Below, in pieces: positions 1 through 58,142 of a stretch of 58,142 bases of DNA. The stretch covers positions 1-58,142 of IMG/VR virus record IMGVR_UViG_3300013129_000001. One strand, given 5' to 3'. Position 1 is the stretch's first letter, and every line of letters begins with the position of its first letter. Made by a program: the position numbers and the translations under genes. This DNA is from a virus. The notes below the pieces were generated by a model. That model had not been told where the DNA came from. It did not search any database and worked only from the letters and a program-made list of their open reading frames with translations.

Positions 1-1
1 C

Positions 2-535
2 ACTACAACCACTACGACCACTGGAACAGGAACTACCACTACAACAACAACTACTACAACTCCGGCTCCTCTATCCATAGTACAAACTGTGCTATACGAA
101 GAAGGAGTTCCATCGGAAGTAAGCAATGCCAGCGACAGCTCTCAAACCAAAGAAAACACTTTCGCACAAGCCATGAATTATGGAACAATCGCTCCGGGAG
201 AAACATCTAAAACTATAGTTGTGTCGCTCAATGTTCCCCATGTTAAAGCCATAACCAATATCAAAATAGGGATGGTAGAAACCGGAGGCATTGAATTCTC
301 CGATGATATCTTTGGCGTCATAAGTTCTATAGAGCTTCGTGACGATATAACCCCAGATAATCATTTCTCGGGAGTTAATTCGGATCGATCTTCTACGAGC
401 CCCTATAACGTTTCTATCCCCAATAAAGATAATACCACTTCTGAGTACGTTTATCTCAATGTTACACTCCCAAGAAACCAAGTTATTGGCGAAGGAATTA
501 TCAGGTATAAGTGGTGGTTTGATTTTGCAGAATAG
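2..535 (+). CDS. C-terminal part of a Thr-rich linker plus beta-type domain protein (partial, cut by window edge)
   Basis: The reading frame is open from base 2, so the gene starts before the window. The first 20 visible codons encode almost only threonine (with a Gly-Thr-Gly break), then Pro-Ala-Pro. About 155 residues follow, rich in Thr, Ser, Val and Ile in alternating patterns, which suggests an all-beta domain, ending in a Trp-Trp-containing strand. A GTG at 89 could be read as a start but has no ribosome-binding site and would discard the linker. Thr-rich linkers joining beta domains are common in phage fibre, baseplate or surface-decoration proteins, so a virion surface role is possible. 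No specific family is recognised. A hairpin with a T-run follows at 559-582. Confidence 0.6.
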   Translation, partial: TTTTTTTGTGTTTTTTTTTTPAPLSIVQTVLYEEGVPSEVSNASDSSQTKENTFAQAMNYGTIAPGETSKTIVVSLNVPHVKAITNIKIGMVETGGIEFSDDIFGVISSIELRDDITPDNHFSGVNSDRSSTSPYNVSIPNKDNTTSEYVYLNVTLPRNQVIGEGIIRYKWWFDFAE

Positions 536-558
536 AATTTGATTATTTGCCTTATTCC

Positions 559-582
559 CCTATAATATCTTATAGGTTTTTT
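559..582 (+). terminator. Rho-independent terminator overlapping a TATAAT box
   Basis: A 7-bp perfect stem (559-565 with 570-576, 4-base loop) is followed by six T residues (577-582), a classic terminator for the gene ending at 535. The left arm contains TATAAT at 561-566 with TTGATT at 539-544, 16 bases upstream. The same bases could therefore serve as a promoter for the gene at 609. Confidence 0.65.
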
Positions 583-608
583 GCCGCCCAAAATAGAAAT
601 ATATACTT

Positions 609-2615
609 ATGCAAATTGACACCAATATAACGCAAAATTTGACTCCCGATGAGCAAGAAATCTTTGCCGTCATTAGAGATGTCATTCGGAAATATACGCC
701 GTCAACACAAGCTTTTGCCGTTGGTGGGTGGACAAGGGATAAGTTGATTGGAATACCCTCTGACGATCTTGACGTAATGCTTAGTAATATCAGCGGAGAA
801 GACTTTGCCCGAATGGTAACAAAACATATGGGCATTAAAGACGCTCATACCATACAAAGCAACCCCGAAAAATCCAAACACATCACGACTTCAAAAGCAT
901 ACATACCCTTATCTTCTGGGAAAATTCAAGAAGTAGATTTTGCCCAAGCCAGAGCAGAGGTTTACAAAGAAGATTCAAGAATACCCGATATAAGACCGGC
1001 TACACCACAAGAAGATGCCACTAGGCGTGACCTCACTATTAACTCTCTCTTCTATAACATCAACACCGGTCAGTTAGAAGACTTTACTGGCATGGGCATA
1101 AAAGATTTACTAACTAACACAATTAGAACTCCGGCCGATCCTCTCAAGACATTTTCAGACGATCCGCTTCGAATTTTTCGTTGCATTAGATTTGCAGCAA
1201 AATATAATGGACAGATAGATCCAGAGACATACAAAGCAATGACAGACCCATCGCTTAGAAATGACATAAAGCAGAAAATATCCAAGGAACGTATTGGGCA
1301 AGAATTTATCAAGATGCTCAAAAACCCCAATGCCAATATAGCCATTCAATTACTCAAGGACACTGGGCTACTAGAAGATGTCATCTCTGGAGCAGTTAAA
1401 GGAACTCCATATGAGGGGAAAATGGCAGAATTCGGAATGAGCCAAGAGAATCCCAATCACAAATTAACTCTTTGGGCTCATACCATGGAAGTAGTCAAGG
1501 GTGTTATGGAGGGATACAAAGAGGCAGAACCCGAAAAAAGAGTTACCATGATTCTCGCAGCTCTCATGCACGATATTGGCAAACTGTACCAAGAAATATG
1601 GGCAGAAAGCAAAAGCCATCCGGGACATCGTTCCTACTACGGCCATGAGGACGAAAGCGCCAAATTAGTAGAACTTATTTTGAAATACCTAAAAATGGAA
1701 CCCTATATTCAACAGGTATCCAATTTGGCTAAATATCACATGAGGCCTCATCAGTTTATCAGGGATGAGGGGGGACAAAGAGCACTAAGAAAGTTTATAC
1801 GTCAAATGGGTGAGCAATCTCTCAATTGGTTGGACGTATTTAATATTGCCGTTTCAGATGCCTATGCGAAAGATGTCATCAAAGATCCGCGCATAACCCA
1901 AGACTATCAAGAACTAGAAAAGAAACTTCAAGAGGCACTAATATCACTTTCTCCCGCCCCCGACAAGCCTGAACTAAAACCCATTTTGAACGGCAATGAA
2001 ATTATGAGCGTATTAGGAATTAAGCCTAGTCCTGCCGTCAAAATGATTCTGGAATTTGTCAAAGAGCTTAGAGACGAGAACCCTAATATTACCAAAGAAG
2101 AAGCGATCCAAAAGGTTAAAGAAAATTACAAGAATATTACTCCCCAAAAACAAGCCAGTAAAATAGGTGGAGAACCTTCCTCATTATGTCCCATGCATCT
2201 TCTCAAGGGCAAACTAGATGAGATCAATAGATTGTTTGATGAAGAAAAGTATTATGAAATTCTGACCATAATCAATCAAATGAAAAATGAATACGGCAAT
2301 GATGAAAATGTCATTCGTCTATTGGCAGTGACAAACTTTAAGTTACTACTCAAGGGCGAGAAATACAGGCATAATGAGATGTTGCAATTCGTTTTAGATA
2401 AAGCCGAACGTAACTTTTTTGACGGAATTCTTTGCTCATATGCTGTTGGAATTTTACTACTGATAGAAACCAGCACGAAAGACGAGGTTATAGAGGAAAT
2501 TGGCTCAAGAATGGCGAAAATGTCTCCGGGAACACTAAGAAATATTCTTGAGTCTCTGCCTGCAAACATTTTCCGTCCCAATCTTAAGCATGAACTTGAA
2601 AAGAAGATAAAATGA
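609..2615 (+). CDS. cca: CCA-adding enzyme / tRNA nucleotidyltransferase with HD domain and C-terminal extension
   Basis: Class II nucleotidyltransferase-fold enzyme expected to add or repair the 3' CCA of tRNA. Visible motifs: VGGWTRDKL at residues 38-46 (family GGxVRD), DDLDVM at 52-57 with the metal-binding Asp pair, RRDLTINSLFYN (family RRDFTINALAYN), then DDPLRIFRCIRFAAKY of the neck/body. An HD phosphohydrolase-type domain follows (AHTMEVVKG, ALMHDIGK, YYGHEDESA). Residues from about 500 to 668 are an additional helical region, rich in Lys and Glu, that I do not recognise; it makes the protein clearly longer than the usual 400-450 residues. The gene lacks the MNWYKKA tag and overlaps the next gene by ATGA. 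No tRNA gene is visible here, so its substrates may be host tRNAs or tRNAs encoded elsewhere in the phage genome. Confidence 0.85.
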   Translation: MQIDTNITQNLTPDEQEIFAVIRDVIRKYTPSTQAFAVGGWTRDKLIGIPSDDLDVMLSNISGEDFARMVTKHMGIKDAHTIQSNPEKSKHITTSKAYIPLSSGKIQEVDFAQARAEVYKEDSRIPDIRPATPQEDATRRDLTINSLFYNINTGQLEDFTGMGIKDLLTNTIRTPADPLKTFSDDPLRIFRCIRFAAKYNGQIDPETYKAMTDPSLRNDIKQKISKERIGQEFIKMLKNPNANIAIQLLKDTGLLEDVISGAVKGTPYEGKMAEFGMSQENPNHKLTLWAHTMEVVKGVMEGYKEAEPEKRVTMILAALMHDIGKLYQEIWAESKSHPGHRSYYGHEDESAKLVELILKYLKMEPYIQQVSNLAKYHMRPHQFIRDEGGQRALRKFIRQMGEQSLNWLDVFNIAVSDAYAKDVIKDPRITQDYQELEKKLQEALISLSPAPDKPELKPILNGNEIMSVLGIKPSPAVKMILEFVKELRDENPNITKEEAIQKVKENYKNITPQKQASKIGGEPSSLCPMHLLKGKLDEINRLFDEEKYYEILTIINQMKNEYGNDENVIRLLAVTNFKLLLKGEKYRHNEMLQFVLDKAERNFFDGILCSYAVGILLLIETSTKDEVIEEIGSRMAKMSPGTLRNILESLPANIFRPNLKHELEKKIK

Positions 2616-4600
2616 GCGACAAAAAACAAAAATCTGACAAAGCAATGAGCAATTTCTCCATATGGCTTCACACTCAGCTGGTCAAGGAAACGAATAATTT
2701 CCAAATTGAGTCGCCTCTTTTCCCAGCGCAGATAGATATGATTGCGGATTGGTTTGAAGCAACTAGTTCAACATTGCTCAACCCAGATCTAGAAAAATTG
2801 AGCCTATTAAATGCCTACGAAATGGCACTGCAATGGCAAAAACAACAATTATCCAAACAATACAAAACAAATGATGTAGTCTACCAATGGAAAGATAAAT
2901 GGAAAATAGTCAGATTGCCATTATCCTCCTTCTCTAGTAAAACTCCTGCCAAAGAACATATCACCGATTTGGAAATAGAACGAGAAATAATGTCTACAGA
3001 TGAGGCACAGGAAGAGTTCATCAAATCATATGGCAAAGAGGATTCATTTTTTGCAGGAGAAAGAACTGGAGAAGATTCAAAAGGCAAAATCTTTTATTCC
3101 CTGAGAGATCCGTCCAATATCCCCAAGGCCACAATGGAATTAGGTACATCAGAAAAAGATCCATCCAAACTATATGTTGTTGAGGTTTTCTCTTCCGATC
3201 CGCTAGATAACGACGGAATGCACCTTTATAGAAATAGAATAAAGGAATTCTTCAACTATCTAAAAAATGAGGGATACCGGTTTCTGCCAGTAGAAGCTCC
3301 AGATACAAATAAAGTCAAACCTCAGGATTTAGACGAGATAGAATGCGACGATCAATTTGGAATGCCGTATGAATTTTGGGGAATAGGTGGAAGTTCAGAA
3401 CAATATTTTGACAGCGTACAAGAAGCCTATCAGTCGGGATGGTCAGGAGCATATTGGTATGAAAGTGCAGCTAAAAATGTATTGGATGATTTAATAACAT
3501 ATGCCCAAGACAGAGATGAGTTGGATTTATTGCAAAGTGCCTTCGAAGGATTCTCTGTTGAAACAAAAGATAAATATGGAAAATCCGTTACTGTACATAA
3601 GGGGTTTAATGATTTGGCATGGCAATGGTGGATAGAGCAAGAAGACTATATAACATGGGAACATGAAAATCCCGACGATCCTCCGGATGAAGAAGACTTT
3701 ACGACTAAACCAGACCCAAACCAGCAATCTCTTCCCGGCATACCACCGCCAGTTCCAGTGCTTGATAAAAAAGCATATGATGAAGCAATGAAGGCATATG
3801 ATGAAGCACTGAAGGCGTATGAAAAAGAAAGAGGAGAAAGAGAAGAAGAATTTGAAGCCTATAAGTTTGAAAACTATGCCTATAACGAAATAGAAAAAGC
3901 TAAAAAAGACTTGGAATCAAAAAGAAAATCAAAAAAACGAACGGTAGCCTGCATGAAAACACATATACATAAAATTGCCGACAAAAAGACAGAGCATATG
4001 CCAGACGGTGAAGCCTTGGCACTCTATGTACAAACGCTCAAACAGTATCTTAAGGACAATCCAAATATTTGCGACGAATGGAAAGATCTGATTTCCAAGA
4101 TGCCGGCACCACGAAAAGTAAGACAAGATTTTTCTCTTCAGGAATGCAAGATACTTTATGAGTCTCTCGAATATTTGTGGGAAAAAATAACTGGCGAGAG
4201 AATTATACCAGAAAAAGAAATCATCCTAGCACCAGAAAGTCTAACCGGCAACTATTGGATGTTGAATAATGGCGTTCTCCTTAGCGGCGTCAATCATTAT
4301 ACCATTATCAAACAGAATACCAATCTCATATGCTCTTTATTGGGTATTGGAGGAATGACACTTCAAGAATACTTATGTTCTCGTCCCAATAAGCTTATAG
4401 CTTACATCATACGGAATGGTGGAGTTAGATTATTCATCACCCAAGACAAGAGACTCTATGCCCAAATGAATCCTAAAACCTATGGGGATTGGGGGAGAAA
4501 CAAAATAAGAAAACTAGACTTTCCTCTTAAGGCTGTAAAACTCATTGACATCAAGGCTCCCTATGAAGGATGGGCATCAGGGATAACAGTCAAATTATGA
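2612..4600 (+). CDS. PcfJ-like protein, 662 residues
   Basis: The central part reads WKDKWKIVRLP ... GKIFYSLRDPSNIPKATMELG. This resembles PcfJ-domain proteins, in which a 'xxVRL ... YSLRDxxxxPHATIE' core is typical; PcfJ was named from an enterococcal conjugative plasmid and its biochemical role is unclear. Residues 1-85 (NFSIWLHTQLVKETNNF ...) resemble the start of the next gene (NFNVWLSNQIQQLTENF ...), so the two share an N-terminal domain. Here the MNWYKKA tag is replaced by a Lys/Ser-rich start. Residues about 385-435 form a charged Ala/Glu/Lys segment, probably coiled coil. The start at 2612 overlaps the stop of the CCA gene, and the end overlaps the next start (ATGA), so the genes are translationally coupled. 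Confidence 0.55.
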   Translation: MSDKKQKSDKAMSNFSIWLHTQLVKETNNFQIESPLFPAQIDMIADWFEATSSTLLNPDLEKLSLLNAYEMALQWQKQQLSKQYKTNDVVYQWKDKWKIVRLPLSSFSSKTPAKEHITDLEIEREIMSTDEAQEEFIKSYGKEDSFFAGERTGEDSKGKIFYSLRDPSNIPKATMELGTSEKDPSKLYVVEVFSSDPLDNDGMHLYRNRIKEFFNYLKNEGYRFLPVEAPDTNKVKPQDLDEIECDDQFGMPYEFWGIGGSSEQYFDSVQEAYQSGWSGAYWYESAAKNVLDDLITYAQDRDELDLLQSAFEGFSVETKDKYGKSVTVHKGFNDLAWQWWIEQEDYITWEHENPDDPPDEEDFTTKPDPNQQSLPGIPPPVPVLDKKAYDEAMKAYDEALKAYEKERGEREEEFEAYKFENYAYNEIEKAKKDLESKRKSKKRTVACMKTHIHKIADKKTEHMPDGEALALYVQTLKQYLKDNPNICDEWKDLISKMPAPRKVRQDFSLQECKILYESLEYLWEKITGERIIPEKEIILAPESLTGNYWMLNNGVLLSGVNHYTIIKQNTNLICSLLGIGGMTLQEYLCSRPNKLIAYIIRNGGVRLFITQDKRLYAQMNPKTYGDWGRNKIRKLDFPLKAVKLIDIKAPYEGWASGITVKL

Positions 4601-5253
4601 ACTGGTACAAAAAGGCACAAAGCAAACAGAATTTCAACGTATGGCTGTCTAACCAAATACAACAGCTAACGGAGAACTTTTCCAAGGGCATGGGACACTA
4701 CGAATACTATATACCCAAAATAGAAGAATGGGTGAAAGATACAAATCCCAATCTGGATGACTTTGATTTTAATAAGGCGGCAGCATCAGCATTGGCTCAT
4801 GAACATAAGGAGTATCAAGATTGGTCACCAGAACAAATTAAAAGGAATATGAACCGATTCCGATTTAAAAGCCAACGAATAAACCCCGATGCTCCCAACT
4901 TTGCAGTGGATATCAGAGATAAATCAATAAAAATACCTCAGCGATCTAGAAAAACCATAAATGACGCTCTATATGATTTGGGTAACTATCATACCGAAAT
5001 TCCGTTACAAAGCATATTTGATATTTGTAGAAAAGAAAATGTAATAGCCATACAAGAAGATGGGACACCGTGGAGTGGATTCCTAACAGGCGGTGCAGAA
5101 TGTGGATCGGAAAAAGCAAAAAATCAAAACGCAAAATTCGATCTAGCTATACAAGGTGTTGATGGAGAATATGTTCCGGCTGAAAATATGATTATTCTGA
5201 ACTGGTGTAAAATGCAAAGCGGAAAATACGAAATAGTCTGTTATGTGAGTTAA
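4597..5253 (+). CDS. MNWYKKA-tagged protein sharing an N-terminal domain with the upstream PcfJ-like protein
   Basis: I chose ATG 4597 over the upstream in-frame start at 4570. It overlaps the preceding TGA as ATGA and places MNWYKKAQ at the N-terminus, as in the following genes. The product is 218 residues. After the tag, residues 10-75 resemble residues 13-85 of the PcfJ-like protein (NFxxWLxxQ ... F ... P ... xxW). The rest contains a GTPWSGFLTGGAECG stretch and an Asn-Trp-Cys motif near the end, neither of which I can place. First of nine tagged genes packed head to tail. Function unknown; possibly a virion-delivered cargo protein (inference from the tag). Confidence 0.7.
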   Translation: MNWYKKAQSKQNFNVWLSNQIQQLTENFSKGMGHYEYYIPKIEEWVKDTNPNLDDFDFNKAAASALAHEHKEYQDWSPEQIKRNMNRFRFKSQRINPDAPNFAVDIRDKSIKIPQRSRKTINDALYDLGNYHTEIPLQSIFDICRKENVIAIQEDGTPWSGFLTGGAECGSEKAKNQNAKFDLAIQGVDGEYVPAENMIILNWCKMQSGKYEIVCYVS

Positions 5254-5256
5254 GAT

Positions 5257-5523
5257 GTGAACTGGTATAAAAGAGCAAAGACAGATATTCTAGATTGCGA
5301 TGATTGCAGTAAGTCCACAATCTACGAAGGCTATATGCTCAAGGATGAAATATGGGATTCCGTGGCAGATAGGAATACAAATCTGTGCGTAGACTGTATT
5401 GAGAAGAGACTAAAACGCAAACTGACAAAAGACGATTTTCAGCCAATAGGATTCAATTTTTGGGAAGACATGAGGAAGTTCAAAAGCCCACAATTACTTA
5501 ATCGAATGGGAATAGTAAAATGA
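5257..5523 (+). CDS. MNWYKRA-tagged small protein with two CxxC pairs
   Basis: 88 residues, starting at GTG 5257, three bases after the previous stop. The GTG is supported because it gives the tag MNWYKRAK. CDDC at residues 14-17 and CVDC in LCVDCIEKRLKR form a likely zinc-binding treble-clef or ribbon, followed by a basic helix (EKRLKRKLTKDD). Such small zinc domains often bind nucleic acid or protein, but no family is recognised. It overlaps the next gene by ATGA. Confidence 0.7.
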   Translation: MNWYKRAKTDILDCDDCSKSTIYEGYMLKDEIWDSVADRNTNLCVDCIEKRLKRKLTKDDFQPIGFNFWEDMRKFKSPQLLNRMGIVK

Positions 5524-5876
5524 ACTGGTATAGAAGAGCACAATATCAAATACATCTTTGGCTGGATGACGAAAGAGATCCCAAAGACCCCAAAATACAA
5601 AAAGATTTTGGAGCCAAGGGAGATGAACTCTGGGTCAAAACAGTAGAAGAGGCTATCCCCCATATAGAAAGTGGAGGGGTAACTTCTATCTCATTTGATA
5701 ACGACTTAGGAGAGGGTCTGAAAGAAGGGCGTCACTTGGCCGAATGGATAGAATCAATGGCATATCATAAGAAAATACCACAAATGCAATGGACTGTACA
5801 TAGTAAAAATTATCCAGCCAGTATGAGCATTATAATGGCAATGAAAAATGCAGATAAATACTGGAATGAAAAATGA
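5520..5876 (+). CDS. Tagged cyclic-phosphate-processing receiver-like (cREC-type) protein
   Basis: 118 residues. After the tag MNWYRRAQ the sequence reads HLWLDDERDPKDP, then SISFDNDLGEG, then WTVHSKNYPASMSI. The order LDDxRxP - SFDxDLG - hVHSxN is characteristic of the cyclic-phosphate-processing receiver family, a receiver-like fold predicted to handle cyclic phosphate ends or nucleotides, often found in phages and near RNA-repair enzymes. The acidic residues of LDDE and FDND would form the metal site. A P-loop kinase of the polynucleotide-kinase type lies in the same cluster (8210-8683), which fits an RNA-end-repair theme. Overlaps both neighbours by ATGA. Confidence 0.7.
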   Translation: MNWYRRAQYQIHLWLDDERDPKDPKIQKDFGAKGDELWVKTVEEAIPHIESGGVTSISFDNDLGEGLKEGRHLAEWIESMAYHKKIPQMQWTVHSKNYPASMSIIMAMKNADKYWNEK

Positions 5877-6676
5877 ATATCCTGAAAACCAACTGGTATA
5901 AAAAAGCATCCAGAACCATCAAAGAACATGTTAGGGATGTTGTAGATGCGGACATGGATAGCCCCATATTCATAACGGAAAAATATGAAATCATTGATGG
6001 GGCTCACAGAACTTGCAAGGCATTTTTAACTGGACAGACCGTAGAGGCAATCATTTTATCGCAGAATGACATCAATAAAGCACTTCTGCCTGACGACTCT
6101 AAGTATGTTGGGCAAATATACAGAGATGATCAAAAGGATGAATACTCTGTCACAAAACTCTTGGAACTCTACGGCAATAAAAAAACAGTAACAATGCAAC
6201 CCGAAATTATCATTAAGCAATCTCAAGATGTATGGGGTAAAAAAGTAGACATCTATGAAATAATGGCAATGGCGAAAAAGAGAATGGAACAATCCAAAAA
6301 AGCCCGTCAAAAAGCAAAATTCCCATTCTCATTAGATATCCTTTGGCAGGAAATATCTAGACACTTTTCCAGTATCAATACCAAAACATCTCTACCTAAA
6401 AAAATTGGCTCTATCAATAATATATCCATTCGTCTGGTCGACGGGGACAAAATTAAGAAGACAAAAAATATGGATTTCGTAGAGGGAGGACATGATCGTG
6501 CTTGGGACTTTATACCCAAAAATGAAATATGGGTTGATGCCTCTATGGATAACGCAAATATCCTGCATATCATCTACCATGAATATATAGAGCGATACCT
6601 GATGAAAACCTACAATATGGCATACGATGACGCCCATGACATAGCCAATGACAAAGAAAAAGAGAGAATCAAATGA
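5873..6676 (+). CDS. Tagged protein with ParB-like N-terminal domain and metallopeptidase-like C-terminal domain
   Basis: 267 residues. The tag is internal to the start: MNILKTNWYKKAS. Residues about 25-55 carry IIDGAHRTCKAFLTGQ, matching the ParB/Srx-type motif (DGxHRxxAxxxxG) that in this fold binds or hydrolyses nucleotides. The C-terminal 100 residues contain IWVDASMDNANILHIIYHEYIERYLM ... YDDAHDIANDKEKE. The HEYxER plus downstream AHxxAN pattern looks like a small zincin (HExxx with a later His), although the canonical HExxH is not present. The two parts are joined by a basic linker (KKRMEQSKKARQKAK). It overlaps both neighbours by ATGA. Fusion of these two domains is unusual; activity is inferred only. 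Confidence 0.55.
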   Translation: MNILKTNWYKKASRTIKEHVRDVVDADMDSPIFITEKYEIIDGAHRTCKAFLTGQTVEAIILSQNDINKALLPDDSKYVGQIYRDDQKDEYSVTKLLELYGNKKTVTMQPEIIIKQSQDVWGKKVDIYEIMAMAKKRMEQSKKARQKAKFPFSLDILWQEISRHFSSINTKTSLPKKIGSINNISIRLVDGDKIKKTKNMDFVEGGHDRAWDFIPKNEIWVDASMDNANILHIIYHEYIERYLMKTYNMAYDDAHDIANDKEKERIK

Positions 6677-7338
6677 ACTGGTATAAGAAAGCCACTCTTA
6701 AAATAGCAAAGCATGTATCTGAAACCTCCCATACATGTCTTTACTGCGATTCTATTTTGTCCCCTGTTGGATTTGAAAGAAATGGACGCCATCATTTTCC
6801 TTGGGGTATAACCTACAAATGTACTTGCGGTAAATCGGGAGTGTGGACAAATTCAATACGAGGACCAAAAGAATTTATGGATGTAGTTTTTGGGAATGTA
6901 CCACCAGAAAATGATACGTCATGGGAAGGCTTTTGCAATGACCCCTTCTGTCCCTTCTGTTTTCAGTATATAATGGTTCTTAAAAACGGCGTATATATGA
7001 CAGTTGATAAGAAGCCGGTTGCCATTGTCGGAAAAGATAATAAGTGGTTCTTGCATGAGATAACTAACCTAGACTTATATCTTGCCGAATACAATCAAGG
7101 CACAGAATCATCAAGGTCATACAATGCTAAGTTTATGGGCAAAAGGGTCAATCGTGATACGGTTTCCAGATCGGTTGACGTTTATGGTTGTCGCTCCCTG
7201 AAACACAACATGGGAATACTCAAGAATTCAAGTTTAGAATATGGCGAAGGCGAATACAAGCCCATCTACGAATGGATAATTAAAAACAAAGCCAAAATAC
7301 CAACTGCCATGATTGACGAACTTAAGAGCGAGATCTAA
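6673..7338 (+). CDS. Tagged zinc-ribbon protein
   Basis: 221 residues, start MNWYKKATLKIAKH. Cys pairs: CLYC, then CTCG, later a cluster with CNDPFCPFC. Together they suggest one or two zinc ribbons in the first 100 residues. The second half (KKPVAIVGKDNKWFLHEI ...) has no recognised family. It overlaps the stop of the previous gene (ATGA). A nucleic-acid or protein-binding role is plausible but not shown. Confidence 0.65.
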   Translation: MNWYKKATLKIAKHVSETSHTCLYCDSILSPVGFERNGRHHFPWGITYKCTCGKSGVWTNSIRGPKEFMDVVFGNVPPENDTSWEGFCNDPFCPFCFQYIMVLKNGVYMTVDKKPVAIVGKDNKWFLHEITNLDLYLAEYNQGTESSRSYNAKFMGKRVNRDTVSRSVDVYGCRSLKHNMGILKNSSLEYGEGEYKPIYEWIIKNKAKIPTAMIDELKSEI

Positions 7339-7340
7339 TA

Positions 7341-7661
7341 ATGAACTGGTATAAAAAAGCACAGAATAATGAGCCATACGTGGATTTGTTTTCAAAAGAA
7401 TTCGAAGAAGAACATAATAAACGAATGCAAAAAGTCTATGAGAAAACAATAGAATATCAAAATCAATTGGCTAAAGAGAGCAATATCTTTAGGAAAATAT
7501 TAGAAAGCGAAAGAAAGGGGAAAACTATAAAAGAATGGTATGAAAGCACAAACAATCCAAAATCTAAAACCAGAAATGCCCTTCTTAGTCGTCATATATA
7601 TAAAACTACAAACGAATGGGAAAATGACCTGAAAACTAACCCATTCTATCAAGTGAAATAA
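7341..7661 (+). CDS. Tagged small helical protein of unknown function
   Basis: 106 residues, start MNWYKKAQNN. The rest is highly charged and predicted helical (FSKEFEEEHNKRMQKVYEKTIEYQNQL), with a WYESTNNPKSK segment. No family recognised. The gene begins two bases after the previous stop and has no clear Shine-Dalgarno site, so it probably relies on reinitiation by ribosomes finishing the upstream gene. Confidence 0.6.
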   Translation: MNWYKKAQNNEPYVDLFSKEFEEEHNKRMQKVYEKTIEYQNQLAKESNIFRKILESERKGKTIKEWYESTNNPKSKTRNALLSRHIYKTTNEWENDLKTNPFYQVK

Positions 7662-7662
7662 T

Positions 7663-8010
7663 ATGAACTGGTATAAAAAAGCAAAAGCAGAAACACTATG
7701 GCATCTCTCTAACCAAAAATTTGATGCCTTTGACCCCTACATGACTGCTCAAGGTATCATATGGTTTTCAAAAGATAAAAATGACCTGTTGCAAAATTTA
7801 CACGGAGCATCTATTAACAAAAACAAACCCGTCTACCTATATGAATGCAAGGTCAATATGATAAAAACAGCTGGATGGGACGAATACGATAAATACGGAA
7901 TATCACAATTAAGATCTATGGGATTTGATTCTATTAACCTAGATGACGATGTTGCCGTACTGAATGTTAAGAATATAACCATATCTAACCTCCAAGAAGT
8001 AATAATATGA
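7663..8010 (+). CDS. Tagged ADP-ribosyltransferase-like protein
   Basis: 115 residues, tag MNWYKKAK. The order LWHLSNQKFDAFDPY - GIIWFSKDKN - YLYECKVN - MGFDSINLDDDVAVLNVKNITI resembles small phage and toxin ADP-ribosyltransferase-fold proteins (an 'LYHGTxxxFxxFd' first strand, 'gxxwfs' middle, 'GyDgv ... aVfnpxxI' end). The usual catalytic Glu near the C-terminus is not obvious, so activity is uncertain. T4 Alt is an ADP-ribosyltransferase that is packed in the head by a short N-terminal targeting peptide and injected. This gene offers a parallel: the same kind of fold behind a short conserved N-terminal tag. It overlaps the next gene by ATGA. Confidence 0.5.
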   Translation: MNWYKKAKAETLWHLSNQKFDAFDPYMTAQGIIWFSKDKNDLLQNLHGASINKNKPVYLYECKVNMIKTAGWDEYDKYGISQLRSMGFDSINLDDDVAVLNVKNITISNLQEVII

Positions 8011-8213
8011 ACTGGTATAAAAAAGCTACAGACATCAAGAACTTCCTATGTATTGTATATGACCCAATAACCAGCATAACACTACAAGAATATACTGTCG
8101 AAGCAGCAGACTTCTATTACGCCAGCCATATAGCCGCTAATAAATTTGAAAAAGAACAACCCACCCTGTCTAAAGAACATCCTAATTGGAAAGTGGATTA
8201 TCTAGAACTATGA
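8007..8213 (+). CDS. Tagged 68-residue protein of unknown function
   Basis: Start MNWYKKATDI at ATG 8007, overlapping the preceding stop. The remaining 58 residues (NFLCIVYDPITSITLQEYTVEAADFYYASHIAANKF ...) look like a small alpha/beta domain: two short strands and a helix. No family recognised. Its stop overlaps the next ATG. Reality is supported by the tag and by coupling on both sides. Confidence 0.6.
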   Translation: MNWYKKATDIKNFLCIVYDPITSITLQEYTVEAADFYYASHIAANKFEKEQPTLSKEHPNWKVDYLEL

Positions 8214-8683
8214 ACTGGTATAAAAAAGCACAGAATAAGAAAACCCTTTATATCATGAGGGGCATTGCTGGATCTGGCAAAAGCACCCTAGCCAATGAAC
8301 TAGGACAAAATGGCATAGTCCTTGGTTCTGATGATTTTTTCATGGTTAACGGCAAATACGAATTCGATCCTGATGCCCTTGATTATGCTCACTGGTGGAA
8401 TCAAGGCAGAGTAAAAGAAGCAATGAAAAAAGGCATATCACCAATAGTAGCAGATAATACCAATACTCAGGCATGGGAAATGAAGCCCTATGTTCTTCTG
8501 GCTCAAAAATACAATTACGACGTACAAATCAGGGAGCCTAATACGCCTTGGAAATTTGACGTAGAAGAATTAGCCAAGAGAAATACCCACGGAGTTCCCA
8601 AGGATATCATAGAAAAAATGATACAAAAGTGGGAGCCAGATGTTACCCTAGATGATATAATGAAATCGGAGAAACCTAAATGA
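8210..8683 (+). CDS. Tagged P-loop kinase, polynucleotide-kinase / N4BP2-like
   Basis: I chose ATG 8210 over the upstream in-frame start at 8186. It overlaps the previous TGA and gives MNWYKKAQNKK. 157 residues. Walker A is GIAGSGKST at residues 18-26. VLGSDDFFM follows with the acidic pair, then PIVADNTNTQAWEMKPYV, the hallmark of the AAA_33/N4BP2-type nucleic-acid kinases related to T4 polynucleotide kinase, and a basic lid region (EELAKRNTHGVPKD). It may phosphorylate 5'-OH ends of RNA or DNA, which fits the cyclic-phosphate-type domain three kilobases upstream. Last gene of the plus-strand cluster; its end overlaps by 8 bases the convergent homing endonuclease gene. Confidence 0.75.
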   Translation: MNWYKKAQNKKTLYIMRGIAGSGKSTLANELGQNGIVLGSDDFFMVNGKYEFDPDALDYAHWWNQGRVKEAMKKGISPIVADNTNTQAWEMKPYVLLAQKYNYDVQIREPNTPWKFDVEELAKRNTHGVPKDIIEKMIQKWEPDVTLDDIMKSEKPK

Positions 8684-9665
8684 ATAATTTAGCCTTTAAT
8701 TTTTTTGCCTGCTCTTCAGTAAGTAAAAACATCTTCCCTCCCGGACTCTTAGAACACTCTACCTTCCCCGTCTTACAGTAGTATTGCGCCATCCATTTCT
8801 GCCTGTCATTCTCCACAATATCAGATAAACGAATAAGCCTAAGCCATTCAGGAATAGCAAACTTACGATCGTAGCAAGAGATGGGAGATTTATGACCAAT
8901 AATATCAAAAAATTTACCGATAGAAGCAGCACAAATATGAATATCATTTTTAGACTTGTCTCTATTGCATTCAATACCTAAAGATCTTAACTTGGGCATG
9001 AGAATATTTTCAATATCTTCTATCGCAAATGCACAAGTAGCTAATCGCACAACATAAGTATTACAATCCTCAATATAAGTTAAACTACCATCACCTAAAT
9101 ACCATAAAAGAATACTGGTAGGAGTAATACGAACATCTGAGGGAACTTTCTTGGTTTGATTAGGTCCGGAATACCAACGCTCTGCCTGATGAACTATATC
9201 GGGATGAGTGAGAGTTTGTCCCATATAAATAGTGTTGGGGCATTTTTCTGTTACTTTACCGTAAACATTAGGATCGCTTGGTTTATAATCAATTAATTTA
9301 GAAAGTCCAAAAGAAACCCACTCTTTATTTGAAGAATCTAACCTAAATCTTGAAGATGCATATGTCGGCTTCCTAAAATTTATATATCCATCTCCAAGCA
9401 TTAAACCATCCACCCATTCAATTAGAGTCTCCGTCATATGGATTTTATTTTTATCTAACTCTCCCATAACCAAAGAAACACTCTCAGATTTTGTTCTTAA
9501 GGGAATATTATTATTAACAATGTCTTTGTATATTGTTGACGCACTAACAGAAAAACCAAATATATTAATGCTTTCTTTAGATATATCTGTGGTTGATTTT
9601 TTGTCTATTATATATGCCTGCTTTAATTTTTCAACATATAAAGTATCGTATGTTTTTTTCTTCAT
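8676..9665 (-). CDS. Free-standing LAGLIDADG homing endonuclease
   Basis: 329 residues. The two LAGLIDADG helices are WVDGLMLGDGYIN and ILLWYLGDGSLT, each ending in the catalytic Asp. Residues 1-65 (TDISKES...VSASTIYKDI) look like a helix-turn-helix domain that may add DNA contacts. The C-terminal RLSDIVENDRQKWMAQYY ... LTEEQAKKLK is a further small domain. It is neither within an intron nor an intein, so it would spread as a free-standing endonuclease by cutting an allele that lacks it. It sits at the turn between the tagged plus-strand cluster and the minus-strand head operon, has its own promoter (9695-9723), and overlaps the end of the convergent kinase gene by 8 bases. Confidence 0.85.
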   Translation of the reverse strand: MKKKTYDTLYVEKLKQAYIIDKKSTTDISKESINIFGFSVSASTIYKDIVNNNIPLRTKSESVSLVMGELDKNKIHMTETLIEWVDGLMLGDGYINFRKPTYASSRFRLDSSNKEWVSFGLSKLIDYKPSDPNVYGKVTEKCPNTIYMGQTLTHPDIVHQAERWYSGPNQTKKVPSDVRITPTSILLWYLGDGSLTYIEDCNTYVVRLATCAFAIEDIENILMPKLRSLGIECNRDKSKNDIHICAASIGKFFDIIGHKSPISCYDRKFAIPEWLRLIRLSDIVENDRQKWMAQYYCKTGKVECSKSPGGKMFLLTEEQAKKLKAKLFI

Positions 9666-9694
9666 ATTTCACCCCTTTATTCTATTCTTCCTAC

Positions 9695-9723
9695 ATTATA
9701 CATACGAACCCAATAATTTTCAA
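9695..9723 (-). promoter_or_regulatory. Sigma70-type promoter for the homing endonuclease
   Basis: On the minus strand: TTGAAA (complement of 9718-9723), a 17-base spacer, TATAAT (complement of 9695-9700), preceded directly by TG. It lies 30 bases upstream of the start at 9665, just beyond the capsid operon terminator. The strongest promoter match in the minus-strand part of the window. Confidence 0.75.
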
Positions 9724-9738
9724 GATAAAAGTGCAAAA

Positions 9739-9768
9739 AAGAACCCCTAGATTTCTCTAGGGGTTCTT
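9739..9768 (-). terminator. Rho-independent terminator after the major capsid gene
   Basis: 13-bp perfect stem (9739-9751 with 9756-9768). On the minus strand the loop is GAAA, a stable tetraloop, and the hairpin runs into a T-run (complement of 9735-9740). Located 27 bases after the stop of the gene ending at 9795. Confidence 0.9.
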
Positions 9769-9794
9769 GGTTTTCAACTATAGATTACTGACGA

Positions 9795-10667
9795 TTAGCT
9801 ACCAGCCGTTACGAGAACTTCAGCAAGAGCGTAATCGTTAATGATTACAATACCGACTTCCTCATAGATGACCCAACCTAGCCTGAGCTTCTTGGGGTCA
9901 TCAGCAGGTAGAACAGTGATGTCCTGACGAATCGGGAATGCACCAACGTACTCAGCCGGAGCGAGCAACATGACTTTGGTGGTCGGGCAACGAGAGCTGA
10001 CATGAATATCAGCCGTGAACAGATGTCCGAACAAACCAGTCGTTAGAACTTCCTTCTGAGTGGCTTCATCGTATACCGTCTTACCGAAGTTACGAATGTC
10101 GGCATAACGAAGAGCGTGGCAAACGATCTTGCCAACGGTCAGGTCATGCTGTTCAATCGTAGCAAACGCCTGATTAAGGGCGTTCAAGCTGAGGGCACCA
10201 CCAGTAGAAACTACGATATTCGCCGGATTGCCAGCAATGGCAGCGAGAATAGCGTTGAAGATGTTGAGGTCTTCTTCCTTCTGGATGGCTTCCTTAGCCT
10301 TAATTTGGGCGCGGTCTACAATGTAGAACCTACGAGCCTTGACTTCCGACAAACGAATCGTCGGGTTAGTAGCAATTTCGAAAGTAGGAACAAGAATTTC
10401 CTCGCCTTCCGTAATCATGTCCGGTACAGCACCGCGTCTTGAAATGACGGCTGCGGTAGCGCGAACGTCTTTTTCATAACGAGCATAAGCACCCTGAGGT
10501 AGTTCGTCTACCATGAGGAGTTTACGACCAACTGCTTGATACTCTAGAGCCCTACGAATCGGTTCAACCATTGCCTGAGCAAGAGCGACACGACCTTCGG
10601 GGGTATCGAGAGCCTGAGCGATCAGGGCTTCTCTCTCTGCGTTTACTGCTTTCTTATCAATAGCCAT
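9795..10667 (-). CDS. Major capsid protein (HK97-fold type)
   Basis: 290 residues, no signal peptide or membrane segment. The arrangement is typical of compact HK97-fold capsid proteins: an N-terminal helix (KKAVNAEREALIAQALDTPEGRVALAQAM), then GRKLLMVDELPQGAYARYEKDV, an extended region (EEILVPTFEIATNPTIRLSEVKARRFYIVDRAQIKAKEAI) matching the E-loop and spine helix, and a C-terminal A-domain with NIVVSTGG, HALRYADIRNF and a final PADDPKKLRLGWVIYEEVGIVIIND strand pair. It lies in the head operon as the last gene before a strong terminator, with an excellent ribosome-binding site (aaaggag, 7 bases before ATG), which fits very high expression. No prohead-type propeptide is evident at the N-terminus. 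Confidence 0.8.
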   Translation of the reverse strand: MAIDKKAVNAEREALIAQALDTPEGRVALAQAMVEPIRRALEYQAVGRKLLMVDELPQGAYARYEKDVRATAAVISRRGAVPDMITEGEEILVPTFEIATNPTIRLSEVKARRFYIVDRAQIKAKEAIQKEEDLNIFNAILAAIAGNPANIVVSTGGALSLNALNQAFATIEQHDLTVGKIVCHALRYADIRNFGKTVYDEATQKEVLTTGLFGHLFTADIHVSSRCPTTKVMLLAPAEYVGAFPIRQDITVLPADDPKKLRLGWVIYEEVGIVIINDYALAEVLVTAGS

Positions 10668-10731
10668 TTTAATTCTCCTTTAGTTGTTCTATAGGGTTTT
10701 GATGCCTATAAAATGAACCTTTTTCCTTAAC

Positions 10732-11292
10732 TTAGACAACCAGCTTGAATTCGATGTACTGATTCGTGATTGCAGGCGTTAGACCGTTATTCCCGCCGAG
10801 AGCGATGTCACCGTTAATGTCGGTGCCCGGAACTCCCGAAGGATACGGACCAGCAGCCTGAGTCAGATACGCAACTACGAATGCCGCACCAGCGTCTTCG
10901 CCAGCACCAGCAGCCAGCCTACCCTTAACCGCATAGAGAGCCGAGTAAGGAACAGCAGAAGCGACGTTAGCCGCAAACTGATCCGTAGCGAACTCGCCAC
11001 CGGAGTGGTATACTGTCATCTTGCCAGATGCCTTGGTTTCATCGAAATAGTCCGAAACCCTGTTCTGCCAGCCAGCGGCGATGCCGGGCATTGCAGACTG
11101 AGTTGTGGACTTCGTATCACCCGCGATACCGTAGGTGATGTAATAGGTTGTATTGGTTGTAGTATCAGCTACACCTTCTAGCACAACCTGTCCCAGAGAG
11201 TTCAGGCATACGCACTGACCTTCAAGGATAGTCTGTCCAGCAGCAACGGGTCTTTCGGCCGCTACTACATGAAATTTTTCAACAAGAGCCAT
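10732..11292 (-). CDS. Probable head decoration / capsid-stabilising protein
   Basis: 186 residues, rich in Ala, Gly and Thr and mostly beta-type: VAAERPVAAGQTILEGQCVCLNSLGQVVLEG and AAFVVAYLTQAAGPY. The first half resembles DUF2190-type capsid proteins, with an 'xxxGxxVxxGxxVxLxxxGxVxxA' beginning and a YGIAG strand. It is directly upstream of the major capsid gene on the same strand, separated by 64 bases, and has its own strong ribosome-binding site (aaggag). Position and composition support a decoration role; an alternative is a head-completion or head-fibre protein. Confidence 0.55.
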   Translation of the reverse strand: MALVEKFHVVAAERPVAAGQTILEGQCVCLNSLGQVVLEGVADTTTNTTYYITYGIAGDTKSTTQSAMPGIAAGWQNRVSDYFDETKASGKMTVYHSGGEFATDQFAANVASAVPYSALYAVKGRLAAGAGEDAGAAFVVAYLTQAAGPYPSGVPGTDINGDIALGGNNGLTPAITNQYIEFKLVV

Positions 11293-11491
11293 GTTTATTC
11301 TCCTTATTTATTTTCTTTTAACTACTACTTATTGGCCTGTTCTAAATCAACTTGGTATGTGTATCTTTGAATCGTTGTTTCTGCTTTTCTTATTCATCTT
11401 GTTCTAGCAATCATTTCTTCGATGGTATGCCAATTTTACATGTGATACTTATTCTATATTCACTCTCTAAATTCCTCTTTTTATTTTCGAA

Positions 11492-11525
11492 AGAATAAGC
11501 CCCTGATTTCTCAGGGGCTTATTCT
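11492..11525 (-). terminator. Terminator after the protease/scaffold gene
   Basis: 15-bp perfect stem (11492-11506 with 11511-11525) with a GAAA loop on the minus strand, 22 bases past the stop at 11547. The T-tract that follows is weak (TTCG), so it may work as a processing or stabilising hairpin as well. In the remaining 11293-11491 stretch I found no gene and no clear TATAAT box. Confidence 0.7.
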
Positions 11526-11546
11526 GTATTCTTTCAATCTAGAATC

Positions 11547-14500
11547 TTACTTCTCGCCATAACGAGTCAAACTCTCGTCAAACGACTTATTGCCAATCGT
11601 AAAGGCTGAAGCAATCCTCTTGCTGAGTTCGTTAACGGGGTCGGAAGCCTTGATGTCCTTGGATTCCATAACAATCGCAGGACCCGCATGGACTTCCTTT
11701 GATTCCTGAGTTTCAGCCTGTTTCTTAATCTTAGGATACATACTATCGGCTACCGAGGCGATCTTATCAATTTCAACCTTGGACAGAGCCTCGACAACGT
11801 GTTCATAGGCTTCTTCAGTAATTCTCTTCGTAGCGAGTAACTTAGCAGCAATTTCAACAGCCTTCATCCTTCTGGCAACCGCTATTCTCTCTAACTGAAC
11901 GTCCTTCTTTTGTTGGACGGTCTTGAGCATTTCATCATTGATACCCGGCATACCCTTCTGAACTTCCTTTTCGTGACCCATATAGGCACTGTCAATCGGA
12001 ACATCCGGTCCCTTTAGATCCTTATTAATCGCAGAGTCGGCTTCCTTTTCTTTGCCCATATAAGCGTCCTTACGAGAAACATCCGGTCCCTTGTTAGGTT
12101 CATTGATGAGGGAATCAGCCTTAGATTCCTCGCCCAACTTCTGATCATTGCGAGGAACTTTAGCTTCTACATCTTTTTCTACCGTTTCAACTTCCTTCAT
12201 CTGCTTGGCTTTCTTAACCACCTTTTCTTCCTTGGCGATTACGGTGCCTTTGATTTCGTTGTTGATTGCAGGCATACCCTTTTGAACTTCTTTTTCCTTG
12301 CCCATGAATGCCGAATCTACAGCAACATCGGGGAGCTTCAATTCTTTATTGATCGCAGAATCAGCTTCTTTTTCCTTGCCCATGTAGGCATCCTTGCGAG
12401 GAACATCCGGTCCCTTGTTAGGTTCATTGATGAGCGAATCGGCCTTGGATTCCTCGCCCAACTTCTGATCATTGCGAGGAACTTTAGCTTCTACATTGCC
12501 TTCAATATCCTTAACCTTGGTAGGAGTAGCTGCGATTTTAACAACTTCCTCACCGACCCTCATGATTTTATGAGTTTGCATAGCTATTGCCATTTCTTTA
12601 TCTCCTGTTTTATCTGAAGATACAGCGTCTGAAGATACAGCAGCCGAAGATGCCGTATCGGAAGAAACTGCACTAGATGATTTTGCGTCTGACAAAGCAG
12701 CGTCCGATGAAGCTGCGTCTTTTCCAACCTCAGCAACTTCAGGAACAACCGGGGCTTCTCCGGTAGCTTCCTTGGCAGCATTGGCTAATTCTTCTGCGGT
12801 CTCCTTTGAAACCTCAATAGTCACTGTTTCAGCAGCCTCGTCAATAGAAGATCCAATATCAATATCAATCTCCTCTTCTGGAACTGCATCAACCGGAGCA
12901 GATTCTTCAACGAAGATATCATTAATAGCATCGAGGTCTTGAGCCGTAAGGACTTTTTCCTTGCCAGACTTGACATCATCTGCGAAAGCCATCAAGAATA
13001 CGTTGTCGTCCTCTGTCGATGCAAACTTCTTCTTCATGCACTTACAGGTTGTTTCTGCTTCCTTCTTAGTGAAACCGTGTAATTTCATTTGATCTTCGAC
13101 GCATTCGTCCATAGGATCTTTCTGCGTATAAACAGAGGCTAGTTTTTCCAGATGACGAACCTTGTTTAGTCCCAGTTTTTCCAATTGACTGCAAACGCAA
13201 TCGGCCAACGGCTTACCCTTGCAAGGTCCGAATGAGGCTACTGCATTTCCGCCCCACTTCCTAGCAATTCTCTCGATGCAATTAGCCATCGGGAATTTGG
13301 TCGTGCCGTTAGTGGCGTTCTTAATCATTCCCTGAACTTTCATCAGTGAAGCAAACTTGGCAACGGCCTGTTTGCAATTTGAGCATCCCTCGACGTTGGG
13401 AACCAAATCCCATTTAACTCTGAGATAATTTTGTTCAGGGTTATTGACATTAACGAACACATCCTTTTCTACTGCCGTCTTGCAAGCGGGGCAAGTAAAC
13501 TCGGTATGTCCTGCGTTTTCCTTGGACGCCTTGCAGTGCTTCATTCCGCAAGCAGGGCAAACATTTCCGTGTTTGGCGGCGTTAGCTGCTATTCTAACCA
13601 GACTTCCCTTGTCCCACTTGGTTTGAGCAGCAACTGGAAGGGCAGGAACTTCTGGGGCTTCAGGAGCTCCGGTAGCTTCGTCCTTACCAACGCTTCTGGT
13701 AGGCTTTGTAATCTTGAATTCAATTTCCTTCTTGACAAGAGCCTCATACTCAGCTCCGCAAGCATTACAAGTACCCTTGCCATTTCCACCCTCTTCGGTG
13801 GTTACGTCAACATCCGAGCTGCCGCATTCGGGACAAATTGACCACGGAGGCTGTTGCTGTCCAGCCGTGGGGATTTCGTCGGGAATTTCGGTGTCAACTT
13901 CGTCGGTTGTCAATGCCTGTATCGGTTGCTCTGTCGGAGCGGGGCCGGGAAGACCAGCTTCGGGGGCTCCGGGGGCAGTTACGCCACCGGGAGTTCCGGG
14001 AATTCCACCACCAGCTCCACCGATTTGAGCCTGCTTCTTTACACCTTTCTGGGATGCCGCGGCCGCATTATACGTAGGAAGTCCGGTTTCAGGAGAGATT
14101 TCTCCGCTTGAACCGGCCGGAGGCATATTTGCTTCCAATCCTTCGCCCGTCATATCTGCCTCGGGAACTGTTTCGCCCGTTGCAGGGGCAATTTCTTCGC
14201 CAACAGGAATTTCTACTGCCTGTTCGCCTGCGTCGGTCTGAACAGCTATAGAAATAGTATCGCCGCTAATGGTTACATTCGTGATTGCAGCCAATTTAAT
14301 GTTTTGAGAAGCAAGTGCTCCCCTTGCGAAACTCTTCAGTGTCGACTTGAAGCTGGGATCATCCTTAGATTTGCAACCAACTTCTGCGAAGGTCGTTTCA
14401 ACAATCGTATCAGCCTTTTTCTTCATAGCCTTTTTCTTCATATCAATGGACTTCGACAGAATGGCCCTTTCTGCCTCACGAGTAATTTTCGCATCTTCCT

Positions 14501-17075
14501 TGCCAACGGCAGCTAGAATTTCTTTTCTTTCCGTCTCTCTGGCTTCCTTGGACTTATCTTCGGAAGCACCCTTCAGAGCACTCCTCAGTTCGTCCTTCTT
14601 ACTTACCTTGATCGTCTGAGTCTTGGCTTCGGCCAGTTTCTCATCAACCTTCTTGCTGATAGCAGCCGGTCCTTGACCATCTTCAGTAGCAACGTCAAGA
14701 GCATCAATAATAACTTCAGGATTAATAGTTACGTCAGCAGCGACCTTCCTAAGTCCCCTTACGAGGGTTTCGGCAATCTCTTTGCTTCCAACGCCAGCTA
14801 CTTTAATATTCTTCTTGCTCCAATAAGCAAGTCTCTTGCTATAATCAACATCCTCGTCCTTGGAGGTATCAAGAATAGCATTGCCAAGATCATAACGATC
14901 CTTGGTTGATCCAACGAGAGAAGCGCCAACCTGACAAGCTTCTTCCGGAGTGCATCCAGTAGCAATAACGGTATTAGCGATAACATCGAGAACCGACTTC
15001 ATATGATCGCCGGCACTCTTGAACATGGCAGAGTCCCTCTTAGCAGCTCTGCCCCAAGGCGTATCGACGGCGTCGAGTTGCCTTTCGGTAATCTGCTGAG
15101 GCTCGGTACCAGTCCTATTTCCCTCTAACTGAGCCTGAGTTACTACATTCGGTGCATTTCCCTTGCGAGGAGAAACGCCATCGGAATGATTTTCCAATTG
15201 CGCCTCTGTAATAACATCACGCCCATCACCATCACGGCGAGGGTTGAGTTTGTTGGTTTTAGCCTGAAGTTGAGCTTCAGTAATGACTTCCTGCTCACCT
15301 TGGCGAAGACCCTTTAGCTGGTCCTCGGTAATCGTGTTCTTCTCTTCTTCGGTCCTAGAATGATAAAGACCCTTTTCAACAAGTTGGGCCTCAGTCACAA
15401 CTTCGGGAGCCTTATTAACTGACTTGGCCCCAGCTTCTTTAGTATTGTTTGTCATTACTGTCTCTCCTTCTTTTATTTGAGTTAAGTCCTTTGCGAATTT
15501 GCCCAAAAAGTATGAAGCCGCTTCCTTCGGATTATTTTTGATCATGTCCTTTTCATTATCTGTTAGTGTCTCGTAAGTCCAAGTCATTTTTTTTGGCGAC
15601 TCTTCATTCTTTTTCTCTGCAACAATAATAAATGAGTCGTCCCTCTTTTTTACAGACAACTTACTACTATTGTCCTGCACTGACGGGACTCTATTTATAT
15701 ACTCAAAAAACTCTTGTTTTTCCTTCCACGAATTTGATAAAACTTCAGTTGCCGTTTTTTGATGCTTCATCTTGGCATCTACTGTAAGTCTCTTACCCAT
15801 GGCATTTTCTCCCATATTATTGATTTTTTCAGTCAAATTTAACAGATTTTGAGATATGACCTGTATTCTTCGAGAATCAAAAGCTCTTGGTTTAGCCGGA
15901 GCCGTAATAGGCAATTTTGGCGATTTAACTAGAGGTGCTGTTGGGGATCCGGTCATAGTTCCAACCGCCGGAGCAGGAGCAGCGGCGCCCGGCAGCGGGC
16001 TTTCTGCCGCAACCGGTGTAGCATCCGGAGGAAGACCGGCCGGAGGAAGTTCAACGCCTCCGGGAGCAGCTCCGGCAGCTGGCGTACCCGATGCTGGGGC
16101 TTCAGCAACACCCGGTATGGAAGGCTGCATATTTCCAAAACCAGCACCAACCAACTCATCAACAAATGTTTGAAGTTCAGACAAAATATTAACCAAATCA
16201 CTTGCAAACTCGACTTCAACCTGCTGTCTATTCTTGATAAGTTGAATGGCAATATTTTCTAGTGTTGACAAAACCTCATTCAGCTGTTGTACTTCTTGTT
16301 GCCCGGCTTGTTTTTCAATCGAAGCCGTTTTAACCATAAACAAACTATTCTGCAAATTGGCGACCTTCTTGACAAGATCATCATTATTTATAAGACCCTG
16401 AATACGACAGGATGGGCAAGCCGGATCAACAACGGCACTGAGTTCTATGAATTTAATCCCATAGTTGTACTCAAAAACGGGATGATTGGTGAATTCCTTA
16501 ATTTCGCCGGTAACTACATTCTTAGCTCTACCCGAAAATGTTCTTCCCTTGCGTTCCTTAATATGAGAACAATAGTCATCCGTTTTTTCAGCCTTATTTC
16601 CGCAAATATTACATACACTATACTCAACAGAACATCCCATAGATACGCCAGTTATATACTCTTCTTCAATGCTTCTACATATATGTGGGAACGCCTCTCT
16701 ATCTACAAAAGATATGGTATAAACAGATTTTTCCTCGGGAAGCCACTCTGCAAAAATAACCTTACCTCTGGCATTTTCAACATTCTGATTATCATGGTTG
16801 GTGAAAAATGGAACGCCCTCAAATGTTTTATAAGCCTTCTTGAGTTCGTCTTCCGAGAAATAGTCACCATTAGAATTAGGCTCATTGGCTTTGATGGCTT
16901 TTGATCTAAAAAACAGAGCCGTTGGGTGCTTTTGAATTTCTGATTCTATAATTTTGGCTTTATCACTGCCGGGTTCTATGCAAATAGTTCCAGAAGCCAA
17001 TTTAACAAGCCCAACTTTCCCATCAAAATCTATGGGAAGTAACTTATTGTCACATAAGGCAAATTTGTAGATCAT
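11547..17075 (-). CDS. Giant prohead protease / scaffold polyprotein with internal start sites
   Basis: 1842 residues. Residues 1-230 are a prohead-protease-like domain: SNGDYFSEDELKKAYKTF and GVPFFTNHDNQ (His94), GVSMGCSVEY (Ser145), then a zinc-like cluster (C155, C158, C169, H171) and ELSAVVDPACPSC, as in phage serine maturation proteases. A Pro/Ala/Gly-rich linker and coiled-coil scaffold-like regions follow. Next come six (V/I)(V/I)TEAQL-type repeats (about residues 555-680), long Lys/Glu helices, zinc-ribbon pairs (CPECGSSD ... CNACG; CPACGMKHC ... CPAC), a Ser/Asp/Ala low-complexity stretch and two 108-residue tandem repeats. Many hydrophobic-Lys-x-Ala-(Ser/Ala/Thr) strings occur, such as VKLAS, VKTAS and VKIAAT. 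Two in-frame ATGs with strong ribosome-binding sites (15455, 12593) suggest shorter products, as in lambda C/Nu3. The usual protease-scaffold is several times shorter. Confidence 0.7.
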   Translation of the reverse strand: MIYKFALCDNKLLPIDFDGKVGLVKLASGTICIEPGSDKAKIIESEIQKHPTALFFRSKAIKANEPNSNGDYFSEDELKKAYKTFEGVPFFTNHDNQNVENARGKVIFAEWLPEEKSVYTISFVDREAFPHICRSIEEEYITGVSMGCSVEYSVCNICGNKAEKTDDYCSHIKERKGRTFSGRAKNVVTGEIKEFTNHPVFEYNYGIKFIELSAVVDPACPSCRIQGLINNDDLVKKVANLQNSLFMVKTASIEKQAGQQEVQQLNEVLSTLENIAIQLIKNRQQVEVEFASDLVNILSELQTFVDELVGAGFGNMQPSIPGVAEAPASGTPAAGAAPGGVELPPAGLPPDATPVAAESPLPGAAAPAPAVGTMTGSPTAPLVKSPKLPITAPAKPRAFDSRRIQVISQNLLNLTEKINNMGENAMGKRLTVDAKMKHQKTATEVLSNSWKEKQEFFEYINRVPSVQDNSSKLSVKKRDDSFIIVAEKKNEESPKKMTWTYETLTDNEKDMIKNNPKEAASYFLGKFAKDLTQIKEGETVMTNNTKEAGAKSVNKAPEVVTEAQLVEKGLYHSRTEEEKNTITEDQLKGLRQGEQEVITEAQLQAKTNKLNPRRDGDGRDVITEAQLENHSDGVSPRKGNAPNVVTQAQLEGNRTGTEPQQITERQLDAVDTPWGRAAKRDSAMFKSAGDHMKSVLDVIANTVIATGCTPEEACQVGASLVGSTKDRYDLGNAILDTSKDEDVDYSKRLAYWSKKNIKVAGVGSKEIAETLVRGLRKVAADVTINPEVIIDALDVATEDGQGPAAISKKVDEKLAEAKTQTIKVSKKDELRSALKGASEDKSKEARETERKEILAAVGKEDAKITREAERAILSKSIDMKKKAMKKKADTIVETTFAEVGCKSKDDPSFKSTLKSFARGALASQNIKLAAITNVTISGDTISIAVQTDAGEQAVEIPVGEEIAPATGETVPEADMTGEGLEANMPPAGSSGEISPETGLPTYNAAAASQKGVKKQAQIGGAGGGIPGTPGGVTAPGAPEAGLPGPAPTEQPIQALTTDEVDTEIPDEIPTAGQQQPPWSICPECGSSDVDVTTEEGGNGKGTCNACGAEYEALVKKEIEFKITKPTRSVGKDEATGAPEAPEVPALPVAAQTKWDKGSLVRIAANAAKHGNVCPACGMKHCKASKENAGHTEFTCPACKTAVEKDVFVNVNNPEQNYLRVKWDLVPNVEGCSNCKQAVAKFASLMKVQGMIKNATNGTTKFPMANCIERIARKWGGNAVASFGPCKGKPLADCVCSQLEKLGLNKVRHLEKLASVYTQKDPMDECVEDQMKLHGFTKKEAETTCKCMKKKFASTEDDNVFLMAFADDVKSGKEKVLTAQDLDAINDIFVEESAPVDAVPEEEIDIDIGSSIDEAAETVTIEVSKETAEELANAAKEATGEAPVVPEVAEVGKDAASSDAALSDAKSSSAVSSDTASSAAVSSDAVSSDKTGDKEMAIAMQTHKIMRVGEEVVKIAATPTKVKDIEGNVEAKVPRNDQKLGEESKADSLINEPNKGPDVPRKDAYMGKEKEADSAINKELKLPDVAVDSAFMGKEKEVQKGMPAINNEIKGTVIAKEEKVVKKAKQMKEVETVEKDVEAKVPRNDQKLGEESKADSLINEPNKGPDVSRKDAYMGKEKEADSAINKDLKGPDVPIDSAYMGHEKEVQKGMPGINDEMLKTVQQKKDVQLERIAVARRMKAVEIAAKLLATKRITEEAYEHVVEALSKVEIDKIASVADSMYPKIKKQAETQESKEVHAGPAIVMESKDIKASDPVNELSKRIASAFTIGNKSFDESLTRYGEK
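11903..12497 (-). repeat. 108-codon tandem duplication inside the scaffold gene
   Basis: Two copies with a period of 324 bp start at VEAKVPRNDQKLGEESKADS (first from 12497, second from 12173 on the minus strand). The second copy can be followed for about 90 codons. Each copy itself holds two shorter units built on PDVxxDSAYMGKEKE. Amino-acid identity between copies is high, so the duplication is recent or kept similar by conversion. Confidence 0.85.
12591..12606 (-). promoter_or_regulatory. Second internal ribosome-binding site in the same gene
   Basis: On the minus strand, AGGAG (complement of 12602-12606) lies 8 bases before an in-frame ATG (12593-12591) encoding MAIAMQTHKIMRVGEE. It would give a 348-residue protein (11547-12593) made largely of the 108-residue repeats. 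The start lies just after the Ser/Asp/Ala low-complexity stretch, a natural domain border. Confidence 0.6.
15453..15469 (-). promoter_or_regulatory. Internal ribosome-binding site and in-frame start within the protease/scaffold gene
   Basis: On the minus strand, AAGGAG (complement of 15464-15469) lies 8 bases before an ATG (15455-15453) that is in frame and encodes MTNNTKEAGAKS. Translation from here would give a 1302-residue protein (11547-15455) without the protease domain, starting with the TEAQL repeats. Spacing and strength match the best gene starts in this window. Confidence 0.65.
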
Positions 17076-18848
17076 TTAGAGCGTCCTCCCCGCATATTTG
17101 CGAATAATTTTATGAACCTCTTCGGCATCAGCATATTTGCCGTTATTATCAAGATCTTCAGCTATTTTAATTAGATTTTGCAACGTATTACCAAGTAATT
17201 CTTCTAGTGAGGCTTTGTCTTCTTCTGACATTTCAGGAGCCGGAGACTGAGCAGGGGATGGGACTGCGGGTTGGGGAGCGGGGGCTTTCTTTTCCTTCTT
17301 TGGTTCGGGCATATCCTCGCCAATATCTTTTACCATTTGCTCTGGGGTTGCCTGTTCTTTGCCTTCTTGTACCGCCTGTTCTTGACCAGCTTTTGCTATT
17401 CTGAAGTTCTTAAGTTCATCAGTTGTGAAATTCTTGAAATTTTCAGGAGGGTCAAAAATAATAGGTGGAAGATCGCCAACCTTAGCATGTGTTTCTTTAT
17501 CAAGTGTTGTGCCGGCAAAATAAAGAGCGCACATCTCAAACGCACTCTTTAAATCATCATATCCTCTGCCTGCCCCCAATTGAGTAATGGCATCTGAAGA
17601 CGATTGGATAAGATCCTGTAAGCTTTCACCTTTTTCCTGCATTTCTGTATTAGATTTATCAAGAACACGCTGGACTTCTTCGGTAGTAATAAGAATCGGA
17701 TCTTTGCCCTGCTTGGACCTCTTCTTATTTACCTCAAGTCTGATAGGCTTATTGTTCATAACTTCTGCTATTGCCGTCGCTGATAATGCTCCCTGCTGTA
17801 ACGTCTTCAGAATTTCAACCTTAAGTGCAATTTGATAAGATTGATCTTTATTGGTCGGTATTTCTCTCCAATTATTCTGCCCAGACGTAAAAGCAAGAGA
17901 CTTATCCTTGAATTTAGGAGGTGGAACCATCCCTACGGCAGCAGCTTCGCCCGTTTTTTTTGCCTCTAACCACTTCTGATAGGCTTTGTCATAAACATCT
18001 TCGAGCATGGCAAGATTAATATAGGCATTGTTGGCTATTTCATTGGGATTTTTACCCTGAGCCTTGGCAATTTCCATAATGGTTTTTTCATACCAAGGAC
18101 CCATCATCTGCTTAAGTATTTTTACATACCCCTGACTGCCCAATGTTATTTTGACACCCTCAGTCAACATAGGCTTAGTATGGAAAAATTGTTTCACTTG
18201 AGGATTAGAAGGATCTAGGCTATCGATATATTCCTGAACCTTCCTTCTCGGCTGTCTTGATTTTTTGCCGGGGACCTTGCTTTGTCGGGTTGGATCATAG
18301 GGTTCGGGAGGCTTAAATTCTAACGCAAAATCACCATCTTCAAAAGTAACACCAAATGCAGTCTTATAATAATCAATATTTTTACTAATGCTTTTGGCTA
18401 CATCTTCTACGGTTGCCTTTTTCTTTCTCCATATGTAATAATGGAACTTGTCAAAACATTCAGTTTTGATGTGCTCTATTCCATGACCTCCACCCTGACT
18501 TCTATAAGGTCCAATCTGGCATAGATAACCGCCATAGGAAGGATGGTACCCGATATAGGATTTTACTAGCTGAGCAGCGGTTTCATAAGGTATGGCGTAT
18601 TCTTTCTGAGCCCAGTGAAGATCTTTAGCCCTGTTAAATTGAGCTTCGTGCAGTAAATTTGCCATACTAGGGTCATCAAGAAGCCACTCATTCCAATCTT
18701 CGTCTGGACCGGCCGATAACTTATCTACTTCCCACCACTTATATGGATCTCTGTTAACTTGGTGGGTAAACCCCATTGCTTCAACATATCTTTTAACAAA
18801 ATCACTATGCTTATTCTCTTCCCATCTCTGTAGATTGAAAATAGTCAT
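17076..18848 (-). CDS. Head-operon protein of unknown function, 590 residues
   Basis: Soluble and mostly helical, with an N-terminal Trp-rich region (LQRWEENKHSDFVKRYVEAMGF ... DPYKWWEVDKL ... EDWNEWLLDD). The middle, residues about 235-300, contains EGVKITLGSQGYVKILKQMMGPWYEKTIMEIAKAQGKNP. The C-terminus has a Pro/Ala/Lys linker followed by a short helical tail with NLIKIAEDLD. FRIAKAGQ and IKIAE match the recurrent hydrophobic-Lys/Arg-x-Ala pattern. It lies between the protease/scaffold and portal genes; its start follows the previous stop by 2 bases with a ribosome-binding site (aaaggagaagg). A head or neck structural protein is likely from context. No family recognised. Confidence 0.55.
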   Translation of the reverse strand: MTIFNLQRWEENKHSDFVKRYVEAMGFTHQVNRDPYKWWEVDKLSAGPDEDWNEWLLDDPSMANLLHEAQFNRAKDLHWAQKEYAIPYETAAQLVKSYIGYHPSYGGYLCQIGPYRSQGGGHGIEHIKTECFDKFHYYIWRKKKATVEDVAKSISKNIDYYKTAFGVTFEDGDFALEFKPPEPYDPTRQSKVPGKKSRQPRRKVQEYIDSLDPSNPQVKQFFHTKPMLTEGVKITLGSQGYVKILKQMMGPWYEKTIMEIAKAQGKNPNEIANNAYINLAMLEDVYDKAYQKWLEAKKTGEAAAVGMVPPPKFKDKSLAFTSGQNNWREIPTNKDQSYQIALKVEILKTLQQGALSATAIAEVMNNKPIRLEVNKKRSKQGKDPILITTEEVQRVLDKSNTEMQEKGESLQDLIQSSSDAITQLGAGRGYDDLKSAFEMCALYFAGTTLDKETHAKVGDLPPIIFDPPENFKNFTTDELKNFRIAKAGQEQAVQEGKEQATPEQMVKDIGEDMPEPKKEKKAPAPQPAVPSPAQSPAPEMSEEDKASLEELLGNTLQNLIKIAEDLDNNGKYADAEEVHKIIRKYAGRTL

Positions 18849-18850
18849 AA

Positions 18851-19291
18851 TTATGCCTTCTCCTTTTCCAAATCGCCTGCTTCAGATTTTTCTCTTTCTT
18901 TCTTCCATGATTCGATTTTGTCAGCTATTCCATAGAGACTGGCCGAAGTATAAGGTTTAAGTCCATGAGGAGTTGGAACGCCCCACGTCTCTCTGGCATA
19001 TTTAGCTGCACCATCCATACTATCAAAATATTTTCCACCCGCTGAATATATCGCAGGCAACTTTCTGACACCGGTAAAAAACTTAGCACGAGGCTTATGT
19101 ACTTTTGCCGGACCTATAATACAATAGTAGCTATCGCCGCTTCCGGTATCATAGCCCTCGAATCTAAAGTAACTACCCGCACCAACAACAGACTCAAATT
19201 GTTCTTTGAGAAAAAGAGTCTTATCCGTATAAGACTCTTTCCATTCAATATCCTTTTCTACAAGTTTTTCTCTGGCAACAACCTGTTTCAT
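18851..19291 (-). CDS. Small head-operon protein of unknown function
   Basis: 146 residues from ATG 19291; an adjacent ATG at 19294 is also possible, but the AGGGG site is too close to it. The sequence contains FRFEGYDTGSGDSYYCIIGPAKVHKPRAKFFTGVRKLPAIYSAGGKYFDSMDGAAKYARETWGV, a compact alpha/beta domain, then a charged C-terminal helix (IESWKKEREKSEAGDLEKEKA). No family recognised. It sits immediately downstream of the portal, where head-completion or scaffold-like proteins are often found, but this is only positional evidence. Confidence 0.55.
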   Translation of the reverse strand: MKQVVAREKLVEKDIEWKESYTDKTLFLKEQFESVVGAGSYFRFEGYDTGSGDSYYCIIGPAKVHKPRAKFFTGVRKLPAIYSAGGKYFDSMDGAAKYARETWGVPTPHGLKPYTSASLYGIADKIESWKKEREKSEAGDLEKEKA

Positions 19292-19366
19292 CATGCCCCT
19301 AAATTAAATATATGAATGCAACTTCTTTCACTAATTTTTCAAGAAAAGCAGTTTCAAATCCTCTAT

Positions 19367-22300
19367 TTATTTTACCAGTGTCTTCTGCTTTTCTAGGGAT
19401 GCTTCTTTTTGCATGATGGTCTTAAGGATAGTACTCATGACACGTTCGGATTGATCTTCTATTTCTGAATCAGTGAATCGTAAGACCGTCCATCCAACCT
19501 GTGCCAGCTTTATATCTCTTTCTTTGTCATGAGCCAATTGTTTTGGTGATGAATGGAAGGTCTCTCCGTCCGCTTCAATGGCTATCTTAAGGTGTGGGAA
19601 TGCAAAGTCTATTGGATATTCAATTGAACCGAATTTTACGGGAAATTGAGGAGTCATTGGGTAACGAATAAGTCCGTTCTGAGAATACTCAGATATACGA
19701 TCCATTAATTGTCTTTCGCACTTTGTAAATACTATTCTACCCTTGGCGTCTCTAGCTCCCATCATTCCCGGAGCCTCTGGAACATCGGGTCTAGATTGTA
19801 CCTGCTTATAAGTTTTCTGCTTCTCTGCATCCATTCTTTCTCTGGTTTTCTTTTTCAAAATTCTACCACCATAGTTAGACGGATCGGCCATATTGTTTTC
19901 GGATGTTATGGTATTTTTGGTCGTCGCCATTGGAGGGGCTCCGGGTGCTGCTCCTGCCCCCACATCTCCCCCGGGCGCAGAAATAGGAGCTTCTCCCATA
20001 CCTCCTCCCGGTGGACCGCCAAGACCGCCAGCTTCTCCTCCGGGCATAGGAGGCATACCGCCACCAAACCCACCGCCCATGGCTCCTCCCGGCATTCCTC
20101 CGGCTCCACCAGCTGCGCCCATACCTTGACCCAAAGCCGCCATTTGAATGGCATCATATCTCTTTCTTTCAATTTCTTGGTCGGGGTCAAAATCAAAAGC
20201 TTCTAGAACCGTTTGAGCACTAAGAAGACCCTTCTCGTAAAGTTGCAATACAAATGTTCTAAATTGCTGTTGATCCCTAAGATGCATTGAGTTCCATTTG
20301 ATCTTGGGATAAATATATTCTTCTTCTTCTGACTCTGCATTTTCATCAATAAATCCCTGTCTCTGGGCTTCTGGCAAATAGATTTTTTGCTCGACCCAGT
20401 TAGCAACTTCTCTTCTGAAGGTCTGCAACCTTTCAATCATGGCTTCAATACCAACTGCGGCGTTAGAATTACCATGAATACCAAATAAACCACTTCTTTC
20501 GGTTATTATGAAATGATTGGGCACTTCAACGCACCATACTTTTCCAATATAGTCCTCGTCAGTAATAACTTCATTTTGTGATTGAGGCTTATTATAGCCA
20601 TTCCATTTTCTTGAGTCTAAAACTGGAAACTTGCCATTCTCCGTATCTGTCCAACTTATAGTATATTGAGTTTGCAAATTAGGACTATCAAATTTTATAG
20701 TTGCAAATCTGGGACTGTATCCAATCTTAAACAATATTTCTATAACATCGTCTCTTAATTGGGTTGAAACCGTTGTATAGCTATAATATTTTTTATCAGT
20801 TGCCTTCTTTTTGGTTGCAGGTCTTTCGCTTCCGTCGCATTCTACCAAAGCTCCCAAAAGAATCTTAAGTGCATCAACAGACATATTCTTAATATCTTTT
20901 GGGATATGTTTCTCGTTTGAAAGTTGACCACAGTTATTAACCAAATAAGAAACCAAATCTCTATTATCGCTATTTGAAATTGCGAAACTATTTTTGACTG
21001 ATGGATATATTTTACAAACATTATTGGCACTAAGAACTTTTTTCATTTTTTCATATACGTCTGGGTTTGCGGTTGGACTTTGGGAAATGTCAACACTATA
21101 TATCTTATTATTTCTTTGAGAATCCTTATGTCTTGACCCTTCGCTTATATACCACCCAATAATCTGAAGGAAGTCTTCTGTCTTTATTCCAAAATATTCT
21201 ACCTTATCATCCGTCTTACTTTCCCACTTATCCACACATGCTCTAAACTTTCCTCTTAATTTAACATCAGAAGCCTCAATAACTGACCATTTACCAAATC
21301 CTTCTTTTCTATTATGTATCTCTCTGGGGGCATATAACATCCTATGATTATCTGTTACAAGCATATCAATTCTATTAGTCTTAAAATGCTTAAGTGGTTT
21401 ACTATCGCCATTTATAGAATCATGGTCATATTCATACCTCTTTGTGGCTTTCTGATACTCAAGTGCTCCGGTATCTTTATTAAATGTGGCTATTAAATCT
21501 TTTTCAATATCTAATTCTTTTCTATATTTAAGTCCATTATCAGTAAGTATTCTGGTATCATCGCTCAGGCAAAAATTCGGTCCTTCGCCATTTAACAAAG
21601 CATTATTGATCATCATGCCGTCAAGTATTTCCTGATTGATCAACTCAAATTCATTAGATAGAGTAAGAACTTTACCAGCAGCGCCATACCAATCTAATTC
21701 AAATGCATGATGGGTAACAATAGTGAGATTTGGATCATTAGCGGTTTGTGCTAGTTGCTCTTGGACAGCAGCTATATCGGCAGGTCCGGCGGGACGCTCA
21801 TCGCTACCAACCTTAACGATTTTGATAGGAACAATAAGTCTTTCGGCCACTATCCATTGAGCAACCATTAACTTGGTCTTATAAGATAGGATGGGGAAAA
21901 GACGACGAACCATACCAACGCCATAACGAGTATATCCACCTTCGCCATATTTCAAGTGATATACATTGCGGTTATCCAAACGAATGGGTTTACCGGCCGC
22001 TACAAGAGTTCTAACTTCTGGCGTAAGTCTTTCATATCCCGGAGTTCTTCGCTGAACCATATTTACAAGCTCTTCGTCTGGCTTGAGTGCAATAACGGGC
22101 TCGGGGTTCATGGGAGACGTATAAACTTCAACATAGTCCGGATTAAGAATTACAATACGACGAACAGTGCCTCCCAAGTGCTCGCATAGCTCATCTCCGG
22201 TTCTACCAGATCCACCACAGTGTTCGCACGATATTTCGATGAAGGGGAAACAATCGCCCAAAAGATGAACCTCATGGCTAACCAGTCTCAACCACTTTGA

Positions 22301-22753
22301 CAATTCTATTCTCTTCTTCATCTTGTCAAAGTATTTTTTTACCTCTCTGTCCTTGCATTCGTTTTCAAAATCATTCATCGAGAAATAGCTATAAAAATCA
22401 ATAGAGGCAGCAACCTTGGGTTCATTCTCATAGAAGAATCTAGCCCACTGATATTGCTCTAACCTCTTGGACGGAATTTGCCAATTGATCGGAGTATGAA
22501 CCGGAGAGAAAAACTGAGGCTGACCGTAAACGATGCCAGAATTAGCACCGGCAAAACGATTAAAACCAGAGCCAAAAGCCCCGTGAACAGAGGTTGTAGG
22601 AGCATAATTCTGGTTAGGAATAGACTTATAATCGGGGGTATACGGAACACCATTCTCCCTCATTTTAGAGGGATCTTGATTCCTTATGGCTCGGAATGTA
22701 GAATCCAAATCATTAGTTTGGATGACTGGACCATTACTACCGCTGTCTGCCAT
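19367..22753 (-). CDS. Portal protein interrupted by an intein and fused to a C-terminal PD-(D/E)XK-like nuclease domain
   Basis: 1128 residues as encoded, about 760 after splicing. The portal part, residues 1-394 and 763-870, contains SPVHTPINWQIP, a small CEHCGGSG/CEHLGG knuckle, LNPDYVEVY, RTPGYERLTPEV, KYGEGGYTRYGVGMVRRLFPIL, and the join GEGPNF + SNAAVGIEAM, which matches portal proteins of large phages. An intein covers residues 395-762. After a Gly/Pro/Met-rich linker the last 140 residues read CERQLMDRI ... GSIEYPIDFAFPHLKIAIEADGETFH ... RDIKLAQVGWTVLRFTDSEI. This is the D - ExD - 'R..G..V.RF' pattern of DUF559/Vsr-like endonucleases. A portal carrying a nuclease domain is unusual. 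The ATG at 22753 has a good ribosome-binding site (gggagag), with a TGTATAAT box 40 bases further up. Confidence 0.85.
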   Translation of the reverse strand: MADSGSNGPVIQTNDLDSTFRAIRNQDPSKMRENGVPYTPDYKSIPNQNYAPTTSVHGAFGSGFNRFAGANSGIVYGQPQFFSPVHTPINWQIPSKRLEQYQWARFFYENEPKVAASIDFYSYFSMNDFENECKDREVKKYFDKMKKRIELSKWLRLVSHEVHLLGDCFPFIEISCEHCGGSGRTGDELCEHLGGTVRRIVILNPDYVEVYTSPMNPEPVIALKPDEELVNMVQRRTPGYERLTPEVRTLVAAGKPIRLDNRNVYHLKYGEGGYTRYGVGMVRRLFPILSYKTKLMVAQWIVAERLIVPIKIVKVGSDERPAGPADIAAVQEQLAQTANDPNLTIVTHHAFELDWYGAAGKVLTLSNEFELINQEILDGMMINNALLNGEGPNFCLSDDTRILTDNGLKYRKELDIEKDLIATFNKDTGALEYQKATKRYEYDHDSINGDSKPLKHFKTNRIDMLVTDNHRMLYAPREIHNRKEGFGKWSVIEASDVKLRGKFRACVDKWESKTDDKVEYFGIKTEDFLQIIGWYISEGSRHKDSQRNNKIYSVDISQSPTANPDVYEKMKKVLSANNVCKIYPSVKNSFAISNSDNRDLVSYLVNNCGQLSNEKHIPKDIKNMSVDALKILLGALVECDGSERPATKKKATDKKYYSYTTVSTQLRDDVIEILFKIGYSPRFATIKFDSPNLQTQYTISWTDTENGKFPVLDSRKWNGYNKPQSQNEVITDEDYIGKVWCVEVPNHFIITERSGLFGIHGNSNAAVGIEAMIERLQTFRREVANWVEQKIYLPEAQRQGFIDENAESEEEEYIYPKIKWNSMHLRDQQQFRTFVLQLYEKGLLSAQTVLEAFDFDPDQEIERKRYDAIQMAALGQGMGAAGGAGGMPGGAMGGGFGGGMPPMPGGEAGGLGGPPGGGMGEAPISAPGGDVGAGAAPGAPPMATTKNTITSENNMADPSNYGGRILKKKTRERMDAEKQKTYKQVQSRPDVPEAPGMMGARDAKGRIVFTKCERQLMDRISEYSQNGLIRYPMTPQFPVKFGSIEYPIDFAFPHLKIAIEADGETFHSSPKQLAHDKERDIKLAQVGWTVLRFTDSEIEDQSERVMSTILKTIMQKEASLEKQKTLVK
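20468..21571 (-). other. Intein with LAGLIDADG endonuclease in the portal gene
   Basis: 368 residues. It starts at Cys395 in GPNF/CLSDDTRILTDNG (block A). Block B is VTDNHRMLYAP. The endonuclease motifs are LQIIGWYISEGS and ILLGALVECDGS. It ends with VWCVEVPNHFIITERSGLFGIHGN, followed by extein Ser. The penultimate residue is Gly instead of His, a variant seen in many phage inteins. The reading frame is intact, and extein junctions restore GEGPNFSNAAVG. The splice site lies in the most conserved stretch of the portal, as usual for inteins. Confidence 0.93.
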
Positions 22754-22792
22754 GCTACTCTCCCATACGGCAATTCTATTTCTGCCATAGCT

Positions 22793-22800
22793 ATTATACA
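22793..22800 (-). promoter_or_regulatory. Candidate promoter box (TGTATAAT) upstream of the portal gene
   Basis: The minus strand reads ctgTATAATag; the -35 region is weak (CACATA at 17 bases). It lies 40 bases before the portal ATG. It is one of several TGTATAAT strings in front of minus-strand genes. Confidence 0.45.
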
Positions 22801-22826
22801 GAACTGTGGCAAAAATATGTGATTAA

Positions 22827-24083
22827 TTATGCTTCAACCACTGGAAACTCATCGGTCTCGGCAGCAGACGGGCTAGAATCATTAAGTCCAAGTTCTTCGG
22901 CAGCATCTTGTATTTTGTCATCACCCTCGTCCTCTATCCCAAAACCATCAACTGCATCATTGGCATTTTTCAGGGTGAAATTGACGCCCGCTGCCGGGCC
23001 TCCTGTTACATGGAATACAGGATTTTCACCATTACTAACGATAACTACGGGAGTTTCCATTTTCAAAATACTCTCTTGACCATTATCAACAATCTTTATC
23101 TGCATGTCTTTCTTGGTAACAAGAGTTGATTTTTCCGGAAGACTAACTTGTGCTGTCTTCACTATTTTTGAATCTGTTTTTGATGCCTCTACAACATCGT
23201 GGGCATAAACAATCCCGTTATATCTTTCCATCATAGCAGATGCAGCCTTATGAATGCAGGCAACCCTAGGTATATCAACATTATAATGCTCAGCAACCTT
23301 GGATATAATATCCTCTTCGTTAAGTCCAGATTGCTTCATTTCAATAATATCATCAAACATCTGATAATTATCATCTTTTTCCTTGGGAGTATCAATAGAT
23401 GCCAACTTAACAAAGGAAACCTTAGAGGAAGCCGTCAAATCGCTTGTCTCTTCGCCCCTGCCTTCTGACAATCTTCTTTCAATGGAGTACTGATGGGGTC
23501 TTGGCTTTCGAGTCCTTTCGCCATGAGCTAATTCCATTTGATTCCCACCGTCATCGGTGAATACTTGGAATCTTTGGTTGATATAACCACCAACCCATTT
23601 CCCATTTTTATCCTTGAACTCTCTAGAAAACTTATCCATGATATGTCTGCGCCACATAGCTTCATGACAATATACCCTACTAGGATCATCGTCAAAAACA
23701 ATACCATCAAGGCAATAGTGACGACAGTTATACGTGCTAATTAATCCATGTCCGGCAGACTGCTTCGGCAGCTTGGGGCAAATCCTCATGTCCATATTGC
23801 TATATAGGGCATCTTGCCTCATAACCGCTTGGGCTTCCCTAATGATTTTTTCTTTCATTTTACCCTCTCTTATTTGCGTTATATTATGCTTGGATAAAAC
23901 CCCAAACAAAACTTCTGCCGCATTACCTGAATTTTCTTTCGTGAATATAGCCCGGCATGTGTCAACTATATCCTTTTCTTCATTTTTACCAGCAACCTCA
24001 ATGAGACTCATAGAAGCTTCTTCGGCTGATTTCTGAGCCCTAACCCAATTCTTCAAATCATCTGGACTGGTAAAAAATTGCAT
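22827..24083 (-). CDS. Head-operon protein with Cys-cluster domain, 418 residues
   Basis: I chose ATG 24083, which follows the previous stop by one base, over the in-frame GTG at 24107 inside that gene. Residues 1-80 (MQFFTSPDDLKNWVRAQKS ... NAAEVLFGVLSKHNITQIREGK) resemble a segment of the protease/scaffold protein before its first internal start (EAASYFLGKFAKDLTQIKEGE). Then follow a Cys/His-rich region (RICPKLPKQS ... NCRHYCLDG ... YCHEAMWRRHIMDKF), a basic segment (HGERTRKPRPHQYSIERRL) and an acidic C-terminus. FVKLASID and IVKTAQVS match the recurrent hydrophobic-Lys-x-Ala motif. No family recognised. It lies directly upstream of the portal gene, so a neck or head role is likely. Confidence 0.55.
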   Translation of the reverse strand: MQFFTSPDDLKNWVRAQKSAEEASMSLIEVAGKNEEKDIVDTCRAIFTKENSGNAAEVLFGVLSKHNITQIREGKMKEKIIREAQAVMRQDALYSNMDMRICPKLPKQSAGHGLISTYNCRHYCLDGIVFDDDPSRVYCHEAMWRRHIMDKFSREFKDKNGKWVGGYINQRFQVFTDDGGNQMELAHGERTRKPRPHQYSIERRLSEGRGEETSDLTASSKVSFVKLASIDTPKEKDDNYQMFDDIIEMKQSGLNEEDIISKVAEHYNVDIPRVACIHKAASAMMERYNGIVYAHDVVEASKTDSKIVKTAQVSLPEKSTLVTKKDMQIKIVDNGQESILKMETPVVIVSNGENPVFHVTGGPAAGVNFTLKNANDAVDGFGIEDEGDDKIQDAAEELGLNDSSPSAAETDEFPVVEA

Positions 24084-24084
24084 A

Positions 24085-24291
24085 TTACTCTTTTCTCTCA
24101 AACCCACTTGGTGACGGCCTATCCTTATATTTCAAATGAGGTCTTATATCCTCTAACTTTTTGATAACCTTTTTAATGGCCGTTTTTGTCTTTCCTATAT
24201 TATTCCTATCTAAATGCTCTAAAGCCTCTTTTAGGCCATCGTATGCCTTTTCCATGTCATCGGCTAGGGTGGCTATACGATAGATCTTCAT
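24085..24291 (-). CDS. Small MKIYRIA-start protein
   Basis: 68 residues, start MKIYRIATLADDME, then a charged helical region (AYDGLKEALEHLDRNNIGKTKTAIKKVIKKLEDI). The first residues resemble the NWYKKA tag in position and pattern (aromatic-basic-x-Ala) and the start of the gene at 38805 (MKIYKIAAG). It overlaps the upstream stop by one base and is followed at once by the next gene. Function unknown. Confidence 0.6.
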   Translation of the reverse strand: MKIYRIATLADDMEKAYDGLKEALEHLDRNNIGKTKTAIKKVIKKLEDIRPHLKYKDRPSPSGFERKE

Positions 24292-25271
24292 TAATCGATC
24301 TGTCCCAAATGCTTTTTGAGTTCCTCGCCAAAATCTTCAGAAATTCCCATAGTTGGATTCTTATGAAGAACGAATTCAAATCTTCCCTTTTCCTTGCCGC
24401 GAATTTTTTCTTTTCGATCCTCATTAGCCTGTTTGATTTGTTCCCCAACAGTCTTATCGGGAACATTACCGAAATCAAAAACTTCTCCCTTGATTCCGGG
24501 CTGGGCATTCATGGATTCTGTCGGGAATACTTTACGGCCGGGAAGGATTTCTTTACCTTCCATAGCAGCTATCTTTTCCTTTTGCCACTCCTCATGCCTT
24601 GTCTTTTTTGAAGCTTCTTTTTCGGCATTTTCTCTCTTTAGTCTCGATCCAGTATCTTCTACTGTGCTTTCGGCTAATTTTTCAATAGCTAAAGGATCTG
24701 AAATACTATTCTGTCCTCTGGCAACCTTAAATTCGGAATTAGCAAAATAATCTTCTCCTCCGCGAATGGGTACGATTCCGCTCATGGTCGGCTTCTCTGC
24801 CAACCTAGAGGCATCCTTACCCTCTGCCTTCCACTTAGTCTTTTCATGACTGACGGCTATCTTTTCGTCAATCTTAAAAGCATCAACAACTAGTTTTGGG
24901 GCTTCGGCTTCAACGGTCGATGCAGTCTTAATCATACCCGAAGAAGATGCTTCAACGACCAAATCAGATGGATTAATAGACTTGAATTTAGACATATCCA
25001 TTCCACATACTATTGCATACTCTTTGAGTTCCGATTTTACAGAATTAGACCACTTTGAACTATAATGGTATGGCTTCTTACTGACAGCACAGGATTCAAT
25101 TCTGTCTTTTTCTACAACCATATCGTCGTCAGAAATATCACACGACAATGAGGCAAGTCGCTTAATCTCCTCTGTACTTACGGTTTCTTTATCAATGTAC
25201 TGAGACGCCTGTTTGTTCCGAAAAATCCACTCCGGAGCCATCTTCTCTTCTGCCATTCTACTTATTTTCAT
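24291..25271 (-). CDS. Unknown charged head-operon protein with MKISRMA start
   Basis: 326 residues, start MKISRMAEEKMAPEWIF with a ribosome-binding site (aaagga). The sequence is rich in Glu, Lys and Ser and is probably partly disordered. It contains several hydrophobic-Lys-x-Ala strings (MIKTAST, EKIAVS, IEKLAES) and a C-terminal region with KEILPGRKVFPTESMNAQPGIKGEVFDFG. No enzyme motif. It lies between the AAA+ ATPase gene and the portal region. Composition resembles scaffold-associated or processed internal head proteins. Function inferred only from context. Confidence 0.5.
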   Translation of the reverse strand: MKISRMAEEKMAPEWIFRNKQASQYIDKETVSTEEIKRLASLSCDISDDDMVVEKDRIESCAVSKKPYHYSSKWSNSVKSELKEYAIVCGMDMSKFKSINPSDLVVEASSSGMIKTASTVEAEAPKLVVDAFKIDEKIAVSHEKTKWKAEGKDASRLAEKPTMSGIVPIRGGEDYFANSEFKVARGQNSISDPLAIEKLAESTVEDTGSRLKRENAEKEASKKTRHEEWQKEKIAAMEGKEILPGRKVFPTESMNAQPGIKGEVFDFGNVPDKTVGEQIKQANEDRKEKIRGKEKGRFEFVLHKNPTMGISEDFGEELKKHLGQID

Positions 25272-25313
25272 GTTGTATCCTTTTTTATTATGACCTATTA
25301 CAAAACTAAAACA

Positions 25314-28300
25314 CTACTTTGGTATAATCATTGTAAAGCCCCAATGATATGTGCAAATTCCGTTTTCATCAACGGGGGCACCCGGCCACGGAGCATCTGG
25401 CTGTTTAACATTAGTCTTGGCGAGATTCTTTGCCTCAACCTTTTTGTCTGCCTCAACAGAAAGATCAAACTCTCCCTTTTCATTAATAAAGCCATTCTTC
25501 TTCAGGTAATTGTAGAAATAATCAGTGGATGACTGAATAGTTTCTTCCTTTTGCTTTTCTTTCATCATTGATCCCGGAGACGGAACCTTCTTCTGCTTCT
25601 CTTTGCCCTTTTCCTCTGGCGATGGAGTAGCTTTGGCAGGCTCTGGTGTATCGGGAAGATCTAATTCATCTGCTTCCTCTCCCTCCGGAATCAGTGGTTT
25701 TACATCAAATCCACTTTCACTGAGATCTTTCATTTCCTGAGCCGGTGTCTTGCCTCCCTTAGGAACCCAAACTGTCTTCATCCTGCCGGTGGCAGGATCC
25801 TTTTGCTGAACATACTCTCCCTCTTCGTCTTCTTCCTTTTTCTCTCCCTCAGGAGATTCGCCCCGAGCCATTTTTTCAAACTCATCGGGCAATGTTAAAA
25901 TGGTTTTTTCGTCTTTGGTAAACGGGTTAACATATGTCTTTGGCACCAGCTGCCCACCCTTGTCAAAAAACTCCTTAAGTTTTTCATTTACTTGGGTAGA
26001 CCTTCTTGTGGACATTTGCAAAAACCCTCTGTTGATATTATTGCATCCACCAGCGGTAGTGTGAACATATTCAGCAGCCTCAATAAAATTTTCGGTTGTT
26101 GCCGGAGCTCCACTTACTGTTTTTTGTAACCCCTCTCCAATGTTCTCAACACTTAGTCTCCAAGACGCATCTTGCTGCCACATTTCAATCATCATTTGTT
26201 TCAGGGTTCGGAAGTCAACAGCTCTTTCTTCGTCATCGGATCGTGCAGCAAATATTTCGGACACCTTATCCCAATCAATTCCGGGATAAACCTTGCCGTC
26301 CTTAGACTTACCACCGAAAAGAATTAACTCCGTCGTTCTCCATCCGTCCATAACACCTTCCGGAGTATCATCAGTAATAGTAGCTGGATCTATTTCGCCA
26401 ATATCGGTGTCTGACACAAACCAAGGATGATAAGGATCCTTTCTTTTTTCAACATAGTAATTGTTCAAGAAAAACTTCTTATAATCTTTGGGCTTATTCG
26501 GCAACTTAACCTCTTGAACCTCTGCTCTTGAAACCAATGCGTTGTTGATATTCTCTAGTGCATTAGTGGTCATAACAAAATAGACATTATTCTGTTTAAA
26601 TGCCTTTTCGTTTTCAGTGTTGTCGAAAAACTTAAGAAGTTCAGCAATAATATGCTGAGTGGTTTCATGAGCTTTCTCGCCGCTTCCGGGACCAGAATTT
26701 GATACTACCTGCTTATCTATTTCGTCAAAAAGGAATATAAGATCTCTGGATGATCGCATCGTAGAAAACAATTTTCTTGCGTTAGCTTCTGTTTCTCCCA
26801 ACCACATACTCTTCTGATTTCCCATATCAACGGCCTTAATCTTAAGACCCAATAAGTTCGCCAACGCCTCAGGCCAAACAGATTTACCAGTTCCGGGACG
26901 ACCCCAAAGAATATAAAAATGAGGAAATTGATGAGCAGACAATGATTCCAATTGCAATCTCAAATTCTTGTTATAATTGGACAATGCCTGTTTCCTCTTC
27001 TGCTTTTCCTGTACTTGGGGAGTGGCTAATCTCTTTGGATCGTTCTGAGGTAGTTTCTTTTGGATATTCAATTGGTAGTCGATTTGTGCCATTTCTTCTT
27101 CATTGGCCGCAATCTGGTCAGTCAGTTTTTTGACCTTAACTCCCATGGCACCAATTTGAGGAACTCTTGTACCCCATGGACTGTCTTCACCAGTTCGATA
27201 TGAATAGTTTTCAAATAATACATTGGGCTTAACGTCCGTCAAACCAAGAGAACCAGTTCCGTGTATCTCATTAACCGTTGTTTCGAGATTATCCTTAACA
27301 ATAGCCTCGTCAAAAGAGAATTCGGGATCAATGAGATCGTCATCATATTTTAGTCCGGCCTTCAGGGACTCTCTAGTAACAGCAATAGCATCTTTTACAC
27401 TCAGTCCCTGAATGCTATTAATCATGCTTCTCATCAATTTTTCAGATATTGTTCCAAGCGATGAAGACATGGCTTCTGTTTTTTCATTGACCATCTTTTC
27501 TTCTTGATCTCTCTCCATTTTCCACTTAACTTCTTCGCTGGGATTCTCTTTTAGTTTTTGAGAGTAATCATCACTAATTTCCTTATATAGACGCCTCTTA
27601 TACTTCAGCTGTGCCTCTTTGCCATATTTTCTAAGAATATATTTTAAAATGATTCTAGCTTCGGGATCGGTAACAGCACTAACGCCCATATCTATCGGAG
27701 TAGAGTTAGAGGGCAAGTCGTCAATTGGATCTGACGAAATAACAACTACGGTTCTATTGCCCCTTTCGGTTCTGGCCTGACTATCATCTCTCAATAACCC
27801 AGAATCATTTTTACCAACGGCGGTCGATAACAATCCTCTGGTAGCATTGTCAGATAGCGTTGTTTTCTTACTGCTTGGATCTTTAACGCAGAGAGCAGAC
27901 TGGTCAAAGTCATCCAATATAAGAACCTTATTTTGTGATACCACTCCCTCTTTGATTGTATTGTGTAACTGAACAAATCTCCCCTTGATGGTCGTTATTA
28001 TGTTGTTGTAGACCTTCAATCTCTCTTCTTGAACGGGATGATCTGGACTACCCAAATACTCAACAAACTCGTCCCTAACATCAGACAAAGATTGTTTAGA
28101 AGGATTCCAGTTAATCAATTTGGTTCTAAGGGTTTGAACAGCCGTAAGCACTGCCTCTATATGTTTGGAAGCACTGCTTCCAACACCCTTGGGTCCTGCG
28201 AGAACTTTCTTGTACAAATCTTCGCCCGACTTAAGAACATCAGCCTGAGGATTAAAACTGAGAAAACCATCGTTATCTCTGGCAGACACATTGAGAACCC

Positions 28301-29210
28301 TATCTGTCGTAATATATTCACCAATATTGGTATCAAGAGCTATCCTTGCTTTTCTGGCTTGATCCATTTCAAATTCTCTTTGCCTCTTTTTGTCGTTGAT
28401 TTGTTCTTTAGTAACCCTTATCTGATCTTTCTTTTTGGCTTCCGAAAGATTGGCGTCTTCATTTATTTCCTTAATACGCTGAACAAGAGTTCTAATTTCC
28501 TGATTAACATTATTGATGTGAACAGTATGTTGATCTTTAATTCTCTGTAGTCCGGCCTCATATCGGGCAACATTTAGTCCAAGAGGAGAACGCTCTGGAG
28601 GGGTTGGGACAAAACCCTCTGGAGGATGCACTTCGTTTTGTAACTCTTTTGCATATTCTCCCGGCTTACCTATAAGTTGTGAAACTCTCGTATGTTCTGC
28701 ATCCTTATTATTGGGGTCATGATACTTATATATCGATCTGAGCCATTCTCGTGTAATCTTGGTTCTACTGCCATTAAGTAATTCATCCAGTCTAATGCGG
28801 GAAGGCTGAACGTGTTGAGCAACACCCGGAATCGGAACCCTAGTAAAATATTCTGACGGCACAAAATAATAGTCGCTATGCTCTTCGGATCGGAAAAGAT
28901 CGTTACTCTTAGCAGGAAAGGCCTTCAATAGCAATAGCTCTATCAAGGGGTGATATCCATTCCGATAAATCAAATTAACCATTCCGATGGATCCCTTTAG
29001 TTTCGAAATGATAGATTGGTAATTGGGGAGCTTTAACAACTCATTCATCATGGGAAGTTGTTCTAGCGGGTCTTGTTCTTCGGAAGCAGAAGGATCGTTG
29101 AAATCAATGAAATTTCCAAGGACAGCCGTTTTCTTTATCTTCTGATCTTTAGGTTGTGATAGAGACTGGAAAAACTTATCCAAGCTGGCATTTAAGTTAT
29201 GGCACTTCAT
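25314..29210 (-). CDS. Large AAA+ ATPase (two-module) in the head operon
   Basis: 1298 residues. The second module is a clear AAA+ domain: Walker A GRPGTGKSVW (Lys776), LGLKIKAVDMGNQKSMWLGETEANARKLF, Walker B LIFLFDEID (Asp829-Glu830), sensor 1 VYFVMTTNALENI and arginine-finger region VSRAEVQEVKLP. An earlier degenerate module is suggested by LAGPKGVGSSASKHI (about residues 335-350, no Walker Lys), VLILDDFDQSALC and NRTVVVISSDPIDDLP. Coiled coils lie at about 220-290 and 680-760. The C-terminus is Pro/Glu/Lys-rich with a final globular end (HWGFTMIIPK). It is followed by structural genes and preceded by a second AAA+ gene. A remodelling role in head assembly or injection, or a role in the host, is open. 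Upstream lies a TGTATAAT box at 29333-29340. Confidence 0.75.
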   Translation of the reverse strand: MKCHNLNASLDKFFQSLSQPKDQKIKKTAVLGNFIDFNDPSASEEQDPLEQLPMMNELLKLPNYQSIISKLKGSIGMVNLIYRNGYHPLIELLLLKAFPAKSNDLFRSEEHSDYYFVPSEYFTRVPIPGVAQHVQPSRIRLDELLNGSRTKITREWLRSIYKYHDPNNKDAEHTRVSQLIGKPGEYAKELQNEVHPPEGFVPTPPERSPLGLNVARYEAGLQRIKDQHTVHINNVNQEIRTLVQRIKEINEDANLSEAKKKDQIRVTKEQINDKKRQREFEMDQARKARIALDTNIGEYITTDRVLNVSARDNDGFLSFNPQADVLKSGEDLYKKVLAGPKGVGSSASKHIEAVLTAVQTLRTKLINWNPSKQSLSDVRDEFVEYLGSPDHPVQEERLKVYNNIITTIKGRFVQLHNTIKEGVVSQNKVLILDDFDQSALCVKDPSSKKTTLSDNATRGLLSTAVGKNDSGLLRDDSQARTERGNRTVVVISSDPIDDLPSNSTPIDMGVSAVTDPEARIILKYILRKYGKEAQLKYKRRLYKEISDDYSQKLKENPSEEVKWKMERDQEEKMVNEKTEAMSSSLGTISEKLMRSMINSIQGLSVKDAIAVTRESLKAGLKYDDDLIDPEFSFDEAIVKDNLETTVNEIHGTGSLGLTDVKPNVLFENYSYRTGEDSPWGTRVPQIGAMGVKVKKLTDQIAANEEEMAQIDYQLNIQKKLPQNDPKRLATPQVQEKQKRKQALSNYNKNLRLQLESLSAHQFPHFYILWGRPGTGKSVWPEALANLLGLKIKAVDMGNQKSMWLGETEANARKLFSTMRSSRDLIFLFDEIDKQVVSNSGPGSGEKAHETTQHIIAELLKFFDNTENEKAFKQNNVYFVMTTNALENINNALVSRAEVQEVKLPNKPKDYKKFFLNNYYVEKRKDPYHPWFVSDTDIGEIDPATITDDTPEGVMDGWRTTELILFGGKSKDGKVYPGIDWDKVSEIFAARSDDEERAVDFRTLKQMMIEMWQQDASWRLSVENIGEGLQKTVSGAPATTENFIEAAEYVHTTAGGCNNINRGFLQMSTRRSTQVNEKLKEFFDKGGQLVPKTYVNPFTKDEKTILTLPDEFEKMARGESPEGEKKEEDEEGEYVQQKDPATGRMKTVWVPKGGKTPAQEMKDLSESGFDVKPLIPEGEEADELDLPDTPEPAKATPSPEEKGKEKQKKVPSPGSMMKEKQKEETIQSSTDYFYNYLKKNGFINEKGEFDLSVEADKKVEAKNLAKTNVKQPDAPWPGAPVDENGICTYHWGFTMIIPK

Positions 29211-29332
29211 ATTAATCTCCGATACATGTTTAGTCTATTTTTTCTCCAAATAGAGTCGAAAATCCTCTAACTACAGATACAGATTATTTCCTTATGATTG
29301 GGTCTAAAACCTCTATATACTTTGACAAAAGT

Positions 29333-29340
29333 ATTATACA
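29333..29340 (-). promoter_or_regulatory. Candidate promoter box (TGTATAAT) upstream of the large AAA+ gene
   Basis: The minus strand reads actgTATAATac with a weak -35 (TTCATT, 16-base spacer), about 120 bases before the ATG at 29210. The intergenic stretch 29211-29382 holds no gene that I can see. Confidence 0.4.
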
Positions 29341-29382
29341 GTTTTAGTGGAAATAATGAACAGACATTTCGGAAGAAGAGCG

Positions 29383-31359
29383 TTATTTGAAGGAGGTAAC
29401 GTCTGTAAATTTCTTCAACTCGAATTTCGATGTGTAGTCATCTGCGAACGCGAATTCTTTTTGTGGATCTTCTTCTGCTTTTTTAGTCTCTTGGTCAAAA
29501 AAGCGGTCTCCAAGCACCAGTTCCCCAGTATCATCGTCACATGTAGAACCAGTGCTATTTTCTAGAACTTTTACAAAAGCTTCTGTTGTCCAAGGAATCA
29601 TAGGAATTCCACTGATATTCTTCTTGAAATAATAATCGTGCGTAGCCATTTCAATAAGAAGAGTATCTACGTCCCTGACAGTAAACCCTTTCTTAGAAGC
29701 CAGAGGAACTATCTTGTCAAGATCCAGTTTATCAATAGCCTTGGCAAAATTATCAAAACTAGCATACCCTATAGGAGCAACAACTCCACGGTTCTTCATC
29801 CGGCGAGCGGCAGAAACAAAAGTCTGCTTCATGCTCTTTTCGTCAAATTCATTAATATCAATAACCAAATCAGCACGACCAGACCTCAGAAGGGGGCCCG
29901 TAATATTTTCTTTATGGTTAGTTGTCAAAACAAGAAAAATATCATTTTTACTGAACATGTTGTCTTCTTGGCTATTTTGCAGCCAGTTCATAAATTCACT
30001 TTCAACCTGTTTATGAGCCTCATGCATACCTTGTCCAGAAGCAGCCGTAGACCCCATGGCTCTGTCATACTCATCAATTCTTACAACGACATGGCTGGCC
30101 TTAGAAATCTTCCTCAGTGCCTCTCTCATTCTTTCTGGTCCCTCTCCGACCCACTTACTATGAGATGCCGCGATATTGAAATCCCATACGTCAAAATCAA
30201 GAAGTCCGGCAAAATGAACTGGGAAGGCACTTTTACCAACGCCTCCCTTCCCATATAGAACTATAACATGTGGCATTCTGGAGCGAATAGAATCAATATC
30301 CTTTGAGACTTGAGCGTTATCGCCATTAGACTTGAGTACGTCCTTTTTCTTCTCCTTGAGCCGATTAATCTCTTCGAAGTCACGAACAATTTTTTTGACA
30401 TCGAATGTAAAATTACTGTTTTCGGGACAAATATAATCCGACCAAGGTTTAGGCGAAAGATGAGTCAATCCGGAAGCGTTTTCCATTAGATTGCGATTAA
30501 CCTTCTCCCTGAGATTTCTAACAACCTTGGAGGGGTCAATCTGCTTACTGCCAATAGATGTTTCGGCCTTGCAAGAAAGGGCTTCGGCAAATGCATCGGC
30601 AGATTCTGTGTAGGTCAGACCAGAAAGTTTTCTAACAATTTGCTTTCTCTGAGTATCATTAAGGCTTATTTTGTAGCCGCCATCGGTATAAAGCTGAATA
30701 AAACTATCGATAATATGCCCGGCTTCATAATCGTCAACCGGATCAAACCTCAGAACACGCACCTTAAATGGAAACTGAATTGGCTCATTTGTAACCAGAA
30801 GAATACGACATCCCATCTTGATACTGGGATTTCTGAAATTGTCAAAAATCCATAGGTTTCTAGCGTCAACTTGTCCGGGTTTCTGAGCACAAAAATCCAA
30901 GCAATAATCAATATTTTTGATAACCAAAAGACGATCTTTGAACTCTCCCGTAATAACTTCTTTTCGGTTTACAAATCCGTTAAGTTTCCTCTTTCTTCGT
31001 CCGCTCTGAGGATCTGTTTTTGGGGTTTTGCCCTCTACTCCCTGAGTTGTCGTGGATGTTTCTTCGCACTCGCCAAATATAAGATTTTCAAGATACGAAG
31101 ATGCCATGCCACGCCCCGGATACCCCCTTTGAAGTTCTACGGCATCTATATCAAATGTTTCATTATACAACTCGGAAGACTTAAAACAGGTTTTGAGAAA
31201 ACTATCAACAAGGCAAGGATCTTCGTAGCCGACAATAAGATTGGTAATTCCGGTAAGCGACAACCTAACGGCTACCTTGCATTCTCTTTTTAAGTCCTGA
31301 AACTTTTTGCTATTTTCAACCAAAGTCTCATAACTCAAGTTCTCAACGTTTTCGGCCAT
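29383..31359 (-). CDS. AAA+ ATPase, second of an adjacent pair
   Basis: 658 residues. C-terminal AAA+ module: Walker A LYGKGGVGKSAF (Lys376), DVWDFNIAASHSKWVGEGPERMREALRKI, Walker B VVVRIDEYDRA, sensor 1 IFLVLTTNHKENITGPLLRSGRADLVIDI. An N-terminal module appears degenerate: GITNLIVGYEDPCLVDSFLKTCF, RLLVIKNIDYCLDF as Walker-B-like strand, CRILLVTNEPIQFPFKVRVLRF as sensor strand. A degenerate-plus-active module order is shared with the neighbour ending at 25314, so the two may be distant paralogues and could form a mixed complex. Starts with a strong ribosome-binding site (aggagaag) behind a terminator (31420-31451) and a TATAAT box at 31386-31391. Confidence 0.75.
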   Translation of the reverse strand: MAENVENLSYETLVENSKKFQDLKRECKVAVRLSLTGITNLIVGYEDPCLVDSFLKTCFKSSELYNETFDIDAVELQRGYPGRGMASSYLENLIFGECEETSTTTQGVEGKTPKTDPQSGRRKRKLNGFVNRKEVITGEFKDRLLVIKNIDYCLDFCAQKPGQVDARNLWIFDNFRNPSIKMGCRILLVTNEPIQFPFKVRVLRFDPVDDYEAGHIIDSFIQLYTDGGYKISLNDTQRKQIVRKLSGLTYTESADAFAEALSCKAETSIGSKQIDPSKVVRNLREKVNRNLMENASGLTHLSPKPWSDYICPENSNFTFDVKKIVRDFEEINRLKEKKKDVLKSNGDNAQVSKDIDSIRSRMPHVIVLYGKGGVGKSAFPVHFAGLLDFDVWDFNIAASHSKWVGEGPERMREALRKISKASHVVVRIDEYDRAMGSTAASGQGMHEAHKQVESEFMNWLQNSQEDNMFSKNDIFLVLTTNHKENITGPLLRSGRADLVIDINEFDEKSMKQTFVSAARRMKNRGVVAPIGYASFDNFAKAIDKLDLDKIVPLASKKGFTVRDVDTLLIEMATHDYYFKKNISGIPMIPWTTEAFVKVLENSTGSTCDDDTGELVLGDRFFDQETKKAEEDPQKEFAFADDYTSKFELKKFTDVTSFK

Positions 31360-31385
31360 TGACTTCTCCTATGTTTGCCTTCTAT

Positions 31386-31391
31386 ATTATA
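31386..31391 (-). promoter_or_regulatory. Candidate -10 box upstream of the AAA+ gene pair
   Basis: TATAAT on the minus strand, 27 bases before ATG 31359. The -35 match is poor, and its region overlaps the upstream terminator tail. Position directly after a terminator makes a promoter plausible. Confidence 0.4.
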
Positions 31392-31419
31392 TCGATTTAT
31401 CCAGAAAACAAGAAAAAAA

Positions 31420-31451
31420 GAAGACCCGAAGAATCACTTCTTCGGGCCTTC
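31420..31451 (-). terminator. Rho-independent terminator
   Basis: 14-base arms (31420-31433 with 31438-31451, one G-T type mismatch) with a 4-base loop. On the minus strand a run of seven T residues follows, just beyond the stop of the gene ending at 31474. Confidence 0.88.
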
Positions 31452-31473
31452 AGTCTTTTCAGATTAACTACGC

Positions 31474-32184
31474 TTACTTCTCGTAGTCTTTGGTCATCAG
31501 ATTAACATAGTCCTTGGGGAAACCAAGCATGTTAATCCAGTAGTCATTGAGCTTAGCACGATTTGCCTTGCTTAACATGGCAAACTTGCAAAACTCTTCT
31601 TCTGTCGATGCCGACTTATCCATGGCAACTTCTTTCTTCTTGGCACAAGCACAGGCCATGTCGGGTTCAGACTTGACGATGATTTCGCTATCCGAAACTT
31701 CCTTTCCGGGAATGTCGGGCGTGGGCTCAACATCAAGATCGATCTCTACCGACTCAGCCTCTCCCTCTACCGCAACTTCTTTGAGATCGGCTACAGCATC
31801 TTCTACCTTCTCAATTGCTTCCTCTACCGAAGCGGGGGCAGCATCCACAGCCGGAACGGAAACGCTAGATCCACCAGCGTCACTGACCGGAGCCGAAACT
31901 TCTTCGGCGCACTGAGCGGTTTTGGCAGAAGCCGATTTCGCATCCGACTTGGAAGCAGACTTGGCATCAGAACTAGCCGAATCTGATTTTTCGCAAGAGC
32001 AAAGATTACCCGGCTTCTTGCACTTCTTACAAACACTAGCAGCCTCAATATAACTCTTAGCAGCCTCATAAAGAGGATTAATTTCTTCTTGAACTTCCGC
32101 ACCAGCAGAAGCAGTCTTGGTTAATCCCGAAACCTTGGGACTCCAATCAACCTTCTTAGAACCAGCTCTCATTATAATACTCAT
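31474..32184 (-). CDS. Acidic Ser/Ala/Asp-rich protein with Cys cluster, scaffold-like
   Basis: 236 residues, start MSIIMRAGSKKVDWSPKV, ribosome-binding site aaggag. Near residue 50 there is a CKKCKKPGNLCSC cluster. Then comes a low-complexity SASSDAKSASKSDAKSAS stretch, like the Ser/Asp/Ala stretch of the protease/scaffold protein, and a long acidic Glu/Val/Asp helix region (VEEAIEKVEDAVADLKEV). A compact C-terminus (FCKFAMLSKANRAKLNDYWINMLGFPKDYVNLM) looks like a small helical docking domain. GLTKTASAG and SAKTAQCA match the recurrent Lys-Thr-Ala motif. Composition and context suggest an internal head or scaffold protein. The 104 bases upstream (32185-32288) hold no gene. Confidence 0.55.
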   Translation of the reverse strand: MSIIMRAGSKKVDWSPKVSGLTKTASAGAEVQEEINPLYEAAKSYIEAASVCKKCKKPGNLCSCEKSDSASSDAKSASKSDAKSASAKTAQCAEEVSAPVSDAGGSSVSVPAVDAAPASVEEAIEKVEDAVADLKEVAVEGEAESVEIDLDVEPTPDIPGKEVSDSEIIVKSEPDMACACAKKKEVAMDKSASTEEEFCKFAMLSKANRAKLNDYWINMLGFPKDYVNLMTKDYEK

Positions 32185-32288
32185 CTTTATCTCCTTGCTT
32201 AATTGTGAGCTTTTTTGCTCATTTTCGATTTACGCTTACTTATTTCTTAACTAAATACCCGAAATCCTTCTTGAAAATTAGATAATGT

Positions 32289-32732
32289 TTAGCCCTTTCT
32301 AATTACCCTAATACCTTTAATCTTCGTGGTAATAGCGGCGGAATCAGCAGGATCTTTCACTTTTCCTTCTAGGGCTTCGGGCAAAGATGGCTGACCTTCC
32401 ATTTTTTCGGGAGATCCTTCGTCACTTCTAATTTTTGTCAAATACGAAGAAAGATCTCGCATGGCAGACATATAATCTTCACGCGGCGATCCTATTTCGA
32501 GCAAAGATATCAATCCGTCCATCTTTTGCAAAGCAACTGCATCGTCAGTAAGATCTTTCATCTGCTTGAGCGCCTTGGTAGCAGCTTCACGATATTTTCG
32601 TTGCTCTTCGGAATCACCCTTGAATCTCTCATACATAAAAATGGCTTTGCTCATCCTCGTAACTAGTTCTTTCCAAAGCCATCCCTGATAAATCTTGGCT
32701 TGTTTTATAACCCTAATACTTTTGATTTTCAT
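32289..32732 (-). CDS. Small protein with the same short motif at both ends
   Basis: 147 residues from ATG 32732, which lies one base after the previous stop (the in-frame ATG at 32765 is inside the upstream gene). The N-terminus is MKIKSIRVIKQAKIYQGW and the C-terminus is TKIKGIRVIRKG, almost the same string. The body is a charged helical region (MYERFKGDSEEQRKYREAATKALKQMKDL). The terminal copy is also similar at DNA level, which suggests a duplicated or fossil gene start. Function unknown. Confidence 0.55.
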   Translation of the reverse strand: MKIKSIRVIKQAKIYQGWLWKELVTRMSKAIFMYERFKGDSEEQRKYREAATKALKQMKDLTDDAVALQKMDGLISLLEIGSPREDYMSAMRDLSSYLTKIRSDEGSPEKMEGQPSLPEALEGKVKDPADSAAITTKIKGIRVIRKG

Positions 32733-32733
32733 A

Positions 32734-33273
32734 TTAGCCGTTCCATGTTCCGTCATTAATTTCATTTAAGGCCTGCTCTATTTGCTCTCGCGTCATAGGC
32801 TTGCCAGTGATATCAGACATACTCTTGTGGATAAAAAGACGGGCGTGTTTGTCGGCAACCTTGTCCAATAATATGCCCAAAAATTGAGGACTCAGTTTTT
32901 CAAGGCCAAGATTTTTCATAGCACCACGATGCTCTCCCGAATTAATGCTCTTGGCCATAACCTCTATCTGTTGCGATTCCTTGTCCTGAACAGAAGCACT
33001 TTTTGCTATCTTCTGAGCAGCTGGAGTTTTTGCATCAAGACGTGGAGTTACCTTATCATTATCGGCACCATAATTGGTAAGCCATTTACTCTTATCTTCT
33101 GCCTTTTGATATTCTTCCATGCAGCTATTCCATACCTCTTGAGGTCCTTTCTTCTGATCGCTCTTTTGCTTATAGCAATTCATCCATGCCCTACTCTGAG
33201 TCTGCATGTAGCCCCTAGCATCATCATAGAAAGCCTGCTTGATACACTTCTTAAGATTAAAGGATTGTTTCAT
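32734..33273 (-). CDS. Unknown 179-residue protein
   Basis: Start MKQSFNLKKCIKQAFYDDARGY, where KKCIKQAF is close to the IRVIKQA start of the next gene and to the NWYKKA pattern. The N-terminal part holds several Cys/Trp residues (SRAWMNCYKQKSD ... VWNSCMEEYQKAEDKSKW). The second half has IEVMAKSINSGEHRGAMKNLGLEKLSPQFLGILLDKVADKHARLF, a helical domain. No family recognised. One base separates it from the next gene. Confidence 0.5.
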   Translation of the reverse strand: MKQSFNLKKCIKQAFYDDARGYMQTQSRAWMNCYKQKSDQKKGPQEVWNSCMEEYQKAEDKSKWLTNYGADNDKVTPRLDAKTPAAQKIAKSASVQDKESQQIEVMAKSINSGEHRGAMKNLGLEKLSPQFLGILLDKVADKHARLFIHKSMSDITGKPMTREQIEQALNEINDGTWNG

Positions 33274-33342
33274 TTTACACCTATATGATATTTTACAAGT
33301 TCAGTTTATATACTTCCTTCTTTTTTATCCAATATCCTGCCG

Positions 33343-34044
33343 CTATTTTTTCTCTTCTAAACTCAGGATATTATCAATTAGGAAACTTTTCCATCCTCCC
33401 GATTGATTATCCCAAGCCTTGACAATAGAATCATGGTGACCATCGGCATCTTCCTCAAATTGAAATGGTGGAGAAATAACCTTTGGGGGCAAAGTTATTC
33501 CTCCCTTGGTTTGGTACATCAAAACCATGTCTTGACCCTTTAGATTGGCCTTCTCAAGCCTATCCTTATAAGAAAGATTTAACATAACCTCTGGCTGAGG
33601 CTCGGATGGCTGGGCGGGTTCACCGGGCAGAGGTTGTTCGGGGATTGCCTCGGGTACTCCGGGAACAGCCCCTGCAACTTGAGGAGTTGCCTGAGATATC
33701 TTTTTTCGGCTTCTAATACCTTCGCCATCAACTTTTGAACCAACACTAACATTATTTTCTGAAAACCATCCCCTATTAACCTCTAGGGCGTAACGACACC
33801 TGTAATTGGCACAAACAGCCCTTGTACTTAATGGCGTCATGGTCTCTATCTGTAGGATCTTGCCATGGTCATCGATAAAAGCAACGTCCAACGGTATATA
33901 TGTATCCTTCATCCAAAACGTATGAAATTCTGGATAAGGAAATCTAAAAAGCATCCCATGATTTTTAGACATATGCTTACGGCGCATAAGACCATGAGTT
34001 CTCTTTTCATGCGTATCGGCAATCTCTATGAACAATTGTTTCAT
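33343..34044 (-). CDS. DUF192-family protein with Pro-rich linker and extra C-terminal domain
   Basis: 233 residues. Residues 1-105 follow the DUF192 pattern closely: KRTHGLMRRKHMSKNHGMLFRF, FHTFWMKDTYIPLDVAFIDDHGKILQIETMTPLS, CRYALEVNRGWFSENNVSVGSKV. DUF192 proteins are small beta-barrel proteins usually found in bacteria and archaea, often exported; their role is uncertain. Here no signal peptide is present. A Pro-rich linker (about 120-155) leads to a second small domain (LNLSYKDRLEKANLKGQDMVLMYQTKGGITLPPKVI). It overlaps the upstream gene by ATGA. A DUF192 domain in a phage late operon is unusual. Confidence 0.75.
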   Translation of the reverse strand: MKQLFIEIADTHEKRTHGLMRRKHMSKNHGMLFRFPYPEFHTFWMKDTYIPLDVAFIDDHGKILQIETMTPLSTRAVCANYRCRYALEVNRGWFSENNVSVGSKVDGEGIRSRKKISQATPQVAGAVPGVPEAIPEQPLPGEPAQPSEPQPEVMLNLSYKDRLEKANLKGQDMVLMYQTKGGITLPPKVISPPFQFEEDADGHHDSIVKAWDNQSGGWKSFLIDNILSLEEKK

Positions 34045-34355
34045 TTCTCTCCTACGTAGGCAGTCATCACCTCTTTATAGGACTTTAGAGACTCGGCGTT
34101 AGCGGTAGCCATAATTGCCTTTTTGTATTTTTCAAATTCATCCTGTGGCATATCATGTTTGGTAATACGAACATCATTGCCCAAGCCCGCCCACCACAGG
34201 TTATAAACTCTCAAAAACTCTTCGCCAATCTTGATTCTGAATTTGAAATACCCCTTTAACTCATCTGCAATTTTATCGCTCAGTCTCTCATACCAATCAT
34301 GAGAGGACTCTGGTGCATAGGACAATGTAACAATTTTATCTTGAGATGAAAACAT
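34041..34355 (-). CDS. Unknown small protein, start uncertain
   Basis: 104 residues from ATG 34355 (ribosome-binding site agga at 9 bases). A TTG at 34397 would extend it by 14 codons into the upstream gene but has no binding site. The sequence holds YERLSDKIADELKGYFKFRIKIGEEFLRVYNLWWAGLGNDVRITKHDM. The overlapping upstream frame encodes NWYKIAKSHM just before its stop. A one-base shift there would put the tag in front of this protein, so it may be a tagged gene whose start was frameshifted. Its end overlaps the DUF192 gene by ATGA. Confidence 0.5.
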   Translation of the reverse strand: MFSSQDKIVTLSYAPESSHDWYERLSDKIADELKGYFKFRIKIGEEFLRVYNLWWAGLGNDVRITKHDMPQDEFEKYKKAIMATANAESLKSYKEVMTAYVGEK

Positions 34356-34366
34356 CCCAATCCATC

Positions 34367-34942
34367 CTACATGTGTGATTTTGCGATTTTGTACCAATTG
34401 CGTCGACTTCCCAAAAGCTCCATGTCGCTTTCGGGTATGTCATAAGATGGTTCTGGCGTCTCAATTTTTCCCTTTGCCTTAGCGGGCTGTTGGGGAGAGG
34501 GGGCAACAACCTTCTTCGGTTCAATAACAACATTGGGAGGAGTCGGAGCAGAAGTAGATTGAGCTGCCGGAGATGTAGCATCTTTTCCGGGGGCTCTTTT
34601 ATTATCGGCAACCACCTTGTAACCCTTTTTGAAACCAGTTAAAAACGCAACGATTTCGTCAAAAATATAAAACGCAGGATTCTTGTCTGCACCAAAATAT
34701 TTAGGATGAATACTTAATGTTCCACCAATGGCACCGCTCCATCCAATAAGGGAATGCTTGCCATCCGTATACCTATAGATTCTTAAGACATACTCTTTAT
34801 TCGACTGCTTACCCTCGGGATTAATGCCAATCATTGTAAGCCTAGTGCTTCGTATATATTCAGTATGGTTGTTGGGATAGCGATCCATTGGGAAACTCGG
34901 TAAATCCCCCGGCATTTTAGAAACTGCTGTTTTTATCGTCAT
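34367..34942 (-). CDS. Unknown protein ending in a tag-like NWYKIAKSHM
   Basis: 191 residues from ATG 34942 (GGGGAG site 9 bases upstream); in-frame upstream ATGs at 34948 and 34987 lie deeper in the previous gene. The body holds PSFPMDRYPNNHTEYIRSTRLTM, EYVLRIYRYTDGKHSLIGWSGAIGGTLSIHPKYFG, a beta-type domain, then a Pro/Ala linker (about 125-165). The last residues are GSRRNWYKIAKSHM. The MNWYKKA-type tag therefore stands at the C-terminus, the only such case here. It may be the remains of the start of a lost or frameshifted downstream gene. Confidence 0.55.
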   Translation of the reverse strand: MTIKTAVSKMPGDLPSFPMDRYPNNHTEYIRSTRLTMIGINPEGKQSNKEYVLRIYRYTDGKHSLIGWSGAIGGTLSIHPKYFGADKNPAFYIFDEIVAFLTGFKKGYKVVADNKRAPGKDATSPAAQSTSAPTPPNVVIEPKKVVAPSPQQPAKAKGKIETPEPSYDIPESDMELLGSRRNWYKIAKSHM

Positions 34943-35273
34943 GATCATTTTCTCCCCATGGGTCTTGGAATTCCACGAACCCACCACGCTTTGTCTTCTG
35001 CTCTTCTTTTTTCTGTTTTTCCTGTTGTTTCTTAGAACCTTCTAGATTTTCCGAAACAAATTGCCATGCTATTCTGTTGGAATTCAAAAAATCAATCAAC
35101 TCATCTTTCTTGTCTTCATCAAATTCAAAATAACATCCGCGAGATCCCCACTTGCGACTCCATTTAACTCCCGATGGAACAATCAGATCAACTCCTATTT
35201 CTTCTATTTCATGAAGAGTTTTTTGACTCAACTCTGCATAAATTTCCACTCGCATTCCCCCATATTCAATCAT
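34917..35273 (-). CDS. Unknown small protein
   Basis: 118 residues, ATG 35273 overlapping the previous stop (ATGA). IEYGGMRVEIYAELSQKTLHEIEEIGVDLIVPSGVKW and CYFEFDEDKKDELIDFLNSNRIAWQFV suggest a small alpha/beta fold, followed by a Lys/Glu/Gln-rich tail. No family recognised. Part of a run of coupled small genes (35737 to 33343). Confidence 0.5.
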   Translation of the reverse strand: MIEYGGMRVEIYAELSQKTLHEIEEIGVDLIVPSGVKWSRKWGSRGCYFEFDEDKKDELIDFLNSNRIAWQFVSENLEGSKKQQEKQKKEEQKTKRGGFVEFQDPWGENDHDDKNSSF

Positions 35274-35737
35274 TTTCCAAGATTCAATCTATTAGTATTA
35301 TCAACGGCAAACTTTGGGTCACAATTGGCAATTCTAAATCCCTTTTTGCCTTTTTTATTCATGCTCGCAAGAATTTCAGTATAACTCTTCTTGGCTCTTT
35401 GCTTTGAAAACTGATTCGGCTCTCCTAGCGCCATGGTAGTTATAACCATTTTTCCCTTGCGAGTAAATTTTACTGTGTTCATATCGCCAACCAAAAATCC
35501 CATCGTCTTTAGCCTCATAATGTCTTTGGACGTAATGGTTGAAATGTCAACGATTTTGATAGTATCTTCCTCAACCTTCTCGCCCTTATCCCATAATTCA
35601 AAAAGCAAAGACGCATCCTTGTCACTAGCGGTAACAAGTTTCTTCGTAGGAGTCACATTGGTAAATAGAAACGAATAATCAATATTCGTTTTATTATCAC
35701 TTCTTCCATCTGGCACAAATTTTATGGGTACAGGCAT
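35270..35737 (-). CDS. Unknown 155-residue protein, possibly winged-helix
   Basis: Start MPVPIKFVPDGRSDNKTN, ribosome-binding site agagg. Residues 45-100 (ASLLFELWDKGEKVEEDTIKIVDISTITSKDIMRLKTMGFLVGDMNTVKFTRKGKMVITTMAL) look like a winged-helix domain, with a helix-helix-strand-hairpin order and 'xxFTxKGxxxi', common in MarR- and ArsR-type proteins. It could be a DNA-binding regulator or only a structural fold. The C-terminus is basic. Confidence 0.45.
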   Translation of the reverse strand: MPVPIKFVPDGRSDNKTNIDYSFLFTNVTPTKKLVTASDKDASLLFELWDKGEKVEEDTIKIVDISTITSKDIMRLKTMGFLVGDMNTVKFTRKGKMVITTMALGEPNQFSKQRAKKSYTEILASMNKKGKKGFRIANCDPKFAVDNTNRLNLGK

Positions 35738-35766
35738 ATAAAACCTCTCTTCTTTTTTCGTTTTTC

Positions 35767-38682
35767 CTATCTATTTTCCCTTGTCCCATTAAAGTATACT
35801 ACAATACCCTTATGAGCAAATGACAATTGGTTATCGCCAACCCGAATGCCGGTAACTCCTAGCTTCTCTGCCATAACGCTACCCATTCTGACAATCTGAT
35901 CGTATTTACCTCCGGCAAAAACAATACCGTCACGACCCGAAGACTCACAAATAATATCCTTGAAATGATAGGCGTTGCATACGTCCTTGGAAACGTCAAT
36001 AACATCATTAATTATGGATTCTTGTTGAGGCAAACTGAATAAGTCGTCTGCAATTTTATCAATTTCTTTTTCTACGCTTTTCTTCTGAAGATGTTTTTCC
36101 ACTCGCTCAATTAACTCTTCGCTAATGTCAGGAGACGATATCCACACGGCGAAAATATCTTCTTCTCCAATATTCCCACAATGAAACACCAATATCTTAA
36201 AAGAACCGTCTGGGAAAATACTATCTATAATTGGCATAACATCTTCGGTTGCTATAAAACGAGTGCTCTTAATCTGTTTCTTTACTATCTTGGATTTTGC
36301 AACCGACAATATGGCAATAACATGGGCAACCTCCGGATCAACACTCATGGACGAAGAAGCAAATCTTTTTGCGGGGTGAGTATTGCCATAATCCCTAGTC
36401 ATATCCTCGTATAGTTGGGGCTGGAATCTCGGTTCAATCCATCGATAATAAAATCCCTTAAGATCATAAGTGGGATTATAGCGTAGCTGTTTTTTAATCC
36501 AGTCTTCTTCTTGGCTAAAATCCTCATCTCTATCGTCCCAAGCCATAACCCTATCGCCAAGTCCCGGTATTGTGTTGCCATCAGAGATAGACAGATTATT
36601 CATCCATCCAAAAAGAGTGGCAGTCTTCACCACTTTAGATTGCGCATTCTTATTCATTCTATCGTCAGCTGACGACTTTTTAAGAGGAACCATCAGGGGT
36701 TTGGGTCTCTTTTCATCTAATAGCCCCTCTATGGTCGTATATGCCCTATCTTCGTCCCACCCTTCCGACAACAGTTCTTCAATACTTGCCTTGGGATCTA
36801 ATTGCTTGTCATGTCGAGTATATTTTCGCAGTTGTTCTTCAAGGATGTCGTGCTCTTGGCTTAAATCACGTGGCAACGGAGACATATATTGTCTACTCAG
36901 CCTTTTTTCTATTGATATACTTTGATCCTGTTGGGCTATCATAGACCAAGGTGACAAACCCTCATCAGAATGTAAACCTGTTGGAAAGCGTCCCTGAATA
37001 TCAGAGCCTATAGGTCTTTCCATATAAGACTGGGGGATATAGTAGCTTAATTGTGCTGTTTTGTACCAATTTTTACTACGAGCATGTCTTTGCCTGTTAG
37101 TAACAACGAGAGGAGAAAATTCATTTCCCTTGCCCTTCGCCTCTAAATCTTTTCGGTACATCTCGTTTATCTGTGGTAGCGCCCATTTCACAAATGCCTG
37201 CTCTCCCTGCCCTGATGGTCCTTCGCCCATATTGCCCTTAGCGTGAATTGCTTCGTGTACAATAGTTCCTCCTAGATGTAAAACAGCTATCCACTGCCAA
37301 ACATCAGGATCTACAGCCTGCATTTCCATTGCATCCTGTTTCGATGCAGACAGGACAGAATTCATATTAATGCCTATCGCTGTTCCACCTTTGGATTCAA
37401 GATCGGCATACAGTGTGTCAATATCTCTCTGGATTTGTTCGGGAGTTTTATCCATGTCCTTTTTAGGAAATGCCGTTAGACCTTCTCCGGTCGTTTTTAT
37501 TTCATATCCTTGTTGCTCCAGTTTTTTTGCTAGAGCCTTTGTTTTTATCGCCCTATCAAGAGCAGATAAATAAACACCGTAAGCTCCACTCTTAGCAAAA
37601 TTAAAGATAAAAGAAATGTTCATTAACAGGGACGAGTTAAATCTATTGACCATATTAACGGCTTCATGGGCTTTGCCAAACATAGATTCGATCTGAGATG
37701 CTTCTACCGATGTAGTTCCTAAAAACTGCGTGGCATATTCTGGGACGGTACCTGTAAAATATCCCTCAAAATTTTGTGATACCTTGGTCATTCTTGTATT
37801 ATCATTGCCCAATAGCTCTGCCAAATTTTCGTCTATAGCAGAAGGGGTCTCGGATACGTCCTTGCCCTGTTCTGTCCCCTGCCAATTCTTCCAATAGTTT
37901 TTGTCAAAATCCCAATTCTCTGGTGTTGCTTCTGGAGGAATATATTCTATAGATTTATCGTCAACATATCTTTTCTTTTTGGCATTTTCGATGAAAAGAT
38001 TCAAGACCTCCATCGCTCGTGATGCACTCAGTTGCGTTCCGTCATCTTCCTTGTTTCGAATCAATTTTGGCGTATCCCGTGTTCCAGTTTCAACATGTGT
38101 AATTTGATAAAATATTTCATGACCAATAATGTTGGGTTTGGGCTCAACATGAACATCCAAAATTCTGGCATCAGCAAGTCCTATTTCCGGTATCTTCCTT
38201 CGTGTTAACCTAACGTGAGCTTGTATTTTGCTCTTCATTTTTTCAAGTTCCTGCTCGGCAATGGTATGTGGCAAAGTAATATTTAGACCAAAAACAGTAT
38301 CCAAAAAATCGTATAAATCATTCGTGACGCTTTCATTATCTGCAAATGTCCACTTAGCAACATCTTTTAGATCATTCATCGCCTTAGACATAAGTTTATT
38401 GAAAGAGAACGACACGGTTGCCCCTTCATATGTATATGGAGAAAAAGATTTTACGGAAACACTAACGAACAATTGATAAGTGGGTATGACCGAAGAAATA
38501 GTAGGAGAAGAAACTACTCCCAAAAACCTACGATACAACAGAGATTCTGTATCTACCTTGTCCCATCCCGTAGTAGCCTCTTTCCAAACAATACGACCCT
38601 GTTTTTGAGCCGTTCCAAAAAAACCGAATATTTTGGGATCAAGTATATTCTCTTGAGACTGAGATATTTTCTTGATATTCAT
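35767..38682 (-). CDS. 971-residue multi-segment protein with HExxH motif and internal tag
   Basis: Start MNIKKISQSQENI, ribosome-binding site taggga. The first half ends in a metallopeptidase-like segment WQWIAVLHLGGTIVHEAIHAKGNMGEG, with HEAIH at residues 476-480 and Gly-Glu-Gly after it. At about 537 the sequence SKNWYKTAQLSYY repeats the N-terminal tag of the plus-strand genes, and at about 680 NKNAQSKVVKTATLFGW gives a second motif. Three pieces (1-535, 540-680, 682-971) therefore look like separate tagged proteins joined in one frame, which could be cut apart by the phage protease. The middle piece has Tyr/Pro/Arg-rich segments with YMERP and YMSPLP; the third has a C-terminal GIRVGDNQLSFAHKGIVVYFNG. 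No overall family recognised. Confidence 0.6.
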   Translation of the reverse strand: MNIKKISQSQENILDPKIFGFFGTAQKQGRIVWKEATTGWDKVDTESLLYRRFLGVVSSPTISSVIPTYQLFVSVSVKSFSPYTYEGATVSFSFNKLMSKAMNDLKDVAKWTFADNESVTNDLYDFLDTVFGLNITLPHTIAEQELEKMKSKIQAHVRLTRRKIPEIGLADARILDVHVEPKPNIIGHEIFYQITHVETGTRDTPKLIRNKEDDGTQLSASRAMEVLNLFIENAKKKRYVDDKSIEYIPPEATPENWDFDKNYWKNWQGTEQGKDVSETPSAIDENLAELLGNDNTRMTKVSQNFEGYFTGTVPEYATQFLGTTSVEASQIESMFGKAHEAVNMVNRFNSSLLMNISFIFNFAKSGAYGVYLSALDRAIKTKALAKKLEQQGYEIKTTGEGLTAFPKKDMDKTPEQIQRDIDTLYADLESKGGTAIGINMNSVLSASKQDAMEMQAVDPDVWQWIAVLHLGGTIVHEAIHAKGNMGEGPSGQGEQAFVKWALPQINEMYRKDLEAKGKGNEFSPLVVTNRQRHARSKNWYKTAQLSYYIPQSYMERPIGSDIQGRFPTGLHSDEGLSPWSMIAQQDQSISIEKRLSRQYMSPLPRDLSQEHDILEEQLRKYTRHDKQLDPKASIEELLSEGWDEDRAYTTIEGLLDEKRPKPLMVPLKKSSADDRMNKNAQSKVVKTATLFGWMNNLSISDGNTIPGLGDRVMAWDDRDEDFSQEEDWIKKQLRYNPTYDLKGFYYRWIEPRFQPQLYEDMTRDYGNTHPAKRFASSSMSVDPEVAHVIAILSVAKSKIVKKQIKSTRFIATEDVMPIIDSIFPDGSFKILVFHCGNIGEEDIFAVWISSPDISEELIERVEKHLQKKSVEKEIDKIADDLFSLPQQESIINDVIDVSKDVCNAYHFKDIICESSGRDGIVFAGGKYDQIVRMGSVMAEKLGVTGIRVGDNQLSFAHKGIVVYFNGTRENR

Positions 38683-38699
38683 AGTTATTCCCTAATTCT

Positions 38700-38726
38700 A
38701 TTATACTGAATATTATTCACAGACAA
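38700..38726 (-). promoter_or_regulatory. Candidate promoter for the operon starting at 38682
   Basis: TATAAT (complement of 38700-38705) with TTGTCT (complement of 38721-38726), 15-base spacer. It lies 18 bases before the start and follows the terminator at 38749-38783. Confidence 0.5.
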
Positions 38727-38748
38727 ACGGGTAATATCCTATGACAAA

Positions 38749-38783
38749 AGCAAAAAGCCGGACTAATAAATCCGGCTTTTGCT
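38749..38783 (-). terminator. Rho-independent terminator
   Basis: A stem of 10 perfect bp (38753-38762 with 38771-38780), extendable by a few A-T/G-C pairs on the outside, with an 8-base loop. On the minus strand it ends in a T-rich stretch. It lies 22 bases after the stop at 38805. Confidence 0.85.
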
Positions 38784-38804
38784 TAACAAAACTAATGTCG
38801 GTAT

Positions 38805-39164
38805 TTAGACCCCGTAGCCCTGTTTTTGAGGAGCAGCGGGTGTCGGAGAGATCTTTGTCCACTCGTCTTCTTCTTTGAATGGCGTAGCTGGAATAGGAGT
38901 ATCCTTCTGCCTATGTTGCTCATAATGCTCGGCAGTATATCCAGCATCATTTACTTTGGTTGCTCCGAATCCCTCTGGGGCGTGTTCCGCTATTTGCTGA
39001 AGATTCTTGGCGTCCTTTAAATCCTCTGCCGATCCCTTGGATGGGCAAACACTTCCCGGACCTCTAACCCATTCTTCCTTCTTTTTGCCTGTCTTTAGAT
39101 CGATGGTTGTTCTTAAGATCTTGAATCCTGCTGGAATGCCAGCTGCTATCTTATATATTTTCAT
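38805..39164 (-). CDS. MKIYKIA-start small protein
   Basis: 119 residues, start MKIYKIAAGIPAGFKILRTTIDLKTGKKKEEWVRGPGSVCPSKG, ribosome-binding site aggag. The start matches MKIYRIA of the gene at 24291 and has the same aromatic-Lys-x-Ala order as MNWYKKA. The rest is hydrophilic with a Pro-rich C-terminus (TPAAPQKQGYGV). Function unknown. Last gene before the terminator. Confidence 0.55.
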   Translation of the reverse strand: MKIYKIAAGIPAGFKILRTTIDLKTGKKKEEWVRGPGSVCPSKGSAEDLKDAKNLQQIAEHAPEGFGATKVNDAGYTAEHYEQHRQKDTPIPATPFKEEDEWTKISPTPAAPQKQGYGV

Positions 39165-39183
39165 TTCTATCTCCTATTCGTAT

Positions 39184-39690
39184 TTACACCTTTAGTTTCT
39201 CAAATTGCGGCTTAACCATAATGGGCTCGTCTGGAACCAAGGCCTCAATAATCATTTGATCGCCAACTATTTTTTCTGTAAACGGTTTGAAACCAAGTTC
39301 TTGATTTCTTTTCACAGTGCTAAGGTGAGCCACTTCTCCGGTAACTCGATGGGCTACCTTTTGTGCAGCGGCATGTCCATACTCTGCCCCGAACATTCCC
39401 CACACGCCGTTTTCTGGTGTTCCCGATTTCAGGTAAAATCCCCAATCGTTATCAGCAGAACGAGAAGGTGGGTAAAAGGCTCCGGGATGGCCGCTTCCTG
39501 GTATTACAAGATAGAAACCTTTGTTGGCCATTTTTTCTCCACCGGCTCCACTATATCTATGAAGCGACAGATTTCCTTCCGAATCAATCAAAAGGTATTT
39601 TTCCCAATCTGGCATAACATTAATAAGGGCTCTCTTGAGATAATCTAAGCTGCACTGCAACTCCAATTGACATTCAACCCATTTGCTCAT
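39184..39690 (-). CDS. Unknown 168-residue protein, weak DUF1257-like start
   Basis: MSKWVECQLELQCSLDYLKRALINVMPDWEKYLLIDSEGNLSLHRY weakly resembles the start of DUF1257/Ycf35 proteins (an 'MSHxxxixtqfkdxdxLxxAL' region). The middle contains a Gly-rich NKGFYLVIPGSGHPGAFYPPSRSADNDWGFY. No membrane segment or enzyme motif. The start has a good ribosome-binding site (aggagaaa). The similarity is too weak for a firm family call. Confidence 0.45.
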   Translation of the reverse strand: MSKWVECQLELQCSLDYLKRALINVMPDWEKYLLIDSEGNLSLHRYSGAGGEKMANKGFYLVIPGSGHPGAFYPPSRSADNDWGFYLKSGTPENGVWGMFGAEYGHAAAQKVAHRVTGEVAHLSTVKRNQELGFKPFTEKIVGDQMIIEALVPDEPIMVKPQFEKLKV

Positions 39691-39728
39691 AATATTTCTC
39701 CTATTGTTCTTTACTGCTTACAGACTCA

Positions 39729-40805
39729 CTATTCTTTCTCCTTGCCAACTCCAAAATCCTTTATATTTTCTTCGCAAAATCTAGATATATATTGAGGTGG
39801 AAGAGCCACATTTAATCCATATCCTCCGGCACCACTTATAATAAGAGTAACCATTCCTATGACCTTGCCATTATCAATCTTGATGACCGGACCCCCTGAA
39901 TTACCCGGAAAAACCGATAAATCAACAAACATGTATTCGGGAGCACCTTCGTAAAAATATACCCTTCTGCCCATAGAGCCAACTGTTCCAGACGAAACAT
40001 TGTTCTCAAAACTATGCGGACTTCCAATTACTATTATATCCATACCCATGACAACTTCAAGATCTATTTCAAGAGGATCGGCATCAATATTACACTTCAA
40101 TAATGCAATATCTAATTTGGGATCTACGGCCTCAACAAAAGCCTCTGTCTTCTGCCCCCTGCTAACCAAACTAACCAACGGCGAACTAAAATACTCTTTA
40201 TCTATAGACAGGTTTTTGTTGTATTTTTTTAAGACATGAGCACAGGTAACGAAATAAGTTGGGGCGACACAAAAAGCCGATCCGGTTTCCCTAACGCCAT
40301 CGACAATATTAACTGAATCAACCATAAATGTTTTGCCAATAGAATCAGAAATAACTTTGATTCTATCCTGCTCTTGAGGATTCTGAACCACCTGAGCTAT
40401 TCGCTGTACATAGGAAAATGGCAAATTTTTTTCTCTGGTATATTGTCGGGCTAATTCAAATGATATGAATGTTTTGGTTCCTCCCGGCACTTTAACTTGC
40501 CATTTTTGAGGCGTCTTTACACAATTATCTAGCAAGTTCGCAAGTATATCAGAGTCTCTTTCTTGTCGTTTGTAATCATCTCCATTTTCTCTATAGTTTT
40601 TATCTACGTCTTCGCCGGGAGCCCAATCGCCCTGAGCATGAGGATTATAATCGCGTATATTGATATTGCCGTTCATAATGTCTTGAATGGTAGGAACATT
40701 ATTAAACGGCATCACTCCCCTCTGAGTGGATGGAGATATAGAGGGCAAACCGTCAGAACCACGGTTATCAAATGGCATTGTTGATCTATAAGAAACTATC
40801 TTCAT
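39729..40805 (-). CDS. Trypsin-like serine protease
   Basis: 358 residues from ATG 40805 (MKIVSYRS, with GGA upstream); ATG 40832 is also in frame. Residues 1-170 are a hydrophilic region with PFDNRG/MPFNN, and a helical ELARQYTREKNLPFSYVQR. The protease domain shows the full triad: VTCAHV (His190), DIALLK (Asp232) and PGNSGGPVI (Ser303), with the chymotrypsin/HtrA-like order and a GSxxxxxNNVSSGTVG strand. There is no signal peptide, so it acts in the cytoplasm or in the virion. It lies between terminase and structural genes, so cleavage of phage proteins during assembly, or of host proteins after injection, is possible. The prohead-like protease in the gene at 17075 would be a different type. 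Confidence 0.85.
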   Translation of the reverse strand: MKIVSYRSTMPFDNRGSDGLPSISPSTQRGVMPFNNVPTIQDIMNGNINIRDYNPHAQGDWAPGEDVDKNYRENGDDYKRQERDSDILANLLDNCVKTPQKWQVKVPGGTKTFISFELARQYTREKNLPFSYVQRIAQVVQNPQEQDRIKVISDSIGKTFMVDSVNIVDGVRETGSAFCVAPTYFVTCAHVLKKYNKNLSIDKEYFSSPLVSLVSRGQKTEAFVEAVDPKLDIALLKCNIDADPLEIDLEVVMGMDIIVIGSPHSFENNVSSGTVGSMGRRVYFYEGAPEYMFVDLSVFPGNSGGPVIKIDNGKVIGMVTLIISGAGGYGLNVALPPQYISRFCEENIKDFGVGKEKE

Positions 40806-40881
40806 TTCCAAATACGATTTAGGGTTATCCAAACAACATTACTATATTTCCCTAATTCGTGCCGAAAATCCTTGTACCTTA

Positions 40882-41712
40882 TCAGATCTTAATAAAGGCA
40901 TCGCTAACATCGTCGTCGTCGTCATTGTCTTTTTCTGTGTTAACGAAAGCGTCCTTTGTTTTATCTTGTGCCTTCTCTTCTGACTTCTCTTTTCTATCAA
41001 TAAACGGGTCAACATCACGAACAGCAGCTGCCTCGGGGAGAATACTGTTGACTAATCCGACCTTTTCTGTCCCCGCCTGAGTAGAGATAACGGCTTTGCG
41101 ACCCATTTGTTCAGAGGCATCTAGTTTTGATTCATCAATCTTTGTATCTGGCAGAATAATATCCTCTTTTTCTTCTCTTTCGAGTTTCTCCATGGCCTCA
41201 AGAGACGCCTGAGTTCTTTCTGATTCGGGCAGTTCATCAATGGCACTACGAGTCATATGCCCCTCTTTTGCGCCATTAAGAGTTCCGATAACCACTCTCG
41301 ATCTCATCTGTTGCGTTCTAGACTCTGCCGCGGAAACCCTACAATGTTCTTCTTTGGCTAATGCGTCTTTTACCACAGGACCTTTAGGCTTGTTTTTGGA
41401 TCCTTTTGGACGACCACCCTTATTCTTCTTGACTTCAGCAGTCTTTGTTTCTGCATCTTGTGTCGCAGAAGGGTTGGCTGTATTTTCTTTGGCAGTTAGA
41501 GAGGACAAAGTATCTAGAAAAGATGGCCTATCGTCTGAGGATTCCACCTTAATAATATCCAGTAATCCTGCCTTGACCAGCCCGGTTAGTTCATTCATGT
41601 GGTCATCATTGGCAATATTCAAAATCGCAGTAACTTTTCCGCGTATAGGAACGCCAATTTTATTCAGATTAATGACGACATCTGTTTTACCAACAACAGT
41701 TACCTTTTTCAT
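40882..41712 (-). CDS. Protein with AT-hook-like motif and acidic tail
   Basis: 276 residues from ATG 41712 (MKKVTVVGKTDVVINLNKIG), chosen for its strong AGGAGG site; the in-frame ATG at 41772 precedes it. Residues 1-70 are a small beta domain with a KVTAILNIANDDHMNELTGLVKAGLLDI segment. About residues 95-120 read KKNKGGRPKGSKNKPKG, a typical AT-hook-like DNA-minor-groove motif. The rest is charged and probably disordered, ending in a run of five Asp. It may bind DNA during packaging, since the terminase gene lies upstream in the same operon, but this is inference. Confidence 0.55.
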   Translation of the reverse strand: MKKVTVVGKTDVVINLNKIGVPIRGKVTAILNIANDDHMNELTGLVKAGLLDIIKVESSDDRPSFLDTLSSLTAKENTANPSATQDAETKTAEVKKNKGGRPKGSKNKPKGPVVKDALAKEEHCRVSAAESRTQQMRSRVVIGTLNGAKEGHMTRSAIDELPESERTQASLEAMEKLEREEKEDIILPDTKIDESKLDASEQMGRKAVISTQAGTEKVGLVNSILPEAAAVRDVDPFIDRKEKSEEKAQDKTKDAFVNTEKDNDDDDDVSDAFIKI

Positions 41713-41724
41713 ACGCCCTCCTAG

Positions 41725-41754
41725 ATTATAACATAATGGCTTCAATATTATACA
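41725..41754 (-). promoter_or_regulatory. Two candidate -10 boxes upstream of the AT-hook-like gene
   Basis: Minus-strand TATAAT boxes at 41725-41730 and at 41747-41752, the second with TG directly before it (41753-41754). No good -35 at the usual distance. It lies after the stop-less extension frame and before ATG 41712. Confidence 0.35.
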
Positions 41755-41780
41755 AAAAAGTGAAACATTCAAAACATCTA

Positions 41781-41978
41781 TTATTTTACAGAATCCAGAG
41801 TAACACCCTGAGAATCAAGGTATTTTTTGACCCTGCTTACAAACTGATAGTGTTCGGAGGGGGTAAAATGAGCGATCTGAAGAATGTCTTGAAACTCTTT
41901 ATTGGCAGATGCTAAATCGTCACCAGTAAATTTGTCAACAAAGGAGTTAAAAGCCTTGTTTACTTTTTGTTTATCTAG
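41781..41978 (-). CDS. 65-residue extension frame reached by -1 frameshift (no own start codon)
   Basis: The -1 frame continues from CTA at 41978 for 65 codons (LDKQKVNKAFNSFVDKFTGD ... FVSRVKKYLDSQGVTLDSVK) to TAA at 41783-41781. It reads like a folded helical domain, and it has no ATG, GTG or TTG. A slip at A-AAA-AAC would give a 613-residue fusion with the upstream protein. The alternative is an ancestral or sequencing indel in the nine-A run that split a single gene. Confidence 0.6.
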   Translation of the reverse strand, partial: LDKQKVNKAFNSFVDKFTGDDLASANKEFQDILQIAHFTPSEHYQFVSRVKKYLDSQGVTLDSVK

Positions 41979-43621
41979 TTTTTTTTTGAGACCGCTTCTA
42001 CAACGATATCAAAATCAGAGGATGCGACTGGATTTATTTTATCCTCTGACTTCGGCATTTCGAGAGATAATGCATCGGCTGGAATGGCAGTCTCTATCTG
42101 TGATGGTGCGTTGGATTGAGTAACTACATCGACGGGTATATCTTCATCTTCGTACACCTCAGGAGGCTTATCCTCGGCAAATTCGCCACGACCCTCAATA
42201 TAGTCCTCTTGCATTTTTGCCAGTTCCTCATCCGTCATCTGTATCTCGTCTGGGTCTGGAGGCATTTTTTCTGCTTCTTCAAGTTCTCTTTCTGTTTCGT
42301 CTAAAATTTCTTCGGCAGACATAAACCTCTCTCTTTGGATCTCGGCGTTCTGTTCAGGAGTAAGATATTCATTGTATTCGATATTGGGCATACCCTCTGA
42401 TGCTAGTTCTGGCATAGGAGTTCCAACCATAAAACTGACTTCTCCCCTAGATATATCAGTAAGGTCAAGAGATTCGGGTTCAATAAAAATACCCGGATGA
42501 TTCTTTTTAACGAAGGCAATGATACTTTCTACAATCTGAGGTTTGTTTTCTTCCGTAACCGTAGTGTTAATCCCGATTCTCCCAATAGACATGGGTGTTC
42601 CGGCTACATCTTTATCTTCAAAACTAATTTCCTCTAAAACAGGATCCTCTTCTATATCTGGAACATCTGCCATAGGAGCAGCGTGAGATTTTGGAGCCTC
42701 TTGTCCAGATTTTTCAGCAATATCAGCAAACTGTTCACCTGCCACGCGAAGCTTTATCTCTCCTCTTCCACCCTCTTCGTTCACACCGCTAAAGTCTTCT
42801 GGAGAAATAAGACGGGCGAGCTCTGGTTTTACATCTACAACTTTTTTGTAAGCAGCCTCTTTGATTTTATCTTCGTCGCCTCTGACTTCGGGGGGCAAAT
42901 CGTCAACGTCATAGGAAAGAACCATATAAACACCACTTAGGTAGGGTTTATTGGGGTTGGGTAGAAAACGAGACTTTGTTACCGTCATTGCGAAGCTTGG
43001 ATCGCCGGAAGGAGCAGTCTCTTCTACAACTTCAAAATCTTCTGGAGTCTTAGGAAGATTTTTGGGAATACCAGTATCAGTAACGCCCTCGTCTTCCTCT
43101 TCTTCGGCCTCTCCCCATCGAGGCTTATCAAACTTCATTTCGTCAACTTTGTCTTCGGGATCGTCAAAATCCTCATCGCCCTTGGCCGCTAGTGTCGTTT
43201 TTTTTTCTGTGGACGCTAATTTCAAACCATCAGGACTTTTAACGCCTTCCCACCATCGGAGCTGCTTGCCAACCTGAGATGCCGCTTCGTATTTTTCTTT
43301 TTCGGCAGGATCACCACTTAGCCTCTGCTCTTCAAGTTTATTCATGTCGCCTTCATGAGCAGCGGGGTTGCGATACTTATTGGCAAATTTAGGCTTATGA
43401 GTATCAAGTCGCTTTTCTGTTACTTCGGTTTCCTCTCCAGTGCGGTTATTCTCCAATAGTTTTTCGATGGTAACATCAGCTTCAGTAGCCCTATAAGACT
43501 CTAGTTGTTTTTCATTGATAACATCGGGAATGTTTCCCCTAGATTCATTCAATCTCATGTCAATATGCTGACTACCATCAATTTTCTGGTAGGTCTTTAA
43601 ATTGAATTTCTTTTCGCTCAT
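41975..43621 (-). CDS. Acidic protein with TEAQL-type repeats; frameshift donor
   Basis: 548 residues, ribosome-binding site aaggag. Residues 30-80 hold three degenerate repeats (VINEKQL, VTIEKLL, EVTEKRL). With ENNRTGEE these resemble the repeats in the protease/scaffold protein (EGNRTGTEP plus ITERQL). LKLASTEKK matches the Lys-x-Ala-Ser motif. The middle has a small repeated alpha/beta unit (SGVYMVLSYDVDDLPPEVRGDEDKIKEAAYKKVV; and SIGRIGINTTVTEENKPQIVESIIAFVKK). The C-terminal third is very acidic. The frame ends in a run of nine A followed by C and TAG, which forms the heptamer A-AAA-AAC in the register needed for a -1 slip. Confidence 0.7.
   Translation of the reverse strand: MSEKKFNLKTYQKIDGSQHIDMRLNESRGNIPDVINEKQLESYRATEADVTIEKLLENNRTGEETEVTEKRLDTHKPKFANKYRNPAAHEGDMNKLEEQRLSGDPAEKEKYEAASQVGKQLRWWEGVKSPDGLKLASTEKKTTLAAKGDEDFDDPEDKVDEMKFDKPRWGEAEEEEDEGVTDTGIPKNLPKTPEDFEVVEETAPSGDPSFAMTVTKSRFLPNPNKPYLSGVYMVLSYDVDDLPPEVRGDEDKIKEAAYKKVVDVKPELARLISPEDFSGVNEEGGRGEIKLRVAGEQFADIAEKSGQEAPKSHAAPMADVPDIEEDPVLEEISFEDKDVAGTPMSIGRIGINTTVTEENKPQIVESIIAFVKKNHPGIFIEPESLDLTDISRGEVSFMVGTPMPELASEGMPNIEYNEYLTPEQNAEIQRERFMSAEEILDETERELEEAEKMPPDPDEIQMTDEELAKMQEDYIEGRGEFAEDKPPEVYEDEDIPVDVVTQSNAPSQIETAIPADALSLEMPKSEDKINPVASSDFDIVVEAVSKKN
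41978..41984 (-). promoter_or_regulatory. Slippery heptamer A-AAA-AAC next to a stop codon
   Basis: The minus strand reads tca aaa aaa aac tag in the zero frame. The heptamer fits X-XXY-YYZ and the stop is the next codon. I see only a weak possible stem downstream (AACAAGG with CCTTTGTT, one bulge), so any stimulator is uncertain. Confidence 0.55.
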
Positions 43622-43692
43622 AATAATCTCCTTGTAACTACTGTCTTATATCTTTCTAAGATAAGGCTGTTTTTCCCTTTATCTTTTTATAC

Positions 43693-45447
43693 TTATCTCC
43701 ACCCCGTTTTAACCAGTACGGGCAAGGGAAGTGCCATATGGACGCTTTCCGAAGCCATTGCAGATGCTCCCGCAAGACAATCTACTAAATCGTCTGTTTT
43801 TACTTCGCCATGTTTATCCGTAACCAAACTTATTCCTCTCATAGTTGGACGATATTTCAAAGCCTTCATTTCCAGAATAAGCCTAGAGTCATCATATAGC
43901 CATAATTCTGGTTGTGGATAGTACGACATCATATCCTTAAGGTTTTGGTAAATCTTGTTTTTGAAAGGTCTATTGTAGGCAGTCTGGATTGTATTGACTC
44001 CGTGACTTCTTAACAACTGAAGACTATGAATGGAATTCCATTGATCGTAAGAAACCGACATAGGATGGAACGTTGCACAAATCTGGATCATTTGCCTGTC
44101 TATTTCGTTGAACAATAATCCGATTCCGGGTTCTGGCTCCCAAATCCACAAATTAGCTAGGCGAACTCTAATTCTTTGCTTTCCAAGATGGTTTGTGTAG
44201 TATTCTTTGGCTACTAAAACGGCTACATATTTGTTTCCATTATTAGCTGGGTCAACATGAAGATAATAGTTAAACCTTGGCTGAGGACGAGAATGTAACG
44301 ACAAATCAGATCGTATACATCTGTCAACAAGTCCGGCTTCAAAATAATTACCGTAGGTTCCTGATTTCGCCCATTGAGCACCATATTCAATAGCGAATCC
44401 ATCTGGATTTCTTTTTCTCTCTTCCTCCAGAGATTCGTAGGGGATATCCTTATTAACACACCATGTCGGCAGTTGAAAAGACAAAATATGATTCGCCGTC
44501 TTTGCGTTTCTATACAAATCATAGAAAATACCGGCCATGGTACTCGGAGTTGATATCTCTACTAATCTGGCATCACCGAATTTCTTGAATTTTTTAATAG
44601 AGGGTTCTAGGGCGGTATAAAAGGCTGAACCCGGAGTTTTTCCCGTTTCATCATAGAACGCCAATTCGTCAAAGAGAATAAGTACAGCACCTTTGCCACG
44701 GAGAGTATCGGGATTACTATGCCCACAGAGAACGACAACAGATCCCTTTGATTCGAGGGGTGACTTTCCCGATTTCTTAGCCTTTAGATCTTCGTCCGTA
44801 TAAAGTCGTATCTCTGTCGTAGTGGCGTTAGAAATTCGATTACGGAAGAAGGGTCCGTCCATAATACGTTGCCGAATCATACTGAATAAAGTGCCAGCCT
44901 GATCCTGCGATAGAGCCACGTTAATAATATGGATATCTTCTCCCTTGGGTATGCCATAAAACTTATGGGGATCTCCGTTGCCAATGGTCAGAAGCTTATA
45001 GGCTTCGTATGCGGAAATGATAGAGGCTAATATCGTTTTCGTGCCTCTTCGACCTACGCAGAGATGTAGTTCAGAAAAGTTAAATCCCTCTTTTTCTTTT
45101 TTGAGCAACTTGGCTATGACCTGATCAATGTTTTTTTCATAGGTAATTCCATCCCTAACCTCATCTTTGTTATTGTCATAAAGCCATTGCCACTCTTCGG
45201 GGGTTAGCTTAAGATTTTCATTTCCCCTTGTTCCCATATAGAAGGACTTCAGAATAACCCTCTGGGGCAACCATAGATCTAGATTGGACGCCGGAGTATT
45301 AAGTAAATCAGATCGATTGCAAAAGGTAATAATGTCAACAATATCATTTTTACTACCAGACTTATCCTGTATAGCATCGCCACTATTAATTTCCCGAATA
45401 GCATCCAATAAAGGATTCTTCTTAATATCATCTATTTTCTTTTTCAT
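43693..45447 (-). CDS. terL: Terminase large subunit
   Basis: 584 residues. The ATPase part has the Walker-A-like LHLCVGRRGTKTILASI (Lys137; the GRRGTKT form replaces the usual GxxGKS/T), the strand EDIHIINVALSQDQAGTLF, and Walker B AVLILFDELAFYDE with coupling motif VEISTPST. The nuclease part begins at FNYYLHVDPANNG, with the first metal Asp, and ends with KTDDLVDCLAGASAMA, with the late Asp pair. This RNase H-like nuclease cuts concatemeric DNA while the ATPase pumps it through the portal. It overlaps the NHL gene upstream by ATGA. No small terminase subunit is evident in the window. Confidence 0.9.
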   Translation of the reverse strand: MKKKIDDIKKNPLLDAIREINSGDAIQDKSGSKNDIVDIITFCNRSDLLNTPASNLDLWLPQRVILKSFYMGTRGNENLKLTPEEWQWLYDNNKDEVRDGITYEKNIDQVIAKLLKKEKEGFNFSELHLCVGRRGTKTILASIISAYEAYKLLTIGNGDPHKFYGIPKGEDIHIINVALSQDQAGTLFSMIRQRIMDGPFFRNRISNATTTEIRLYTDEDLKAKKSGKSPLESKGSVVVLCGHSNPDTLRGKGAVLILFDELAFYDETGKTPGSAFYTALEPSIKKFKKFGDARLVEISTPSTMAGIFYDLYRNAKTANHILSFQLPTWCVNKDIPYESLEEERKRNPDGFAIEYGAQWAKSGTYGNYFEAGLVDRCIRSDLSLHSRPQPRFNYYLHVDPANNGNKYVAVLVAKEYYTNHLGKQRIRVRLANLWIWEPEPGIGLLFNEIDRQMIQICATFHPMSVSYDQWNSIHSLQLLRSHGVNTIQTAYNRPFKNKIYQNLKDMMSYYPQPELWLYDDSRLILEMKALKYRPTMRGISLVTDKHGEVKTDDLVDCLAGASAMASESVHMALPLPVLVKTGWR

Positions 45448-46322
45448 GTTCGTTCCAGAATTAACAAATCTCTTTTAGAATTCACATCAATAGCGTCTAT
45501 ATTGGATGAGGAATAGATAACGCCATTACTCTTATCGTTTAGTGCGATGTAATGTATCTGATTGTCGTTCTTGATATATATAATTCGGTTGCTGTATTTA
45601 ATCTGAGAGGGAGAAGATAAATCCGACTTCAAAGGATGCCCTAAGACAATTTTAACGGAACGTCCAATAATTTCTCTTAGACAGTGATTACCGCAATCTG
45701 CAATATACAAAGACTTATTAATACACTTAACTCCTCTGGGATGAGATAAGGAATAAGACGAAAGATTATTCGATGTCCCAAAATTCGATCTTCCGTTTCC
45801 TACATAATTGGAAATGGTTGAAAATTCAGAATCCATTCTAAAACACCTATGTAAATCTCTGACTGACCAATATAAATTACCATATTCGTCTGCATCACAA
45901 TGTGTTTCTGATAAATTCCTGTTAGAACATTTGGAGAAATAGGAATTTAAATTATAATTTTCAGATTCCCCCAAAACAGGATCTACATAATGACGCCCCA
46001 AATCTAGGCGACGAATTCGACTACCACCCTTTTCAAGTAAATAGCAAAACTTCATATTCCTCATGTAGCAAACAGAAGATGGATACTCAAATGTCGGAAC
46101 ACTTGTATTATTATTCCCTGCAACCCCAACAACACCCATCCATGGCATATAGAACTTATTAGAACCGTCTATATATCCAATACAATGACTGTCACGGAAA
46201 AGAAATAGGAAGCCAAAACCTTCAACATATAAAAAATGCGTAATGATTAGATCGGTATCAATGTCAAAAAGTTTTTCGACTTTACTGGTGCCAAAAGGAA
46301 GTTTACACATCCTATACGACAT
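45444..46322 (-). CDS. NHL-repeat beta-propeller protein
   Basis: 292 residues. LSHPRGVKCINKSLYIADCGNHCLREI is a clear NHL repeat (PxGvxxxxxxLyvaDxxNhxIr). Other blades can be guessed: KFCYLLEKGGSRIRRLDLG, HCDADEYGNLYWSVRDLHRCFRMD, IIYIKNDNQIHYIALND. NHL propellers bind proteins, RNA or sugars. There is no signal peptide. The gene overlaps terL by four bases, so the two are translated together; a propeller next to terminase is uncommon, and the partner is unknown. Confidence 0.75.
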   Translation of the reverse strand: MSYRMCKLPFGTSKVEKLFDIDTDLIITHFLYVEGFGFLFLFRDSHCIGYIDGSNKFYMPWMGVVGVAGNNNTSVPTFEYPSSVCYMRNMKFCYLLEKGGSRIRRLDLGRHYVDPVLGESENYNLNSYFSKCSNRNLSETHCDADEYGNLYWSVRDLHRCFRMDSEFSTISNYVGNGRSNFGTSNNLSSYSLSHPRGVKCINKSLYIADCGNHCLREIIGRSVKIVLGHPLKSDLSSPSQIKYSNRIIYIKNDNQIHYIALNDKSNGVIYSSSNIDAIDVNSKRDLLILERT

Positions 46323-46328
46323 TGAATA

Positions 46329-47666
46329 CTAATCTCCAAGTGGTACTATTTCAATTTGTTTTTCTGTCAACCGGGTAACACCAAGTCCCCTTCCAAAATC
46401 AACATCAATTTCTATTATGTCGGTAAGAGGAATAACCTGTATAACCGATCCTGTTCTACCATAAATTGATTTCAGATTCGCATCGGTGCAACGAACAATA
46501 GCGTTAATATAATCCTGTTCGACGTATTTGGACGGCATCTTGGATTGGGCAACTTTAATGTTTTCAGATGGTTCAAAAATCCATATTGGTTTTTCGCCCC
46601 TGATAGAAATATCTATATTTTCTGTTTTTTGTCTGAGGCAATTCCATCCTTCTAGAGTTATAGTCTTCTCGCTAGAATCTGCATCGGGCAGCATTCCTTC
46701 TTTGGCCAAAACTAGAACTGGTGGATTTCCAATGCAAAAATGGCCAATACCTTCTACAATAGGCTTCCAATATCGCTGGTAAAAAATAACCGAGTGAAAT
46801 GGACATATATCGTGTAATTTACCAACCGGCATAATACTATCAACGCTTAAATATTCATTGATTTTGATTTTCAGAATTGGCTCATTATCAAAATCAAGTA
46901 TAGTAATAACATCGCTTTCTGGTTCCTTAATGGTATAGTAAACATCACCATGCTTATCTTCAATTGCCCGACAAATCCTCTGGGCATATTCATCAACCAA
47001 CTCGTGTTTTACTTCTGGATGCGTTACGTCTATTTTTGCCATTTCCGAATCCAAACAAGAAGCAGTAACGCCTAGAGGGGGCGAGATTGGCATTCCAGCC
47101 GGAGGTGCAGCGGGGGGCGATTGTTCTTCAGATGGTTGAAGACTAGCCTCTTCCATTTCTAATTGTTCCTCTGACTCCGATAAATCTTTGTCCTTTTCTT
47201 TGGGGAAATATTTATTGATGAGTTTTTCGTATCTGCTAACCATGCGTTTAAGATGCCCTTTATCCTTGGGATCTGTTATCTGGTCAATAATGGTGTTGAT
47301 TTCAGTAACAACCATTTTTATTTCTTGATAGACATTCTTCTTTATTTCTTCATCTTCATCAACTGAACTTTTAGACTTTTCTCTTAGGTTTTTCCATATC
47401 TTCAAATAATGGTCTGTGAGCATTTCTTCCGCTGATACATCAACAATAACGGGGCTTTCCATATCTTCTCTGGCAACCAAAAGATGATAGGGTCGTTTTA
47501 GGGCTAGTTTCCATGCGTCACGGCAAGCTTCCCACGCATATTTGTAACTAGATTTTACTGACGGCGTAAGAAAGTAATGGAAAGGAGAGGAATAAACAAT
47601 ATGGTTTGAATCGGTCTTAATATCAAAACCGTATCGTCCGCCAAATCTTGTAAGCACTATTTTCAT
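46329..47666 (-). CDS. Unknown 445-residue operon-leading protein
   Basis: I chose ATG 47666 (MKIVLTRFGGRYGFDIK) because a TGTATAAT box lies immediately upstream; an in-frame ATG five codons before it is weaker. Residues about 85-165 are helical and coiled (LREKSKSSVDEDEEIKKNVYQEIKMVV ... KRMVSRYEKLINKYFPKEKD). A Pro-rich linker (SPPAAPPAGMPISPPLG) separates it from a mostly beta C-terminal half (DVYYTIKEPESDVITILDFDNEP, GSVIQVIPLTDIIEIDVDFG). NIKVAQSKM matches the recurrent Lys-x-Ala-Gln motif. No family recognised. First gene of the transcript that carries terL. Confidence 0.55.
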   Translation of the reverse strand: MKIVLTRFGGRYGFDIKTDSNHIVYSSPFHYFLTPSVKSSYKYAWEACRDAWKLALKRPYHLLVAREDMESPVIVDVSAEEMLTDHYLKIWKNLREKSKSSVDEDEEIKKNVYQEIKMVVTEINTIIDQITDPKDKGHLKRMVSRYEKLINKYFPKEKDKDLSESEEQLEMEEASLQPSEEQSPPAAPPAGMPISPPLGVTASCLDSEMAKIDVTHPEVKHELVDEYAQRICRAIEDKHGDVYYTIKEPESDVITILDFDNEPILKIKINEYLSVDSIMPVGKLHDICPFHSVIFYQRYWKPIVEGIGHFCIGNPPVLVLAKEGMLPDADSSEKTITLEGWNCLRQKTENIDISIRGEKPIWIFEPSENIKVAQSKMPSKYVEQDYINAIVRCTDANLKSIYGRTGSVIQVIPLTDIIEIDVDFGRGLGVTRLTEKQIEIVPLGD

Positions 47667-47672
47667 AATCAC

Positions 47673-47719
47673 ATTATACAAAAAGCCCGCCTCTTACATA
47701 TTTCGTAAAAGACGGGCTT
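47673..47719 (-). terminator. Terminator of the nrdJ operon, directly followed by a promoter box
   Basis: A hairpin of 15-base arms (47683-47697 with 47705-47719, two mismatches) is followed on the minus strand by TTTTTG. The T-run passes directly into TGTATAAT (complement of 47673-47680) seven bases before the next start. One transcript therefore ends and the next may begin within about 45 bases. Confidence 0.75.
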
Positions 47720-47750
47720 AAAACCTTTAGATAGTATCTATTTTATTGCT

Positions 47751-50282
47751 CTAGGCACAATTGGAATGACCACAGATTTTACATGTAGGACATCCATTCT
47801 TATACATGACATCCTGAGAGCCACAAATAGGGCATTCAACTTCGCTCTTTTCTCCATCGGCAATATATTTTTTCAGAATTCTTGACATGGCTCTCTGGAA
47901 ACTAAATAAATCCCCAGCACAACCCACCTTAGTCACTTGTTCGCAGATATACTTAATGGGCGTTCCGTGTCTTAGCGACAAACTAGCTAAACGAGTAAAT
48001 GCCCCGTATTCTTTGTTGTTAAAATGCTTGTTGATGTCTTTGTATTGGAGTTTTTCGTTTTTGTCTTCCATGGAGCCAAGTACTAAATTGTATTGCGTGA
48101 TGCCGGCCTTATTTTTTCCGTTCTTGACAATCCATCCCGTCTTGTATTTTTGGGGAATGGTAAATGTCTTTTCAAATTTCGCGCTATCTCCACCGAAAAG
48201 TTCATAGGGCTGTCCATGCAAGAGACCGACAAAAAACAACCAATCTCCCTTACGGACTTTACTTCTATGAATTTCACATTCCAAGACAGGTGGACGCTTG
48301 GGAGCAGGGGACAAAATAATCTTAGTTGGACGATGACCCTGTTGAACTAGCTCTCTGAGTTTCAGGCTGGCTTCGTCACAATCCTCGCACTCCCTAGAAC
48401 TGCTTTCCTTGGTCAGAACGCCATCACGACTTCCATCCCTATAAATGGTCAATCCCTTACATCCTTCTTCCCATGCCAACATATAGAGTTTATCAACTGT
48501 TTCAATTTTAATATCATGTGGAAGATTAATGGTAGAACTGATAGCATGACAGGTATATTTGGTTGCGATAGCCTGCATTTTAACTCTCATCTCATAATCA
48601 ATGTCTGCCGCCTGAGAGCAAAAATAAGGGCTGTCCTTGAACTCTTTCCCCGACACTTTCTTAAATAGCTGGAGACCATGGTGTTCAATTTTATATTCCT
48701 TCCACTTGTCTCCCATTCCATCTACAAAATCGGGCTTATCCTTATCATTTTCCGTCAACTTTCTTTTGCGTATATATTCAGCGAGATAAACGGGTTCAAA
48801 ACCAGATGTAGTCCTTGTTTGAGTAGATACGGATCCGGCTGGAGCAGTAGTTAGACATGCAATATTTCTTCTTCCGACCTCTTTCATGTCTTTTTGAATA
48901 TCTTCCGGAAGTCTATTTAGAAAAGCGTTATCCTTTTCCTTCTTAGAATCCCAAACAGGAAAAGCACCTCTCTCTTTTGCCATTTCTACAGAAGAGCGAT
49001 AAGCCTCATCTCTAATGGTTGAATAAATCTTATCAACGACAGACAGAGACTCTTTAGATCCATATTTTAGATTAAGCATGGCAATACAGTCGCCAAGTCC
49101 AGTAATACCCAATCCAGTCCGCCTTCCCTTTTGACAAATATCACGAATGTTTGTCCACAAATCCATTTCGTTAGATTTGATTTTTTCATCTTCAGGATCG
49201 ATCTTGATTTTTTCAATGATTTTGTCAATAGCCTCTATTTCTAGATCTACCATATCATCAATAAGCCTCTGAGCCATTCGCGTGTTCTTTTTGAGTTTTT
49301 CTTCATCCAGTGAGGCTTTATCTAAAAATGGATTAAGAACATAAGACGTAAGATTCTGCAAAAGCAAAATACAACTACCATACGGGGCTAGTGGCAATTC
49401 TCCACATGGATTAGTTGACTTCGTTGCAAAACCCATGTCGGCATAACTATCTGAAGGGCTATTGCTAATAATAGTGTCCCAGAACAAAATACCCGGTTCG
49501 CCGGATATGTAATTGGATTTAACCAACTCGTCCCATATTTCTTTAGCCTTTACATTATGCCGAATAGAGGGCTTATCGCTATCAACCGGCCACCTCTGTT
49601 CATATGTTTCTCTCTTTTTGACAGCCTTCATAAACTCATCTGTGACACGAACGGAAATATTTGCGCCTGTAATTTTTTTCAAATCTCTTTTGGCACGGAT
49701 AAAATTAAGAACTTCGGGATGATGAACGGAAATACTAATCATTAGTGCGCCGCGACGACCATTCTGAGCAACCTCTCTTGATGTATTAGAAAATCTCTGC
49801 ATAAAGACAACTATGCCACCGGTCGTTAAGGCACTGTTCTTGGTTGGCAATCCCTTGGGACGAAGAGGCGAAACATCAATTCCAACTCCTCCCCTTCGCT
49901 TGGATATTTGTGCTATTCTTTCGTCTGAGCGACAGATACCGCCATAACTATCAACGGTATCTATGACAAAGCAATTACTCAAACTAACTCTTTGATATGG
50001 ATTTCCTATACCAAACATCGGACTCCCCTGTGGAACGACATATCTGTAATGATCGAACAAAGAGAAAATTTCCTCTTCAGACATGGGATTGGGATACTTC
50101 TTTTCAATGCGATGGAATTCTTTAGCCAGACGACGATGCATCTGATCAGGAGTTGTCTCTAATATTTCGGACTTATCATTCCTCATTGCATACTTACTTA
50201 CGAAAACTTCTGCCGCTAACTCGTCTCCTTGAAAATATTCAATTGATTTTTTAAGGACTTCCTCACGCGTATATGTTTTCAT
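47751..50282 (-). CDS. nrdJ: Ribonucleotide reductase, class II (adenosylcobalamin-dependent)
   Basis: 843 residues. Makes deoxyribonucleotides with coenzyme B12 and so needs no oxygen. Visible: VSLSNCFVIDTVDSYGGI with the first active Cys, KRRGGVGIDVSPLRPKG, REVAQNGRRGALMISISVHHPEV, NPCGELPLAPYGSC with the radical Cys and catalytic Glu, and TAPAGSVSTQTRTTSGFEPV. After the catalytic barrel there is the extra C-terminal region of NrdJ, ending in CPICGSQDVMYKNGCPTCKICGHSNC, a zinc-binding tail with the reducing Cys pair. No separate radical-generating subunit (nrdB) or activase (nrdG) is seen, which supports class II. It is the last gene before the terminator at 47683-47719. Confidence 0.93.
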   Translation of the reverse strand: MKTYTREEVLKKSIEYFQGDELAAEVFVSKYAMRNDKSEILETTPDQMHRRLAKEFHRIEKKYPNPMSEEEIFSLFDHYRYVVPQGSPMFGIGNPYQRVSLSNCFVIDTVDSYGGICRSDERIAQISKRRGGVGIDVSPLRPKGLPTKNSALTTGGIVVFMQRFSNTSREVAQNGRRGALMISISVHHPEVLNFIRAKRDLKKITGANISVRVTDEFMKAVKKRETYEQRWPVDSDKPSIRHNVKAKEIWDELVKSNYISGEPGILFWDTIISNSPSDSYADMGFATKSTNPCGELPLAPYGSCILLLQNLTSYVLNPFLDKASLDEEKLKKNTRMAQRLIDDMVDLEIEAIDKIIEKIKIDPEDEKIKSNEMDLWTNIRDICQKGRRTGLGITGLGDCIAMLNLKYGSKESLSVVDKIYSTIRDEAYRSSVEMAKERGAFPVWDSKKEKDNAFLNRLPEDIQKDMKEVGRRNIACLTTAPAGSVSTQTRTTSGFEPVYLAEYIRKRKLTENDKDKPDFVDGMGDKWKEYKIEHHGLQLFKKVSGKEFKDSPYFCSQAADIDYEMRVKMQAIATKYTCHAISSTINLPHDIKIETVDKLYMLAWEEGCKGLTIYRDGSRDGVLTKESSSRECEDCDEASLKLRELVQQGHRPTKIILSPAPKRPPVLECEIHRSKVRKGDWLFFVGLLHGQPYELFGGDSAKFEKTFTIPQKYKTGWIVKNGKNKAGITQYNLVLGSMEDKNEKLQYKDINKHFNNKEYGAFTRLASLSLRHGTPIKYICEQVTKVGCAGDLFSFQRAMSRILKKYIADGEKSEVECPICGSQDVMYKNGCPTCKICGHSNCA

Positions 50283-50323
50283 ATTTTTAAACTCCGAATC
50301 ACATAGTTTATTGCGAAAAATTC

Positions 50324-51484
50324 TTATCCCTTTTGCCTTTTTGATTTTTTGTAGTAAGAAACTATGTCTTTGATAAAAACCGATGCAACATTGCTCAAAA
50401 ACCGTTCTGATGACGCCACTAACGACTCTATATTTTCATCTTCGTAGCAACTCTTGAGTAAATTTTCCCCCTGAGTAATCATCCATTTTGACATTTTCTC
50501 ATCCATTGTCATGCTTTTAATCTTCAGAAGTCCATCTCTAATTTCATCGCCAAGATACAATCTCCACGGTTGCGATTTAAGAATGTTCGAAGCCTTAATC
50601 ATCCTTAGATCATAAAGTTGCGATCTATCACCGAAGTTTCTTGATATATAATAACTATGCGTAGTAGCAAAAATTTGGCTATCCGGAAAACATCTTTTCA
50701 TGGATTCTATTAACTGAATATGCCTTCCAGCCTCAACATGCATTTCGGCATTATCAATACAGGCAACAGAAGGCATATATTCCTTATTAAGAATAGTAGA
50801 GAATGACTTGATGATTTTTCTTTCGCCGGCACTGCATTCTTTATGGCTAATAGTTTCATCGGGCTTATGAACCCAAAACCCCAAAACATATTGCTTCAAA
50901 ATATTTGCTTGCACAGGATCATTACTTTCATCGAAGACGCCCTCTTTCTCCTCTATTGAAAATCCGGTGATTGATTCAAAAAGGTCTTTGAAGGTAGCCC
51001 AATGTTGTCTATTTAGTTGGAACTGATGGAGTTCCTGATCAAAGCGAGCGTAATAACAAAGACGATAAATAATCTCTTTTATTTCAAGTGGATGGTCTTT
51101 GATAAAACCGCTTTTGTTAATTTGAACCTCATAGTCTCCGATAGAACTCCTGATCTGAGCCGTAATCAAAAAATCATCATCATTGTAAATAGCCGCTTGA
51201 GCACCATCAACGTGGCGAACCGACTTCCCCAAAAGAGCTTTTAAATGTTTCAGTTCTCTTCCTTCTAGGCGTGAAAAGATGAGGGTAATAGCATCTAAAA
51301 TTGTAGTTTTTCCGCTTCCATTTGGTCCGTGAAAACAGATGAAATTTTTACACTTGTCTCCATCCATGAAATCAAAAAACACATCCTCGAAGGCCTTAAA
51401 TTTATGAAAGGCTATTGACTTAATCTTGGCACTAGGAATGGTTGATGGATCAATTTTAAAATTGGGTAAAACAATATTACTCAC
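50324..51484 (-). CDS. SMC/RecF-like ABC-type ATPase
   Basis: 386 residues, GTG start overlapping the preceding TGA (GTGA). N-terminal IKSIAFHKFKAFEDVFFDF and Walker A FHGPNGSGKTTILDAI (Lys59), signature-like SAGERKIIKSF, Walker B PSVACIDNAEMHV (the usual D-E pair is D-N-A-E here) and switch FATTHSYYIS. No long coiled coil, so it is a compact AAA_15/21-type, RecF- or OLD-like protein rather than a full SMC. Such ATPases take part in DNA repair or in defence and counter-defence. It is coupled to a 58-residue gene upstream. Confidence 0.75.
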   Translation of the reverse strand: MSNIVLPNFKIDPSTIPSAKIKSIAFHKFKAFEDVFFDFMDGDKCKNFICFHGPNGSGKTTILDAITLIFSRLEGRELKHLKALLGKSVRHVDGAQAAIYNDDDFLITAQIRSSIGDYEVQINKSGFIKDHPLEIKEIIYRLCYYARFDQELHQFQLNRQHWATFKDLFESITGFSIEEKEGVFDESNDPVQANILKQYVLGFWVHKPDETISHKECSAGERKIIKSFSTILNKEYMPSVACIDNAEMHVEAGRHIQLIESMKRCFPDSQIFATTHSYYISRNFGDRSQLYDLRMIKASNILKSQPWRLYLGDEIRDGLLKIKSMTMDEKMSKWMITQGENLLKSCYEDENIESLVASSERFLSNVASVFIKDIVSYYKKSKRQKG

Positions 51485-51657
51485 GGCGTTTCTCTCTTAG
51501 TAAGTTTGTCTTTTACTTCGTCTCTGTTAAAAACAACTTTTCTCTTTTCGTATGTTACCGGAGGTGGTTTCAGATTGTCATTTGTAAGATTGATTTTAGC
51601 TCCATCGGGAACATAAACCAATGGTTTCGAAATACGATCTATGGGATGTTCATTCAT
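51481..51657 (-). CDS. 58-residue protein upstream of the RecF-like ATPase
   Basis: A short gene: ATG 51657 follows the previous stop by four bases, and its TGA overlaps the GTG of the ATPase. The peptide is MNEHPIDRISKPLVYVPDGA, then KINLTNDNLKPPPV and a basic end (KDKLTKRETP). No family recognised. Tight coupling on both sides and balanced composition support a real gene, perhaps a partner of the ATPase. Confidence 0.55.
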   Translation of the reverse strand: MNEHPIDRISKPLVYVPDGAKINLTNDNLKPPPVTYEKRKVVFNRDEVKDKLTKRETP

Positions 51658-51661
51658 ACAA

Positions 51662-52114
51662 TTAGTGCATCTTCTTCTTGAATGATTCAGTTAGAATGGA
51701 CTGAATAAGACTAATATGGAAGGTAAAGATAAACCGATCCCTAAAGATTTTCATTCCGAATTTTCTATGCTCATATTGGTTAACACGAGCAATATAATCA
51801 TCCTTTAAGTCGGTAAGAATTTTGGCAAACTTATCCATATTCTCTCTGATTAATAGTTCTCCCAAAAAGTTCGCCGTAAAATCAGAAGTTATTTCAGTCT
51901 TGTATTTCATGAGAAGTTCATAATTGATACCTAGTGATCGAATTGGACATTCAAACATAACATCCCCTTCGTCACTACACTTCTCAAGAATCTTAACTTC
52001 CGGACTAGAAGATACGATAATAGCAAACAAATCACGGAATTTACTGGATTTCTTTTCGAGATGAGATGATTGAGTTCCAATTTTACTTTGAATTTCTGTA
52101 ACAAAGTCTTCCAT
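51662..52114 (-). CDS. Unknown small protein, first of its operon
   Basis: 150 residues from ATG 52114 (MEDFVTEIQSKIGTQ); GGAG lies 9 bases upstream, a better distance than for ATG 52120. VMFECPIRSLGINYELLMKYKTEITSDFTANFLGELLIRENMDKFAKIL and RDRFIFTFHISLIQSILTESFKKK suggest an alpha/beta protein. No family recognised. It heads the nrdJ operon behind a TGTATAAT box at 52180-52187. Confidence 0.55.
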   Translation of the reverse strand: MEDFVTEIQSKIGTQSSHLEKKSSKFRDLFAIIVSSSPEVKILEKCSDEGDVMFECPIRSLGINYELLMKYKTEITSDFTANFLGELLIRENMDKFAKILTDLKDDYIARVNQYEHRKFGMKIFRDRFIFTFHISLIQSILTESFKKKMH

Positions 52115-52120
52115 AAACAT

Positions 52121-52299
52121 TTACTCCGTTTGCAGTTTTAGATATTCAAAATACATCTACAACTACCTTTTGCAGTACTATTATACATAGTCATTTTGTT
52201 TTCCGAACAATTCAATCTCATTATTAGAGCAAGGATTATTGCACAAAAAATAAGAAGTACATACTGTATAATTCTAATCGGAATATTGGAAAACCTGTT
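52121..52299. promoter_or_regulatory. Divergent promoter region
   Basis: It lies between the minus-strand gene starting at 52114 and the plus-strand gene at 52300. Minus strand: TGTATAAT (complement of 52180-52187) with TTGTTC 19 bases upstream. Plus strand: TGTATAAT at 52265-52272, 28 bases before the start, without a clear -35. No gene is visible in this stretch. Confidence 0.5.
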
Positions 52300-54327
52300 A
52301 TGAAAATTATCCGTATATCGACAACGGTATCTAAAATGCCCAATGAGGAGATTCGTGCTAAACTCATAGGTAACATTCCTGTCAATAAAGCTATACCTCT
52401 AATCAATGAGGCATTTAAACGAAATGATATGGAGTGCTTTTTCACCATAGCAAGCAACTACCATTATTCTAATCATCCGACAATATCCAAACTCATATGG
52501 AATATAATGGAAAGAAACCCACAATATCCATACAACTGGAATATTGTAACGGCATTTTTAAACTCTTTTAGTTGGAATAATAGTGCTGAATATACGGTAC
52601 TAAAGCCCAAAATGCTTTCTCTCTCGCTCGTCAATCCCAAAATAACTTCAGCCATAATACTACATTCGCAAATTCCAGCCGATCTTACCGACAGTATATT
52701 CAACAATCTACCTCTTGGCGATCCTAGAAAAACAACTCTTGAAAACAGCCCACACCTACAATCTATACTTGAGGATTTGAAATCGGGAATATCATGGGGT
52801 AATCAGCGAGCGGGACTTATCATGACTACTAGAATAGTTCGTAGTCCACAAGACAGGTTTGTAACAGAAGTAAGCAAATACAATCTGGAACCGGGATTTG
52901 CATTGGCGATAATCAATATAGGGAAGACATATAAGAATCAGAATCCAGAATTAAGCAAAAACATTAAAGGCAACAAAAATCTAGGAATACAAATAGCACA
53001 TTTCGCCACGTTAATTCCAACATCAAATCCACAAATAATAATCCCTTCCTTACTAGATATAATCAAGAGCAAAGACTATGACAACAATAAACAGTGGATG
53101 GATTTAGTATGGAACTCTGTATTTGAAAAAATGAAAGACCCATCATGGATGACGAGTTTATTTACGATTACCTATACTGGCGAAGATGTTATATCAACTA
53201 TAATAGACCATCGGCCGGATTTTATACCCAACATAATTGATTCCATTAAGCAATCTCCGAATATTGCCGACATTATATCTTCAAAAGCCTTCAAAAAACT
53301 TATCGAAACAAGCTTCCAAAATACACAATACAAAAACAAGATACTAGAACTACCCGAGGAATACTTTGACATGATTGACCTAAGCCCTATTAACAGGTCA
53401 ATCGTTCAAGAGCATTTTAATCCAATCATAGAGGACTATGAAAACCTAAAAGAACTTCTTGGAACCAAAACAAACTGGTACGTTAAATATGCCGAAGTAC
53501 AAAAATTACTCAAAGAAGCTGGGTGGTTTAATAATCTAAGCCCTAGACAGCAATCTTTTGTTATTACACTAATTTCAATATTAAGTTCTATTTCTGCTGT
53601 TTTCGAAGCTGGAGCGATAAGAAAATTTCTAGATTCAAAAAACATTCCAGAGGCACAACAGCAGGCATTGGTTCAAACCGTTAACCAGTTAACCTATCAG
53701 CAGAAAAATATAGAACAACTAACCAGTCAGGATATTGCTATGGCAAAACAGAAACTTGATGAAGTAACCAATAAGGCACTACATCAAAAAGTTGATAGAA
53801 CTGTACAAAAAATACAGACCACAAAAGAACAAAGTATAGAGGCAGGAGAACTAGATATTGAAGCCGCCAAAGATAGCATCAGAAAACATGAAGGAAAAAG
53901 TAATAAAGTATATCTAGATCCATCAAAGAAAAATTGGTGCGTTGGGTACGGATTCAACCTTAATAAGCCAAATTCAAAATTCATTATTCAATCTATCGGC
54001 GCAGACTACAATAGGGTACTTAGTGGCCAACAAATACTAACTGATAATCAAATAGAAAAACTTCTCGATATAAGTGTCAAAGAAGCCATATCTATCGCAG
54101 AAGATTTTACCATCAACTATAATGAATTACCATCAAAAGCAAAATTGGTTTTAGTCAATATGGCATTCATGGGAAGAGGAACTTTAAATGAATTCAAAGA
54201 TCTAAAAAACTCACTGTCCAATAATGATTACAATAAAGCAGCCGATGATATGTTAGATTCTCTTTGGGCTAAGCAAGTAGGTAGAAGAGCAACTGAATTA
54301 GCAGATATCATGAGGTCGCTTACTTAA
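52300..54327 (+). CDS. Long protein with C-terminal GH24 lysozyme domain and internal tag
   Basis: 675 residues, start MKIIRISTTVSKMPNEEIRAKL. The first 380 residues are helical repeats with no clear family (e.g. KAIPLINEAFKRNDMECFFTIASNYHYS). KTNWYVKYAEVQKLLKEAGWF at about 390-410 contains a tag-like NWYVKYA, followed by a hydrophobic helix (FVITLISILSSISAVFEAGAI) that could be membrane-active. The last 155 residues are a GH24 lysozyme domain: IRKHEGK (Glu531), YLDPSKKNWCVGYGFNL, VLVNMAFMGRG, LDSLWAKQVGRRATELADIM. It would cleave peptidoglycan during entry or lysis. The gene has its own promoter region and no holin next to it, so an entry role in the virion is at least as likely as lysis. 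Confidence 0.8.
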   Translation: MKIIRISTTVSKMPNEEIRAKLIGNIPVNKAIPLINEAFKRNDMECFFTIASNYHYSNHPTISKLIWNIMERNPQYPYNWNIVTAFLNSFSWNNSAEYTVLKPKMLSLSLVNPKITSAIILHSQIPADLTDSIFNNLPLGDPRKTTLENSPHLQSILEDLKSGISWGNQRAGLIMTTRIVRSPQDRFVTEVSKYNLEPGFALAIINIGKTYKNQNPELSKNIKGNKNLGIQIAHFATLIPTSNPQIIIPSLLDIIKSKDYDNNKQWMDLVWNSVFEKMKDPSWMTSLFTITYTGEDVISTIIDHRPDFIPNIIDSIKQSPNIADIISSKAFKKLIETSFQNTQYKNKILELPEEYFDMIDLSPINRSIVQEHFNPIIEDYENLKELLGTKTNWYVKYAEVQKLLKEAGWFNNLSPRQQSFVITLISILSSISAVFEAGAIRKFLDSKNIPEAQQQALVQTVNQLTYQQKNIEQLTSQDIAMAKQKLDEVTNKALHQKVDRTVQKIQTTKEQSIEAGELDIEAAKDSIRKHEGKSNKVYLDPSKKNWCVGYGFNLNKPNSKFIIQSIGADYNRVLSGQQILTDNQIEKLLDISVKEAISIAEDFTINYNELPSKAKLVLVNMAFMGRGTLNEFKDLKNSLSNNDYNKAADDMLDSLWAKQVGRRATELADIMRSLT

Positions 54328-54769
54328 TATCTTTTCCTATTTCTAAATGTTTCCCGAAGTAGTTTGATTTTGAAATTTCCTATATAGGACCACTTCTAAT
54401 ATATTAGAGATCTTATATTAGACTTATAATTACTAGTATATTAGGGAAAGGAATGCCAATCCATAAATGTCTATTTGTAAACGACTTATAAAAGTTCAAA
54501 TGCTCAAATTTGAGTTTATTTTACTCGGTATAGTATGGTTGCAAGAGTAAAATAAACTCACCATCAAAGTAAATTTTACTTACGACCATATTAGGAATAG
54601 TAAAATATACTCACTATTGTATTTTTTGAGTATAATTTACTAACTTAAAAATTTTTCATTTTTTGTTGCGGAAAATTTTACCCATCTGTATAATAGACTC
54701 GAACATGACAATAGGTTATGTTCCCATCCCTGATGGTTTCAGGAGAGCGTGTAGGAGAAGGAGAAAAAC
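54328..54769 (+). promoter_or_regulatory. 441-base intergenic region with three inverted repeats and a promoter
   Basis: No gene is visible. IR1: 16-bp perfect arms (54511-54526 with 54545-54560). IR2: 7-bp arms around one base (54567-54581). IR3: 15-bp arms with one mismatch (54599-54613 with 54627-54641). All share an AGTAAA/TTTACT core with nearby TGAGT/ACTCA. A 12-bp palindrome (CTAATATATTAG) lies further upstream. The promoter is TTGCGG 54666-54671, 17 bases, TATAAT 54689-54694 with TG before it. The repeats look like operators for a dimeric regulator. Next to the start is a strong ribosome-binding site (aggagaaggag). Confidence 0.7.
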
Positions 54770-55741
54770 ATGTCCACATCCACACCAGTTAGTTCAGTAG
54801 AGAGTCAGTCAAACCCCGCAACCTCAACTTACGATTCATGGGAGTCCCGTATTCAAAATGCGGCCACTTTCATGGGACTGTCGGTTAAGACAGTTGAAGG
54901 GGGTCTTAAAACCCTAGGAGTTGAGAAAGAACCAGCCGGACTGGAAATGCTTTCTGATGAGAGCATTACTCCATTTGGGGACATTAGAGCAATCTTTTGC
55001 GATAATGATATGTTCGGCAAGATACCCATCGCCAAGGTTAGAATGGCAATGAAGTATCTTAGAGGTCCAAAAGGAAGTAACAAAACAGATACCATTGATC
55101 CTGAGATTATTGAATTGAAGAATAAGTATGGTATCAAAATGAAGATGGAAGATGTTGAGCCATCTGAACTGCTTGAACATTACCATCCCGATAAACCCAA
55201 CCATCCTGTCACAGCAGCTCTTAAAAAGAGATATGGCGATAAAGCCGTTATCGCTTTTAAGCCAGACTCTAAGGCTGTTGATGTTGAAGAGACGGCGAAT
55301 TATATGGCTGACTTGGAACAGGGTTATGAAGAACAGGAAACCATTGAAGTTGATGGAGTTCTTGTTAGGCTATATCCTGTTGGAAAAATTCCTGACGAGA
55401 TGGTTGAAGAGGATCCTCTATTCCCGGGACACGCTCTTAGAAGGGGCAGATCTCAGGTAAATAGGATTAATTGGTCTAATATCGGGCAAGATGTTCGTGT
55501 GTTCTGCCGTATTATCGTTGATATGCAGACCATTGACGAGAAGAAGTTCTTCGAAGCCAGGGAGCTAATAAAGACGGCTCAGCAGGGATGGAATGAACTC
55601 AAGAAGTGCTACCCTGAAGCCGATCTCCGATATAGGGAGATGTCTAAGAGAGGCGAACTTCCCAAACTACTTCTGTCTATGGATGAATCTAATGGTAAAA
55701 AGCAAAATCCATTCGGAGTTGGCAATAACAGGAGATTCTAA
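54770..55741 (+). CDS. First gene of a three-gene vWA cassette, unknown function
   Basis: 323 residues with a very strong ribosome-binding site. The start is a Ser/Thr/Pro/Gln-rich low-complexity stretch. Then WESRIQNAATFMGLSVKTVEGGLKTLGV looks like a helical unit, and later ELLEHYHPDKPNHPVTAALKKRYGDKAVIAF and EVDGVLVRLYPVGKIPDEMVEEDPLFPGHALRRGRSQVNRINWSN. The last 75 residues are helical (VFCRIIVDMQTIDEKKFFEARELIKTAQQGW). No known family. LIKTAQQ at the end matches the recurrent Lys-Thr-Ala-Gln motif. It is followed by a stable hairpin at 55750-55778. Confidence 0.6.
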   Translation: MSTSTPVSSVESQSNPATSTYDSWESRIQNAATFMGLSVKTVEGGLKTLGVEKEPAGLEMLSDESITPFGDIRAIFCDNDMFGKIPIAKVRMAMKYLRGPKGSNKTDTIDPEIIELKNKYGIKMKMEDVEPSELLEHYHPDKPNHPVTAALKKRYGDKAVIAFKPDSKAVDVEETANYMADLEQGYEEQETIEVDGVLVRLYPVGKIPDEMVEEDPLFPGHALRRGRSQVNRINWSNIGQDVRVFCRIIVDMQTIDEKKFFEARELIKTAQQGWNELKKCYPEADLRYREMSKRGELPKLLLSMDESNGKKQNPFGVGNNRRF

Positions 55742-55749
55742 TTGAGAAA

Positions 55750-55778
55750 GGGGAGGCAGAGATTTTCTCTGCCTCCCC
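55750..55778 (+). other. Stable intergenic hairpin
   Basis: 13-bp perfect G/C-rich stem (55750-55762 with 55766-55778) with a 3-base loop. No T-run follows on the plus strand, so it is not a standard terminator. It could protect the first message from 3' decay and set different levels for the genes on each side. Confidence 0.7.
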
Positions 55779-55796
55779 GATTCATTAGGAGTAGTT

Positions 55797-55841
55797 ATGT
55801 CAACTTGGCTTGGGGATCCTAAAAAAAGAAATCGCCTATAG
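55797..55841 (+). CDS. Possible 14-residue leader peptide or frameshifted start of the next gene
   Basis: ATG 55797 has an AGGAG site 5 bases upstream and encodes MSTWLGDPKKRNRL before TAG. A shift at the seven-A run would continue in the frame of the next gene (KEIAYREWKENMKK). It is therefore either a leader peptide or the true start of that gene, lost by an indel or by a programmed shift. Confidence 0.4.
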   Translation: MSTWLGDPKKRNRL

Positions 55842-55857
55842 AGAGTGGAAGGAAAAC

Positions 55858-57078
55858 ATGAAAAAAGATACTAGACAAATAGAGTTTGACGGTTCAATCA
55901 GAGACTATCTGATGAGGAACAGTGGTTTTACAGTTGGTCTTAATATGCCAACAGCATTAAGTGGAGAAACGACTTTTGGTTTGCCGCCTTATTCAAAACG
56001 AATGCCGTTCTTGGTCGATAAATATCCATCCTGTCCAAAAGACTGGATGAGGAGCGAAGGTAAGATTAAGAGCTTCTTTGTCCCTGTAATAGAAGGAAGA
56101 GGCATGTGGCTAGATTTCAACGAAAACGAAAATAACTCACATCATGTTGCAATAGTTATATCGGTACAGGGCGTAAATCCAGTAACCGGAATGCCTTGTC
56201 ACGATGCCCAACTAGAACAGTATATCGAAGAGTGTCCAAAGCATAAGATTAAGTTTGGACCAGATCGTTATTGTTCCAAATGCGATTATAAATGGCCGAA
56301 ACAAAACTATATCAGTACAACGGCTACTCCCAGAGGGCTATTGTGGCTAGATGGTTTTAGAACAGTTGAAGGTGTTGTAAGGCAATACATTCTGACTGCC
56401 GAAAAAATGCGAGGAGTTGCTTCTAATGTAATAGGCAAGGATAGGGTATATGCTATTGGGTTGAGTTTCTTCGTATCAAAAGAAAAAAGACCTCCTCAGG
56501 TTGATACGGGGATTCTAAGGGGAATGACAGTTGGATCCGCATCAAGTACGACATACGGAAGCCCAATGTGGTACTCTCCAGTTCATACTCCGATTAATTG
56601 GCAAATTCCGGGAGACTCTCTAGAATCTCTTGGAGAAATTGGAGATTCATATACCGATAATTCTACTAGTGGAGGAGGAACTCAATCTAACATCAACTTT
56701 ACTTGCAGTAACTCGTCACCTCAATATGGAGAAGCAACAAAGAGCAGTAAACGCAGTAAGGGAGTACAAAAATGCTTCTCCTCTGGTTTAAACTTGGGTC
56801 AGGCTCAATTATCTAAATTGTCAAACGATCCCAACCTTAAAATAACAACTCATCATGCGATTCAAGTTCAAAAATTAGAGGTTGGAGCAGGAGCGAAAAT
56901 TAGTCAGGCTGTTTATGATGATCCGGAAAGATTGGAATTCTGGCATGATACTCCGGAATCCATCATATGCATTAATTATTGCAGCGAAGATGACGCTCGC
57001 AAAATCGTTGAACAAGGGGAGGTTAATATAGAAGGGCACAAGGAAGGGTTTTTAAAGGAAGTACCGGTTGGTAACTAA
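55858..57078 (+). CDS. Second gene of the vWA cassette, with two short portal-like segments
   Basis: 406 residues from ATG 55858 (GGAAGG site); an in-frame TTG at 55810 would add 16 residues. The first 240 residues (IEFDGSIRDYLMRNSGFTVGLNMP, FLVDKYPSCPKDWMRSEGKIKSFFVPV, GRGMWLDFNENENNSHHVAIVISVQGVNPVTG) look like one conserved domain, with a CPKHKI ... CSKCDYKWP zinc pair. Then YSPVHTPINWQIP repeats a portal segment, also in DNA (34 of 36 bases identical to the portal gene at 22472-22507). Later SNDPNLKITTHHA resembles portal ANDPNLTIVTHHA. Between them is a Ser/Thr/Asn-rich stretch. It appears mosaic. Function unknown. Confidence 0.65.
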   Translation: MKKDTRQIEFDGSIRDYLMRNSGFTVGLNMPTALSGETTFGLPPYSKRMPFLVDKYPSCPKDWMRSEGKIKSFFVPVIEGRGMWLDFNENENNSHHVAIVISVQGVNPVTGMPCHDAQLEQYIEECPKHKIKFGPDRYCSKCDYKWPKQNYISTTATPRGLLWLDGFRTVEGVVRQYILTAEKMRGVASNVIGKDRVYAIGLSFFVSKEKRPPQVDTGILRGMTVGSASSTTYGSPMWYSPVHTPINWQIPGDSLESLGEIGDSYTDNSTSGGGTQSNINFTCSNSSPQYGEATKSSKRSKGVQKCFSSGLNLGQAQLSKLSNDPNLKITTHHAIQVQKLEVGAGAKISQAVYDDPERLEFWHDTPESIICINYCSEDDARKIVEQGEVNIEGHKEGFLKEVPVGN

Positions 57079-57095
57079 AAAGAAAGGATGAAGTC

Positions 57096-57848
57096 ATGAA
57101 AAAGAATTACACACATATTAGCGTAGTATTGGATAAGTCAGGTTCAATGGAGAGTTGTCTAAAAGATACTATTGGTGGATTCAATCAGTTTTTGAAGACC
57201 CAGAAAGAACTTAAGGGCGATGCTACATTCACAATGGTTCAATTTAACTGCAATTATGATATGATTGTAGATATGCTACCATTGAAGAATGTAGAAGAAT
57301 TGAGCAATGAAAATTACTGTCCCAATGGAGGTACGGCTCTTTTGGACGCTATCGGAAGAACTATTAATAATGTCGAAAGTAAAATTAATGATAAAGACGA
57401 AGATGCGAAGCCAGAAAAGGTCATTTTCGTTATCATTACCGATGGAGAGGAAAATTCTAGCAAGGAATTCAATCGTGAACAGATTATGCAAATGATTAAC
57501 AACCATAGAAGCGAACAAAAGTGGGAGTTTGTATTTATCGGTGCTAATCAGGACGCAATTCAGTCCGGAAGCGGAATGGGAGTCAGAGCGGGAAATTCTC
57601 TTAGTTATGCCGCCTCTGGTGCCGGTGTTCAAGCCATGTATTGCTCGCTAACCAAGGGTATGACAAGCTATAGAAGTTTAAGTTTTGATGAAACAAAAGA
57701 TATGGACTTCTTTGACGCAACAGATAGAGAGGCACAGGAAGATTTGGGAGCTCAGAAAAGTTCTTTCATAAAGAATCCCAAGGGTATGTTCCAAAATATG
57801 TATGCAGGAACAACAACCGATGTCAAAAAGCCCAAGTCTAAAAAATAA
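57096..57848 (+). CDS. von Willebrand factor A (vWA) domain protein
   Basis: 250 residues. MIDAS motif: ISVVLDKSGSMES (Asp-x-Ser-x-Ser), Thr in PNGGTALLDAIG, Asp in VIFVIITDGEENSS, followed by WEFVFIGANQDAI. This is a cytoplasmic vWA fold that binds a metal and partner proteins. The C-terminus is a low-complexity region ending in KKPKSKK. It has a Shine-Dalgarno site (aaagga) and follows the previous gene by 17 bases; a strong terminator follows. vWA proteins often act with AAA+ ATPases of the MoxR type as chaperone pairs. Two AAA+ ATPases exist in this window but far away, so a link is only speculative. Confidence 0.88.
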   Translation: MKKNYTHISVVLDKSGSMESCLKDTIGGFNQFLKTQKELKGDATFTMVQFNCNYDMIVDMLPLKNVEELSNENYCPNGGTALLDAIGRTINNVESKINDKDEDAKPEKVIFVIITDGEENSSKEFNREQIMQMINNHRSEQKWEFVFIGANQDAIQSGSGMGVRAGNSLSYAASGAGVQAMYCSLTKGMTSYRSLSFDETKDMDFFDATDREAQEDLGAQKSSFIKNPKGMFQNMYAGTTTDVKKPKSKK

Positions 57849-57861
57849 CTCCAGATAATAC

Positions 57862-57896
57862 AAAAAAAGGAGAAGATATTTGATCTTCTCCTTTTT
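57862..57896 (+). terminator. Rho-independent terminator after the vWA gene
   Basis: Arms of about 14-15 bp (57862-57875 with 57882-57896) with a 6-base loop and T-run, right after the stop at 57848. Confidence 0.9.
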
Positions 57897-58142
57897 TGTT
57901 TTTAGAGGGTTATTTTGGAATCCAGAGAGTTGATATACTGCCAATGGTCACAGAACATCGAGGGAAAGACCTTGCCTATAGATGTCTGATATCATTGGGC
58001 TTATTTAAAGATGCTCTATATGAACTACCCAAACACTAAAGATGTTTGGGTTTCGTGACTCACAGACTTGTCTTTGACTTGTGCAAAGACAAGTCTGACA
58101 ACGCCTCCTCACGTTTTTATTTATACTAAGAATGCATCCCAC
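57897..58142. other. Intergenic end of window with two hairpins
   Basis: No gene is visible. Hairpin one: 9-bp arms (58027-58035 with 58043-58051). Hairpin two: 14-bp perfect arms (58063-58076 with 58084-58097), loop of 7. Neither has a long T-run directly after it, although a T-rich stretch starts at 58114. They could be structured RNA ends, processing sites or protein-binding sites. Confidence 0.5.

Follow-up and report, generated by a model that had tools for sequence, protein, structure and literature searches.

In Thermus thermophilus dnaX, a nine-base homopolymer allows one gene to give two products, with stop codons close by in the other frames; in living cells, nine A or T residues are enough to make bacterial RNA polymerase slip efficiently, and in dnaX this slippage is productive (PMC5009743). 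A typical slippage site is a homopolymer at least eight bases long (PMC3711429). A -1 shift at A_AAA_AAC that lacks an established stimulator has been proven in a cluster of insertion sequences (PMC4066793), and polymerase slippage and ribosomal shifting can both act at one site (PMC5009743). Among phages, the lambda gpG/gpGT tail assembly chaperone acquires an additional C-terminal domain when a -1 shift occurs close to the gene end, an arrangement conserved across diverged phages, and frameshifting gives the T3/T7 major capsid protein a C-terminally extended second form. For slippage in a phage gene, our literature search found only one isolated suggestion, the CPt10 methyltransferase (PMC2853527).

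Here we describe a locus with features of several of these systems in a viral DNA of 58,142 nucleotides (IMG/VR record IMGVR_UViG_3300013129_000001; the window). Comparative sequence evidence makes it probable that one phage gene, for a presumed structural or packaging protein, yields two products by a programmed, conserved frame transition, most likely through slippage of RNA polymerase. The locus shares with dnaX the nine-base homopolymer, the two products from one gene and the nearby stops in other frames; unlike in dnaX, where slippage leads to the shorter product, here it is the longer product that needs the shift, and dnaX is a different gene, outside phages, in which slippage is demonstrated rather than inferred. 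As in lambda, a -1 shift near the gene end would add a C-terminal domain and the arrangement persists across diverged phages, but the gene encodes an acidic repeat protein without a PHROGs or Pfam match, has an A9 site and a tail predicted to form three helices, and follows the terminase large subunit instead of lying beside a tape measure gene and belonging to a chaperone family. The likeness to the T3/T7 capsid protein lies in the extended second form of a structural protein; the protein encoded here cannot be recognised as one of the capsid, and the extension is predicted to be all-helical (pLDDT 85), not an Ig-like beta-sandwich as in capsid and tail extensions. The Shigella slippage genes mxiE and spa13, and IS1 with its ribosomal shift at A_AAA_AAC, likewise use a homopolymeric or A-rich site to give an extended product, but these are unrelated genes in other settings, and we found no sequence relationship to them.

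The zero-frame gene (41975..43621, minus strand) encodes 548 amino acids, with N-terminal repeats of the [IV]xExQL type (INEKQL, TIEKLL, VTEKRL) and an acidic, disordered C-terminus. Its 3' end reads TCA AAA AAA AAC TAG, and its product ends in SKKN. The nine-A run, our candidate slippage site, occupies 41979..41987 (minus strand) in the register TC[A AAA AAA AA]C, followed by a C at 41978 and by the zero-frame TAG at 41975..41977 (minus strand), giving A_AAA_AAC_TAG. An initial annotation of this DNA had noted nine A residues and a C immediately before TAG in an X_XXY_YYZ register, and these coordinates (41975-41987, minus strand) hold; it had also placed the gene next to terminase, as borne out by a PHROG match (E=7.8e-26) of the upstream neighbour at 43693..45447 (minus strand), the terminase large subunit, which also weakly matches TerL_ATPase. 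A model of the zero-frame product contains two confidently predicted alpha/beta domains (about residues 210-306 and 328-405), with the repeats modelled at low confidence and the C-terminal end disordered. Searches of Pfam and PHROGs returned no family for either the 548-residue protein or the tail, tblastn against phage records gave nothing for the protein and chance-level matches only for the tail, and fold searches with the protein found nothing significant. The same gene carries a second nine-A run at 43198..43206 (minus strand; GAA AAA AAA ACG, about codons 138-141), where slippage would yield a truncated product of about 143-149 residues; the matching place is also A9 in three relatives (L002, L010 and L012), and the run is absent in L005 and L008.

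Beyond the run, the -1 frame (41781..41984, minus strand) reads KKLDKQKVNKAF...LDSVK before a TAA at 41781-41783. It is open for 67 codons including the two Lys codons of the run (KK plus 65), none of them ATG, GTG or TTG, in agreement with the 65 startless codons of the initial annotation, which had counted from beyond the two Lys codons. Its suggestion that the tail is a folded domain is supported by structure prediction, which gives a three-helix bundle (helices 5-18, 24-37 and 42-59) with a mean pLDDT of 85; neither solved structures nor predicted viral ones gave a significant match to the model. When seven tails of the same length were compared, the -1 frame contained no stops and had a mean identity of 38.7%, while the same DNA, read in frame 0, gave 23.4% and 4-10 stops per tail and, read in frame +1, 20.7% and 5-16 stops. 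Changes in the -1 frame fell at codon positions 1, 2 and 3 at 0.53, 0.36 and 0.61, position 2 being the slowest. By this pattern of conservation, the tail is a conserved protein-coding sequence in the -1 frame.

Relatives were sought among IMG/VR contigs, the first (L002) being reached through its terminase, with 71% identity in the best segment, and the others by scans with alignments of the terminase, of the gene and of its N-terminus. The L002 homologue (8943-10478) ends GTA AAA AAA AAG TAG and that of L005 ends GTA AAA AAA AAT TAG; in both, a tail homologous to that of the window follows in the -1 frame. Ten more phages have this layout (L008, L010, L011, L012, L015, L087, L147, L148, L153 and L155). 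Counting L089, which is the same as L087 at the site, only once, and leaving out the contigs that end before the site (L013/L151, L088/L143 and L150), NNA AAA AAA AAN TAG followed by a homologous -1-frame tail was found in 13 of 13 distinct phages, the window and 12 others, with pairwise tail identities of 21-53%. This is the comparison of the site among relatives that the initial annotation had proposed. L152, L014 and L156 have a shorter gene or only its N-terminal part, with neither a tail nor an A run at the end. No tail accompanied the terminase in 15 records where that protein was more distant (about 30%), a scan of genome contigs found no relative of the terminase, and of 11 matches to a DNA pattern describing only the site, none had the gene or the tail.

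Conservation at the site extends to the nucleotides. The A run is nine long in 11 of the 13 phages, ten in L010 and L015, and never shorter, and it is followed by any of the four bases (G in six phages, T in four, C in two and A in one). Although the residue before the Lys codons varies (S, V, E, I or T), its codon has A at the wobble position in every phage (p about 2e-7 from codon usage, ignoring relatedness); both Lys codons of the run are always AAA (p about 1e-5, ignoring shared descent), and for the whole run of at least nine A residues, given the protein, p = 2e-12, again ignoring relatedness. The stop is likewise TAG in 13/13 although the overlapping -1 codon (Leu, Val or Ile) could end otherwise, with p about 5e-5 as a product of codon frequencies over the first nine phages only. 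Runs of at least nine A are rare: about 630 kb of nine related contigs contain 18, of which nine are the site itself and four more lie in the same gene. This rarity, together with the recurrence of site, stop and -1-frame tail in 12 other phages, places the frame transition beyond chance. To judge from these alignments, recoding is conserved here, in a protein family that neither Pfam nor PHROGs contains; a frame shift probably takes place, with two versions of the protein being made.

Under the mechanism that we place first, RNA polymerase would slip on the nine A residues so that a fraction of mRNAs carries ten A, or another number that opens the -1 frame. Ordinary translation of these mRNAs would continue in the -1 frame and give a long form that gains the 65-residue domain, predicted to be three-helical; nine-A mRNAs would give the short form, ending at the TAG directly after the run, and a +1-frame outcome a near copy of it. 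All 13 sites carry the homopolymeric A/T run of about eight to nine bases or more that marks the junction in slippage genes, here as A9 or A10. The other frames also end soon, as in Thermus dnaX, a feature that is not obligatory: the zero frame stops at once, at TAG, and the +1 frame stops 1-6 codons past the site in every phage, the latter being partly forced by an Asp codon of the tail. Polymerase slippage comes first because every site keeps nine or more A residues without a break while the base after them is free, because no Shine-Dalgarno-like (SD-like) element and, in the nine phages tested, no unusual fold accompanies the site, and because bacterial RNA polymerase slips on nine A or T, as exploited in Thermus dnaX. 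Efficient polymerase slippage at the second A9, present in four phages, would truncate much of the product, and this counts against it. A search directed at the beta subunit of RNA polymerase found none in four records, those of the 296- and 476-kb relatives among them.

The initial annotation had instead proposed a programmed -1 ribosomal frameshift at A_AAA_AAC, of which the frame transition stands, conserved in 13 phages, while that heptamer itself does not, its last base being variable, and the mechanism is doubtful. In its general form, in which Lys-tRNAs would slip in tandem on A_AAA_AAA, or slippage would occur on A_AAA_AAN, before TAG and an unedited mRNA would give the long form, as for lambda G/GT, we regard ribosomal frameshifting as the less probable explanation, though a serious one. 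The sites offer what bacterial -1 frameshifting uses, since A_AAA_AAN and A_AAA_AAA both stand in register before the zero-frame stop in 13/13 phages; Lys-tRNA motifs of the type V_VV.A_AA.R are shift-prone (PMC4066793), and shifts of this kind occur in tailed phages, in some cases apparently with no stimulator (PMC5009743). Stimulators, which are common at such sites if not obligatory, were sought here without success: the 40 nt upstream were free of SD-like motifs in all 13 phages, and downstream folding in the nine tested gave z-scores of -1.3 to +1.1, nothing unusually stable among pseudoknot-free folds. The base after the run is a pyrimidine in 6/13, and neither heptamer, taken by itself, accounts for all nine conserved A residues, two or three being left over, although slippage of tRNAs on the two overlapping heptamers can account for part of the conservation of the run. 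We hold back from a firmer preference because the nine A residues also contain both A_AAA_AAA and A_AAA_AAN, because a shift that has no established stimulator is proven elsewhere and because both mechanisms can share a site. We favour polymerase slippage over ribosomal shifting, rating it about twice as probable on what the sequences offer; tandem slippage on A_AAA_AAA, or a mixture of mechanisms, may operate instead.

That the tail is instead a separate small gene, translated by re-initiation after TAG and not as a fusion, is very improbable: several relatives do have TAG ATG, but this ATG lies in the zero frame and not in that of the tail, 11 of the 13 tails lack ATG, GTG and TTG among their first 20 codons, and the tails are conserved right from where the run ends (KK[LVI][DE]). 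That the gene is truly one continuous frame, broken by a sequencing error in the homopolymer, to which nine A residues are prone in principle, or by an indel that inactivated it recently, is even harder to credit. This reading, with a homopolymer indel as the main alternative of the initial annotation, is rejected, along with a pseudogene, by the 13-phage comparison: the 12 further phages share the shifted layout although they come from numerous distinct metagenomes, no two tails exceed 53% identity and the flanks differ, and the zero-frame stop is always TAG.

Recoding of TAG was also considered and set aside. Most TAG-ended genes of the window and its relatives are followed by short open stretches, as expected if TAG acts as a stop, which argues against its recoding, and zero-frame readthrough at the site would add only short, unconserved peptides. 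Elsewhere in the window, two pairs of neighbouring genes on the minus strand (46329-47681 with 45444-46322, and 25314-29210 with 24291-25271) share a frame, and only one TAG with a brief open stretch stands between the members of each, so that readthrough would fuse them. In L008, an in-frame TAG (8739-8741) interrupts the homologue midway, with homology continuing beyond it. The 296-kb relative (the record of L087 and L107-L116) has 46 predicted tRNAs of nearly all types; one with a CTA anticodon (L116, 17395-17469, minus strand) could read TAG, the stop codon at every site.

The genomic setting suggests a role for the gene. In the window, L002 and L005, a syntenic block runs from the terminase through the A9 gene and a gene of 246-292 amino acids to a gene for a trypsin-like protease; the window copy of the third member, 276 residues from an ATG at 41712, lies at 40882..41712 (minus strand) behind a GGAGGG-like ribosome site. 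Strict [IV]xExQL repeats occur in only two window proteins, with three copies in the A9 gene product and six in the 1842-residue product of 11547-17075 (minus strand), which includes a region resembling head maturation proteases by PHROG match. We take these repeats to resemble the cleavage motifs of T4-type prohead proteases. From this context and the shared repeats, our preferred reading is that the product of the A9 gene may help to assemble heads or package DNA, the long form being a less abundant variant that would use its tail to bind a partner. With slightly less assurance than for the explanation as a whole, we think it more likely than not that a lineage of large double-stranded DNA phages, in which tail identity is at most 53%, keeps a nine-A polymerase slippage site that sets how much of each form of a head or packaging protein is made.

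Few conserved recoding events are listed for phages, and the locus extends that list by a protein family and a genome position that are both new; if polymerase slippage is the true mechanism, it would constitute conserved programmed slippage in a structural gene of tailed DNA phages. Gene callers miss a conserved domain in the packaging region of these phages, and the site offers a directly testable means for a phage to adjust the proportion of two subunits, if that is its role.

Intein-like insertions were seen in a probable portal gene of the window (19367-22753, minus strand) and inside the terminase large subunit of L002 (6001-8859). Finally, a short MNWYKKA-like peptide is common to many unrelated window proteins, mostly near the N-terminus (open reading frames starting at 4570, 5520, 5873, 6673, 7663 and 8186), with further copies inside 35767-38682 and at the C-terminal end of 34367-34987. 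The peptide may serve as a tag for targeting or packaging.
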